From the IMG/VR virus record IMGVR_UViG_3300032311_001127, positions 1-39,437 of that record: a stretch of 39,437 nt of DNA; one strand, 5' to 3'. How positions within the stretch are numbered: position 1 is the first letter of the stretch; each line of letters begins with the position of its first letter. Positions 1 through 39,437 of the stretch are shown here, one piece after another. The notes beneath the pieces were generated by a model. That model did no database searches. It saw only the letters and a list, made by a program, of their open reading frames with translations, and was not told the DNA's origin. Both the position numbers and the translations under genes were made by a program. The DNA is from a virus.

Positions 1-153
1 CGCAATAAGTACGCCATACCAACCGTTCTGGCTAATAGAAGTAATAATCGCCCCGACGTCACCATCCCGAGGATTATCGGGGTGATTGGTAACCTGGTCG
101 ATTTCTACCCAGGCTACCGAGACATCGGGGCGATCACTAGCGGCTTTCGCCAC
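1..153 (-). CDS. ParB-like N-terminal domain protein, 3' part outside the window
   Basis: The frame is open from a GTG at 153 to the window edge, giving 51 residues with no stop. The visible part reads like the start of a ParB/Spo0J N-terminal (ParB/Srx fold) domain: a hydrophobic strand (VEIDQV), then HPDNPRDGD, matching the family's NPR box, then IITSISQNGWYGVLIA, matching the 'aSI..nG...pi.V' segment. ParB proteins bind parS and hydrolyse CTP; many phage relatives are instead stand-alone ParB-like nuclease or sulfiredoxin-fold proteins of unclear role. The GTG lies 2 bases after the stop of the holin-like gene, so it is probably co-transcribed with the lysis genes. No ATG is present in the visible part. 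Without the C-terminal HTH the family assignment is good but the function is open. A perfect parS lies at 33502-33517, which makes a partition role worth considering. Confidence 0.66.
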   Translation of the reverse strand, partial: MAKAASDRPDVSVAWVEIDQVTNHPDNPRDGDVGAIITSISQNGWYGVLIA

Positions 154-155
154 GA

Positions 156-563
156 TTACGCCTTTGGCTCCTCTTCGAGGTCGTTGATTCCGTCGCCGTC
201 AACATCGACCCAACCCTGTTCGCCGGCAAGGCTGCCAGCCAACTGGTCGGCAATGCCGTCGCCATCGGTATCAATTGCCGAACCGGCAATGTGTGCGGTG
301 CTTGCCTGCTCTTCGCGGGCAGCCTTTACCTTGCCAACACCAAACTTCGTGTCCTCTGGATTGAGGGCGCGAACGATTACCTGGAGGGTTGCCGCAATGG
401 CACCCGAGGCAACAGTTCGGAAGTCATCGTTGGTCATGTCAAGAATTGGTGCGCCGGTTGCAAGCATCACGGCAATACCCGTTGCAAGGCCGACACGGAA
501 CGCTTCGAGAAGCGCCTCGTCTATACCGGTGTTATCAAAAACCCATTTAATCTTTGCAAACAT
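156..563 (-). CDS. putative holin with C-terminal calcium-binding-like repeats
   Basis: A 135-residue protein directly downstream of the lysin gene, with a good ribosome site (AGGAG) before ATG 563. Residues about 20-42 form a hydrophobic segment (GLATGIAVMLATGAP) and residues about 48-67 form a second, amphipathic-to-hydrophobic segment ending in RALNPEDTKFGVGK. A basic/Pro-Asp end of this kind is typical of small phage holins of Gram-positive hosts. Holins form pores in the cytoplasmic membrane and time lysis. Unusually, the C-terminal 40 residues carry two Asp-rich loops, DTDGDGIAD and DVDGDGIND, that match the DxDxDG calcium loop of dockerins and thrombospondin type-3 repeats. Position and hydrophobic segments support holin; it could also be a virion or anchor protein. 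I do not know of a precedent for the calcium-type loops in a holin. Confidence 0.62.
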   Translation of the reverse strand: MFAKIKWVFDNTGIDEALLEAFRVGLATGIAVMLATGAPILDMTNDDFRTVASGAIAATLQVIVRALNPEDTKFGVGKVKAAREEQASTAHIAGSAIDTDGDGIADQLAGSLAGEQGWVDVDGDGINDLEEEPKA

Positions 564-575
564 TATGTTCTCCTA

Positions 576-1343
576 TTACTTCACTACGCCCGTACCGCCA
601 CAGCGTGGGCACGGTGCTGCCGGTGCCGCCGGCTGCGGTGCGGGAGCAACTGGCGCAGCAGCAACAGGTGCTGGGGCGACTGGCGCTACCGGCTGAGCCA
701 CTGGCGCTGGTGCAACCCAGCCCTTTGGCGCTGTGATGATAATGATGTGCTTGAATGCCGGGGCAACGTGCTTCTTGGACACGCGCTTTGAGTCGGCAAG
801 AGTGAGAAGAATCTTCTCGTCAATCTTTACGCCGAACTGCTCAGCACCCTTGCCGGAGCGCGTTGGGCACGCCCACTGCCAGCCGTCAATTGGGTCGTAC
901 ACGGCTGAAGTCATGTGACCGTACGTGCGGGTAGGCTGCTTCTGCTTGACCCACCACCAGCGCTGCCACTTTGCATGCCATGCGGAAACTTCGAGGTCCT
1001 TTGGGTAGCCAAATGGCTGCTCAACCCACACGCCCAGGGCTGCTCCGGCCTTGGCGGAGTTGATGACATCGTTCCAGTCCTTTGCCCAGCGGGCATCAGC
1101 GCCGAGAACTTTGGCTGTCTTTATAAGGTCGGCAAGCGTTGAGCCATTGTCGCTCACACCCTGCTTCTCAACGAAGCCGGTTGCCTTTGCCTTTGCCTTG
1201 ATGCCGTCTGCCGCAGAGAAGTCCTTGCCTGGAGCGTACTTAAACGCCCAGGAAACTGCTGCGGCTACGGATGATGGGCCGCAGTCGTCTAGAATGCCGC
1301 CCTTCTCTTCGTGGTCCAACTGACTCTTAACCTTGTACTTCAT
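576..1343 (-). CDS. C39-like papain-fold cysteine peptidase, probable endolysin
   Basis: A 255-residue protein, first gene after the promoter at 1385-1413. The N-terminal ~200 residues look like a C39-like (papain-fold) peptidase: Cys21 in DDCGPSSVAAAVSWA is the nucleophile, His143 in TYGHMTSAVYDP the general base, and Asp150 the likely third residue. Such domains in phages cleave peptide bonds of peptidoglycan, and the neighbouring holin-like gene fits an endolysin that acts on the cell wall at the end of infection. There is no signal peptide, as expected for holin-dependent release. Residues about 210-243 are a Pro/Ala/Val linker, followed by CPRCGGTGVVK at the extreme C-terminus, which resembles one CxxCxGxG unit of DnaJ-type zinc fingers. 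No classical wall-binding domain is visible. A peptidase role is well supported; the wall substrate is inferred. Confidence 0.75.
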   Translation of the reverse strand: MKYKVKSQLDHEEKGGILDDCGPSSVAAAVSWAFKYAPGKDFSAADGIKAKAKATGFVEKQGVSDNGSTLADLIKTAKVLGADARWAKDWNDVINSAKAGAALGVWVEQPFGYPKDLEVSAWHAKWQRWWWVKQKQPTRTYGHMTSAVYDPIDGWQWACPTRSGKGAEQFGVKIDEKILLTLADSKRVSKKHVAPAFKHIIIITAPKGWVAPAPVAQPVAPVAPAPVAAAPVAPAPQPAAPAAPCPRCGGTGVVK

Positions 1344-1384
1344 GGTGTCCTGCCTTTCCGGGTTGTACCCCGCTGATGTGGCAT

Positions 1385-1413
1385 ATCATACACTATGTAA
1401 CAAAAGCCCTCAA
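1385..1413 (-). promoter_or_regulatory. sigma70-type promoter of the lysis genes
   Basis: On the minus strand TTGAGG (1413-1408) is followed after 17 bases by TATGAT (1390-1385), giving a start near 1378 and a leader of about 35 bases before the lysin ATG. The -35 box lies inside the terminator-like hairpin that follows the tail fibre gene. The ten bases AGTGTATGAT around the -10 box recur exactly at the structural-operon promoter (33449-33458), so they may form a shared late-promoter motif. Confidence 0.6.
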
Positions 1414-1418
1414 GGCTT
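1399..1418 (-). terminator. short terminator-like hairpin after the tail fibre gene
   Basis: Minus-strand AAGCC / TTGAG / GGCTT forms a 5-bp stem (1404-1418) that includes part of the fibre stop codon and is followed by TTTTGTTAC. The stem is short, so termination is probably partial. It overlaps the -35 box of the lysis promoter. Confidence 0.4.
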
Positions 1419-4400
1419 AGCGGCTTTCCAGTTCGGAAATCCTTGCCTCTAGTTCTCGCACCCAGCCTAATAGTGCGGAAACTACGCCCATTTGGTCATA
1501 GCCTTCAGCAAGCCCGTTTTCTTTAAGTACTACACAGTCAAGGCCAGCCTCTTCCATTTCCTCAACAATAAAACCCAAACGTCGACCATAAATCTCTTGT
1601 CCGTGCATACCGCTATAGTGAACTGGTCGCAAACGCTTTACGGCATCAAGCACATGTTGATCAATGTCGGTAATGTTAGTTTTATATCTCCTAGAAGAAG
1701 AGGCCCTTGTAATGGTTAGCGAATCTCCTGCCGCTTGGGCCGGATACCACGTAGCGCTTAGCCCGGCATAAGTTGTTGGAGTTGCGGTTTGTTTATAGGA
1801 ACCCGCAGTCAAAACAACACTTGTGTTAAACCTAATTCCTCCAGCGCCCAAGCCGTCAGAGCCATTGTTGTAATCCATGCGGTAAGTTGTTTGCGATCCT
1901 GGGTAGAACAAATCTGCCTGAATGTCCGCAGCCCTGTCGACCGATGTTCCAGTGTTTGCCGTAATTACGCCAGAAGAGGCGACCGCAAAGTTGGCCAGCG
2001 CAGAGTTGGCAGATGACCTGAAGTACAGGGCGGAGTATCCGCCCACGGTTGTAGCGTCAACGTATAGGCCGCCACCGTTGGCAATAATATCCGCGCCAGC
2101 AATGTCGCCAGTAATGCTTGCCCCGCCGCTAACGGTTAGTTCTGAGCCGACAGCAAACGATCCGCTTGTCCTTAGAACGTTTGTGGCGCTTTGGTAAAGG
2201 TTACCACCGCCCGTGTACTTGGGAGTTGCCGTACTGTTGAATACCAACTCTCCATCTGCTGGGATAACAAGATTTGCAGTACCAATATTATTAAGGCCGG
2301 AATTGTTTCCAAGGATTAATGAGCCTGATGCAACTGCTCCTGCGTCACCTGTCGTTTGCTGGAATCGAGTAAGTCCACCGCCAAGGAATTGCAGGCTCTT
2401 GTACGCAGTAAAACTTGTTATCGTGCCACTTGCGGTTGTTCCAGTCGGCATTTGATAAGTGAAATTTCCCCCCGCCCCTGGTGTAACAGCAATAACTTTT
2501 GCGTTAGTAACATAAAAATTTGCAGGGGTAGTCGCTGTGGTAATAAACATTCCAACAAGGATGTCTGTTCCATCGTATGCCACTACAACGTTTCCAGTTG
2601 TTGTGTTTCTTGTCGCAGAATACCCAGCGCTCTTTACAAGGGTTCCATCTGTGAGGATCAGCGCGCCGCCCTGGGATGCGCTTGGCTGGAGTGTCAACTT
2701 TCCCGTATTTGTAGTGTTAAGTGTTGTGTCTGTTCCGATAACCGTAACGTTTGTTGCCGTCATTGACCCATCGTTTTCCACAAAGAAAGCGGCAGAGGTT
2801 CCCGTGCTTGTTGTCGCTCCGGCAAAGAATGCAAGCCCGTCGCTCGTGCTTGTCCGGTACAGGCCAGAGAACCATGGTGAGGAGGCAAGGGCGTTGTACA
2901 GCCTGTCTGATTCAATCTTCCATCCGCCGACTGAGCCACCGGTCACCGCAAGGTCGCTTGCACTTACTACGCCAGCGTTAGTGACGCTAAACGTTGCCGA
3001 TGCTCCTGCTGAGGATGTGGCGCCAGCAAAGAAGGCAAGCCCCGTGTCTGCTGTGGTATCTATAAGACCGGCATACCTTGGGGAAGCCCCCGTTGAGAGG
3101 TTTGTTAGCCTATCGGAAGCAAGTGTGTACCCGCCAATAGTGCCGCTTGTTGCTGTGATTGCCCCATCATTGGTCACAGAGAATTTTGCACTTGCCCCAA
3201 CGCTGTCTGTTGCTCCAGCAAAGAAAGCAATGCCGGTAGATGGTGTATCAAGAATTCCAGCATACTGACCCGAAGCGCCACCTGAATTTGTCAGGCTTGT
3301 TGAATTAAGCGTCCATCCGCCAATGAATCCGCCAGTGGCGGTGATGTTGCTGGTGGAGATTGTTCCAGTTACGCTTGCGCTTGTTGCTGTCATTGCACCA
3401 GCGCTTGTTACGCTAAAGGTGCCGCTATTGACGCTAATGACGTTTCCTGCCGCTGGGCCACCAGTAATAGATAGATTATTGGCGACCACTGACCCGTCGT
3501 TGAGCACCTCGAAGACTGCGCTGTCTCCTGCGCTGTTGGTTGCCCCGGCAAAGAATGCCCTTCCAAGCAGGACTGGATCAGCAACAACTCCGTAGAACTT
3601 AGTGGTTGCTCCAGATGTTGCTGAAGAGAAGAGTCGTGAACTTGCCAGCGTCCAGCCGCCAACGGTTCCGCCTGTGGCGGTAATGTCGGAGGCGGTAACT
3701 GCGCCAGCATTAGTTACGGCAAACGTTGCGCTTGAACCGGAAGTATTTGTTGCCCCAGCAAAGAATGCCAATCCAGTGTCTAGTGCGGTGTCGATGATCC
3801 CTGCGTACTTGCTTGCCCCAAGATTGGTTAATCGATCAGAAGCGAGAGTAAATCCACCAATTGCGCCGCTTTTTGCTGTGAGTGCTCCTTGCGGGGTGAC
3901 GCTAAACGGCGCCAATGAGGCAGTTTCCGACCCAGCGTAAATTGAATACCCGCCGCTTGTTGCAAGCGCTACGTATGAAGTGCTTGTGCCAGAGGAAAGT
4001 TTTGTTGACGCAAGCGTCCAGCCGCCCACCGTTCCGTCCTGGGCGGTAATTGTTCCTGTGTTGCTGACGGAGAAGTTTGTGCTCTGAATGGCGTTCGCGC
4101 CAAGGTTTCCAAGACTTACAGATCCAGCATTAATAAAATCCGCGTTGATGCTTACATTCGATGCGGTTGCAGTAATGATGTCCTGGCCGACGTTTGCTGG
4201 GTTCTTTAGGGCAAAGCCAGTACCAACGGTAAACCACGTACCACTTGCTGACTCGCCAGAGATTCTTGCCCCGGTGTAGACAAAGCCAGTTGCGGCAACT
4301 TCCGCCACGGCGCTTAATGTTGCACCCTGATAGGTGATGGTGTACGGGGCAGACGCGGTAATTGAAAGGACGTTAAACGCCCCGTTAAAGTCAGCATCTG

Positions 4401-7400
4401 TTGCCCATGGGGCGCTTGTTACGTCAATTGTGATGTTTTGCCCAACGGTTGCATTGACCGCTGTGGCTGTTTTTATCGTCACAATTCCGGATGCGCTTCT
4501 TGCTAGGTATGAAATTGCTACGGGGGCGTCACCGACGCTTACCGTTCCGCCAACGACGCTAATGTTTTTAGCAGTTACACCGCCTGATGTCGACACCCTG
4601 AACGGTGCTGTTGCAAAATTGCTGGAACTTGCCCCTGCCCAGAATCCATCCCCGCTCATGTGCGCCTGGCTTGGGCTGGAAGATCCCGCAGTAATAATCC
4701 CGTTGTTGTTTAGGACGACGTTCCCGCTGCTTGAAGAGATTGTCGCTGCGCCGACTGTCCAGCCACCGATTGACCCACCAGTCGCCGTAAGGTTGGACGC
4801 CGTCACGGCACCGCTTGTTGCAAGGGTAAACGCAGCGGAAGTTGGGTTTGCAGCGCCGCCCCAGATCCCCTGGAAGGTTGGGGTAATTGAATCTGGGTAA
4901 TTACCAACACGCACAACGCTTCCGCCAGAACCAACGGTAATCTCTGTTGCCTCAATGCCCGTAACGTTCAGGAAGTCGGCATTGAGGTTTGCAGTTGAGC
5001 CGTTAACCTCAAGAACCACATTTCCCGCATCATCGCGGATCGTTACGCCATCTTTGTCTACCTCAAACTGAGGAAGAGTTGCTGTTCCATCGGAAATAAC
5101 AGACATGCCAGTTGAGATGTTCAGTGTTCCCGCAGTAATCAAGTTTGCGGTCAGCGAGGAAATCTGCGCGCTTGTGATGGTTGCGTCTTCAATATCTACG
5201 GTTCCAGTAATCTTATTTGGTGATCTCCAAGTCGGTGTTGTCTCTTGGGTTGCAGTGCTTTCATTGCCGGTTCGGTCTACAGTAGAAACTTTGTACTGAT
5301 AAAGGTTCGTGTAGTTTGGGAATGACGTGTCGATGTAGACGTTGGTAGAGGTTTCCGCAATTTTTACCCATGGTTCGTTGGGGGTTGTTCCAGCGTTGTA
5401 CTGCTTTCGATAAACCTTAAACCTGTTGAAGTCGGTGTTGTTGGTGTTTTGATCTGGAATGGCAGGATCGTAGAATCCAAATCCCCAGGCGATCGCCATA
5501 GACTTAAGACTTGCGGTTACCGTAACCCCCGTAGGCGCATCTGGTGGCGTCGTGTCCGATGGCAAATCAACGGCTGAGTCAGTAAAGTCGGAGCGATTTC
5601 CCGTGCGGTCTTGTGCCGCAACTCGGAAATACAGCCTCTTTCCCGGCTCTGCCTGGAAAGAGTGCACAACATTTGCCACCTGACCAGTAGAGGTTGATCT
5701 AACTGTTGGTGTCTGCGCAACATTGATGACTTGCGCGTTAGCAAAGTTTGCATCGTATCCATACTGCACAACGTAGTTGGAGAAGTCGTCTTCTGCGCTT
5801 GGGTCCCACTGTGCAATGACTGTGGAGCGGGTTACGCCGTCAACCGTCTGAATGAGCGAAGCGCTGGGTGCCGTTAGGGCCAGGTTGGTTGGCCTTGTCG
5901 GTGGCAAGACGTCGTTAAGTCGCAGGGAAGCCTGCTTGATGTCGGCAAAGATCTGCGTTACGCCCTTCTTGATTAGCGACGGGTCGCTACCAAGGGTTGT
6001 TGTCCAGAAAATCCTGTCGCCAAGGAACTTACCCTTTGTTCCCTTAACGACAAGTGGCTCTGCAATATCATCTGCTTCCCAGATAAACGGAATAACCGTG
6101 CCCACTTCTGGCGCTTCCTCTAAGTGGTCGAACTCCCACGTCCGCATGGCAATGCCCTTCTCTTCCCAAAATGAGAGGGCCCTTGTCTCTGCCTTTACTT
6201 CTGAGTCAACGAGTTGATCGTTGAGGCTCGCCTCGACAACCTTGCCACCGCTCTCCCAAAGACCTGGAGCAAAGTCAAATGTTTTGTAGTAGTAAATATC
6301 AGGCTCGCCGGAAAGTCCTGCGCCACCCGCCGCTGGGGATGAGATTGAAAGAGAAGTTCCGGCTTGCGTTGCCTTAAGGCGCATGGCCATTCTTCCCGAA
6401 CCAACGTAAATTCGATATTGGGTGGCGGTTGGTACGGCGGCCCAGTTAGCAGAAAGTGTCCTGACCGGGGAGGGGGCTGCGACGTCTGCATCGGTGATGG
6501 TTTCTTTTGCGTATTTAACGTACACATCTCCATCTGGTGTTTCCGCGATAACTCGCACCCAGTACGTGTTTGCAGTAAGGGACCCGCCCAGCGCCTTTGT
6601 CAGAGAGAGACCAGCGTTGTACTCAACAGACTCTAGTTCGTTGGTATTCGTTGGGTCCTTGTACACACCGTAGACAAGCAGGCGGTTTGCAATTCCACTC
6701 GCCTCTCGCGGCGCCTTTGGGGTTTCAAAACCGCGCATCGGTATAGCGTATTCATTCTCAGATGGGCGGTCGGAAAATCCATAACTGCCGGTTATCTCAA
6801 TAAGGGAAAAGTCGGTCCACCCACAAGCACCGCTGGCGCCGCTTTTTCTTTTTGCAACTAGTCTTGCAGTGACTGCGGTACTGTGGGCCGTGGCAATAAC
6901 CCAGGTCTTGCACCAGCGCTGCTCGTCCGTTCCGTCAAAAGATACTGTTCTGTGCAGTTTTTGCGAGGTCCCAACCTGTGTGAGGCCTGCGGCATCGCTG
7001 TAGTAGCGCAACTCACAATCCCAATCAGAAGCAAAGTTTGCGTTTGCCCAGCCACGGACGCGCGCCATGTAGACACTATTTGCAGTGACATCAATTGGAT
7101 CAGACTTTGTCTCGTTGGTGCTGGATGAGGTTGAGGCAATAAGCGCATTGCCAAATCCGAACGGCCCACGAGAAGGTTGAATAGTGTGATTTGTTCCCAG
7201 TGTCCATTTGGTTGAAGAGGAATCAAATCGTGGATTCTCAACCAACTCCTGAGCCTTCTTGTTGGCGTAGTGAAGATTTTTTTCTGCGTCCACCCAGAAG
7301 ATTGCTCCCGTTTTGTCGCTGATAGTCTTCAACGCCTGCTTAAGGGTCTTACCGCCGAATGGGCTGGTCAGAACTACGCCGGTCTCTAGGACCGGGCTGA

Positions 7401-8442
7401 AGCGGTAGGAGTTCTCGGGGTCTGGCTCCCCGCCAGCAAGCACTTTGGCCGGCTTAACGTAGGTAGTGTTATTAATCCCAGGGTCTAGTGCTGGGTCGAT
7501 AGCGTTGAAGATGCCTTTGTAGTTGCCGTTTTCCGGATCGCTTGAGCCGGAAATAATGTCAACGTCGATGCTGCCCTTTTGAACATACTGCTCCGGGCTA
7601 GTAGTGGTATTGCTTACTGGGGTCGTAGAAAGCGAGTATGTTTCTGTTCCGGCGGCAATTGTCGCCTGCAGATACAGCCCAGTTGTGCCGATGCCCTGCT
7701 TAGCGTAAACAAGGTATTCGTCAACGCCAGCAACTTCGGTCCAGTCCAATTGTATTGTGCGAAGCGGCGTGTCCGTGATGTCGGCTGGGTTTACGTCGGA
7801 CGGCGTGATGTACTGCGTAATGTGCGTAAAGATTGTGAGTGGGTCGCCGTCCCCGTCAACTGCAATGACCCTGAAGGTGTAGGCGCCAGCAATAAGAGCC
7901 GAGCCGCCCGCAACCACCTGACTCGTTAGACCCGTTTCCGTTGCAAGTTCGTTCAGCGACTCCGAGACGTTCGGCGCGTTGTAATCCCGTACAACAAGTT
8001 CGTCAAGCAGCGCAGTGAAATCATATGCCTCCACCCTTTGCACGACGTGCGACGCACCAACTCGCTCCGTGTCGACGCTGCCGATTACGCCGCCCCACAG
8101 GACATTTTCCCCGTCTAGAAGTTTTACCTCTGCCCTGTTGGTCAAGTCAATAAAAAATGAGGTGTCGTGGATTGCGTCGCCAAGTCTTGGGTCCACATCT
8201 TCCGGGTCAATAGGGGCGGACTCCCCCGCCCACGATGCGTACTCGTCGTACCTTGTGGTCGAAAGCGGAAGGAACGTAAAGATGTCGAATCGCAGGGAGG
8301 TGTTCTTGTCTGTTGCCTGCTGATCCCACTGCAAGGACTGGAAGTCAATGCGCTCAGTTATATCGACCCACATGGGGGCCTGAACCGCAGATGATGTCTG
8401 CGGATACCCTGGTCGGAACTGGGCTATTACCTTAAACGCCAT
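1417..8442 (-). CDS. tail hub/fibre protein with FN3 domains, tandem repeats and S74 self-cleaving chaperone
   Basis: A 2,341-residue protein directly downstream of the tape measure gene, where siphoviruses encode the baseplate hub and fibres. Residues 1-170 look like a tail-tip/hub domain. Residues about 400-550 resemble a carbohydrate-binding-like beta sandwich, and about 840-1075 hold two fibronectin type III-like domains (TRPTNLALT..., DAPTGVTV..., with YQYKVSTVDRTGN). Residues about 1210-1900 hold at least seven diverged repeats built on GGWTLAS.RL ... FFAGAT ... FSVTN.G..TAS. These probably form a trimeric beta-fibre shaft. The C-terminus (about 2245-2341) is a peptidase S74 intramolecular chaperone: SSRRYKTNI gives the Ser2249/Lys2254 dyad, followed by LGFIVEEMEE and a coiled coil. 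The family trimerises the fibre and then cleaves itself off. Fusion of hub and receptor fibre in one chain is notable. The receptor is unknown. Confidence 0.82.
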   Translation of the reverse strand: MAFKVIAQFRPGYPQTSSAVQAPMWVDITERIDFQSLQWDQQATDKNTSLRFDIFTFLPLSTTRYDEYASWAGESAPIDPEDVDPRLGDAIHDTSFFIDLTNRAEVKLLDGENVLWGGVIGSVDTERVGASHVVQRVEAYDFTALLDELVVRDYNAPNVSESLNELATETGLTSQVVAGGSALIAGAYTFRVIAVDGDGDPLTIFTHITQYITPSDVNPADITDTPLRTIQLDWTEVAGVDEYLVYAKQGIGTTGLYLQATIAAGTETYSLSTTPVSNTTTSPEQYVQKGSIDVDIISGSSDPENGNYKGIFNAIDPALDPGINNTTYVKPAKVLAGGEPDPENSYRFSPVLETGVVLTSPFGGKTLKQALKTISDKTGAIFWVDAEKNLHYANKKAQELVENPRFDSSSTKWTLGTNHTIQPSRGPFGFGNALIASTSSSTNETKSDPIDVTANSVYMARVRGWANANFASDWDCELRYYSDAAGLTQVGTSQKLHRTVSFDGTDEQRWCKTWVIATAHSTAVTARLVAKRKSGASGACGWTDFSLIEITGSYGFSDRPSENEYAIPMRGFETPKAPREASGIANRLLVYGVYKDPTNTNELESVEYNAGLSLTKALGGSLTANTYWVRVIAETPDGDVYVKYAKETITDADVAAPSPVRTLSANWAAVPTATQYRIYVGSGRMAMRLKATQAGTSLSISSPAAGGAGLSGEPDIYYYKTFDFAPGLWESGGKVVEASLNDQLVDSEVKAETRALSFWEEKGIAMRTWEFDHLEEAPEVGTVIPFIWEADDIAEPLVVKGTKGKFLGDRIFWTTTLGSDPSLIKKGVTQIFADIKQASLRLNDVLPPTRPTNLALTAPSASLIQTVDGVTRSTVIAQWDPSAEDDFSNYVVQYGYDANFANAQVINVAQTPTVRSTSTGQVANVVHSFQAEPGKRLYFRVAAQDRTGNRSDFTDSAVDLPSDTTPPDAPTGVTVTASLKSMAIAWGFGFYDPAIPDQNTNNTDFNRFKVYRKQYNAGTTPNEPWVKIAETSTNVYIDTSFPNYTNLYQYKVSTVDRTGNESTATQETTPTWRSPNKITGTVDIEDATITSAQISSLTANLITAGTLNISTGMSVISDGTATLPQFEVDKDGVTIRDDAGNVVLEVNGSTANLNADFLNVTGIEATEITVGSGGSVVRVGNYPDSITPTFQGIWGGAANPTSAAFTLATSGAVTASNLTATGGSIGGWTVGAATISSSSGNVVLNNNGIITAGSSSPSQAHMSGDGFWAGASSSNFATAPFRVSTSGGVTAKNISVVGGTVSVGDAPVAISYLARSASGIVTIKTATAVNATVGQNITIDVTSAPWATDADFNGAFNVLSITASAPYTITYQGATLSAVAEVAATGFVYTGARISGESASGTWFTVGTGFALKNPANVGQDIITATASNVSINADFINAGSVSLGNLGANAIQSTNFSVSNTGTITAQDGTVGGWTLASTKLSSGTSTSYVALATSGGYSIYAGSETASLAPFSVTPQGALTAKSGAIGGFTLASDRLTNLGASKYAGIIDTALDTGLAFFAGATNTSGSSATFAVTNAGAVTASDITATGGTVGGWTLASSRLFSSATSGATTKFYGVVADPVLLGRAFFAGATNSAGDSAVFEVLNDGSVVANNLSITGGPAAGNVISVNSGTFSVTSAGAMTATSASVTGTISTSNITATGGFIGGWTLNSTSLTNSGGASGQYAGILDTPSTGIAFFAGATDSVGASAKFSVTNDGAITATSGTIGGYTLASDRLTNLSTGASPRYAGLIDTTADTGLAFFAGATSSAGASATFSVTNAGVVSASDLAVTGGSVGGWKIESDRLYNALASSPWFSGLYRTSTSDGLAFFAGATTSTGTSAAFFVENDGSMTATNVTVIGTDTTLNTTNTGKLTLQPSASQGGALILTDGTLVKSAGYSATRNTTTGNVVVAYDGTDILVGMFITTATTPANFYVTNAKVIAVTPGAGGNFTYQMPTGTTASGTITSFTAYKSLQFLGGGLTRFQQTTGDAGAVASGSLILGNNSGLNNIGTANLVIPADGELVFNSTATPKYTGGGNLYQSATNVLRTSGSFAVGSELTVSGGASITGDIAGADIIANGGGLYVDATTVGGYSALYFRSSANSALANFAVASSGVITANTGTSVDRAADIQADLFYPGSQTTYRMDYNNGSDGLGAGGIRFNTSVVLTAGSYKQTATPTTYAGLSATWYPAQAAGDSLTITRASSSRRYKTNITDIDQHVLDAVKRLRPVHYSGMHGQEIYGRRLGFIVEEMEEAGLDCVVLKENGLAEGYDQMGVVSALLGWVRELEARISELESR

Positions 8443-8450
8443 GCTTCACC

Positions 8451-11400
8451 TTAACTTGTTGTGCCGTTGATGTAAGAGCCGCCAGATGCCCTGAGCGCCC
8501 TACCAACAGCCTCTTCTACCTGCGCTGCCAGTTCGGCAGTATTCATGTCCTGCGCATCGTTGATTGTAATGTTGATCGGCATCTGATTATACATTGTGAC
8601 GGTTGTCTGTGCTCCGTTAATCCCCACCGTCTGGACTGAAGAGGCGAAGGTTGCTGCGTATTCCGCAAGTTTGGCCTTAAGTTCCGCGTTGAACTCGGTG
8701 ATTTGCGGGACGGGCATTGTGCTGACTTTTTGCTGCCTTAGGCGCTCAGGCAATTCGTTAACAATCATCTTAAGCGCGTCGTCCCAATACCCCATTACCG
8801 CAGCACCCATCATGCCCTCGGGAAGGTCACGGTTTGGGTTAACCATCTCGCCATCTTTGTAACCGTATGGGTTTCCTGTTGTTGGCGTTGGGGTTAATGT
8901 TGTCGGCGCTGCTGTACCCGTGGTTGGAAGCGTGATTCCCCCTGCTAGGCCGGCGATGCTCTTAATGTCCGCAGCCATCTGGTGGAAGGCGCCAATCGGG
9001 CCCTCAAGGGAGTCGGCATATGCCTCAAGGCTGTCCATCGTTCCTTCGAAAGCGGTCTGCATGTCGAGGATTGCAGCAGTAATGACATCGATCTGTTCCG
9101 TAGCGACATCAATTCCAGGAATTGGTGCCGCGCTGTTGTAAGTGGTTCCAAAGAGCAACTGATCCAGGTTGGTAAGTCCGCCAGCAAGGGAGTCCTTCAA
9201 GTGTGTAATTGAGTCGCCAATCTGATCAACCTGATTGGTAAGTTGACCAATTCTTGGATCTGCGCTGTTTGCAAACTTTTCATATTCTCGTGCGTCCATT
9301 GCCGCAAGGACGTCCGTGTAGGTATCGCGCACCAACTCCTTTAGTTCTGCAATCTTTGCTTCGTCTGGTGTCTGGCCCATCGACTTAATGAACTTTTCAA
9401 ACATCTCGTTTGCAATATCCGCCTCAAGCAGGCCAGCCATATTGATGTCAACCTTAGTCGCCTTCTCAAAATCTGAGATGGACTGTTCAAGGGTTCTCTG
9501 CGCAAGAATGGCTAGTTTCTGGCTTGAGTCAAAGGTGTTTGTCGTGCTGAGGAGTGATGTCAGGTACTCAAAGAGGCCCTGTCGCTCTCGACCCTGCTCT
9601 TCTTTGCCCGCTGCAGCGCCGCCCTCAAACCCCCTGCTTGGCTTAATCTTCGTTAGATATGCAAGGGCCGCAGCGCCCGTGTAGGTCTCCCCTGAGTCCG
9701 TAAACGACACGCCTGCTGCAAGTATTTCGTTCATAAACGTTGCAAGCAGGCCGCTCTCCTCGTTGCTGCCCTTGTAAATCTTATCAAACCCATACTTCGA
9801 CTTAATGTTGGAGTCAAGATTTCCGTCAACAAGATGTGGGTTTGCCGTATACGCCTTGCCATCTGGTGTCAGGGTTCCAATGCTAATCGTCCCCAGGCCT
9901 TCTCCGAGGGCAAGTTCCTGCTTCCCTTCTGCGACCTGCTTGTCAACTTGTTCGAACAACGCAGCCATGGTCTTGTCGTAATCCGCCGTAATTGTTGGCA
10001 CCTTCCCGGACATTGTGAGCAGGAGCAGATTCTTAAGGTCTGCAGGGTCGATTGCCTCATCGCCAAGAACTCTATTGACCGCCTCAAAGCGATTCTTCAT
10101 TCGATCCATTGAGGCGCTATAGATTGCCTCTTGCGCTTCTGTGTTTTCCTTGAACTGCTTTTCGTACCTTTCCTTCTCGTCCTCAATTGCCTTCACTTCA
10201 TCGTTTTTCTGCTTTTCAATGTAGAACTCTGCAAGGTTATTCTTTGCCTCGTAGAACGACTTTGCTGCCTCTAGTGGGTCAGCGCTCTCTGATCGCATTG
10301 CCAGACCGGCAAGTTGCAACTGCTGGAGAAGTGACTGCTCTTGCTGCTCATCGCCACGCTTTCTGTAGCGATCTTCAATAGCCTTTTGCTGATCGTTAAG
10401 TTGCTCAATATATTCGTCGTGAGTTTTTTGCTGCGCCTTGCGAATTCTTTCGTACGACTTTTGCGCAACATTAGCCATTGTATTAAGGAGACTTGTATTT
10501 CTTTGAATTGCAGCGGCATCTGCACTTGCCCCAGCCGCATCAATCATCGAACCTGGTGCTTTTGCCAGAAGAGCGTTAATTTGATCAAGTTCTGCCTTGT
10601 TGAATCCGTATGGGTTATTTGCAAGTTGCTTTGTGTAGGACTCCTGCAGTAGCAAAAGTTCGTTTGTTTCCTTAATAAGAGTCGCGTTATCTCTTTGGAA
10701 TTTTGCCTCTGCCGCCATCGCCATGCCGATGCCGCCTTGCGTGTTTCGATACAACTCCTGGCGCAGCAATTCCAGGTCAATTTGCTTTTCAGCAAGTCTG
10801 GTGACAACAACCTTCGATTTTGCCTCAAGGTTTGACCAGTAAACGGCGCCCTGCCCAGCAGTATTAGATGCCGCCTGCAGTTTTGCTTTTGCTGCAAGAA
10901 TTGCAAGAAGTGTGTCGTTGTTATGAAGGTCTTTGGCACTAATGTTAATGCCTTCTTTTTCAAGAATTGCCAGCGTTTCCCCAAGGGAAACTTCTTCTGT
11001 TGTTGTAATAATAAGTTTGTCCCTAAGAGCCAACACTTGCTTATTGAGTTCCACCTCGTCCCTGGTTAAAGCCTTACCGCTTGCTACCTTTGCTTGAATT
11101 GCATCAAGCGCTGTTTGATGTTCTCGTCTAAACGTCGCAAGCGCTGCCTCGTCCCTAACCGCTTGCGCTCTAACCTTTTCATCTGTCGAATCAATTGCTT
11201 TTGTCTTTATCTTAATTGGGAACTTCTGCTTTTCGTAATCAAGAATTTGCTTCTGGAGTTCCTTAAGGCGCTCCATTTTTCCAAGTTCCTCAGGCGTGAG
11301 AAGTCCAGGGAGAATCTGCTCAACTTCAACTCCGCCAGAATCCGGAATAATAGAACCGTTGTCCCTGCGGCCGGGTTCGGTTCTTGTGGTGGTCGTTTCG

Positions 11401-14400
11401 CCCATCAATTGATTAAAGTATTCTAGGTCTGCCAGTTCTCTTGATCCGCCAAGAGCAGCAAATTCCTTGTCCATTGTGGCAAGTTTGGCGCGCTCAGCCT
11501 CAAACTGGTCGTACAGTTCGTAGCCCTTGTCTTTTCCAAACTCTTCCATGAGTTCAAGCCGCGAAGCGCGAAGATTGACCTTCGGCTCAAGTTCCTCTGC
11601 CCTCTTTCTAAAGGCTTCAAAGTACTCAGTGGTCTTTTTCCACATCTCTGCAATTTCTGCTGCAGACTTTCCGACCATTTCTTCAATAGATTGGATTACG
11701 CCGGCCTCAAGCATGGCCTCCATTGGGTCGATTCTACCCATGGCCTTCAGACCCTCCATGAACATGTCCGCGTACATTGTGTCGCCGCCGCCAATTCCCG
11801 TACCTTGTGCAACCTGCCTAAAGCCAAAAATCTGTTTGAATGTCTTGCCAATAACCTCGTTTGCGTCGCCAGTCCCAAACTTACCATCATCGCCAGCATT
11901 TCCAGTTGCTTCCGCTTGCGCGTTGTCATACCCAAGAAGCCTGGCCATTCCTGGCTGGTATTCCGTTCGGATGTTGCCATTCTCATCTCTGAAACTACCC
12001 AAATTTTGAGTCTCGAGAAGTGAAGCGTACGAAAGAAGTTTTTCAGCGGCAGCGTCAAGTGGTGCACCGCTGTCTTTAGCCTTCTGCAGCAGGGCAATAG
12101 CGCTTTTAAGATCTGTCCCAGTTTGCAAAACCTGACTGAGAATTGGAGAATTTTGCGCGGTCTCTAGGGAAATTCCAGCATCGATCAGGGTTTTTCTGTA
12201 CCTATCGCCTTCCAATCCCTCTGTTGCAATTTTTGTGCTGTTAAAGTCCGCAAGGCTGTTTGCATCAAGGCCAAACCCTGGGAACATCTGCTGAAATTGC
12301 GATTCCGACATGGAAGCCGCCTCTATATCTGATCTTGCCAAGTCTCTTGCCGTAAGCGCCGCAATATCGTCCGAATTAAGGCCGATGCGTTCCTTCGCTC
12401 CGCCGTTTTCTACGTATCCACGCTTTTTTGCATCTGCCCGTTTCGCAATAGCATCGGCACTTGTATCAGTGTATTTTCCGGCTTTGTCTTTATAGAACAA
12501 GGCATCTAGATCGGTTGAATAGAGCATGCCCATTTCTTCTGAAATGTCAGCATTTGCCTGTTGAATTGCTCCCTGAAGTTCAACACCGTCGTCAATTATT
12601 CCGTTTTTGTTTTTATCAAACTGCTCAAGGATTTCTTTTGTATTTATTCGCTTCTTGAATGCTTCTAGGGTTTGCTGGCCTGCCGCCGTTGTTGTGTCGG
12701 CAATATCATTAACAAGCAATGGAATTCCACCGGCAAAACTGCCAGTTCGACCCTCGTATGCCTGAATTTTTAAATCGGCTTCGGCTGCTTTTTTAGCCGT
12801 CTCTGCGTCAAGGCCAAGAGCAACGTTTGCAGCGATCATTCTCTTTTTTGCGTCTATCGACGCTTGCGACTCGCGCGTTGCTACGTCAATAATGTTTCCT
12901 GCAAGTTCACCGATCATGCCACCGATGGCTGGCCCAAGGATCGGCCCGATAATTGGGATCATTGAACCGAATCCTGCGCCAAGCATCGTCCCGACGCTGT
13001 TACCAAGCCCCTGGAAGAATCCAGCCTTCTGGGTCATGACTTGCTTAAAGCCACTGCCAAGCATGTCCGTGATTCCCGGCATTAACGTGCTGGCAATCGC
13101 ATAAGCCTGATTGCCCATCCCCGCCATTCTGGATGCTCCGCTTGCAATTCCCGCCATTGCACCCCCTACGCCGAACGCGCGACTAAACATTCCGCGTGGG
13201 GTAAAGCGCATGCTGCGCCTATTAGCCAACTCTTCTTTGCTGACGTATTTGCCCATTGATCCGTCTTCGTTGACGTAGCGGTAGGCGCCACGCTCAGTCT
13301 GCTGAATTTGTTGCATCCCGGTTCCCGCGCCGCCCATGTTGATCTTTTGCAACTTTTGCAAGATTGGAATGTTTTTAACAAGGTTTGCAGTGCCCTTGTT
13401 CAGGGAATCGAAGAACGAGGTAATTTTCTTTGATATACCGTCAATGACGCCGATGCTTCCGCCCTTAATCATTGAGACAGTTCTTCCCTTTGCGACCGCC
13501 GTATCTAGTTGCTCCTGCTCTCCGCCTGGGCCGCCAGTAAGTCTGCTGTTTCCGCTGGCAACCCTCTTCCCTGCTTGGTTGTAAATAATTTGCTGAACCT
13601 CAGGTGGGAGGCTTTCAACGTTTCTCATCTGTTCCGGCGTCAGTGACATTCCGCCGTCAAAGAACGATCCCATCAATCCCGAAATTTCGTCTTTTGTTAG
13701 ATCCGTGTGCTTCTTGTCTTTTCCATACTTTGCGGTTGTTAGCATCGGCAGAAGGATTCTTCCCTCTTCACTGTCGATGGTTTGCTGAAGAATTTCAGCC
13801 TGAGCGCCCTTATCGTCCTTGGCCACTGCGTCCTTATACGCTTTTGCCCTTTCCTGCATCTTTCTAAATGCCTCAGAGAGAACATAACTGACTTCTTTCT
13901 CAATAAGAACAAGAGCGTTAAGGTTTTCACCCCAAGCCGTTGAATACCTGTTTGCTGTTGCCTTTAATTCACCCTTATCAAGCCCTGGGATGTTCAAAAT
14001 ATTAGCGGCGGAAAGTTGTTTCCCAAGTCCTTCAAGTTCGCCGCCAGGCTTAAACGAGTCAAACCGCTTTTCTAGTTTTTCTGTTGTGAGTACTGTTGAA
14101 AGGTGACCCTCTCTTGCGCTGTCGTTGTGGGAAAGCGTCAGGCCAGATCCAAAGTCCGGCTTAATTGCCCCCATGATTCTTTCTCTCGGGCTAACAAGAA
14201 TGCCCTTGAGGGGCCCAGGGAGTCGTTCGTCAATCTTTTCCAGAACACCGCGCACCCGTGTTCCGGCGTTAACAGTTGCCTGTGCGGCTTCTCCGGCGCC
14301 CTGCGATGGATACCCAGCACTCGATACGGTCTCAGTCGCCGGGTCGTAATTAAGTATCGGCCTTCCGTCCTTGTCCTTTAGCGGCTGTCCGTCTGTTCCG

Positions 14401-17400
14401 CGAACATAGTCCTGCGCGGCAATCTTCTTTTGCTGCAGATCCGCGTGCATCTGGGCGGTAAGTTTAATTTGCTCCTGATACTGATTTACTGCTTTTGATG
14501 CGCCGCCCCAGGCGCTAGTGATTGCGGCAATTGGCTTTGAAAGCGCCAAGGTTGCAATGTTCCACATCATTGTTGCGGTCTTGAATGCAAGGAACAGCCC
14601 AAGCAATACCCCAAGGATTGGGGCAAAAGGAGTAAGAATCTTTAGGAAGAAAGCAAATGTGTGCAGCAAGACCTGAAGGAATGGAGTAAGGATAACGATT
14701 GCCGCAGTTAGGCCCGCAACAAACGAACTAATTGCCGATGTTCCAATATCCTTAGCAATTGTCGCCATTGCATCGGTGATAACTTGAATGATGTTCTTTA
14801 TCGATTCCATAAAGATGTTCATTACCGTTCCAATTTGCAGGAAGTTTGTCTTAATCGCTTCTGCAATTCCTGAAATTGCAACAGCAATGAGGGTGATAGT
14901 CGCAATCATCGGGTTTGCCATGATTGCCTTCACAAAAACGGTTCCAAGCGTTGCTGCTGTTGCTAGTCCCCGTCCGACCTTGTCGTTAAGAATATCCCCA
15001 ACCAGAGAGAAGCCCGCAGAAAGTTTTTGAACAATATTCCCAAAGATCTCCCCAAATTGACTGCCCTTCTCCATTGCTGCGCCAATCCCTCCAACGAAAA
15101 CGTTGATAAAGATTCCAGCCATATTTTCCAGAACCGGACCGAAGTTCTTTAGGCTGTCGACAAATCCCTTAACGTTCTGTTGTACCTGAAGGACAAATTC
15201 CGTAATTTCTTGCGACTTGAGCATGAACTGACCAAGTTCAACGATTGTGTCTCGAACCGAGTTGAATAGCGGCTGGAATGCAGTCGCCATGAAGTTCTGT
15301 GAGAGGTCGGCAATCGTGGAGAGCGCACCAGTCATGGTCCTAGAGAGACGATCTGCGGAGCCCTGATACTGCTTGTCCATTCCCTCGGTAATCGCTCGGG
15401 CAGCAACGGAGCCAAGGAGGAAGCCGCGCTTTGCCATGTTTCTGATCAAGCCCTCAGCCCTTCTCGGGTCTTGGAGCGTGTTGATCATTGTGTCGATTCC
15501 ACCGAACGACTTTTCAAAACTTGCGCTGCTAATTGCTCCCTGGAGTCGTTTCATTTCGTCAATTACGTAATCAGGGAGATCCTTAAGTTCGCCCATGGTG
15601 TATTTCTTGAGCGCGACAAGGTCTGAAAGCATTTTGTCGGCAAGCATTCGATAGCCCGCAATACCAGCGTTTGCCAACTGCATCATGTCGTTCTGATAGA
15701 CGCGACCAGCAGAGTTCATTTGCCCAAGGGCGTACGCGATCCTGTCGATCTTTTCGTCTTCACCGCCGAGCGCTGCAACGGCGTTAGAGATCGAGTTAAT
15801 CATGCCAGGGATTTCAACGGCCTCAAATCCGAAGGCCTTCATCTTGAGGGATGCTTCTACGAGTGGCTGGAATCTGAATGGCGTGACGTTAGCAATATCT
15901 CGAATCTTTGCAACCATGTTTTCTGCGGCATTGCTCGTAAGCGCAAGCGCCTCATTAAATGTAAGAGCCTGCTCCTTAACGAACCCAATCTGCGCACCTA
16001 CGGCATTGTAGGAAGGAACGAGTTCGTTTCTTGCGCTAGTAGATGCCTGCAGTGTGTTTGCAAAGAGCGTGTTAAATCCTACCTGGGTGTTCTCAAGAAC
16101 TTGGTTGAACTTAAAGACACCAGACTGCAGGTGCTCAACGACTCCGGCAATCTCTCGACCCATCTGCTGAACAAATAGGAATGTAGCAGCGCGGCCGACT
16201 TGCGTCTTTAGTGACTTGAGGATTCCGGTATTGACATTCATGTACCCAGCAAGCGCGCGCGTTGTGTCCTGTGCCGCTCGGTTCTGCTTCTGTAGGTTGG
16301 TTGCAACCTCGTCAATGTTGTCTCTTACGTGCGCAACCTGTGGCCTTAGTTCACGGAAAACGTTCGTAAGATTTCTAAGGTCCTTTTCTCCCTTGAAGAT
16401 ATTTACAAGGTCTGGCGCAGCAACACCACTGTCACCCCACTGCATTGGGCTCTTACCGCTATCGCCCCCACCGCCGCCGGCCGCGCCGCCACCTACGCTA
16501 CCGCCACCTGCTCCACCAGCAGCGGCCTTTGCGGTCTCTTCTCTGATCTTTAGACCACCAGCCCTTGCGGCCTGGATCATTGATACGACTTCGCTTGCCA
16601 GTGCATCGAACTCTTCTGCAATCTTTACTAGTTGCTGCGGCTTCATTCCCTCTGGAACTGTTGCCCCACCAATCATTGCGGCAGCAGCACCAACCTGCAT
16701 CGGCTTGTCGTTGACGGTAACCGTAGGCAATCCGCTCTCTGAACGAACGCTCTTCGCCATGTTTGCAATAGAGTTGAGGAAGTTGAGAAGTTGACCAACT
16801 CCACCAACATTTGAGTCAATAATTGATTGTCGCGCTATTGCAGGATCGAGGTCGATGCCGCCCTCCGCAGCCCGCGCGACCCTACCCTCAACCATCTTGT
16901 CGATTGATTGATTAAGTTCAGCAAGCATTGTGTTGAGCGTTTGCAGTTGTGTGCCAAACCCAAGCGCTTGAATGCTCTTGTTGACTATTTCGTCATTCGG
17001 GTCGCCGCCGTCTCCACCCGCTGGCGGGGTAGGAGGTGCGGGTGGGCGGGGCGGCGTTGGTGGAGTTGGCGGTACTCCTGCTGCGCCAAGTGCAATTGGT
17101 GTCCTTTCGGTTGATGCAGCAACTTCTTGAGCAACCTCTACCTTAGATGCTGTTGCGTCTGTTTCTGCTCGGGCAACAGCGTCAGAGGCCTCTGCTGACT
17201 GCTCTGTTGCAGCGGCGGCTGCCTCTTCTGCCTTGGCGGCCTTTCGGGCGGCTGCTCGGGCCTTGCGCTGCGCGGCAACGCGCTCCTTTCGTGCGGCGTT
17301 GTCTGCGGCAACTTGCGCCTCAAACTCTTCCTTGGTTGGCTCTGCTGCCTTCGGCGCCTCTGCGGCCTTCGGAGCGGCAGCCTCTGCCGCCTTTGCCTCT

Positions 17401-20400
17401 TCCTCTGCAATCTTTGCGCGCTCAGCCTCAGCGGCAATCTTCTTATCTGACGCTGCTTTTTCTTTTGCCTCAGCGGCGTCCCTTGCGGCCTTTTCTCTTG
17501 CTGCCTGGTCCTCACGAACTTTTGCAAGTCGTGCCGCATCGGCAGCGTTAAGTTCCGCAATCTTGTCTTCAAGGGCTTGCTTCTTCTTCTTTTCAATAAT
17601 GGACGGGTCAACGCGAGCCGCCTCGTCGGGGCTTAGGCCAACTTCTGCGCCCTCGTCAATCTGTGCCTCCATTGGTGTTTCTAGGCGCGCTCTTGGGTCC
17701 ATTTCTCTTGCCTTCTTGCGCGCCGCTTCAGCCCGAGTCCCAGCGGTCTTGAGTCGCTCCTCATCCCGCTTAGCGTTTCTGGCCATGTCCCTTTCTTGTT
17801 TTTCACGAATGAGCCCCTCGGTCTGCGCCAGCGTTAGCGTGGCAAGTTCATCGGTACTAACACCAAGTTCTTCTGCTTGACCGATCTCTGCCTCTCGTGG
17901 AGTAATGAGGCCGGAAAGCATATCCGCTCCGGCCGGAGCCTTCTTCTTCCTTGGCTTCTTGTCCTTCTTTGGCTTAGGCTTCTCTTCCTCAACTGGGGCG
18001 TAGGTGTCTGAGGAGTCCTCTTCAATAGAGCCGTCATCCTCAAGATCACTAAAGTCAAAGTCTAGATCCGCTTGTTCCGTTTTAAGAGGAATTACTTTCC
18101 CTTCGCTCTTGATTTTCCCAAGTTGTACTGGACCTCCTTCGCTCTTGATCTTCCCAAGTTGTACTGCGTCGTCTTCTTCCCCTACAAGGTCGCTGAAGTC
18201 AAAGTCAAGATCCGCAGGGTCATCAGGCCCAGCGCCAAAGCCATAAAGTCCTCCGCTTGGCGTTTCGCTAACGGTTGTTGCCGTTCCCTCAATCGGTTCG
18301 GACTCTTGTGCCTTCTTTCTTTTGGCCTTCTCGCGCTCGAAATACGCCCTAGATTGCGCAATAGTTTTTGCAATATTTTCATCCGCAAACAAACGCTCTT
18401 CGCTGTCTGCCATTTGTCCAATATCGTCACCCTCTTCCCCTCTGTAGTATCGAACAAGATGGTCTTCGTATTCACTCTGCTTAAGTTCAGCCAGCCCCTC
18501 ATCATCAAGCCCCTCAGTTCTTCGATTGACCATTCCACGGAATTCGCTTCCTTGCATTCTTTTCGAATCGTACTTATCGTATTTATAGCCATCTTTTGGA
18601 TTTGTTTCGTTGTAGAACGGTTCAACCTTTTTCCAGCAATCAGCACAATATGCGTCTGTCCCATTTGGGTTTACTCCGCCCTCCCGGTCGCTTGTTAGTT
18701 GCCCGCATTGCTGACAACGGTAGGCGTCAAAGTTGACTATATTAGCGTTGCCAATTGGGCCGCCGGAGACGGACACTACCTGACCCTCAAGGACCTGGTC
18801 TAGTTCTGCACTTGATGCGGCTCTTCGCTCTGCTCTCCTAGTTCGAGCAGCCTCTCGCCTAGACTTGGTTCTGTATCCATATTTTCTATCTACGGGGAGT
18901 TGTCCGGAAAGTGTTCCCGGAATGCGACTAAACGATCCGTCTTCATTCCTGGTCATCGTTTGCGGCTGCTCTTCGCCCGGCTGTCTTATTTGGAATTCAT
19001 CTTTCCAAACAAATTCGTTGTCTTCATATGATCCGTAAGAATCCTGGCCTCTTTCCATGGCCAGCCCCCTTGCCGCCCCCTGGTCTGGAATGAGGTCGGT
19101 TATGTCAAATGCCGTGCCATCAATAACTTCCCCGTTTGGTGCCTTAATTCCTTGAGTAAACATGCCAATCCAGACGGCAGTTCCGTCCATCATCATCTCT
19201 AGAATCTTGTCTTTGTTCTCCTCGAACAGGGCAGTCAGGGCTGCGGCAAGGCTCGCCTTACCCGAAATGTCACTCTTTGCAAAGTTAAGAAGACCGCTCT
19301 GTTCATTTTCCAGTTGCGCTCCGCCTACTGTGTATCCCCGCTCTGGCTCCTCTGAGGAAACGCCAAAACCATCCCCACTTCTAATAATCCTTCTTGTCAG
19401 GCCACCTTTCTTTTGATAAGTATCAAATAGACTTTCCGGTGTCTCCTCGGCAAACCTTGGCTCTCTTCCCCTGCCATCATCAAACCCATATTTCGTCGCA
19501 GGTGGCGGACCACTTGGGCCAAGCATTTGCTTTAGGAACTCTAGGGTCTCTCCGCTAAATTGACCGGACTGACCAAAGGAAATTGACCTTCCGGCACCGC
19601 CGTAGTGGCCAGACATTTGAGCCGCTGCATTTGCAATAAATTCACCAACGTACTCATTTAATTTTTCTTCACTTCCCGTTATAACTGCCTCATCAAGAAC
19701 GCCCGGCTCAATGTTTTCAAAAAAGTCCGTGACAACAGATACCATCTTTGTACGCATTTCTTCGCTAACGTTTCCTGATGGTTCCTGAATTTCCTTCGCC
19801 ATCATTAAGATTGCTTTCATGATGGCTCTGTGCACTGGAAGCATTACATCTTTATCTTGGAAAATAGATTCAGCGTTTCCGCCAATAACGCCCATGTGCC
19901 CTGACTCATGTGAGGCAACTGAACCACGGCCAGGAACCGGAAGTAGCGGACCATTGTCCCGCAGTCGCATTTTTTCTGCCAAGTGGATTGCCCCATAAGT
20001 CTCAACTGTTTGATCTGGTCGTCGCACCCCTGCCGTTACGCCCGAATACCCAGGCGGTGTGTCTCGACCCATCCCCGGAACGGGAACGTCTGTACTTGGG
20101 AAAGAGGCAATAGTGACGCCGCGATTTACTGTTGGAATCTGAGCAATACTTTTTACTGCCTCTGTCAATCCTGTTAATACGGCCTTATCATCAGCAACTG
20201 TTTCTCCCTTATGAATAACAGTAATGATTGTTTTTGCTGGGATTTCACCAGTCGACCCTGGTGCAATTCTCCCTAGCGGTGAAGTTCCTGGCTGTTGGGA
20301 AATTTCAGTAGTGGCAAGTGAGAGACCCTGTGATTTAAGGAAATCAATAATGTCTTGAGCAACTGCCCTAGCGTCGTCTGCGGAAAGTTGATACTCAGGA

Positions 20401-23400
20401 GGAACTGATGGTCCGAAGCCTGTTGCGGTCCTTACGGGGAGTCCGCCTGGGCCCAGGCCCCTGCCCTTGTACAGCGGCTGGAGGTGTGGGGGAATGGAAT
20501 CCGCCGTAATCGTCCTCGCCTCTTCCTCAGATAGGGTGGATGCGTCGACAATCGGCCGCATGGTTGGAAGAGGAGTTTCATCATCCCCTCTAAGGTCGCT
20601 GAGTCGACCTTGATCTGGGGAGCCAGAATAACCAAAGATAGTCCTAGTAATGTCACTTAGCGTTGTTGGCGTGGCCAGCATTGGAACTGCCTTCTTAAAC
20701 GACTGTATTCTCTTTGCGATTGCGGCGAGTTGCGCCTTTGCCTCTTCCTCCTCCGCCGCGAGCGACTCAAGTAGTGCAACGTCCCCGCTTATTGCCCCGT
20801 CTGGGTCTTCCATAAGCAGCGAAGCAAGAGTTGGGTAATTCCCAAGGATTTCCATAATGGATGGAACGCCCGCGATAATGTCGGCAAACTTTAGTCTGCT
20901 ATCAGCAGAACCAAGGTCAAACTTCCCCTCTACGGCAGATAGGCCTTTGAGTTTTTCACTCTTTGGGGCAACGCCCTTTCCGGTTTCCCCCGGGATCATC
21001 GACCTTAGTTGGTCTGCATCAAGAACGTTTCTGGCGATTGCCTCAGCAATAACCGCTCTAATTTTTCCACCATCACCACTTGCGATTGTCTCCGCAATAC
21101 CCTTCATGGTGTTAATGTCGCCGACCGCACCTGGCTGGCCAAACGGAACACCAGCAATCTGCGCCTGGCCAGAGCCTGCTGTTTTTTCCGATTTTGTATT
21201 TACCAAAGTTTTTACTGCTTCGGTTAAGGCATCAAGGTTTGGCAGAAGTGGAGTTAAGACATACTTTGCCAGGTCGCCAGAAATTGCCTTTCTCTCATCT
21301 GGGCTTTTCCCAATAATGGAATTCATCGATTTATTTGTTAGAGCCCCCTCCGAAAGGGCGACCATCGTTTCCCTTACGCCTCCGCCTGGGCTTAATAGAT
21401 TTTCAACAATATCTTTAAGCGCGTTAAACTTTTCTTGTGTTTGGGCCGGAAGCGAAGAGTCAACCTTCAAGTCTCGCATTTCGTTTAAGATGCTTAGAAG
21501 ACCAATCACCTGATCTGTGAGGGCGGTCAAAAGAGCGGGGTCGTTTTGCTTGCCTCCGCGCATGTTGTCTGTGATCTTTGCGAATATCGCCGTAATGCCG
21601 ATAGATGTCTGCTCAACGGTTTCAAGTGCCTCGAGGAGATCCTCTCCCTCTGCGGTGACTGTCTGCAACTCGATACCGCGCTCGCCAGTCTTTTCCCTCT
21701 TGACCCTGAGCATTGTGCCCATTGGGCTTCCAAGTCCTTCAGACCTCGGGTCGGTTTCGCTTTCGTCAAAATACTTGCTGCGCGGCTTGAACAAAGAGGA
21801 AACAACACTTCCCTCGAATGGGCTGCTAATTCCAGCAACCCCCCTGCCGGTTGCCCCAATGTTGCTGTCTGGGCTAACGCCTAGTGCTGCGAGTATGCCA
21901 AGGATATCTCCGCTTGCCGAAAGGGCAACAGCAGAATTCTTTATCTCTTCTAGTTGATCTTTAATGTTCTTAAATCTAATGAGTTGCGCTTCTGTTTTTT
22001 CTTCTATGCCATCGAGTACCGTCAACTCTGCCTCAAGGTCTGAAACAAGTTCCTTGTCCGCTCCGGTGCTTTGGGTAATTCTGCCAATGTCTGTTAGGCT
22101 GGCTGGGATTCTCTTTGCTGCCGTGGCCTTCAATCTCAACTGCGCCGTTCTCGCCGCCACATCGTCGTTCACGTCCTTGTCTGTCTGGGCCAATCGAACG
22201 CCCCTGAGGAGCGGCGAGGAACGCATTAGCCCCTTGATAGTTTCCGCAAGTGCCGTACGTGCCGCGCCGACCATCGGCACATCTGGCTCTGGGTCTCCTG
22301 GCATTGTTCGAATTATTGGAGCGCCGCGCCGCTGCTGGCCAGACTTGGTAAACGAATCTTTTGCAGAAAGTTGACTTTCCCCGGTGGAAAGTATTTGCTC
22401 TCTGAATTTTTCTACCTCCGCCTCTGTTCGTTTTCCGGTGGCCTTGAACTTCTCCACCATTCGGTCTGCAATGTCTTTTAGCAAGTCAGAAAAAATCTTG
22501 TCTAGGTTGATGGAGTCAACCATTGGGCCAATGGCCTCAGCCATCCTTCTCCTGCTCTCTCGGAACGCAACAACATAAGCAGCCTCTGCCTCCTTAACCG
22601 CCTTATCTACCTCCGCCTTGCTGCGTATAAATCCGTCCTCGAACTGTGCGGAGGTCCCCTCCCGCTCTCTGGCCTTATCAATCGCCTCTTGCAACTGTGC
22701 GTCGCTTCTGCCCTTCGGGTCTGTATCTCTTCGTCCCGAAGTTTCACCCCTGCTGGTTGGCGCCTTGTATTCGCCAGACTGGCCCCTAGCGCGACTGAGT
22801 TCCGCCTCAAGTTCCGTTGCCCTTCTAATAGCATCGTCTAGGTCTTTTGTTGACGGCAGGCCCTTTCTTGCTTCTGATTCATCCATCCAAACTGTTGGCG
22901 CAGTTGCGGTAACTTGCGCTTTCAAATCTAGATTAGAGCGAATCTTCTCAAAAAGTTCTAGGAGTTTTGGCATTTGGTCGGCAGTAACGCCGAGGGACTT
23001 TGCGTTAAACGCTTCCCTTCCACCCTTCGACATTGAGCGAGCCTCATCGCCACGGGCACGCTCTCTGTCAAGCGCCCCCTCGAGTTGTGCTATTTCTTTT
23101 CCAATGAGCCCTGCTGATTCAACTAGGTTTGCAAAGTTGACAGCCTCTGCTGACTTTGGTGCTGCGCCTTTTGGTGGCCCGGCGACAACCCGATCAAGGA
23201 CACTGGCCTGCTCGTCCTGCAGTTTCTTGAGAGACTCTGCGAGTTGCACAACCCTGAAGTTGCTATCGCTTGCGGTGTCCTCTGCCTTTTGTATTCCGGA
23301 GAAGTTTCCTGGGCCGACAGCATTTGCCTTTTTAATCAGTTCTTCTAGTTGGGCAAACAGTTTTGCCGGGTCAGAGGTGTCAAACTGCTTTGCCTTGTCG

Positions 23401-24299
23401 CCAATCAACGTCCTTACAGACGCAATGAAGGACTCTCTGGCTGCGCGGTCTTCCTTAGAGTAGTCGCCCGTAGGGCTTGGCAATCGAACCTGTTCGGTTC
23501 GCTCTACCTTTCCACCTGGGCCACTCAGTTCGGTTCTTGTTCTCCTTGGGGCAGAGTCTATTGCGGCGCTTGCGTCTTCAATTGGCTTGCGGAGATTTTT
23601 TATCTTTTCTTGCAGTTCCTGCAACTGCTTTTCAGCCGTGGCGATTGCCGAAGGTGAAATCAGATCTCCGTCATAGGGCTTAAGTTCTGTTTCCTTTTGG
23701 CGCTGAAGTATGCCCTCTAGTTCGCTGGCTTCTTTATCGGCGGCGATTCGCTCCTTGCTGGCAGACGCAATCTCTGCGGAAAGCGCCTGTTGCCTTTCAA
23801 GCAAAGTCCTCAGCGCCTCGGTGCGACTTTCTACAAGCCTGAGATTCTCTTCCTCGACCTGCTTAACTCTTTCAGATGAGGCTTCTAGTTCCTTGAGGGC
23901 CTGAAGCCGATCCTGGATTGCCGCTGCGCTGACACTCGCCGCAAGTGCTTCCTGCTCCTGCTGACGCTTGAGTGCTGCTTCTCGCGCGGCTGCAAGGGCT
24001 GTGGCACGCTGCGCGCGATCTGCGTCGTACTGGGCGGTAAGCCTGGCCATTTCGGCGGCCTCGCGTTCGCGGGCAGCCCTTCTCTCTGCTGCGGCTACCT
24101 CTGCGATGCGCCGCTCCTCCGCTGCAACCTTCTCAGCGGCTGCAATCTGCGCAGCAGTTTGAGAGGCCAGCGCTTCAGGCGAAGCCATTGAGTCTAGGGA
24201 GTCTGCAAGACGGTCGAGTTTCGATGCTGACTCGTCGGCTCCGACGACATCGATATTTATCTTTATGTCTTGTTCGTCGTTTCCGCCAAAATCAGCCAT
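8451..24299 (-). CDS. giant tape measure protein with embedded zincin-like and zinc-ribbon motifs
   Basis: An uninterrupted 5,282-residue frame with ribosome site AAAGGA. Order of parts: Ala/Glu/Arg coiled coil (about 20-240); long charged region; zincin-like motif HESGH at 1464-1468 with a possible third ligand in EYVGEFIANA (Glu1549 or Glu1553); four-cysteine zinc ribbon (Cys1862, 1865, 1885, 1888); tandem QLGKIKSEG and DLDFDFSDL repeats (about 2030-2085); K/A/E-rich stretch and Pro-rich linker (to about 2430); a recognisable tape-measure core (about 2800-2890, matching the TIGR02675-type pattern: TPFRF...MKAFGF...ALGQMNSAGRVYQNDMMQLANAGI); hydrophobic segments (about 3105-3260 and 3710-3800); an EF-hand-like loop (DKNKNGIIDD, Asp3895); C-terminal coiled coils. 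Tape measure proteins set tail length and help DNA enter the cell. At about 0.15 nm per residue the full chain would span about 790 nm; if only the part after about 2600 is the ruler, about 400 nm. Confidence 0.93.
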   Translation of the reverse strand: MADFGGNDEQDIKINIDVVGADESASKLDRLADSLDSMASPEALASQTAAQIAAAEKVAAEERRIAEVAAAERRAAREREAAEMARLTAQYDADRAQRATALAAAREAALKRQQEQEALAASVSAAAIQDRLQALKELEASSERVKQVEEENLRLVESRTEALRTLLERQQALSAEIASASKERIAADKEASELEGILQRQKETELKPYDGDLISPSAIATAEKQLQELQEKIKNLRKPIEDASAAIDSAPRRTRTELSGPGGKVERTEQVRLPSPTGDYSKEDRAARESFIASVRTLIGDKAKQFDTSDPAKLFAQLEELIKKANAVGPGNFSGIQKAEDTASDSNFRVVQLAESLKKLQDEQASVLDRVVAGPPKGAAPKSAEAVNFANLVESAGLIGKEIAQLEGALDRERARGDEARSMSKGGREAFNAKSLGVTADQMPKLLELFEKIRSNLDLKAQVTATAPTVWMDESEARKGLPSTKDLDDAIRRATELEAELSRARGQSGEYKAPTSRGETSGRRDTDPKGRSDAQLQEAIDKAREREGTSAQFEDGFIRSKAEVDKAVKEAEAAYVVAFRESRRRMAEAIGPMVDSINLDKIFSDLLKDIADRMVEKFKATGKRTEAEVEKFREQILSTGESQLSAKDSFTKSGQQRRGAPIIRTMPGDPEPDVPMVGAARTALAETIKGLMRSSPLLRGVRLAQTDKDVNDDVAARTAQLRLKATAAKRIPASLTDIGRITQSTGADKELVSDLEAELTVLDGIEEKTEAQLIRFKNIKDQLEEIKNSAVALSASGDILGILAALGVSPDSNIGATGRGVAGISSPFEGSVVSSLFKPRSKYFDESETDPRSEGLGSPMGTMLRVKREKTGERGIELQTVTAEGEDLLEALETVEQTSIGITAIFAKITDNMRGGKQNDPALLTALTDQVIGLLSILNEMRDLKVDSSLPAQTQEKFNALKDIVENLLSPGGGVRETMVALSEGALTNKSMNSIIGKSPDERKAISGDLAKYVLTPLLPNLDALTEAVKTLVNTKSEKTAGSGQAQIAGVPFGQPGAVGDINTMKGIAETIASGDGGKIRAVIAEAIARNVLDADQLRSMIPGETGKGVAPKSEKLKGLSAVEGKFDLGSADSRLKFADIIAGVPSIMEILGNYPTLASLLMEDPDGAISGDVALLESLAAEEEEAKAQLAAIAKRIQSFKKAVPMLATPTTLSDITRTIFGYSGSPDQGRLSDLRGDDETPLPTMRPIVDASTLSEEEARTITADSIPPHLQPLYKGRGLGPGGLPVRTATGFGPSVPPEYQLSADDARAVAQDIIDFLKSQGLSLATTEISQQPGTSPLGRIAPGSTGEIPAKTIITVIHKGETVADDKAVLTGLTEAVKSIAQIPTVNRGVTIASFPSTDVPVPGMGRDTPPGYSGVTAGVRRPDQTVETYGAIHLAEKMRLRDNGPLLPVPGRGSVASHESGHMGVIGGNAESIFQDKDVMLPVHRAIMKAILMMAKEIQEPSGNVSEEMRTKMVSVVTDFFENIEPGVLDEAVITGSEEKLNEYVGEFIANAAAQMSGHYGGAGRSISFGQSGQFSGETLEFLKQMLGPSGPPPATKYGFDDGRGREPRFAEETPESLFDTYQKKGGLTRRIIRSGDGFGVSSEEPERGYTVGGAQLENEQSGLLNFAKSDISGKASLAAALTALFEENKDKILEMMMDGTAVWIGMFTQGIKAPNGEVIDGTAFDITDLIPDQGAARGLAMERGQDSYGSYEDNEFVWKDEFQIRQPGEEQPQTMTRNEDGSFSRIPGTLSGQLPVDRKYGYRTKSRREAARTRRAERRAASSAELDQVLEGQVVSVSGGPIGNANIVNFDAYRCQQCGQLTSDREGGVNPNGTDAYCADCWKKVEPFYNETNPKDGYKYDKYDSKRMQGSEFRGMVNRRTEGLDDEGLAELKQSEYEDHLVRYYRGEEGDDIGQMADSEERLFADENIAKTIAQSRAYFEREKAKRKKAQESEPIEGTATTVSETPSGGLYGFGAGPDDPADLDFDFSDLVGEEDDAVQLGKIKSEGGPVQLGKIKSEGKVIPLKTEQADLDFDFSDLEDDGSIEEDSSDTYAPVEEEKPKPKKDKKPRKKKAPAGADMLSGLITPREAEIGQAEELGVSTDELATLTLAQTEGLIREKQERDMARNAKRDEERLKTAGTRAEAARKKAREMDPRARLETPMEAQIDEGAEVGLSPDEAARVDPSIIEKKKKQALEDKIAELNAADAARLAKVREDQAAREKAARDAAEAKEKAASDKKIAAEAERAKIAEEEAKAAEAAAPKAAEAPKAAEPTKEEFEAQVAADNAARKERVAAQRKARAAARKAAKAEEAAAAATEQSAEASDAVARAETDATASKVEVAQEVAASTERTPIALGAAGVPPTPPTPPRPPAPPTPPAGGDGGDPNDEIVNKSIQALGFGTQLQTLNTMLAELNQSIDKMVEGRVARAAEGGIDLDPAIARQSIIDSNVGGVGQLLNFLNSIANMAKSVRSESGLPTVTVNDKPMQVGAAAAMIGGATVPEGMKPQQLVKIAEEFDALASEVVSMIQAARAGGLKIREETAKAAAGGAGGGSVGGGAAGGGGGDSGKSPMQWGDSGVAAPDLVNIFKGEKDLRNLTNVFRELRPQVAHVRDNIDEVATNLQKQNRAAQDTTRALAGYMNVNTGILKSLKTQVGRAATFLFVQQMGREIAGVVEHLQSGVFKFNQVLENTQVGFNTLFANTLQASTSARNELVPSYNAVGAQIGFVKEQALTFNEALALTSNAAENMVAKIRDIANVTPFRFQPLVEASLKMKAFGFEAVEIPGMINSISNAVAALGGEDEKIDRIAYALGQMNSAGRVYQNDMMQLANAGIAGYRMLADKMLSDLVALKKYTMGELKDLPDYVIDEMKRLQGAISSASFEKSFGGIDTMINTLQDPRRAEGLIRNMAKRGFLLGSVAARAITEGMDKQYQGSADRLSRTMTGALSTIADLSQNFMATAFQPLFNSVRDTIVELGQFMLKSQEITEFVLQVQQNVKGFVDSLKNFGPVLENMAGIFINVFVGGIGAAMEKGSQFGEIFGNIVQKLSAGFSLVGDILNDKVGRGLATAATLGTVFVKAIMANPMIATITLIAVAISGIAEAIKTNFLQIGTVMNIFMESIKNIIQVITDAMATIAKDIGTSAISSFVAGLTAAIVILTPFLQVLLHTFAFFLKILTPFAPILGVLLGLFLAFKTATMMWNIATLALSKPIAAITSAWGGASKAVNQYQEQIKLTAQMHADLQQKKIAAQDYVRGTDGQPLKDKDGRPILNYDPATETVSSAGYPSQGAGEAAQATVNAGTRVRGVLEKIDERLPGPLKGILVSPRERIMGAIKPDFGSGLTLSHNDSAREGHLSTVLTTEKLEKRFDSFKPGGELEGLGKQLSAANILNIPGLDKGELKATANRYSTAWGENLNALVLIEKEVSYVLSEAFRKMQERAKAYKDAVAKDDKGAQAEILQQTIDSEEGRILLPMLTTAKYGKDKKHTDLTKDEISGLMGSFFDGGMSLTPEQMRNVESLPPEVQQIIYNQAGKRVASGNSRLTGGPGGEQEQLDTAVAKGRTVSMIKGGSIGVIDGISKKITSFFDSLNKGTANLVKNIPILQKLQKINMGGAGTGMQQIQQTERGAYRYVNEDGSMGKYVSKEELANRRSMRFTPRGMFSRAFGVGGAMAGIASGASRMAGMGNQAYAIASTLMPGITDMLGSGFKQVMTQKAGFFQGLGNSVGTMLGAGFGSMIPIIGPILGPAIGGMIGELAGNIIDVATRESQASIDAKKRMIAANVALGLDAETAKKAAEADLKIQAYEGRTGSFAGGIPLLVNDIADTTTAAGQQTLEAFKKRINTKEILEQFDKNKNGIIDDGVELQGAIQQANADISEEMGMLYSTDLDALFYKDKAGKYTDTSADAIAKRADAKKRGYVENGGAKERIGLNSDDIAALTARDLARSDIEAASMSESQFQQMFPGFGLDANSLADFNSTKIATEGLEGDRYRKTLIDAGISLETAQNSPILSQVLQTGTDLKSAIALLQKAKDSGAPLDAAAEKLLSYASLLETQNLGSFRDENGNIRTEYQPGMARLLGYDNAQAEATGNAGDDGKFGTGDANEVIGKTFKQIFGFRQVAQGTGIGGGDTMYADMFMEGLKAMGRIDPMEAMLEAGVIQSIEEMVGKSAAEIAEMWKKTTEYFEAFRKRAEELEPKVNLRASRLELMEEFGKDKGYELYDQFEAERAKLATMDKEFAALGGSRELADLEYFNQLMGETTTTRTEPGRRDNGSIIPDSGGVEVEQILPGLLTPEELGKMERLKELQKQILDYEKQKFPIKIKTKAIDSTDEKVRAQAVRDEAALATFRREHQTALDAIQAKVASGKALTRDEVELNKQVLALRDKLIITTTEEVSLGETLAILEKEGINISAKDLHNNDTLLAILAAKAKLQAASNTAGQGAVYWSNLEAKSKVVVTRLAEKQIDLELLRQELYRNTQGGIGMAMAAEAKFQRDNATLIKETNELLLLQESYTKQLANNPYGFNKAELDQINALLAKAPGSMIDAAGASADAAAIQRNTSLLNTMANVAQKSYERIRKAQQKTHDEYIEQLNDQQKAIEDRYRKRGDEQQEQSLLQQLQLAGLAMRSESADPLEAAKSFYEAKNNLAEFYIEKQKNDEVKAIEDEKERYEKQFKENTEAQEAIYSASMDRMKNRFEAVNRVLGDEAIDPADLKNLLLLTMSGKVPTITADYDKTMAALFEQVDKQVAEGKQELALGEGLGTISIGTLTPDGKAYTANPHLVDGNLDSNIKSKYGFDKIYKGSNEESGLLATFMNEILAAGVSFTDSGETYTGAAALAYLTKIKPSRGFEGGAAAGKEEQGRERQGLFEYLTSLLSTTNTFDSSQKLAILAQRTLEQSISDFEKATKVDINMAGLLEADIANEMFEKFIKSMGQTPDEAKIAELKELVRDTYTDVLAAMDAREYEKFANSADPRIGQLTNQVDQIGDSITHLKDSLAGGLTNLDQLLFGTTYNSAAPIPGIDVATEQIDVITAAILDMQTAFEGTMDSLEAYADSLEGPIGAFHQMAADIKSIAGLAGGITLPTTGTAAPTTLTPTPTTGNPYGYKDGEMVNPNRDLPEGMMGAAVMGYWDDALKMIVNELPERLRQQKVSTMPVPQITEFNAELKAKLAEYAATFASSVQTVGINGAQTTVTMYNQMPINITINDAQDMNTAELAAQVEEAVGRALRASGGSYINGTTS
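18044..18215 (-). repeat. nested direct repeats inside the tape measure gene
   Basis: Two 30-base copies differing at one position (18101-18130 and 18137-18166, period 36) encode QLGKIKSEG twice. They are flanked by two near-identical 28-base copies (18044-18071 and 18188-18215) encoding DLDFDFSDL. The nested arrangement looks like recent in-frame duplication in a disordered acidic region. Confidence 0.8.
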
Positions 24300-24308
24300 T
24301 GCGTTCCT

Positions 24309-24671
24309 TTAAGGCTTGGGGGGCTCTTTCTTTGCCGGCTGGCTCAATATTTCACCCATGATGTTCTTTTTGGCTTCCGGAGTTCCGTACATGCCAACTA
24401 GGGATTCGACAGAGGTTCCGCTCTTCCACTTCCCTTGTCTATTATTATCTCTATTTTTGGAAATAGTTCCAGTGTTAGAGGAACTGAAGCCGGAACCCTT
24501 GGATGAAGACTTCTCCATTGCCTCTGATTGTTTTCTGGCGTGATCGCCAAAGTGCGTGAGGTTTGGGAGAGTCAAGGACATAAAATCTTCTGGGGTGTAA
24601 CCATATGCATCTGCATACGATGCCATGATCTCACCCCAGTCAATGTCCCCCCAGGCTACTCCCCCTGCGCT
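24309..24671 (-). CDS. tail assembly chaperone, frameshift extension (gpT-like part)
   Basis: This frame follows the first chaperone gene in the -1 frame and is open without a stop from the slippery site at 24677-24671 to 24309. If read by frameshift it adds 120 residues, beginning SAGGVAWGDIDWGEIMASY. The segment AWGDIDWGEIMASYADAYGYTPEDFMSLTLP is typical of the downstream half of siphoviral tail chaperones (trp-asp start, 'eyg..pe.f..ltlp'). In the family the fused protein is made in small amounts, binds the tape measure protein, keeps it soluble and leaves before the tail is finished. An internal ATG at 24626 has no clear ribosome site, which favours frameshifting over independent starts. 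The C-terminal half is Ser/Lys/Asn-rich and probably disordered. Confidence 0.82.
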   Translation of the reverse strand, partial: SAGGVAWGDIDWGEIMASYADAYGYTPEDFMSLTLPNLTHFGDHARKQSEAMEKSSSKGSGFSSSNTGTISKNRDNNRQGKWKSGTSVESLVGMYGTPEAKKNIMGEILSQPAKKEPPKP

Positions 24672-24976
24672 TTTCCCTCTTTGAGCGCCTCAACCGGGTC
24701 TGCGGGGCCGCCATCGGCCTCTCCGGGGAGCAAGCCGCTGCGGCGGAGAACAGCAAGTGCCTCAACCTGAAGGCTCTGAAGGTCAAATCGCTCGCCTACG
24801 ATGTGCTCGGTTACGCCCGGCTCTTCTCGGCGAATTACCAACCACATGATGTAACGAAGAACGGTAAATCGCGTGGTGTCCAACTGGTCTAGCCGAGTGT
24901 TAAACTTCTCTTCTAGGTCAGCAAGGTCATTTAGGGTAAGCGCACCCTTGTTTCGAACTACGCTAAGTTCTGCCAT
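24656..24976 (-). CDS. tail assembly chaperone (gpG-like part)
   Basis: A 106-residue protein between major tail protein and tape measure genes, the classical place of the lambda G/T pair. It is mostly helical and charged (NDLADLEEKFNTRLDQLDTTRFTVLRYIMWLVIRREEP) and has an acidic, Ala/Gly-rich end. It stops at a TAG just after the GGGAAAA slippery heptamer; ribosomes that slip by -1 at codon 102 continue into the gpT-like frame to give about 222 residues. The short form is expected in excess and coats the tape measure protein during tail assembly. Sequence similarity to the family is weak, so position, size and the frameshift signal carry the call. Confidence 0.82.
   Translation of the reverse strand: MAELSVVRNKGALTLNDLADLEEKFNTRLDQLDTTRFTVLRYIMWLVIRREEPGVTEHIVGERFDLQSLQVEALAVLRRSGLLPGEADGGPADPVEALKEGKAQGE
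24671..24677 (-). other. programmed -1 frameshift site GGGAAAA
   Basis: Minus-strand reading is GAG GGA AAA GCG; the heptamer G GGA AAA fits the X XXY YYZ rule exactly, so both tRNAs can re-pair after slipping back one base. The zero frame stops at TAG 12 bases after the heptamer (24658-24656), while the -1 frame continues to 24309. It is the same type as the lambda G-T signal (GGGAAAG). Confidence 0.85.
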
Positions 24977-25076
24977 GGTTAATCTCCTCTATAACTTCCT
25001 GCCAAATGGCTTATTCATTGTACAACAAAGTAGGGGGTTTGAGTGGGGGTTGAGCAGGAGGGTGGAGGTTTTATCT

Positions 25077-25140
25077 GGGGAGTCGCTCCCCCGCCCGGCA
25101 AGCCGAGCGGGGGTTTGATCGCGGCTTACGCCGCAATCAA
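25077..25140 (-). repeat. tandem and alternative hairpins between major tail protein and chaperone genes
   Basis: Directly after the major tail protein stop, the minus-strand transcript folds into an 11-bp stem with a GTAA loop (25140-25115, one G-T pair). A second stem follows, CCCCCGC/GCGGGGG (25113-25107 with 25094-25088). A third stem, GGGGAG/CTCCCC (25077-25091), shares bases with the second, so they exclude each other. No T-run follows. The likely effect is partial termination or RNA protection, lowering chaperone and tape measure expression relative to the abundant tail tube protein. Confidence 0.65.
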
Positions 25141-25701
25141 TTAGGAAGCCTCAACAAGAAGAATCTTGTCGGCGGCACCCTGCACATCGCGGTCCGTCAC
25201 ACCCATGAACGAAAGGTCCATGGTGGTGATGTCTTCACGTGTGAATGGGAAGGTCAGCCGTGGGCTGAACGCCTTGTAAAGGTGAACAGTTACGGTCTTC
25301 GTCGGATCATCCGAGCGCGTGTGAACAAACTTGACGTACAACGGGCGTGGGAGGCCGGAGGCCGTCACGTCATGGTCATACGAGGTCAAGGTGTCACGAG
25401 CGATAAGCGAACCCTGGGTCCAGAAGTTCTGGAGGTTTGACAAGTTCAACTCGACACGACGAGCGTTCAACTCGCACTTACCACCAAAATAGGCCTTCTG
25501 AATTGCGAAGTTCGACTGACCGTAGAACTCTCGCTCCTGGAACTCGAGCGTGAACTCGACGTCACCAGCGATTTCACCAATTTCATACAACTTCGACTGA
25601 GTCGTCGAAGGCGTACCACTTACGTAAGTGGCGCTTGGAACCGTCGAGGCTCCCTCGTACCAGTCGGCCACGTAAACGCGACCTGAACCTAGTGTAAGCA
25701 T
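25141..25701 (-). CDS. major tail (tube) protein
   Basis: A 186-residue, beta-rich protein between the tail terminator and the tail chaperones, the conserved place of the tail tube subunit. It has the expected size for a siphoviral tube protein and a typical pattern: GDVEFTLEFQEREFYGQSNFAIQKAYFGG in the first half and KTVTVHLYKAFSPRLTFPFTREDITTMDLSFMGVTD near the end. Copies form the hexameric rings of the tail tube. A strong ribosome site (AGGAG) precedes ATG 25701, and hairpins just after the stop may boost its expression relative to the next genes. If the tape measure estimate holds, each virion needs an unusually large number of copies. Confidence 0.85.
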   Translation of the reverse strand: MLTLGSGRVYVADWYEGASTVPSATYVSGTPSTTQSKLYEIGEIAGDVEFTLEFQEREFYGQSNFAIQKAYFGGKCELNARRVELNLSNLQNFWTQGSLIARDTLTSYDHDVTASGLPRPLYVKFVHTRSDDPTKTVTVHLYKAFSPRLTFPFTREDITTMDLSFMGVTDRDVQGAADKILLVEAS

Positions 25702-25716
25702 AGTATTTCTCCTACT

Positions 25717-26112
25717 CTATTTCATTATTACGCCATATCGGATTATTCTCCGATATTCTAAAGACTTTGCGTCGTAGGCATCGCGCTCAAGCATCTTGAT
25801 GCACAAGTGCACTACTACATCTTGGCCAGACAACCGTTGTCGGTTAACCAGTTCGTCGATCCGCTTCGAGATACTGTTGAGTTCGGTTGTGCCGCTCGCC
25901 GACGCAATAAGCACATCCACTACAACTCTCTCGACCGACCTGCCGACTTCACTGTTACCATTTAGGACGGCAATCCTGACCGCCGGGGGTCTACTAGCCC
26001 CGACATGATGAATTGGATAGACCTTCTTGTCGACCGAAGTCCCAGACAACAGGCTTTGCAGCGAGTTATCTGCGCTCAGAACCGAAAAGAACGTCTCATA
26101 CAATCCCTTCAT
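25717..26112 (-). CDS. tail terminator / tail completion protein
   Basis: A 131-residue protein starting MKGLYETFFSVLSADNSLQSLLSG, a pattern typical of DUF3168/gp10-like tail completion proteins, followed by VYPIHHVGASRPPAVRIAVLNG and a strand-rich second half (VERVVVDVLIAS ... KRIDELVN). Such proteins form the ring that ends the tail tube and joins it to the head. It sits just upstream of the major tail protein, as usual. The frame is open to an ATG at 26133, but that ATG has no ribosome site and lies before a perfect TATAAT box (26127-26122). I therefore prefer ATG 26112, ten bases after the box, as a leaderless or very short-leader start. Its own promoter makes sense because an opposite-strand island separates it from the head genes. 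Confidence 0.75.
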   Translation of the reverse strand: MKGLYETFFSVLSADNSLQSLLSGTSVDKKVYPIHHVGASRPPAVRIAVLNGNSEVGRSVERVVVDVLIASASGTTELNSISKRIDELVNRQRLSGQDVVVHLCIKMLERDAYDAKSLEYRRIIRYGVIMK

Positions 26113-26121
26113 ACAAGAGAT

Positions 26122-26127
26122 ATTATA
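26122..26127 (-). promoter_or_regulatory. -10 box of a promoter for the tail genes
   Basis: Perfect TATAAT on the minus strand, ten bases before the preferred ATG at 26112. No good -35 box is visible at 16-18 bases (CCTAGA at 17). It would restart transcription toward the tail genes beyond the opposite-strand island. Confidence 0.5.
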
Positions 26128-26138
26128 CGACATCTGGA

Positions 26139-26162
26139 AGGGGGTCTAGGCCTACGCCCCCT
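26139..26162. repeat. inverted repeat in the divergent gap before the plus-strand island
   Basis: AGGGGGT (26139-26145) pairs with GCCCCCT (26156-26162), one pair being T-G, with an inner palindrome TAGGCCTA at 26147-26154. It lies between divergent genes and next to the TATAAT box. It could be a protein-binding site or a transcription barrier. Confidence 0.5.
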
Positions 26163-26215
26163 ACGCAGCAAGAATTCAACTTTATTCTTATTGTGTAATG
26201 AGAGAGAATACCCGC

Positions 26216-26488
26216 ATGGCAGATATTGACTACCTCACTGAATGGGCCCACTGGAGGGGTGAAATGACGACTAAACTTGGCGACGTATCTCGCCGCATTG
26301 ACAACCTTGAAGAGAGCATGGAGAAGATCCACAAGACCCTGACCGAGATGCGCGAGGAGCAGATTCGGCGGGAAGCCCAGGAAACCCAGCAGAAATCTCT
26401 TATTAAATGGGCGTTCCCTGAGGGGGGTTCTGTTTTGGCCTTGTTGCTGGCCCTATATGCTGTTATCATGCAGGTGTTCGGCAAGTAG
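26216..26488 (+). CDS. small coiled-coil membrane protein, XhlA/holin-like
   Basis: A 90-residue protein: charged helical coiled coil (residues about 5-60, LGDVSRRIDNLEESMEKIHKTL), then KSLIKWAFPEGGSVLALLLALYAVIMQVFGK, a single C-terminal membrane segment. This layout matches the XhlA (hemolysin) family of phage proteins, which sit in the membrane and often work with holins. It is the first gene of a plus-strand island inserted between connector and tail genes, far from the lysis cassette. An upstream ATG at 26198 is in frame, but GAGAGA lies nine bases before ATG 26216, so I chose the latter. It may be an accessory lysis or superinfection-related membrane protein. The XhlA call rests on topology rather than a conserved motif. 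Confidence 0.55.
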   Translation: MADIDYLTEWAHWRGEMTTKLGDVSRRIDNLEESMEKIHKTLTEMREEQIRREAQETQQKSLIKWAFPEGGSVLALLLALYAVIMQVFGK

Positions 26489-26513
26489 CCCGAACCTAGC
26501 ATGGAGTGTGTAT

Positions 26514-26687
26514 ATGTCGATTTTGAATAAGATCTTTGGTAGCAAGAAAACCGCCAAGAAGGCTGTTAAGCCAGCCGCCAAGAAGGCAGTAAAGGCCAAG
26601 GTTGCAAAGCCTGCCGCTAAGAAGGCTGTTAAGCCTGCTGCCAAGCCTGCCGCCAAGGCAGTTGCTAAGAAGACTAAGAAGGCGTAA
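26514..26687 (+). CDS. histone H1-like Lys/Ala/Pro-rich small protein
   Basis: A 57-residue protein starting MSILNKIFGSKKTAKKA after GGAG. Apart from the first nine residues it consists of degenerate KPAAKKAVK repeats, like eukaryotic histone H1 tails and the C-terminal tail of actinobacterial HU (HupB). It is extremely basic with no acidic residue, so it should bind nucleic acid without sequence preference. Possible roles are compaction of phage DNA, loading into the capsid, or interference with the host nucleoid. It lies between an XhlA-like membrane gene and a metallophosphoesterase in the plus-strand island. The nine-residue start (SILNKIFGS) is amphipathic and could be a membrane or protein contact. 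The assignment is by composition only. Confidence 0.65.
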   Translation: MSILNKIFGSKKTAKKAVKPAAKKAVKAKVAKPAAKKAVKPAAKPAAKAVAKKTKKA

Positions 26688-26725
26688 TCCGCCCCTAATA
26701 AATCCAAGACGCACGGGAGGTTTCT

Positions 26726-27847
26726 ATGCCCACGCGCTACTGGACTGACGCAGAGCGTAAAGATGCTTTGCACCTCGAATGGAAAGAATTCCACAAAAAG
26801 TACCCAGAGCGAGAGTTTGATTCCTACCGTATAAAGCGTGACCGTCTTCGCCGTGGCGAAACGGATCTCCAAGATGGCAGAAGATTTAATGGGGGTAAAA
26901 ACAAGATGCCCACACCTTCGTCAATGCAGGAATTGAAACAGATGTCCGATATTGGAATGGTGGAGTTTAGAAAGATTGACTACGTTGCCCGCATGGGAAC
27001 CGTAGAGCGCAATCGTGGCGAACTCATTGTTGCTGCGGGAGATTTCCAGTTCCCCTTTGAGGACGGCGACGTGTTCGCGTCGTTCCTCACCTTCCTGGCC
27101 TCAGAGCGGCCCGATCAGGTTGTTTTGACTGGAGACATTCTTGACCTGACTGCCGCGAGCGCATTCGACCGAGATCCTCGTCTGGGGATGTCCATCCAGG
27201 ACGAGTTGCAACATTCGCACAACCGCCTTGCGGAGATCAGGGCCGCCGTCGGGAAGAATGCAAAGATTGTATTCATCTATGGGAATCATGAGGCGCGCAT
27301 GAGTAAGTGGCTTGCGCGCAAGGCCCCAGAACTAGTTGGCATTACTGATATCAACGGGGTTGAAATGCTTTCGCTTTCCTCCCTGCTCAGGCTCGAGCGA
27401 TTAGGGATTGAGCCAGCCGTTTACGAAGGAACGGCATTCTCTGGCCCAGAGAATTTGCGCTCGTACTATCAAATCGCTCCAGACCTCATCGCCACGCACG
27501 GAACATACTCCAAGAACACGGGCGGTGGCGCCAGCATTATGCCGATTGTGGACGCTGCTGGCGTCTCTGTTGTTGGCGGCCACGATCACTCACAGGGCCT
27601 TGCCTTTAAGACCGTAGGCGGCTTTGCGGGAGTCGACGAGCGCAGGCTTGCTGCTATTTCTACGGGCATGATGTGCCGCAGAACCGAACTTGGCTATCTT
27701 GCTCAGCATCAGGTCAGCCGCTGGGCTGCTGGCTTTGCTGTTATCGAGCGCTTTGGCCAGGGTGCCGGAGAGTGGCAGCCAGACTTTGCGTCATGGACTG
27801 GTAGCGAGTTGGTTTGGCGAGGGAAAAGGTACAGCCCAAAGAAGTAA
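26726..27847 (+). CDS. calcineurin-like metallophosphoesterase with N-terminal helical domain
   Basis: A 373-residue protein with ribosome site GGGAGG. Residues 1-60 form a basic helical region (WTDAERKDALHLEWKEFHKKYPEREFDSYRIKRDRLRRGE) that resembles a SANT/HTH-type DNA-binding module. The rest is a metallophosphoesterase: GDFQFP (motif I), VVLTGDILDL (GDxxD), FIYGNHEARM (GNHE), LIATHGTYS and VVGGHDHSQG (GHxH). These residues bind two metal ions. Motif I has Gln where the family normally has His (DxH), which may alter metal binding. Phage members are often annotated as phosphatases or nucleases; the substrate is unknown. It is the last gene of the plus-strand island and ends two bases from the stop of the oppositely oriented connector gene. 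Confidence 0.82.
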   Translation: MPTRYWTDAERKDALHLEWKEFHKKYPEREFDSYRIKRDRLRRGETDLQDGRRFNGGKNKMPTPSSMQELKQMSDIGMVEFRKIDYVARMGTVERNRGELIVAAGDFQFPFEDGDVFASFLTFLASERPDQVVLTGDILDLTAASAFDRDPRLGMSIQDELQHSHNRLAEIRAAVGKNAKIVFIYGNHEARMSKWLARKAPELVGITDINGVEMLSLSSLLRLERLGIEPAVYEGTAFSGPENLRSYYQIAPDLIATHGTYSKNTGGGASIMPIVDAAGVSVVGGHDHSQGLAFKTVGGFAGVDERRLAAISTGMMCRRTELGYLAQHQVSRWAAGFAVIERFGQGAGEWQPDFASWTGSELVWRGKRYSPKK

Positions 27848-27849
27848 GG

Positions 27850-28533
27850 CTACCTTGATTTCTCTTTAATATATGCCCTAGCCGCACTTGCCATAATATT
27901 GCCGATCTCCAGCCAGCACTCTCTTAGTCGCTCGCTTTTGCTCATATCCTCGAGGCCAATCTCAAAAAAGCCCTCGCCGCCCTCGCCGTAGAAAGCATTG
28001 ATTTCGTCTAGGTATGTCGAGTTCTTATCAAACGCTTTCGCTGCTTGGGCTTCCTTATTTGAGTTTGGCTCAAATGGAGCGTACTGCCGCTCTGGGGCGG
28101 CGGCGTACCGGAAGGTAATCCTTCCGTCCCTAGAAATAAGCACATCGCTGATTGCGCCTTCCGCCTGTTCCTCGGTTAGCGCAGCCTGAAGGGCGCCGCT
28201 ATCAACTGGAACCCCTGCTTCTGGAAATCCCGCAACGCCCTTAAGAGACTCGTCTCGAACGTTCTCTGCAAACCACTGCGTCATGGCACTTGGTCCGTAT
28301 AGCGCCCTTCGCCAAGCGGCAAGCATTGCAGAAACGTATTCTGGCCTCTCGGCAATGTATCCTACAAGCGTGGACCTGTTGCCGCCAATCTCCCGTATTG
28401 CTTTTGCTTTTCTCCTTAGGGCGTCTGCAAATTCTTGAATATCCTCCTTGTTAGCGCGGAGGGCAATAAGCCCGCCCATGGAGGTTTGTCGCCTACCGCG
28501 CCTAAGGCTTGGCGGAAGTCTCCGCTGCACCAT
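27850..28533 (-). CDS. putative head-tail connector / HK97 gp10-like neck protein
   Basis: A 227-residue protein that starts in the TAATG overlap with the head-closure gene and so is translationally coupled to it. The first 20 residues are very basic, so a later start (for example MGGLIALRANKED at 28479) is possible. The body is helical at both ends with a central strand region (ISDVLISRDGRITFRYAAAPERQYAPFEPNSN). Order in the cluster is adaptor, head closure, this gene, tail terminator, major tail protein, so it occupies the slot of the HK97 gp10-like neck protein. Sequence recognition is weak and the call rests mainly on gene order. Confidence 0.5.
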   Translation of the reverse strand: MVQRRLPPSLRRGRRQTSMGGLIALRANKEDIQEFADALRRKAKAIREIGGNRSTLVGYIAERPEYVSAMLAAWRRALYGPSAMTQWFAENVRDESLKGVAGFPEAGVPVDSGALQAALTEEQAEGAISDVLISRDGRITFRYAAAPERQYAPFEPNSNKEAQAAKAFDKNSTYLDEINAFYGEGGEGFFEIGLEDMSKSERLRECWLEIGNIMASAARAYIKEKSR

Positions 28534-28871
28534 TATCGATCTACCCTTTTTGCCCCCAGGATGAGGTGGTGGCGAAGCCCTTCCCTAATCACTTCATCAA
28601 CCTGAAACTGGAGGTTGTCCGCCTCAACTAGGTCTGCAATTGTTGGTTGATTTGTTCCGGTCAAATAGGGGATAAAGAAAAGATACCTTGCCTCGGCTGC
28701 CTGGCCTGTAGACGTATAGAGTTGCGATACTGATTCTTTGCTTTCTGGCTGGTAGTGACACTTTCCGGACCAGACAGTAGTCAATTGAACCGTAGGCGTT
28801 CCATCTGCTGCGTGACCAGTTTGCCCAACGCGCTTGATTGTGACTGACGTACTGAACCCAGGCAGGCTCAT
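28533..28871 (-). CDS. head closure / head-tail joining protein
   Basis: A 112-residue beta-rich protein (TSVTIKRVGQTG...GTPTVQLTTVWSGKCHYQPESKESV ... DNLQFQVDEVIREGLRHHLILGAKRVDR). Size, strand pattern and place after the adaptor gene fit the head-closure ring of siphoviruses. The start overlaps the end of the adaptor gene by 4 bases (ATGA) and its stop overlaps the next start. The ring seals the connector after DNA packaging and makes the docking face for the tail. Confidence 0.65.
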   Translation of the reverse strand: MSLPGFSTSVTIKRVGQTGHAADGTPTVQLTTVWSGKCHYQPESKESVSQLYTSTGQAAEARYLFFIPYLTGTNQPTIADLVEADNLQFQVDEVIREGLRHHLILGAKRVDR

Positions 28872-29782
28872 CGAATGTTCATCCCAACGTACTGGTCAAG
28901 GATGGCTGCCGCAGTCCCTGGGATGCCACCAAATCGCACCCCGGGTTCCGGCATGTGGCGCTTCATGCTCATCGAGCCAACGGTTAGTTCGCTCATTGCG
29001 CCAAGGCCCTGCTTATCTAGGGAGTCCTCAGCAATAAGGTGGGCCGCGATAATTGCCGTCGCATCCTTGACGTCGTCTGGAACTTCCGGATAGCCGCTGA
29101 CATAAGTCAAAATTGCTACTGGCTCAATAAGCCCAAGGTTTACCAGCACCGGGAAGAGGGAATATGTAACCGTGGCAAGGCTAGTGACCTCAAAGTAGTT
29201 CCTGTCCTTGTTCACGAAGATGTCGTTCACGGCGAATGCCGCGCTCTGCTGCGCGCTAACGTTCACGGTCAAAGAAACAATCGAACTGATTGGACGACGG
29301 TACGGGTAGATTCTTCTAGTAGCCTGGACCCACTTGTGCCTCTCGGTGTCCTGCCGCAACTGGAAGGACTGCTGGGTATAGGAGTCGACAAGGCTGCTGG
29401 CGACCTTGAGGAACCGCTCCAACTTTCGGCTTCCCATATCAGAGCCGTCAGCATTAGTCAGGACGCCCATTTCGTATTCTCGGAACTGGTCGACGGTAAT
29501 GTAGCCCTGCTCCTGCCCACGGAACGGGGTGGACCAGGAGCCACCGCTGCTCCCGGTTGAGTTCGATGGGCGCCAGGTGTGCCATTGGCCCACGGCAGCG
29601 CCATCGTCAAAATAGTCATAGGCAGAAACAAGCGAAGACAGGGTAATCACAGCACCAAGGTCAACAAAAGAGCCGGTCCGGCTTGTCGCCTCGGCTGAGG
29701 TTGCCGCGCGTCCCAACTGAATGTGGGTATACGAAGCGATGGTCGCTGTGATGCTTGGAACGGGTACTGTTACTTTAATCAT
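28868..29782 (-). CDS. head-tail adaptor (gp6/gp15-like connector), extended N-terminus
   Basis: A 304-residue protein. The helical middle and end carry adaptor-type features: KLERFLKVASSLVDSYTQQSF, a strand-rich insertion (YPYRRPISSIVSLTV), then VPDDVKDATAIIAAHLIAEDS, as in gp6/gp15-like head-tail connectors. This family forms a 12-subunit ring under the portal. It is longer than usual because of a beta-rich N-terminal ~110 residues (HIQLGRAATSAEATSRTGSFVDLG...) that may decorate the neck. No ribosome site precedes ATG 29782; instead TGGACG, 17 bases, TAGTAT and 6 bases lead directly to the ATG, pointing to a leaderless transcript. Confidence 0.72.
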   Translation of the reverse strand: MIKVTVPVPSITATIASYTHIQLGRAATSAEATSRTGSFVDLGAVITLSSLVSAYDYFDDGAAVGQWHTWRPSNSTGSSGGSWSTPFRGQEQGYITVDQFREYEMGVLTNADGSDMGSRKLERFLKVASSLVDSYTQQSFQLRQDTERHKWVQATRRIYPYRRPISSIVSLTVNVSAQQSAAFAVNDIFVNKDRNYFEVTSLATVTYSLFPVLVNLGLIEPVAILTYVSGYPEVPDDVKDATAIIAAHLIAEDSLDKQGLGAMSELTVGSMSMKRHMPEPGVRFGGIPGTAAAILDQYVGMNIR

Positions 29783-29788
29783 GGGTAA

Positions 29789-29817
29789 ATACTATGCCAA
29801 ATAGGACACCACGTCCA
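29789..29817 (-). promoter_or_regulatory. promoter giving a leaderless adaptor mRNA
   Basis: Minus strand TGGACG (29817-29812), a 17-base spacer and TAGTAT (29794-29789), followed by six bases and the ATG at 29782. The gene has no Shine-Dalgarno sequence. The inverted repeat at 29806-29847 overlaps the -35 box. Confidence 0.5.
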
Positions 29818-29847
29818 TCCGGCTAGTGCCTGCGATGAACGTGGTGT
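29806..29847. repeat. 9-bp inverted repeat between connector and upstream gene
   Basis: ACACCACGT (29806-29814) and ACGTGGTGT (29839-29847) are perfect inverted copies separated by 24 bases. As RNA this is a stem-loop in the gap 29783-29865. As DNA it could be an operator for the promoter it overlaps. Confidence 0.6.
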
Positions 29848-29865
29848 GACTAGTTTTAAGGCTGT

Positions 29866-30195
29866 TTAGCGGTTCTCGTCCGAGAACACGCGGTCGACAT
29901 CTCCACGGTCCTGCTTGACCTCACGAGCGCCCATGTCAATAAGTTCCTGGAGGTGCTTACCAAGAACATTGCACTCGTCATTAACAAACTGGTACGTTCG
30001 GCCGTCCGAAAGCGCAACTGATGCGTCGCCGATCGGCATGTAGATTCGATAGATCTTCTTTGGGAGGATCTGCTCCTTTGCAGCCTTGGCAATCACGCGG
30101 GAAGCAAGTGCTGCACCAGCCTCTTCGGGCTTCTGCTCCGGCCTTCGTGTCGGATCAATGTACCGACCGTTTTCGTCAATCAACTTGTCACTCAT
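29866..30195 (-). CDS. small protein of unknown function next to the capsid gene
   Basis: A 109-residue protein starting MSDKLIDENGRYIDPTRRPEQKPEE at ATG 30195, supported by AAGGAG five bases upstream; an in-frame GTG at 30201 lies too close to that site. The first 45 residues are charged and probably flexible. The second half (KKIYRIYMPIGDASVALSDGRTYQFVNDECNVLG) is a small beta domain followed by a helix and an acidic tail. It lies between major capsid and adaptor genes, after a strong terminator. The place would suit a minor head, decoration or capsid-lumen protein, but I recognise no family. Confidence 0.6.
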   Translation of the reverse strand: MSDKLIDENGRYIDPTRRPEQKPEEAGAALASRVIAKAAKEQILPKKIYRIYMPIGDASVALSDGRTYQFVNDECNVLGKHLQELIDMGAREVKQDRGDVDRVFSDENR

Positions 30196-30213
30196 AAACA
30201 CTCCTTACAAATT

Positions 30214-30245
30214 AAAAGGGGCCGGGCCTAAGCCCGGCCCCTTTT
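30214..30245. terminator. strong bidirectional intrinsic terminator after the major capsid gene
   Basis: AAAAGGGGCCGGGC / CTAA / GCCCGGCCCCTTTT: a perfect 14-pair stem, ten of them G-C, with A and T runs that make it work on either strand. It begins 24 bases after the capsid stop. It should make the capsid message the most abundant and reduce expression of the genes beyond. Confidence 0.92.
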
Positions 30246-30268
30246 ATTAGAACTGCGCTACAACGCTA

Positions 30269-31510
30269 TTACGCGAGTGTGACGCGGATCTTGCCGTTGA
30301 ACTGTGGTCCCTTGTTGGCCAAGCCGTACATGCAGAACTGAATGTACAAGCGGGTCAAGGCACCAGCAACACCAACTGGAATCTCAAGCGTGGTGATTGC
30401 ATCGTTGCCAAGATATGGCATCGACCAAACATCCTCGTCGATTACGTACATGTCTCGGTAGTTTACCGAAGACACGGTGTACGAACCGATTCCGTCGCCA
30501 GGGATTGCAAGGAGCGGCAACGAGCCGGCTGGCGTGGCAACGCTGCCAAGACCAAGACCTGCGTCAACGCTTCCAGCGCCTGGGTAGCGGACCAATGAGA
30601 GCAACTCGTTCGTGTAGGCAGCGTAATCCGTTGGGCTCAAAACGATGGCCGAAGGATTACCGCCGTTGTTCAGGATGCCAGCAACGGTCTCGTTGATAGC
30701 AGCCGTATACGACGAGGAGCCCTTGCCGGTGATCACGTTGCCTGCGGAGGCAGCGGATCCCAACAACTTGCGCAGACCGTCGAAGCCGTTCACGTCCCAC
30801 GCGCCCAACTCCGTTGCGGCACCGGCACCCGTTGAGGTTGCGGCGGCATTTCCCTGAAGGATCTGCTTCTGCAACTTCTTGGCGATTGCCGTTACTCCGC
30901 CTGACAACTCGGTTGCGAGGCCGTGATTACCGGCCGCGCCACCCTGCTGAATGGCGAACTGCGACTTGAGAGAAATACCACGGCGGGTAGCAAGTACCGC
31001 GACGTTAGTGGTCTGGCGAGCGTAGACGTTCACGTCATCCGTCACCGTGCCCAACTCCGTCTGGAACGCTGCGTCACCGAACGAGGTCTGCTGATTGTAG
31101 GCGTGCACCAAGCCGTTTGCAGGCTCCTTGCGCAGGCGCTCAAACAGCGGGAATCGCTTTACGAACAGGGCGTAGAGCATTGGCTCCAAGTCCTGGCGAA
31201 TAAGTGCAGCACCGCCGCTGGCATCAAGCAACTTAGCGATCTGTGGGTTGGCAACTGCCAAGGTGTTAAGCACCTCGGACGAAGCCTGCTTACCATTCTC
31301 GCGGGAAGCCTGGATGTCGAGCATCTCGGTGATCTCGGCGGTGCCCATCTGCTTGAATCGCTTGCGCAACTCGCGCTGAAGAGCAGCACCCTCTGCTGCG
31401 TCATATGTCTTTGCAGTCGAATCGGTATCCTTACCGATTACCGCAGGGGTGTGGGAAAGAGCCTCAAGGCCCTTCTCCAGATCCTGCAACTTTTCCTTAA
31501 TCTCACTCAT
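30269..31510 (-). CDS. major capsid protein, HK97 fold
   Basis: A 413-residue protein right after the protease gene, with ribosome site AGGA. Residues 1-100 are a charged coiled coil (EIKEKLQDLEKGLEAL ... LQRELRKRFKQMG) like the delta/scaffolding region removed in HK97-type capsids. From about 105 the pattern fits HK97-fold subunits: GGAALIRQDLEPMLYALFVKRFPLFERLRKEPANG (E-loop start), ATRRGISLKSQFAIQQGG, a spine-helix region, NPSAIVLSPTDYAAYTNELL (P-domain) and YIQFCMYGLANKGPQFNGKIRVTL at the end. It forms the icosahedral shell. A strong terminator follows. Gene order and pattern agree. Confidence 0.9.
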   Translation of the reverse strand: MSEIKEKLQDLEKGLEALSHTPAVIGKDTDSTAKTYDAAEGAALQRELRKRFKQMGTAEITEMLDIQASRENGKQASSEVLNTLAVANPQIAKLLDASGGAALIRQDLEPMLYALFVKRFPLFERLRKEPANGLVHAYNQQTSFGDAAFQTELGTVTDDVNVYARQTTNVAVLATRRGISLKSQFAIQQGGAAGNHGLATELSGGVTAIAKKLQKQILQGNAAATSTGAGAATELGAWDVNGFDGLRKLLGSAASAGNVITGKGSSSYTAAINETVAGILNNGGNPSAIVLSPTDYAAYTNELLSLVRYPGAGSVDAGLGLGSVATPAGSLPLLAIPGDGIGSYTVSSVNYRDMYVIDEDVWSMPYLGNDAITTLEIPVGVAGALTRLYIQFCMYGLANKGPQFNGKIRVTLA

Positions 31511-31526
31511 GATTTATTTCCTTCTT

Positions 31527-33335
31527 TCAGTCCTGCGCTTCGAGAACGCGCTGGATATATGGATGCAACCACGTAGCGTCGCTATGTCGCTGCTCCGTAG
31601 CCTTGCTAATCAATTTGCGCCCAACCGGTTCGGCCGACAAGCGGTCGATAACGTTCATGGCGCTCTCCAAATCCTTCTCAACCTTGGCCTTCGCGGCAGC
31701 GAGTTCGGTGATCTCCTTGCGGAGAGTCTCCACCTCCTGCTGAGCCGTCTTGGCTGCATCGAGTGCTGACTTGGCGACCTCAACGATCTTACCGATATCG
31801 TCCACGTCGGAAGACTTCTCGGCTTCGCTCAGGTCTACAATGGGCTCAACGCCCTGGTCCTCGGAAGCCAGTTCGGCGACAGGCTCCTCGATAACCGCAT
31901 CAATAGGCGCAGCCTCTGCAGGGGCAGCCTCAGCGGCGACCTCTTCTGCAACTGGCTCCGCAGCAACTGGCTCTGCAACTGGAGCCTCGGCCTCACCCTC
32001 AACAGGCGTTCCGATCTCTAGTGCAAGGCGGTTGCTAGTTGCCGAAGCAAGAACCTCTGCAACAACCTCTGCAACGTCAGCCTCTGAGACCTCTCGGTAC
32101 TCGTCAACTACGGCATGGGCTTCTGCGTGGGCTTCTTCGGCTGCTGGCTCAACGGCAGGCTCAACGGCTACCGCTGGCTCGGCCTCAGGAGCGACCTCTG
32201 GGGTCTCCTCTGCGACCTGTGGGGCAATCTCTTCAGTCATGCTCTTCTCCGTCTCTGCTTCATTCTGGTCATCGGCCTCTGGCGCCAACGAAGCGCGCAA
32301 CTGCCAAGACCACTTCTTATGCTTATCCTGGCGCTCTGCCAAGAAGTTAGCCGTACCCTGCTCATTGAGGTCCGTGGCAGCCTTAAAGGCAACCATGATG
32401 TTCTCAATCAACTTTTCATTAGCAGCATAAAGATCTGCCGCTAGGGCTTCCGCATCGTAGCCTTCCGAGCGCGAGGTCTCGTTGGCCATCTCTGCAAGAT
32501 CCTTCAACTCGGCAGGTGCCGGTGAGTTCAACTTGCGAAGATTTTCTGCAATTGGGTCCAGGGACGCGTGTACGTCCGTATAGATCTCCTCAAACAGTTC
32601 GTGATACGCAGAAAAATGCTCGCCGGTGACGTTCCAATGGGCGCCATGGGCCTTAAGGTAGAACGCGGTTGTCTGCGAAAGCAGCGTATAGAGGGAACCG
32701 ACAAGCGGCGCCTTATCGGCAGCCTGCTGGCCCTCAACCTCAACGGCCTTTACCGCATCAGTAAGGTCTCGGATGATGGCGTGCTCAATTTCGTTCTCTT
32801 CTGGCTTTGAGCGCAGGCTCTTCACAGCATTGTGAAGATAAGAACGCTGATTTGCTGGAATACCAACAACGCTGGCCTCAAGGAGGCGAACCTTGTTAAT
32901 AACGTAGGTGTCAATGCCGCTCTTCTCGTCGCGCTTCTTGTCGGCATTCTCAACACGAGCGCCGATAGAAAGCCCCAACTTGACTCCGCGCTTGATGGCA
33001 CGGTAAGCCTGCATTGCCTGAGGGTTCTCATCCTCTGGGCAAACCTTCACGTCGATATCGAGGTCATAGACCTCTTCGCCGGTCTCTTCGTCCATGCGCT
33101 TAACGATGCGAGCATCGGTCGCAGAGCCAAAAAGGTCCTCGGGGACGTTGTAGTTGTGGTTGAGGAAGACGGTCATATTCTGCTTGGCGGTGTCCTCCAT
33201 GCTCTTCAGCGCGGACATTGCCATCGCGTCACCGTGAAGGTCGCGGATGGTCGAAGAGGTGGTTCCGGACACGTAGCGGTCGCCGCTCTCGGTTTCGTAA
33301 GCCTTAAGAGTTCCGGTAAAAAGTTTAAAATCCAC
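31527..33335 (-). CDS. capsid maturation protease fused to a Dps (ferritin-like) domain and a scaffold-like tail
   Basis: A 602-residue protein starting at GTG 33335, six bases after GGGGGGA; the in-frame ATG at 33377 lacks a ribosome site. Residues 1-175 are an HK97-type prohead protease with His60 (LNHNYNVPEDLFGS), Ser123 (KLGLSIGARV) and Glu153 (LLEASVVGIPANQRS). Residues about 205-350 are a complete Dps-like four-helix domain: AHWNVTGEHFSAYHELFEEIY, LDPIAENLRKLN, and KWSWQLRASL at the end. The ferroxidase ligands His233, His245, Asp260 and Glu264 have exactly the Dps spacing (12, 15, 4). Residues about 350-530 are Glu/Ala/Pro-rich and disordered, followed by a coiled coil (AKTAQQEVETLRKEITELAAAKAKVEKDLESAMNVIDRL) like a capsid scaffold. 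The protease should cut scaffold and capsid termini inside the prohead; the Dps role is unknown. Confidence 0.88.
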   Translation of the reverse strand: MDFKLFTGTLKAYETESGDRYVSGTTSSTIRDLHGDAMAMSALKSMEDTAKQNMTVFLNHNYNVPEDLFGSATDARIVKRMDEETGEEVYDLDIDVKVCPEDENPQAMQAYRAIKRGVKLGLSIGARVENADKKRDEKSGIDTYVINKVRLLEASVVGIPANQRSYLHNAVKSLRSKPEENEIEHAIIRDLTDAVKAVEVEGQQAADKAPLVGSLYTLLSQTTAFYLKAHGAHWNVTGEHFSAYHELFEEIYTDVHASLDPIAENLRKLNSPAPAELKDLAEMANETSRSEGYDAEALAADLYAANEKLIENIMVAFKAATDLNEQGTANFLAERQDKHKKWSWQLRASLAPEADDQNEAETEKSMTEEIAPQVAEETPEVAPEAEPAVAVEPAVEPAAEEAHAEAHAVVDEYREVSEADVAEVVAEVLASATSNRLALEIGTPVEGEAEAPVAEPVAAEPVAEEVAAEAAPAEAAPIDAVIEEPVAELASEDQGVEPIVDLSEAEKSSDVDDIGKIVEVAKSALDAAKTAQQEVETLRKEITELAAAKAKVEKDLESAMNVIDRLSAEPVGRKLISKATEQRHSDATWLHPYIQRVLEAQD

Positions 33336-33415
33336 AGTAATCCCCCCGGGCTGCTTTGGCGACTCTAAGGGTCGCATCTACGTAAGTATCATCATCCCGT
33401 CAACCCGTAGTTGAC

Positions 33416-33430
33416 TTGGCGGTTCGCCAA
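33416..33430. repeat. palindrome in the structural-operon leader
   Basis: TTGGCG-GTT-CGCCAA, a perfect 6-bp inverted repeat in the leader between the promoter (33449-33478) and the protease start. It could be an operator or an mRNA hairpin. Confidence 0.45.
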
Positions 33431-33448
33431 CAAGGCGTCCCTGCAAAG

Positions 33449-33478
33449 ATCATACACTCATATTGGGGCATATTACAA
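33449..33478 (-). promoter_or_regulatory. promoter of the head-structural operon
   Basis: Minus strand TTGTAA (33478-33473), an 18-base spacer and TATGAT (33454-33449), giving a start near 33442 and a leader of about 107 bases to the GTG of the protease. The sequence AGTGTATGAT (33458-33449) is identical to that of the lysis promoter. Confidence 0.6.
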
Positions 33479-33501
33479 CATCTTTCAAATATGCGGGGCT
33501 G

Positions 33502-33517
33502 TGTTCCACGTGAAACA
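33502..33517. promoter_or_regulatory. parS: perfect parS (ParB-binding centromere) site
   Basis: TGTTCCACGTGAAACA is identical to the Bacillus subtilis-type chromosomal parS and fits the broad bacterial consensus TGTTnCACGTGAAACA. It lies in the non-coding gap between divergent promoters, about 53 bases upstream of the plus-strand start and about 67 upstream of the minus-strand start. In bacteria ParB loads here, hydrolyses CTP and slides outward as a clamp. A ParB-like gene begins at 153 on the minus strand; the host ParB could also bind. Confidence 0.88.
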
Positions 33518-33547
33518 TCTCTAGAAGATCCCATAATCTTGCAATAC

Positions 33548-33556
33548 TGCTACAAT
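33548..33556 (+). promoter_or_regulatory. extended -10 promoter of the portal operon, leaderless
   Basis: TGC followed by TACAAT (33551-33556) is an extended -10 element with no clear -35 box. The start site seven bases after the box would be the A of ATG 33563, so the first message is predicted to be leaderless. Confidence 0.65.
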
Positions 33557-33562
33557 ATGCCC

Positions 33563-33958
33563 ATGAACGAGCCTGTATGTCCACTGTGCACAGAGATTAA
33601 CCATACTGAAAACGAACTGCGTGAGATAACGCTGGCTATTAAGCGACTCCAGAAGCAGGCTGCCCCCATCTTCAAGGAGTACATGGCAAATCGCTCCGCC
33701 CACCCCAAGTGTGCAAATTGCACGATCTTGACCGGCAAGCATCACCTGGAGAAGAACATTGTCCCAGAGCCTATGGTGCCCCGGGCGAAGGGGCAACGGC
33801 GCTATTTAGTCTGCGACGCCTGCTATATTGACCTTCACAAGGCAAAAATGAGCGTTCCCCAGCGAAAGAAGTACAGCCTTGAAGTCAGCGCGATGATTGA
33901 CCAAGAGATTGCCGACGAAGAAGACGAGTCAATCGAGGGGTCGACAGAAGAGGAGTAG
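33563..33958 (+). CDS. treble-clef / HNH-like zinc protein
   Basis: A 131-residue protein starting MNEPVCPLCTEIN at ATG 33563. The frame is open further upstream, through the parS site, but the extended -10 box ending at 33556 predicts transcription start exactly at this ATG. Cysteine pairs CPLC, CANC and CDAC, together with GKHHLEKNIV, suggest a zinc-bound treble-clef fold. CANC-x-HH-x-CDACYIDLH resembles a diverged HNH nuclease without a convincing central Asn. The C-terminus is acidic (DEEDESIEGSTEEE). It is the first gene of the portal operon. It may be an HNH-type packaging cofactor, as HNH proteins often lie near terminase and portal genes, or a regulator. Confidence 0.6.
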   Translation: MNEPVCPLCTEINHTENELREITLAIKRLQKQAAPIFKEYMANRSAHPKCANCTILTGKHHLEKNIVPEPMVPRAKGQRRYLVCDACYIDLHKAKMSVPQRKKYSLEVSAMIDQEIADEEDESIEGSTEEE

Positions 33959-33960
33959 CC

Positions 33961-34185
33961 ATGGGCTACGATATCCAGGGGACCATTGAGGTAAAGTTCA
34001 CAGACGGAAACTTTGTTGTGCCGCAGTGGTGGGCAAGGTACCCTTGCATGCGTGCGGTAACATACGAAGATGGCAAGCCGGTCGTTATGCGAACGCTTGC
34101 CGAAACAAGAGATTTGATTAATCAGGACATGCTGAATGGTGTCTGGCAGGATGCTTTGCGGCGACACCGAAGGGGAACTAGATAG
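33961..34185 (+). CDS. small protein of unknown function upstream of portal
   Basis: A 74-residue protein (MGYDIQGTIEVKFTDGNFVVPQWWARYPCMRAV...) with ribosome site GAGGAG, two bases after the zinc-protein gene and directly adjoining the portal gene. It looks like a small beta domain with a basic C-terminal helix (DALRRHRRGTR). I recognise no family. The tight operon position makes it a real gene and suggests a link to portal expression or head assembly. Confidence 0.65.
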   Translation: MGYDIQGTIEVKFTDGNFVVPQWWARYPCMRAVTYEDGKPVVMRTLAETRDLINQDMLNGVWQDALRRHRRGTR

Positions 34186-36390
34186 ATGGCAGACGAACGC
34201 CCCAGTTTTTTGGATCGACTGCTTGGCCGGACTGAGCAAGTTGTAACTGCGCCCAAATCCGAAATTGGAGTAATCCCGGACTGGGAGAACAGCCCGTACG
34301 CCCGTGCCGCCGTTGGCCAGGGTGGCGTAATGAAGCGCAGCGTTGCACAGTTGCGACGTTGGTCCAGAAACAATCCGTGGCTGCGCGCGGCAATTAACCT
34401 GCGCCGCCAGCAGGTGAGCCGTGCCCGTTGGGACATTGTGGATCTTGACGGCAACTCAAAGCCAAATCAAAAGATTGTTGACGATTTGCGCTACATGTTC
34501 CGCCACCCAAACTCACGAGGCGATTCATTCCGTTCGTTTATTGAGCCGGTGGTTGAAGACTTGCTCGTCCTCGATCAGGGTTGTATTGAAGTTGAGTTGA
34601 CGCGCGGTTCGCGCGTGGGCGCGACTGGCTCTAAGAAAATTGCCAACCTGTGGCCAAAAGACGCAGGATTTATTGCATTTGACCAGGACTGGGACGGGAC
34701 GAAGAAGAACGAGCCGCGCTATTTCGAACTAGATGCGACCGGGAAGATTGTTGCCGAGTATCGCAACGAAGAAATGGTTGTCTTGATTCACAACCCGGTA
34801 ACGTATTCGCCGCTTGGTCTTTCGCCGCTAGAAGTTCTTGCTGAGACTATTGAGGCCGACCTCGCCGCCGCTGCCTATAACTCAAAGTCCGTCATGCAGG
34901 CCGCGCCTCCGGGAATCATTGACCTCGGCGAGGGCATTCGCCCCGACCAGGTTGATCAGTTCAAGGCGTATTGGGAAGCAGAAATCGGCGGCAAGAGCAT
35001 GGTTGCAATTGTTGGCGGCGGCAAGGGCGTTAAGTGGACGCCACTTGGTGCGTCAAACCGCGATATGCAATTTATGGAGTGGCAGATTTATCTGGCGCGA
35101 AAGATTTGTGCAGTGTTTGGCGTTCAGCCACAAGACATCGGTATTTCTTTTGACGTCAACCAGAGCACCGCAGAGGTTGGCGCAGCGTTTACTGCCGACA
35201 ACGGCATCGCGCCACTGCTCGACCTTATCGCTGAGTACCTAACCCGCGAAATCATTTGGCGCTTTGACGAGACCCTGCGCTTTGCCTACACCGATGTCGG
35301 TCGCGCAAGTCAGTCCGCAATTGCCGAGTACTACAAGGCTGCGCTTGGCGGCCTTCCGTGGCTTCGCATCAATGACGCGCTTAAGGAGCGTGGTCAGGAC
35401 GGCATTGGCGAGTACGGTGACGAGATTTGGGTAATGTCGCCAAAGGGCTACATGCCAATGTCTCTCTATATTGAATATCTTGAGCAAACATTGCTTGGCG
35501 AGAAGCCAGACGACGAGCCCGAAGGCGAAGGCCCAGATGAAGATGGCCCAGATGAAAATGGCGGCGGCGAGGGGGAACCATCCCCCGAGGACGCAACAGA
35601 CCCAGAGACAATGCGTCCGGAAAACCCACAGATGGGACCGAACCAGCAACCAGCAGACCAGAAGGCCGCTGGTAGGCCTGTAATCACGTGCGACATCGAT
35701 GGAACGCTAACAACGCCAAGCGGCCCAATCGAAAACACTGTTGATTTCTTGCTTGACCAGGCGGATGAGTTCGCAATCTACATTCTTACCGCACGAAGCG
35801 AAAGCAAGCGCAGCGAAACAGAGGCAATGCTAAGCAAGTTTGATGTTCCATACGATCGACTCATCATGAACGACACGGGCGAGCCGCAACCCGTGTTCAA
35901 GAAGCGCGTGATGAAAGAGTTGATGGCGAATAACGACATTGCTTTCGCAATTGAAAATGACGAGGATGTTTTGGCCGAGTATCGAAAACTTGGCGTGAAG
36001 ACAATGACTCCGGCCCAGGTTCCTGATGATCCAGAGGATGCAGAGAAGGGATTGCTTAAGTCGGTTAACCTCACCGTTCCAAATGGCGTCAAGGTTGAGG
36101 CTGCTCGCGGTCTTGTCTGGCGCAAGCAGTATGGTCGCGGCGGCATCGGCCCGGGCCAGCGAACTGCACGAATGCTTATTGGCAACAGGATGACAATTGC
36201 TCGCGTCAAGAAAATGGGCGCCTATCTTGCTCGCCACGAAGTAGACAAGAATGGCGAAGGGTTTAGCCCAGGCGAACCAGGATACCCATCAGCGGGGAGA
36301 ATTGCATGGGCCCTGTGGGGTGGCGATGCCGGAAAGTCGTGGGTTGCCAAGGTAATGCGCTCGGTTGAAGCAGAAGAGCGCAAAGAATAG
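34186..36390 (+). CDS. portal protein fused to a HAD phosphatase-like domain and a C-terminal WGGD domain
   Basis: A 734-residue protein. Residues 1-440 are an HK97-family portal: NPWLRAAINLRRQQVSRARWDIVD, a DDLRYMFRHPNSRGDSF segment, YSPLGLSPLEVLAETIEADLAAAAYN, IYLARKICAVFGVQPQDIGI and LIAEYLTREIIWRFDETLRF. The portal is the 12-subunit DNA gate at the capsid vertex. An acidic Gly/Pro linker follows (about 445-495). Residues about 498-610 are a HAD-like phosphatase with CDIDGTLT (Asp503 and Asp505), ILTARSE, a lysine region and FAIENDEDVLAEYRKLG, closest in feel to the 3'-phosphatase half of polynucleotide kinase. Residues about 650-730 (MTIARVKKMGAYLARHEVDK ... GYPSAGRIAWALWGGDAGKSW) form a domain that also occurs in other phage head-gene proteins, of unknown function. 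The portal call is strong; phosphatase activity is inferred. Confidence 0.88.
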   Translation: MADERPSFLDRLLGRTEQVVTAPKSEIGVIPDWENSPYARAAVGQGGVMKRSVAQLRRWSRNNPWLRAAINLRRQQVSRARWDIVDLDGNSKPNQKIVDDLRYMFRHPNSRGDSFRSFIEPVVEDLLVLDQGCIEVELTRGSRVGATGSKKIANLWPKDAGFIAFDQDWDGTKKNEPRYFELDATGKIVAEYRNEEMVVLIHNPVTYSPLGLSPLEVLAETIEADLAAAAYNSKSVMQAAPPGIIDLGEGIRPDQVDQFKAYWEAEIGGKSMVAIVGGGKGVKWTPLGASNRDMQFMEWQIYLARKICAVFGVQPQDIGISFDVNQSTAEVGAAFTADNGIAPLLDLIAEYLTREIIWRFDETLRFAYTDVGRASQSAIAEYYKAALGGLPWLRINDALKERGQDGIGEYGDEIWVMSPKGYMPMSLYIEYLEQTLLGEKPDDEPEGEGPDEDGPDENGGGEGEPSPEDATDPETMRPENPQMGPNQQPADQKAAGRPVITCDIDGTLTTPSGPIENTVDFLLDQADEFAIYILTARSESKRSETEAMLSKFDVPYDRLIMNDTGEPQPVFKKRVMKELMANNDIAFAIENDEDVLAEYRKLGVKTMTPAQVPDDPEDAEKGLLKSVNLTVPNGVKVEAARGLVWRKQYGRGGIGPGQRTARMLIGNRMTIARVKKMGAYLARHEVDKNGEGFSPGEPGYPSAGRIAWALWGGDAGKSWVAKVMRSVEAEERKE

Positions 36391-36408
36391 TCGTGTAGGG
36401 GGTTCTAT

Positions 36409-36684
36409 ATGTCGATGACTGTTTCAGCATCAGACCAAATTGCCGACTGGATTGCCACGTATGGAGATGATGACGCCGCAGTAGTGTGGCAGCGCTGTAT
36501 GGATGCTGGCATTTTGACAACAAAGACTATCCTATTCAACATCGTTGTTTTGTGGGCGCGGCCAAATTTGACCGATGAAAACGAGCCACTTCTTGAGTCG
36601 CTTGTGCGTGACGGGATTATCACTGAGGATTTTTATCCAGTAACGAAGACCGGCGAAGTGATCCGCTGGGGAATTGCTAATTGA
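36409..36684 (+). CDS. small acidic protein of unknown function
   Basis: A 91-residue protein with ribosome site GGGGG before ATG 36409, 18 bases after the portal gene. It is mostly helical (DQIADWIATYGDDDAAVVWQRCMDAGILTTKTILFNIVVLWARP) with a short strand-rich end. The repeated helix-turn pattern could be a winged-helix-like fold, but there is no diagnostic motif. It is coupled to the next frame by a TTGA overlap. Confidence 0.6.
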   Translation: MSMTVSASDQIADWIATYGDDDAAVVWQRCMDAGILTTKTILFNIVVLWARPNLTDENEPLLESLVRDGIITEDFYPVTKTGEVIRWGIAN

Positions 36685-36869
36685 CCGCAGAAAAACTGCA
36701 TCATGCACAGCCATGCTTTTGTTTGCCGTGCAAGGTGTTAAACTTGTCTGGAACATCGACTATCAAAAAGTCGACAGCAGATAAGGCGGTTAAGCGTGCT
36801 AAGAAAACTGTTTCAAAAGAAAAAGGAAGCAGAACCAGAACAGGAAAGTCAGCAAAAGAGTCCGCCTAA
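36681..36869 (+). CDS. small basic Cys/Lys-rich protein, TTG start
   Basis: A 62-residue frame starting at TTG 36681, overlapping the previous stop (TTGA), with GGGGA eight bases upstream. CFCLPC near the N-terminus could bind a metal or be redox-active; the rest is rich in Lys, Ser, Thr and Ala (STADKAVKRAKKTVSKEKG), with the look of a nucleic-acid-binding tail. Its last 74 bases overlap the next gene in another frame, so one of the two starts may be wrong. Confidence 0.45.
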   Translation: MTAEKLHHAQPCFCLPCKVLNLSGTSTIKKSTADKAVKRAKKTVSKEKGSRTRTGKSAKESA

Positions 36870-37071
36870 TCTTGCTTCCCTTCTCTCTGGAACCTCTGCG
36901 GAACTTCACGCCCTCGGAATCAAATACGCCATGGCAAGCATTGTTGCCACGGACGACCAGGATGTCATTGCCCTTCGAACTGCTTCGCTGAGGCTTGAGC
37001 GGCTTGCTCGACAGTTCTCCATGAGTGCCAACCTACTTAATTCACGGCGCATTGACGAAGAGGCGGAGTAG
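36796..37071 (+). CDS. small protein of unknown function, overlapping start
   Basis: A 91-residue frame from GTG 36796 with AAGGCGG upstream; later starts such as ATG 36931 are possible. The first 25 residues are charged (KKKEAEPEQESQQ); the body (LASLLSGTSAELHALGIKYAMASIVATDDQDVIALRTASLRLERLARQF) is helical and looks like a folded protein. The stop overlaps the next start by one base. No family recognised. Confidence 0.55.
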   Translation: MLRKLFQKKKEAEPEQESQQKSPPNLASLLSGTSAELHALGIKYAMASIVATDDQDVIALRTASLRLERLARQFSMSANLLNSRRIDEEAE

Positions 37072-37364
37072 TGGCGAGAAAAGACCCAGTAACCCCAGGC
37101 CTGCGCTATACGCTTATGTCGCGTGACCGGGGGTGCGTTGGCCCGCAAATTGGCATGCCTGGTCTTTGTGGAAGCCAGTTTGGCTCCGGCGGGAGTGTTA
37201 TTCTGGAAGTAGATCATGTAAACTCTGCTGGATTTGGGAAACGGGGTCCTAGCACGGAAGGTAACTGCGTTATCCTCTGTGGGTACCATCATCGGCTTAA
37301 GACGGAAGCCTCAAGGACATGGCGGCCGTTATTGAATAATTATTTGGAGAAGTACAATGGTTAA
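37071..37364 (+). CDS. small HNH endonuclease
   Basis: A 97-residue protein from GTG 37071, overlapping the previous stop by one base. The HNH core is clear: VILEVDHVNSAGFGKRGPSTEGNCVILCGYHHRLKTE, giving Asp-His in the first strand, Asn in the middle and His-His near the end. Two more cysteines (CVGPQ...LCGSQ) probably complete a zinc site. Small HNH enzymes in phages act in packaging, as mobile homing enzymes or in attack on host DNA; the terminase is not visible here, so the role is open. Confidence 0.8.
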   Translation: MARKDPVTPGLRYTLMSRDRGCVGPQIGMPGLCGSQFGSGGSVILEVDHVNSAGFGKRGPSTEGNCVILCGYHHRLKTEASRTWRPLLNNYLEKYNG

Positions 37365-37551
37365 GTTCGCAGATCAGTTCTCTCGCATGAACTCTATATG
37401 CCAGTGGGCGCAATGCCCCAATCGCGTGCGCCTCAACGACAAGACGGCGGCCATTAAAAACCTGGGTCCGATGCTCCAACTCGGCACCATGCAACTGCAC
37501 GTTTCGTGCGCAGAGGCGCGAAATCGAGAGGGAACTCCATACCGCTCTTGA
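37357..37551 (+). CDS. small Cys-containing protein of unknown function
   Basis: A 64-residue protein with GGAGAAG before ATG 37357, overlapping the end of the HNH gene by 8 bases. CQWAQCPNRVRLND and LHVSCAEARNREG give three cysteines and a histidine in a pattern like a short zinc finger (CxxxC-x-HxxC). Its stop codon lies inside the -35 box of the next promoter. Function unknown. Confidence 0.6.
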   Translation: MVKFADQFSRMNSICQWAQCPNRVRLNDKTAAIKNLGPMLQLGTMQLHVSCAEARNREGTPYRS

Positions 37552-37576
37552 CGATACGGTTGTGATACCTCATACT
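37548..37576 (+). promoter_or_regulatory. sigma70-type promoter for the HTH regulator genes
   Basis: TTGACG (37548-37553), a 17-base spacer and CATACT (37571-37576), placing the start at about 37583, within two bases of ATG 37585. No ribosome site precedes that ATG, so the message is probably leaderless. Confidence 0.65.
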
Positions 37577-37584
37577 TATTGCCT

Positions 37585-37878
37585 ATGGAGAACAGTGAGG
37601 TCAAGCAGTCGGGGGTTCGGTGCCTTGATTGTGGCGGCCCAAAGTCAACCGAATTTTCTGTTCGCTGCTGGGATTGCGCCCTTCTTGAAAAGAGAAGCCG
37701 GTGGCATTCGTCAGCAGTAGACCGCGCAGGAAAAATCCTTGACGCTCGCGCAAAGGGCATGACCATGATTGAGATTGCTCGTGAGTTTGGAGTTTCCAGG
37801 CAACGTGTGTATCAAATTGTGGACGCTTCTGGGCTTCCGCTGACAAACAAAGATCGAAGAGGTGGAAAGCGTGACTGA
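37585..37878 (+). CDS. zinc-ribbon plus helix-turn-helix regulator
   Basis: A 97-residue protein starting MENSEVKQSGVRCLDCGG at ATG 37585. I chose this over the TTG at 37579 because the promoter at 37548-37576 starts transcription at or next to it. CLDC and CWDC pairs (residues about 13-32) form a likely zinc ribbon. The C-terminal part (ILDARAKGMTMIEIAREFGVSRQRVYQIVDASGLPL) is a sigma region 4-like/homeodomain-like HTH. It probably binds DNA and controls genes in this early or middle region. The last 8 bases overlap the next gene. Confidence 0.72.
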   Translation: MENSEVKQSGVRCLDCGGPKSTEFSVRCWDCALLEKRSRWHSSAVDRAGKILDARAKGMTMIEIAREFGVSRQRVYQIVDASGLPLTNKDRRGGKRD

Positions 37879-38188
37879 AGAAGAAAATCGGCTAGAAATT
37901 ACTGACGAAACGGCAGAGATGAACCGCGAGCAGGAGTACAACCTTATTGGATTCAGCACTGTCAGGGAATCTCTTGCAAGTGTGCCGTTCCGTGGCGGGC
38001 AACTAACCATGGTTGAGGAGATTGCAAAGTCTGTAATGAATGAAACTCTGGCTGGGTATTTTTCTGAAAACGAGGGTCACTATCTGGACCCAGAACTTCG
38101 GAAATATATTATTGCGGGGGCAACCATGGCTTATGTATATTGGCACTCAGGAATTGAGGCAGACAGCGGAAAGCAGGCGTATGAGTAA
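37871..38188 (+). CDS. small acidic protein of unknown function
   Basis: A 105-residue protein from GTG 37871, supported by AGAGGTGGAAA just upstream; GTG 37862 is an in-frame alternative without such a site. Acidic N-terminus (TEEENRLEITDETAEMNREQ), then helical segments (MVEEIAKSVMNETLAGYFSENEG, LRKYIIAGATMAYVYWHSG). It is coupled by overlap to both neighbours. No family recognised. Confidence 0.6.
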   Translation: MTEEENRLEITDETAEMNREQEYNLIGFSTVRESLASVPFRGGQLTMVEEIAKSVMNETLAGYFSENEGHYLDPELRKYIIAGATMAYVYWHSGIEADSGKQAYE

Positions 38189-38441
38189 GCAGAGCGGAGT
38201 AGACAACGTAAAGAAGCGCCAACTGCAGCGGCAGTCCACCCAGAAGGTGTGGGAAATCATCGCTGCATCTGGAGTAAAGCGCAGGTGGGTTGCAAAGCAC
38301 CTGGGTATTTCTTATGGGTACCTAAATCAGGTGCAGTACGGGCAGAGCCCGATGACGGATGCTCTTCGCAAGAAGTTGAGCACATACTTGGGGCGACCCG
38401 AGTCAGAATTGTTTGTAGACATTGAAGAGGAGGCAGAGTAA
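38181..38441 (+). CDS. XRE/Cro-like helix-turn-helix protein
   Basis: An 86-residue protein from ATG 38181, overlapping the previous stop by 8 bases. It has a lysine-rich start and an XRE-type HTH: VWEIIAASGVKRRWVAKHLGISYGYLNQVQYGQSPMTDALRKKLSTYLG, with the recognition helix around ISYGYLNQV. Such proteins act as repressors or Cro-like switches. An upstream in-frame ATG at 38040 would run through the previous gene and is unlikely. Its operator could be near 37548-37576 or in the divergent region, but no match was established. Confidence 0.75.
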   Translation: MSKQSGVDNVKKRQLQRQSTQKVWEIIAASGVKRRWVAKHLGISYGYLNQVQYGQSPMTDALRKKLSTYLGRPESELFVDIEEEAE

Positions 38442-39058
38442 TGGCATTCGATAAGAGCGCACTCAAGGATTACGTTGATGTCGCGGAGCGCATTCGCGCA
38501 TGGTATGACGCATACCCAAACGGTCGCATTGAGACTCGCATCGTTGAGCACAACGAGAAGCGCGTGGTCATTGAGGCTCGCGCCTATCGTGGCGTGAAGG
38601 GTGACAACACCCCAGACGATGAACTTGGCTTTATGGACGACCGACCCGCTGGAGTTGGCCACAGCGCCATGCAGATTCCAGGGGCAACGCCATACACCCG
38701 TGGTTCCGAAATTGAAAACTGCGAAACGTCCGCAGTTGGCCGAGCACTCGTGATGGCAGGGCTTCCGTCTAAGCGCGTTGCGTCAGACGACGAGATTCGC
38801 GCGAAGCGAGAAGACTCCCCACGAGAGACCGACTCCGATGGCGTGATCAAGGAAACGAAGACCAAGAAGGTTGCAGCAAAGCCAACTGAGCAGGAGCAGG
38901 TTGCCGCTGACGAATGGTCGTCAACGATTGCAAGCGCGACTTCGGTTGATGAACTGAGCAAGATTGGTTTGGACATTAGCAAGACGTCACTTGGCGTTGA
39001 TGCGCGCAAGTATCTTGCGGATGTGTACAAGGCAAAGCGTGAGGCACTTACCCAGTGA
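38441..39058 (+). CDS. putative single-strand annealing / ERF-like recombination protein
   Basis: A 205-residue protein with GAGGAGG upstream of ATG 38441 (TAATG overlap). The first ~115 residues (LKDYVDVAERIRAWYDAYPNGRIETRIVEHNEKRVVIEARAYRGVKGD ... YTRGSEIENCETSAVGRALVMAGLPSKR) match a family common in actinophages; the ENCETSAVGRAL segment resembles the ECETSAIGRAL box of ERF/Rad52-like single-strand annealing proteins. The C-terminus is Lys/Glu-rich with a helical end. The next gene is a PD-(D/E)XK nuclease, and annealing protein plus exonuclease is a classic recombination pair. The family is recognised with moderate certainty; activity is inferred. Confidence 0.6.
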   Translation: MAFDKSALKDYVDVAERIRAWYDAYPNGRIETRIVEHNEKRVVIEARAYRGVKGDNTPDDELGFMDDRPAGVGHSAMQIPGATPYTRGSEIENCETSAVGRALVMAGLPSKRVASDDEIRAKREDSPRETDSDGVIKETKTKKVAAKPTEQEQVAADEWSSTIASATSVDELSKIGLDISKTSLGVDARKYLADVYKAKREALTQ

Positions 39059-39437
39059 GCAACGCTCCGTTTCCAGACCTTGGCGGTCACGGAATTATTG
39101 AGCGCAACCCTACCTATATCAGCGTGAGTGAGTTGCGAGAGTATCTCTCGTGCCCACTTCGCTGGTGGTACAAGTACAAGATGGGCCTGTGGACCGAGCG
39201 AACGACACCGTTCTTTGCCTTGGGCACCGCAGTGCACTCTGGCCTGGCGCTCTGGTATGGCAACAAGTCCAACAAGTTGACCAGCGGTCGGGCTAGAGAA
39301 TTTGCGCTGCTTGGGTTCTCTGACACGTATCAGAAAGAAGCGGAGAAGGTGGACTGGTCGCAGGAGACCACGCGCAACATCTTGACGGACAGCGCGACGG
39401 GGCAGGAAATGTTGGAGGCAGCAATTACTGCAGGCGA
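39055..39437 (+). CDS. PD-(D/E)XK nuclease (RecB/Cas4-like), 3' part outside the window
   Basis: Open from GTG 39055 (GTGA overlap with the previous stop) to the window edge, 127 codons. YISVSELREYLSCPLRWWYKYKMGL is the typical first motif of RecB/AddB/Cas4-type nucleases ('S.i..y..CP..f.y.y'), and FFALGTAVHSGLALWYG gives the conserved G-x-x-x-H helix. The catalytic D, ExK and Q motifs lie beyond the window. With the ERF-like neighbour it suggests a DNA recombination or end-processing pair. The cysteine could belong to an iron-sulfur site if three more occur later, as in Cas4/AddB. Confidence 0.78.
   Translation, partial: MSNAPFPDLGGHGIIERNPTYISVSELREYLSCPLRWWYKYKMGLWTERTTPFFALGTAVHSGLALWYGNKSNKLTSGRAREFALLGFSDTYQKEAEKVDWSQETTRNILTDSATGQEMLEAAITAG

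Follow-up and report, generated by a model that had tools for sequence, protein, structure and literature searches.

The window, by which I mean the whole analysed stretch of 39,437 nucleotides, carries on its minus strand a single frame in which a prohead protease domain, a Dps domain and a scaffold-like tail follow one another, with the major capsid gene just downstream. In its longest form this open reading frame (P0001, 31527-33377) has 616 amino acids, and residues are numbered on it throughout, which is the numbering of the first-pass annotation plus 14. The features of the locus are as follows.

31527..33335, minus strand: protease-Dps-scaffold fusion gene, 602 aa, GTG start (from the open reading frame list, Pfam, PHROG and the starts of relatives)
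33341..33347, minus strand: Shine-Dalgarno-like GGGGGGA ahead of the GTG start, its position conserved in relatives
32817..33335, minus strand: S78 (HK97-type) prohead protease domain, P0001 residues 15-187 (PF04586 and phrog_80, 1.6e-11)
32721..32816, minus strand: acidic linker, residues 188-219, of low model confidence
32280..32720, minus strand: Dps domain, a four-helix bundle with short BC helix, P0001 residues 220-366 (Pfam, PHROG, PDB, AF2 and Foldseek)
32637..32639, minus strand: codon of His247 (formerly His233), ferroxidase ligand by Dps spacing and relatives
32601..32603, minus strand: codon of His259 (formerly His245), ferroxidase ligand on the same grounds
32556..32558, minus strand: codon of Asp274 (formerly Asp260), ferroxidase ligand on the same grounds
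32544..32546, minus strand: codon of Glu278 (formerly Glu264), ferroxidase ligand on the same grounds
31527..32240, minus strand: scaffold-like tail, residues 380-616, charge -40, pI 4.1, with a conserved C-terminal segment and a predicted internal ATG at 32240
32247..32250, minus strand: putative internal Shine-Dalgarno GGAG, 6 nt ahead of the internal ATG
30269..31510, minus strand: major capsid protein (SU10_MCP family), 16 bp downstream of the fusion gene (PF17236, E 7.3e-7; phrog_752, 1.1e-14)
28868..29782, minus strand: head-tail adaptor (phrog_442, E 2.7e-15)
34186..36390, plus strand: portal, divergently transcribed (PF04860, E 1e-40)

The fusion genes of relatives begin at the same spot with a purine-rich site upstream, and the GTG at 33335 is most likely, to judge from this comparison of start codons, the true start. 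As this GTG stands behind GGGGGGA just as in the relatives, the coordinates and residue numbers of the first-pass annotation would be correct. The protease part matches Peptidase_S78 in Pfam (PF04586, E 3e-8, 34.4 bits against a cut-off of 21 bits), head maturation protease families are matched among the PHROGs profiles, and the Pfam matches of the fusion protein to Peptidase_S78 and Ferritin both exceed the curated cut-offs. H74 and S137 form invariant alignment columns among relatives, and from knowledge of the family I take them to be the catalytic His and Ser of the S78 protease.

The portal carries in its C-terminal part an HAD/PNK-phosphatase-like domain (phrog_415, 1.5e-17, motif DIDGTL) and a phrog_2859 domain (6e-19). 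Further along the minus strand, a frame of 5282 aa (8451-24299) matches a tape measure in the second half of its length (TMP_3, 3.8e-11), and if the whole frame is a tape measure the tail would be very long, while a 2341-aa protein (1417-8442) ends in an S74 endosialidase-type chaperone domain and is a probable tail fibre. A metallophosphoesterase gene (phrog_221) lies on the plus strand at 26726-27847, amid the minus-strand head-tail genes.

The first-pass annotation had claimed that the capsid protease carries a complete Dps ferroxidase domain, and at the level of sequence profiles and predicted structure the presence of a full Dps domain is confirmed. Residues 231-364 match the Ferritin family (PF00210, E 1.6e-12), phrog_3636 (a Dps family) is matched with E 1.4e-25, and a phmmer search of the PDB gave 47 sequences at E<=0.001, mostly named Dps or ferritin-like and including some engineered Dps chimeras, the best being a Dps (2.3e-21). 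For the structure prediction, the absence of a Dps fold had been named beforehand as the refuting outcome. The AlphaFold2 monomer model, built from 19 relatives, shows helices A-D (residues 220-249, 255-282, 309-336 and 340-364) and the short BC helix (291-298) that is typical of, and diagnostic for, Dps, with pLDDT mostly 75-90 in the helical region and dips to 53-65 around the BC helix. Foldseek placed the Pseudomonas aeruginosa Dps 8ff9 first (E 1.1e-8, target TM 0.85), and all of the 50 best PDB matches listed are Dps-family chains.

The four proposed ligands, H247-H259-D274-E278, are spaced 12/15/4, which is exactly the Dps spacing, as the first-pass annotation had it. Relatives, for which a lack of these residues had likewise been named as a refuting outcome, retain them as well: all four (His, His, Asp, Glu) are present in 72 of the 72 genuine phage Dps domains compared, although KAHGAHW(N) was a search pattern, which favours H247 by construction and D274/E278 in part (in the search limited to the best 80 of 477), H259 being unbiased. 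In the phage Dps alignment the four fall within the 20 invariant columns of 142, the mean top frequency being 0.65. Among carriers, pairwise dN/dS (NG86, with dS often >1) is 0.04-0.13 for the Dps part and 0.00-0.12 for the protease, and the Dps domain is, as far as these comparisons tell, under purifying selection. A degenerate relic is ruled out by the invariant ligands together with the dN/dS of the Dps part. As the conserved iron site spans two subunits, it also argues that the Dps domains form at least dimers.

The composition of the domain bears on another suggestion of the first-pass annotation, namely that Dps might organise DNA. The family name, and a Tudor-like domain found in the same slot of related phages, would suit DNA binding or compaction in the head after the manner of a nucleoid protein. 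However, the Dps domain is acidic (pI 5.0, charge -9), it lies between acidic linkers and has no Lys-rich tail, and there are cellular Dps that protect DNA but do not bind it, as the title of PDB entry 1o9r states. The acidity of domain and linkers counts against DNA binding and favours a ferroxidase that protects without it, and a DNA-organising role appears extremely improbable.

Relatives came from one search that yielded 43 loci and another taken as the best 80 of 477, and their architectures were assigned by profile scans. In the type of the window (A) the order is S78 protease-Dps-scaffold, the portal being encoded on the other strand and the genes for capsid and adaptor following downstream. 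The order is reversed in type B, where Dps precedes S78 and is itself preceded either by a short N-terminal part (L037-L041, L074, L077, L080, L090) or by phrog_2859, in some cases with a Tudor domain (L079, L083, L101, L110). Type C reads HAD phosphatase-Dps-S78 (L089 and L107, with which L096 groups), type D joins Dps to a different protease family (phrog_3270; L072, L073), type E is a 1740-aa portal-like protein uniting phrog_2859, portal/protease-like parts and Dps (L075:1711-6933), type F is a Dps-phrog_19463 gene immediately after a protease gene (L108), and type G comprises free Dps genes. Portal and/or capsid genes adjoin the fused types that were examined. Dozens of distinct proteins, drawn from many metagenomes, show the fusion, which rules out an assembly chimera or frameshift.

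Among the free-standing genes, that at L121:2469-3038 lies close downstream of a major capsid gene and that at L100:5992-6465 directly after a portal gene, L112, L113 and L094 being alike by layout, and the free Dps genes of L042 and L118 adjoin an exonuclease gene.

In a tree of 140 columns, the deep forks of which lie beyond its resolution, the phage Dps domains form a clade of their own, set apart from the sampled cellular Dps with 98/98 support, and types A, B, C and D fall into separate sub-clades. Because Dps occurs on both sides of the protease, there were at least two joining events, and four or more are likely. The joining to head proteins in several architectures, taken with the sub-clades, looks like selection for coupling to the protease rather than for one geometry; that Dps is fused with head proteins in several different arrangements is newly described here. 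In the reversed type the Dps helices are clear in the predicted structure, built from 9 sequences, and the protease part is poor; a Shine-Dalgarno sequence for an internal protease-only start was not seen in the two sequences of this type that were inspected.

The slot occupied by Dps is variable among relatives. In L015 and L017 the protease domain is identical in amino acids to that of the window, without Dps, and a Hva1_TUDOR domain takes its place (5.7e-8 in L015). L022 and L029 were assigned to this Tudor type by resemblance. In L013, whose protease is nearly identical to that of the window, and in L021 the slot is empty, while L033 has Dps and Tudor together according to Pfam; a VExEGQ-like linker motif is retained in L013 and L015, both of which lack Dps. 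With Tudor, Dps or nothing beside the same protease, gains or losses must be frequent, and the domain should be dispensable for head assembly in that background.

These relatives weigh on the idea that the Dps oligomer is an assembly device, a symmetric core or multimeriser that sets the copy number of the protease and nucleates the prohead, with iron chemistry as a secondary matter. Dps cages are 12-mers of 9 nm (PMC11202242) and the domain is placed between protease and scaffold, as would befit such a device, yet phages with the identical protease do without it, Dps stands on either side of the protease depending on the phage, and invariant catalytic ligands would be unnecessary. I regard the device as distinctly unlikely, and the 12-subunit core for shell assembly put forward in the first-pass annotation is, as a requirement, not supported in view of L015, L017 and L013. 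The Dps domain would rather be optional cargo, placed in a swappable slot and unnecessary for building the head.

The Hva1_TUDOR domain fills or joins the Dps slot beside prohead proteases in L015:5001-6677, L022, L029, L033, L079 and L140, the last being the cultured Roseobacter phage CRP-811, where Pfam places it within a protease-capsid polyprotein. The two kinds of domain found on the portal of the window also precede Dps in other proteases (HAD in L089/L107, phrog_2859 in L079/L083/L110). The same kinds of domain on portals and on proteases suggest that phages share a pool of head-associated cargo modules.

Where the scaffold part meets Dps, or the domain that replaces it, an ATG or GTG stands behind a Shine-Dalgarno sequence of at least 4 bases in 30 of the 30 relatives with a candidate start, compared with 17% of other in-frame ATG/GTG codons; as two of the five patterns in the scan were added after such a sequence had been seen, the peptides encoded upstream favour Shine-Dalgarno sequences and the contexts are related, this evidence is only suggestive. 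An internal start probably makes the scaffold alone, by analogy with Nu3 in lambda. With scaffold supplied in excess in this way, Dps would be carried only by the protease-bearing copies.

Prohead proteases act inside the prohead. The order of domains in one frame places Dps between prohead protease and scaffold-like tail, as first annotated, and as both neighbours are prohead-associated, the domain should be carried into the prohead; this delivery, also proposed in the first-pass annotation, can be well inferred from a protease/scaffold fusion that recurs in other architectures. The C-terminal scaffold part would take the fusion protein into the prohead core, alongside extra scaffold from the internal start, and the Dps domains would pair there, the iron site needing two subunits, and probably form a cage. 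During maturation the protease would degrade the scaffold and sever the linkers, after which Dps would remain in the head as a compact assembly, and the retained Dps would oxidise Fe(II) with H2O2 and so spare the packaged DNA from Fenton damage. I tentatively favour this reading of the ferroxidase as cargo that detoxifies Fe(II)/H2O2 near packaged DNA, while holding it to fall slightly short of an even chance.

Once cut free, a 9-nm cage should be too large for the capsid pores. In the best-studied HK97-type phages, however, the protease destroys itself and its fragments exit the head, so that the Dps part could be lost too, which counts against the cargo reading. Also against it are the variable fifth ligand (E263 is Glu in the window, but only 32% of phage Dps have E at this position) and the location of some related free-standing Dps genes beside replication genes, a setting that better suits a function in the cytoplasm. 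Inspection by eye revealed no cleavage motif common to the Dps linkers and the capsid protein.

Alternatively, the fusion precursor may clear iron and peroxide in the infected cell, before or without encapsidation. Such a defence of the host against reactive oxygen species was proposed for phage ferritin/Dps in the texts of Kavagutti et al. 2019 (PMC6802176) and Benler et al. 2021 (PMC8008677), and free-standing relatives exist, some of them beside an exonuclease gene. However, a free gene would serve this purpose better, and the repeated fusion to head proteins, with some free copies beside portal or capsid genes, points to the capsid; I consider the host-side role unlikely. Injection has also been proposed for domains that are attached to portal or MuF proteins (PMC5512222), and since other enzymatic domains occupy the same slots, the released Dps could enter the next host with the DNA like capsid-packaged polyvalent proteins. 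A folded 9-nm cage should not pass the tail, though, and unfolding would be needed, so I strongly doubt an injected effector.

The reading as detoxifying cargo may extend further: the heads of several uncultivated lineages could be 'encapsulin-like' particles that detoxify iron and peroxide, HK97-fold shells in which the Dps loaded by protease or scaffold stays in the virion and guards the genome, as one of several interchangeable cargo domains of the capsid interior. This wider proposal is possible, though on balance doubtful. Phage ferritin and Dps have hitherto been read as host stress-defence genes, whereas their joining to the protease points to the particle interior, and the fusion suggests that certain phages equip their particles with a device for detoxifying iron and peroxide, and that virions can bring along a protection of their DNA against oxidative damage. 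It further connects phage heads with ferritin-loading encapsulins in a way that can be tested, and it points to the slot as an exchangeable natural cargo site in phage heads.

The fusion was not found in isolate phages (tblastn at 1e-5, four queries, 50,697 records), nor did these records contain a match to the capsid protein of the window. A match between phage S-CBS1 and the fused protein turned out to lie in the phrog_2859 region that precedes a protease-capsid polyprotein, and no ferritin domain is present there. A host was not found: the sole match in the genome collection is a phage-like contig that had been placed in a MAG by binning, and the virus record names none. In UniProt, A0A6J5RFH1 from an uncultured Caudovirales phage is 69% identical over 363 columns and very probably of the same fusion kind; this entry and similar ones bear the automatic names 'DNA-binding protein Dps' or 'Prohead protease', and an account of the fusion was found neither for them nor in a literature search that lay mostly outside subscription papers.

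Bacterial Dps, for example P. aeruginosa PA0962 (PDB 8ff9), have the same fold, BC helix and H/H/D/E ferroxidase ligands, but cellular Dps is a free protein, whereas the Dps of the window lies inside a head protease, belongs to the phage clade and has a fifth ligand that varies in relatives. Free-standing Dps are likewise encoded by Lactobacillus phage Semele, Synechococcus phage S-SRM01 and Gratiaviridae, but as separate genes described for host stress tolerance and unjoined to capsid proteins. Host tolerance was suggested for free phage Dps genes in the texts of Benler et al. 2021 (PMC8008677) and of the Lactobacillus phage paper (PMC6669764), and ferritin is listed among ROS-defence genes of freshwater phages in that of Kavagutti et al. 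2019 (PMC6802176); a term search of these three texts, supplements aside, gave no mention of joining to a protease.

The C/Nu3 gene of lambda likewise encodes a protease with a C-terminal scaffold and has a scaffold-only internal start, the latter being probable in the window. Lambda C is of another protease family and is not known to carry a cargo domain. The lambda initiator complex consists of portal, C protease and Nu3 scaffold (PMC3224144). Polyvalent proteins and MuF/portal fusions (PMC5512222) show extra domains on head-associated phage proteins, as here, but those domains are conflict effectors, and the main text mentions neither Dps nor ferritin. Encapsulins with encapsulated ferritin, including the Dps-like IMEF, also hold ferroxidase cargo in an HK97-fold shell (PMC11202242); in them the cargo is brought in by a short targeting peptide and iron is stored by the shell, whereas here protease/scaffold would do the loading and DNA fills the shell. 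An encapsulin is a stand-alone HK97-fold nanocompartment with peptide-targeted cargo and not a tailed-phage head, while the Dps of the window lies inside the protease, in a tailed-phage cluster with portal, adaptor and tape measure. By analogy of function and not by kinship of membership, the ferritin-cargo encapsulins are thus the nearest counterpart of the fusion.
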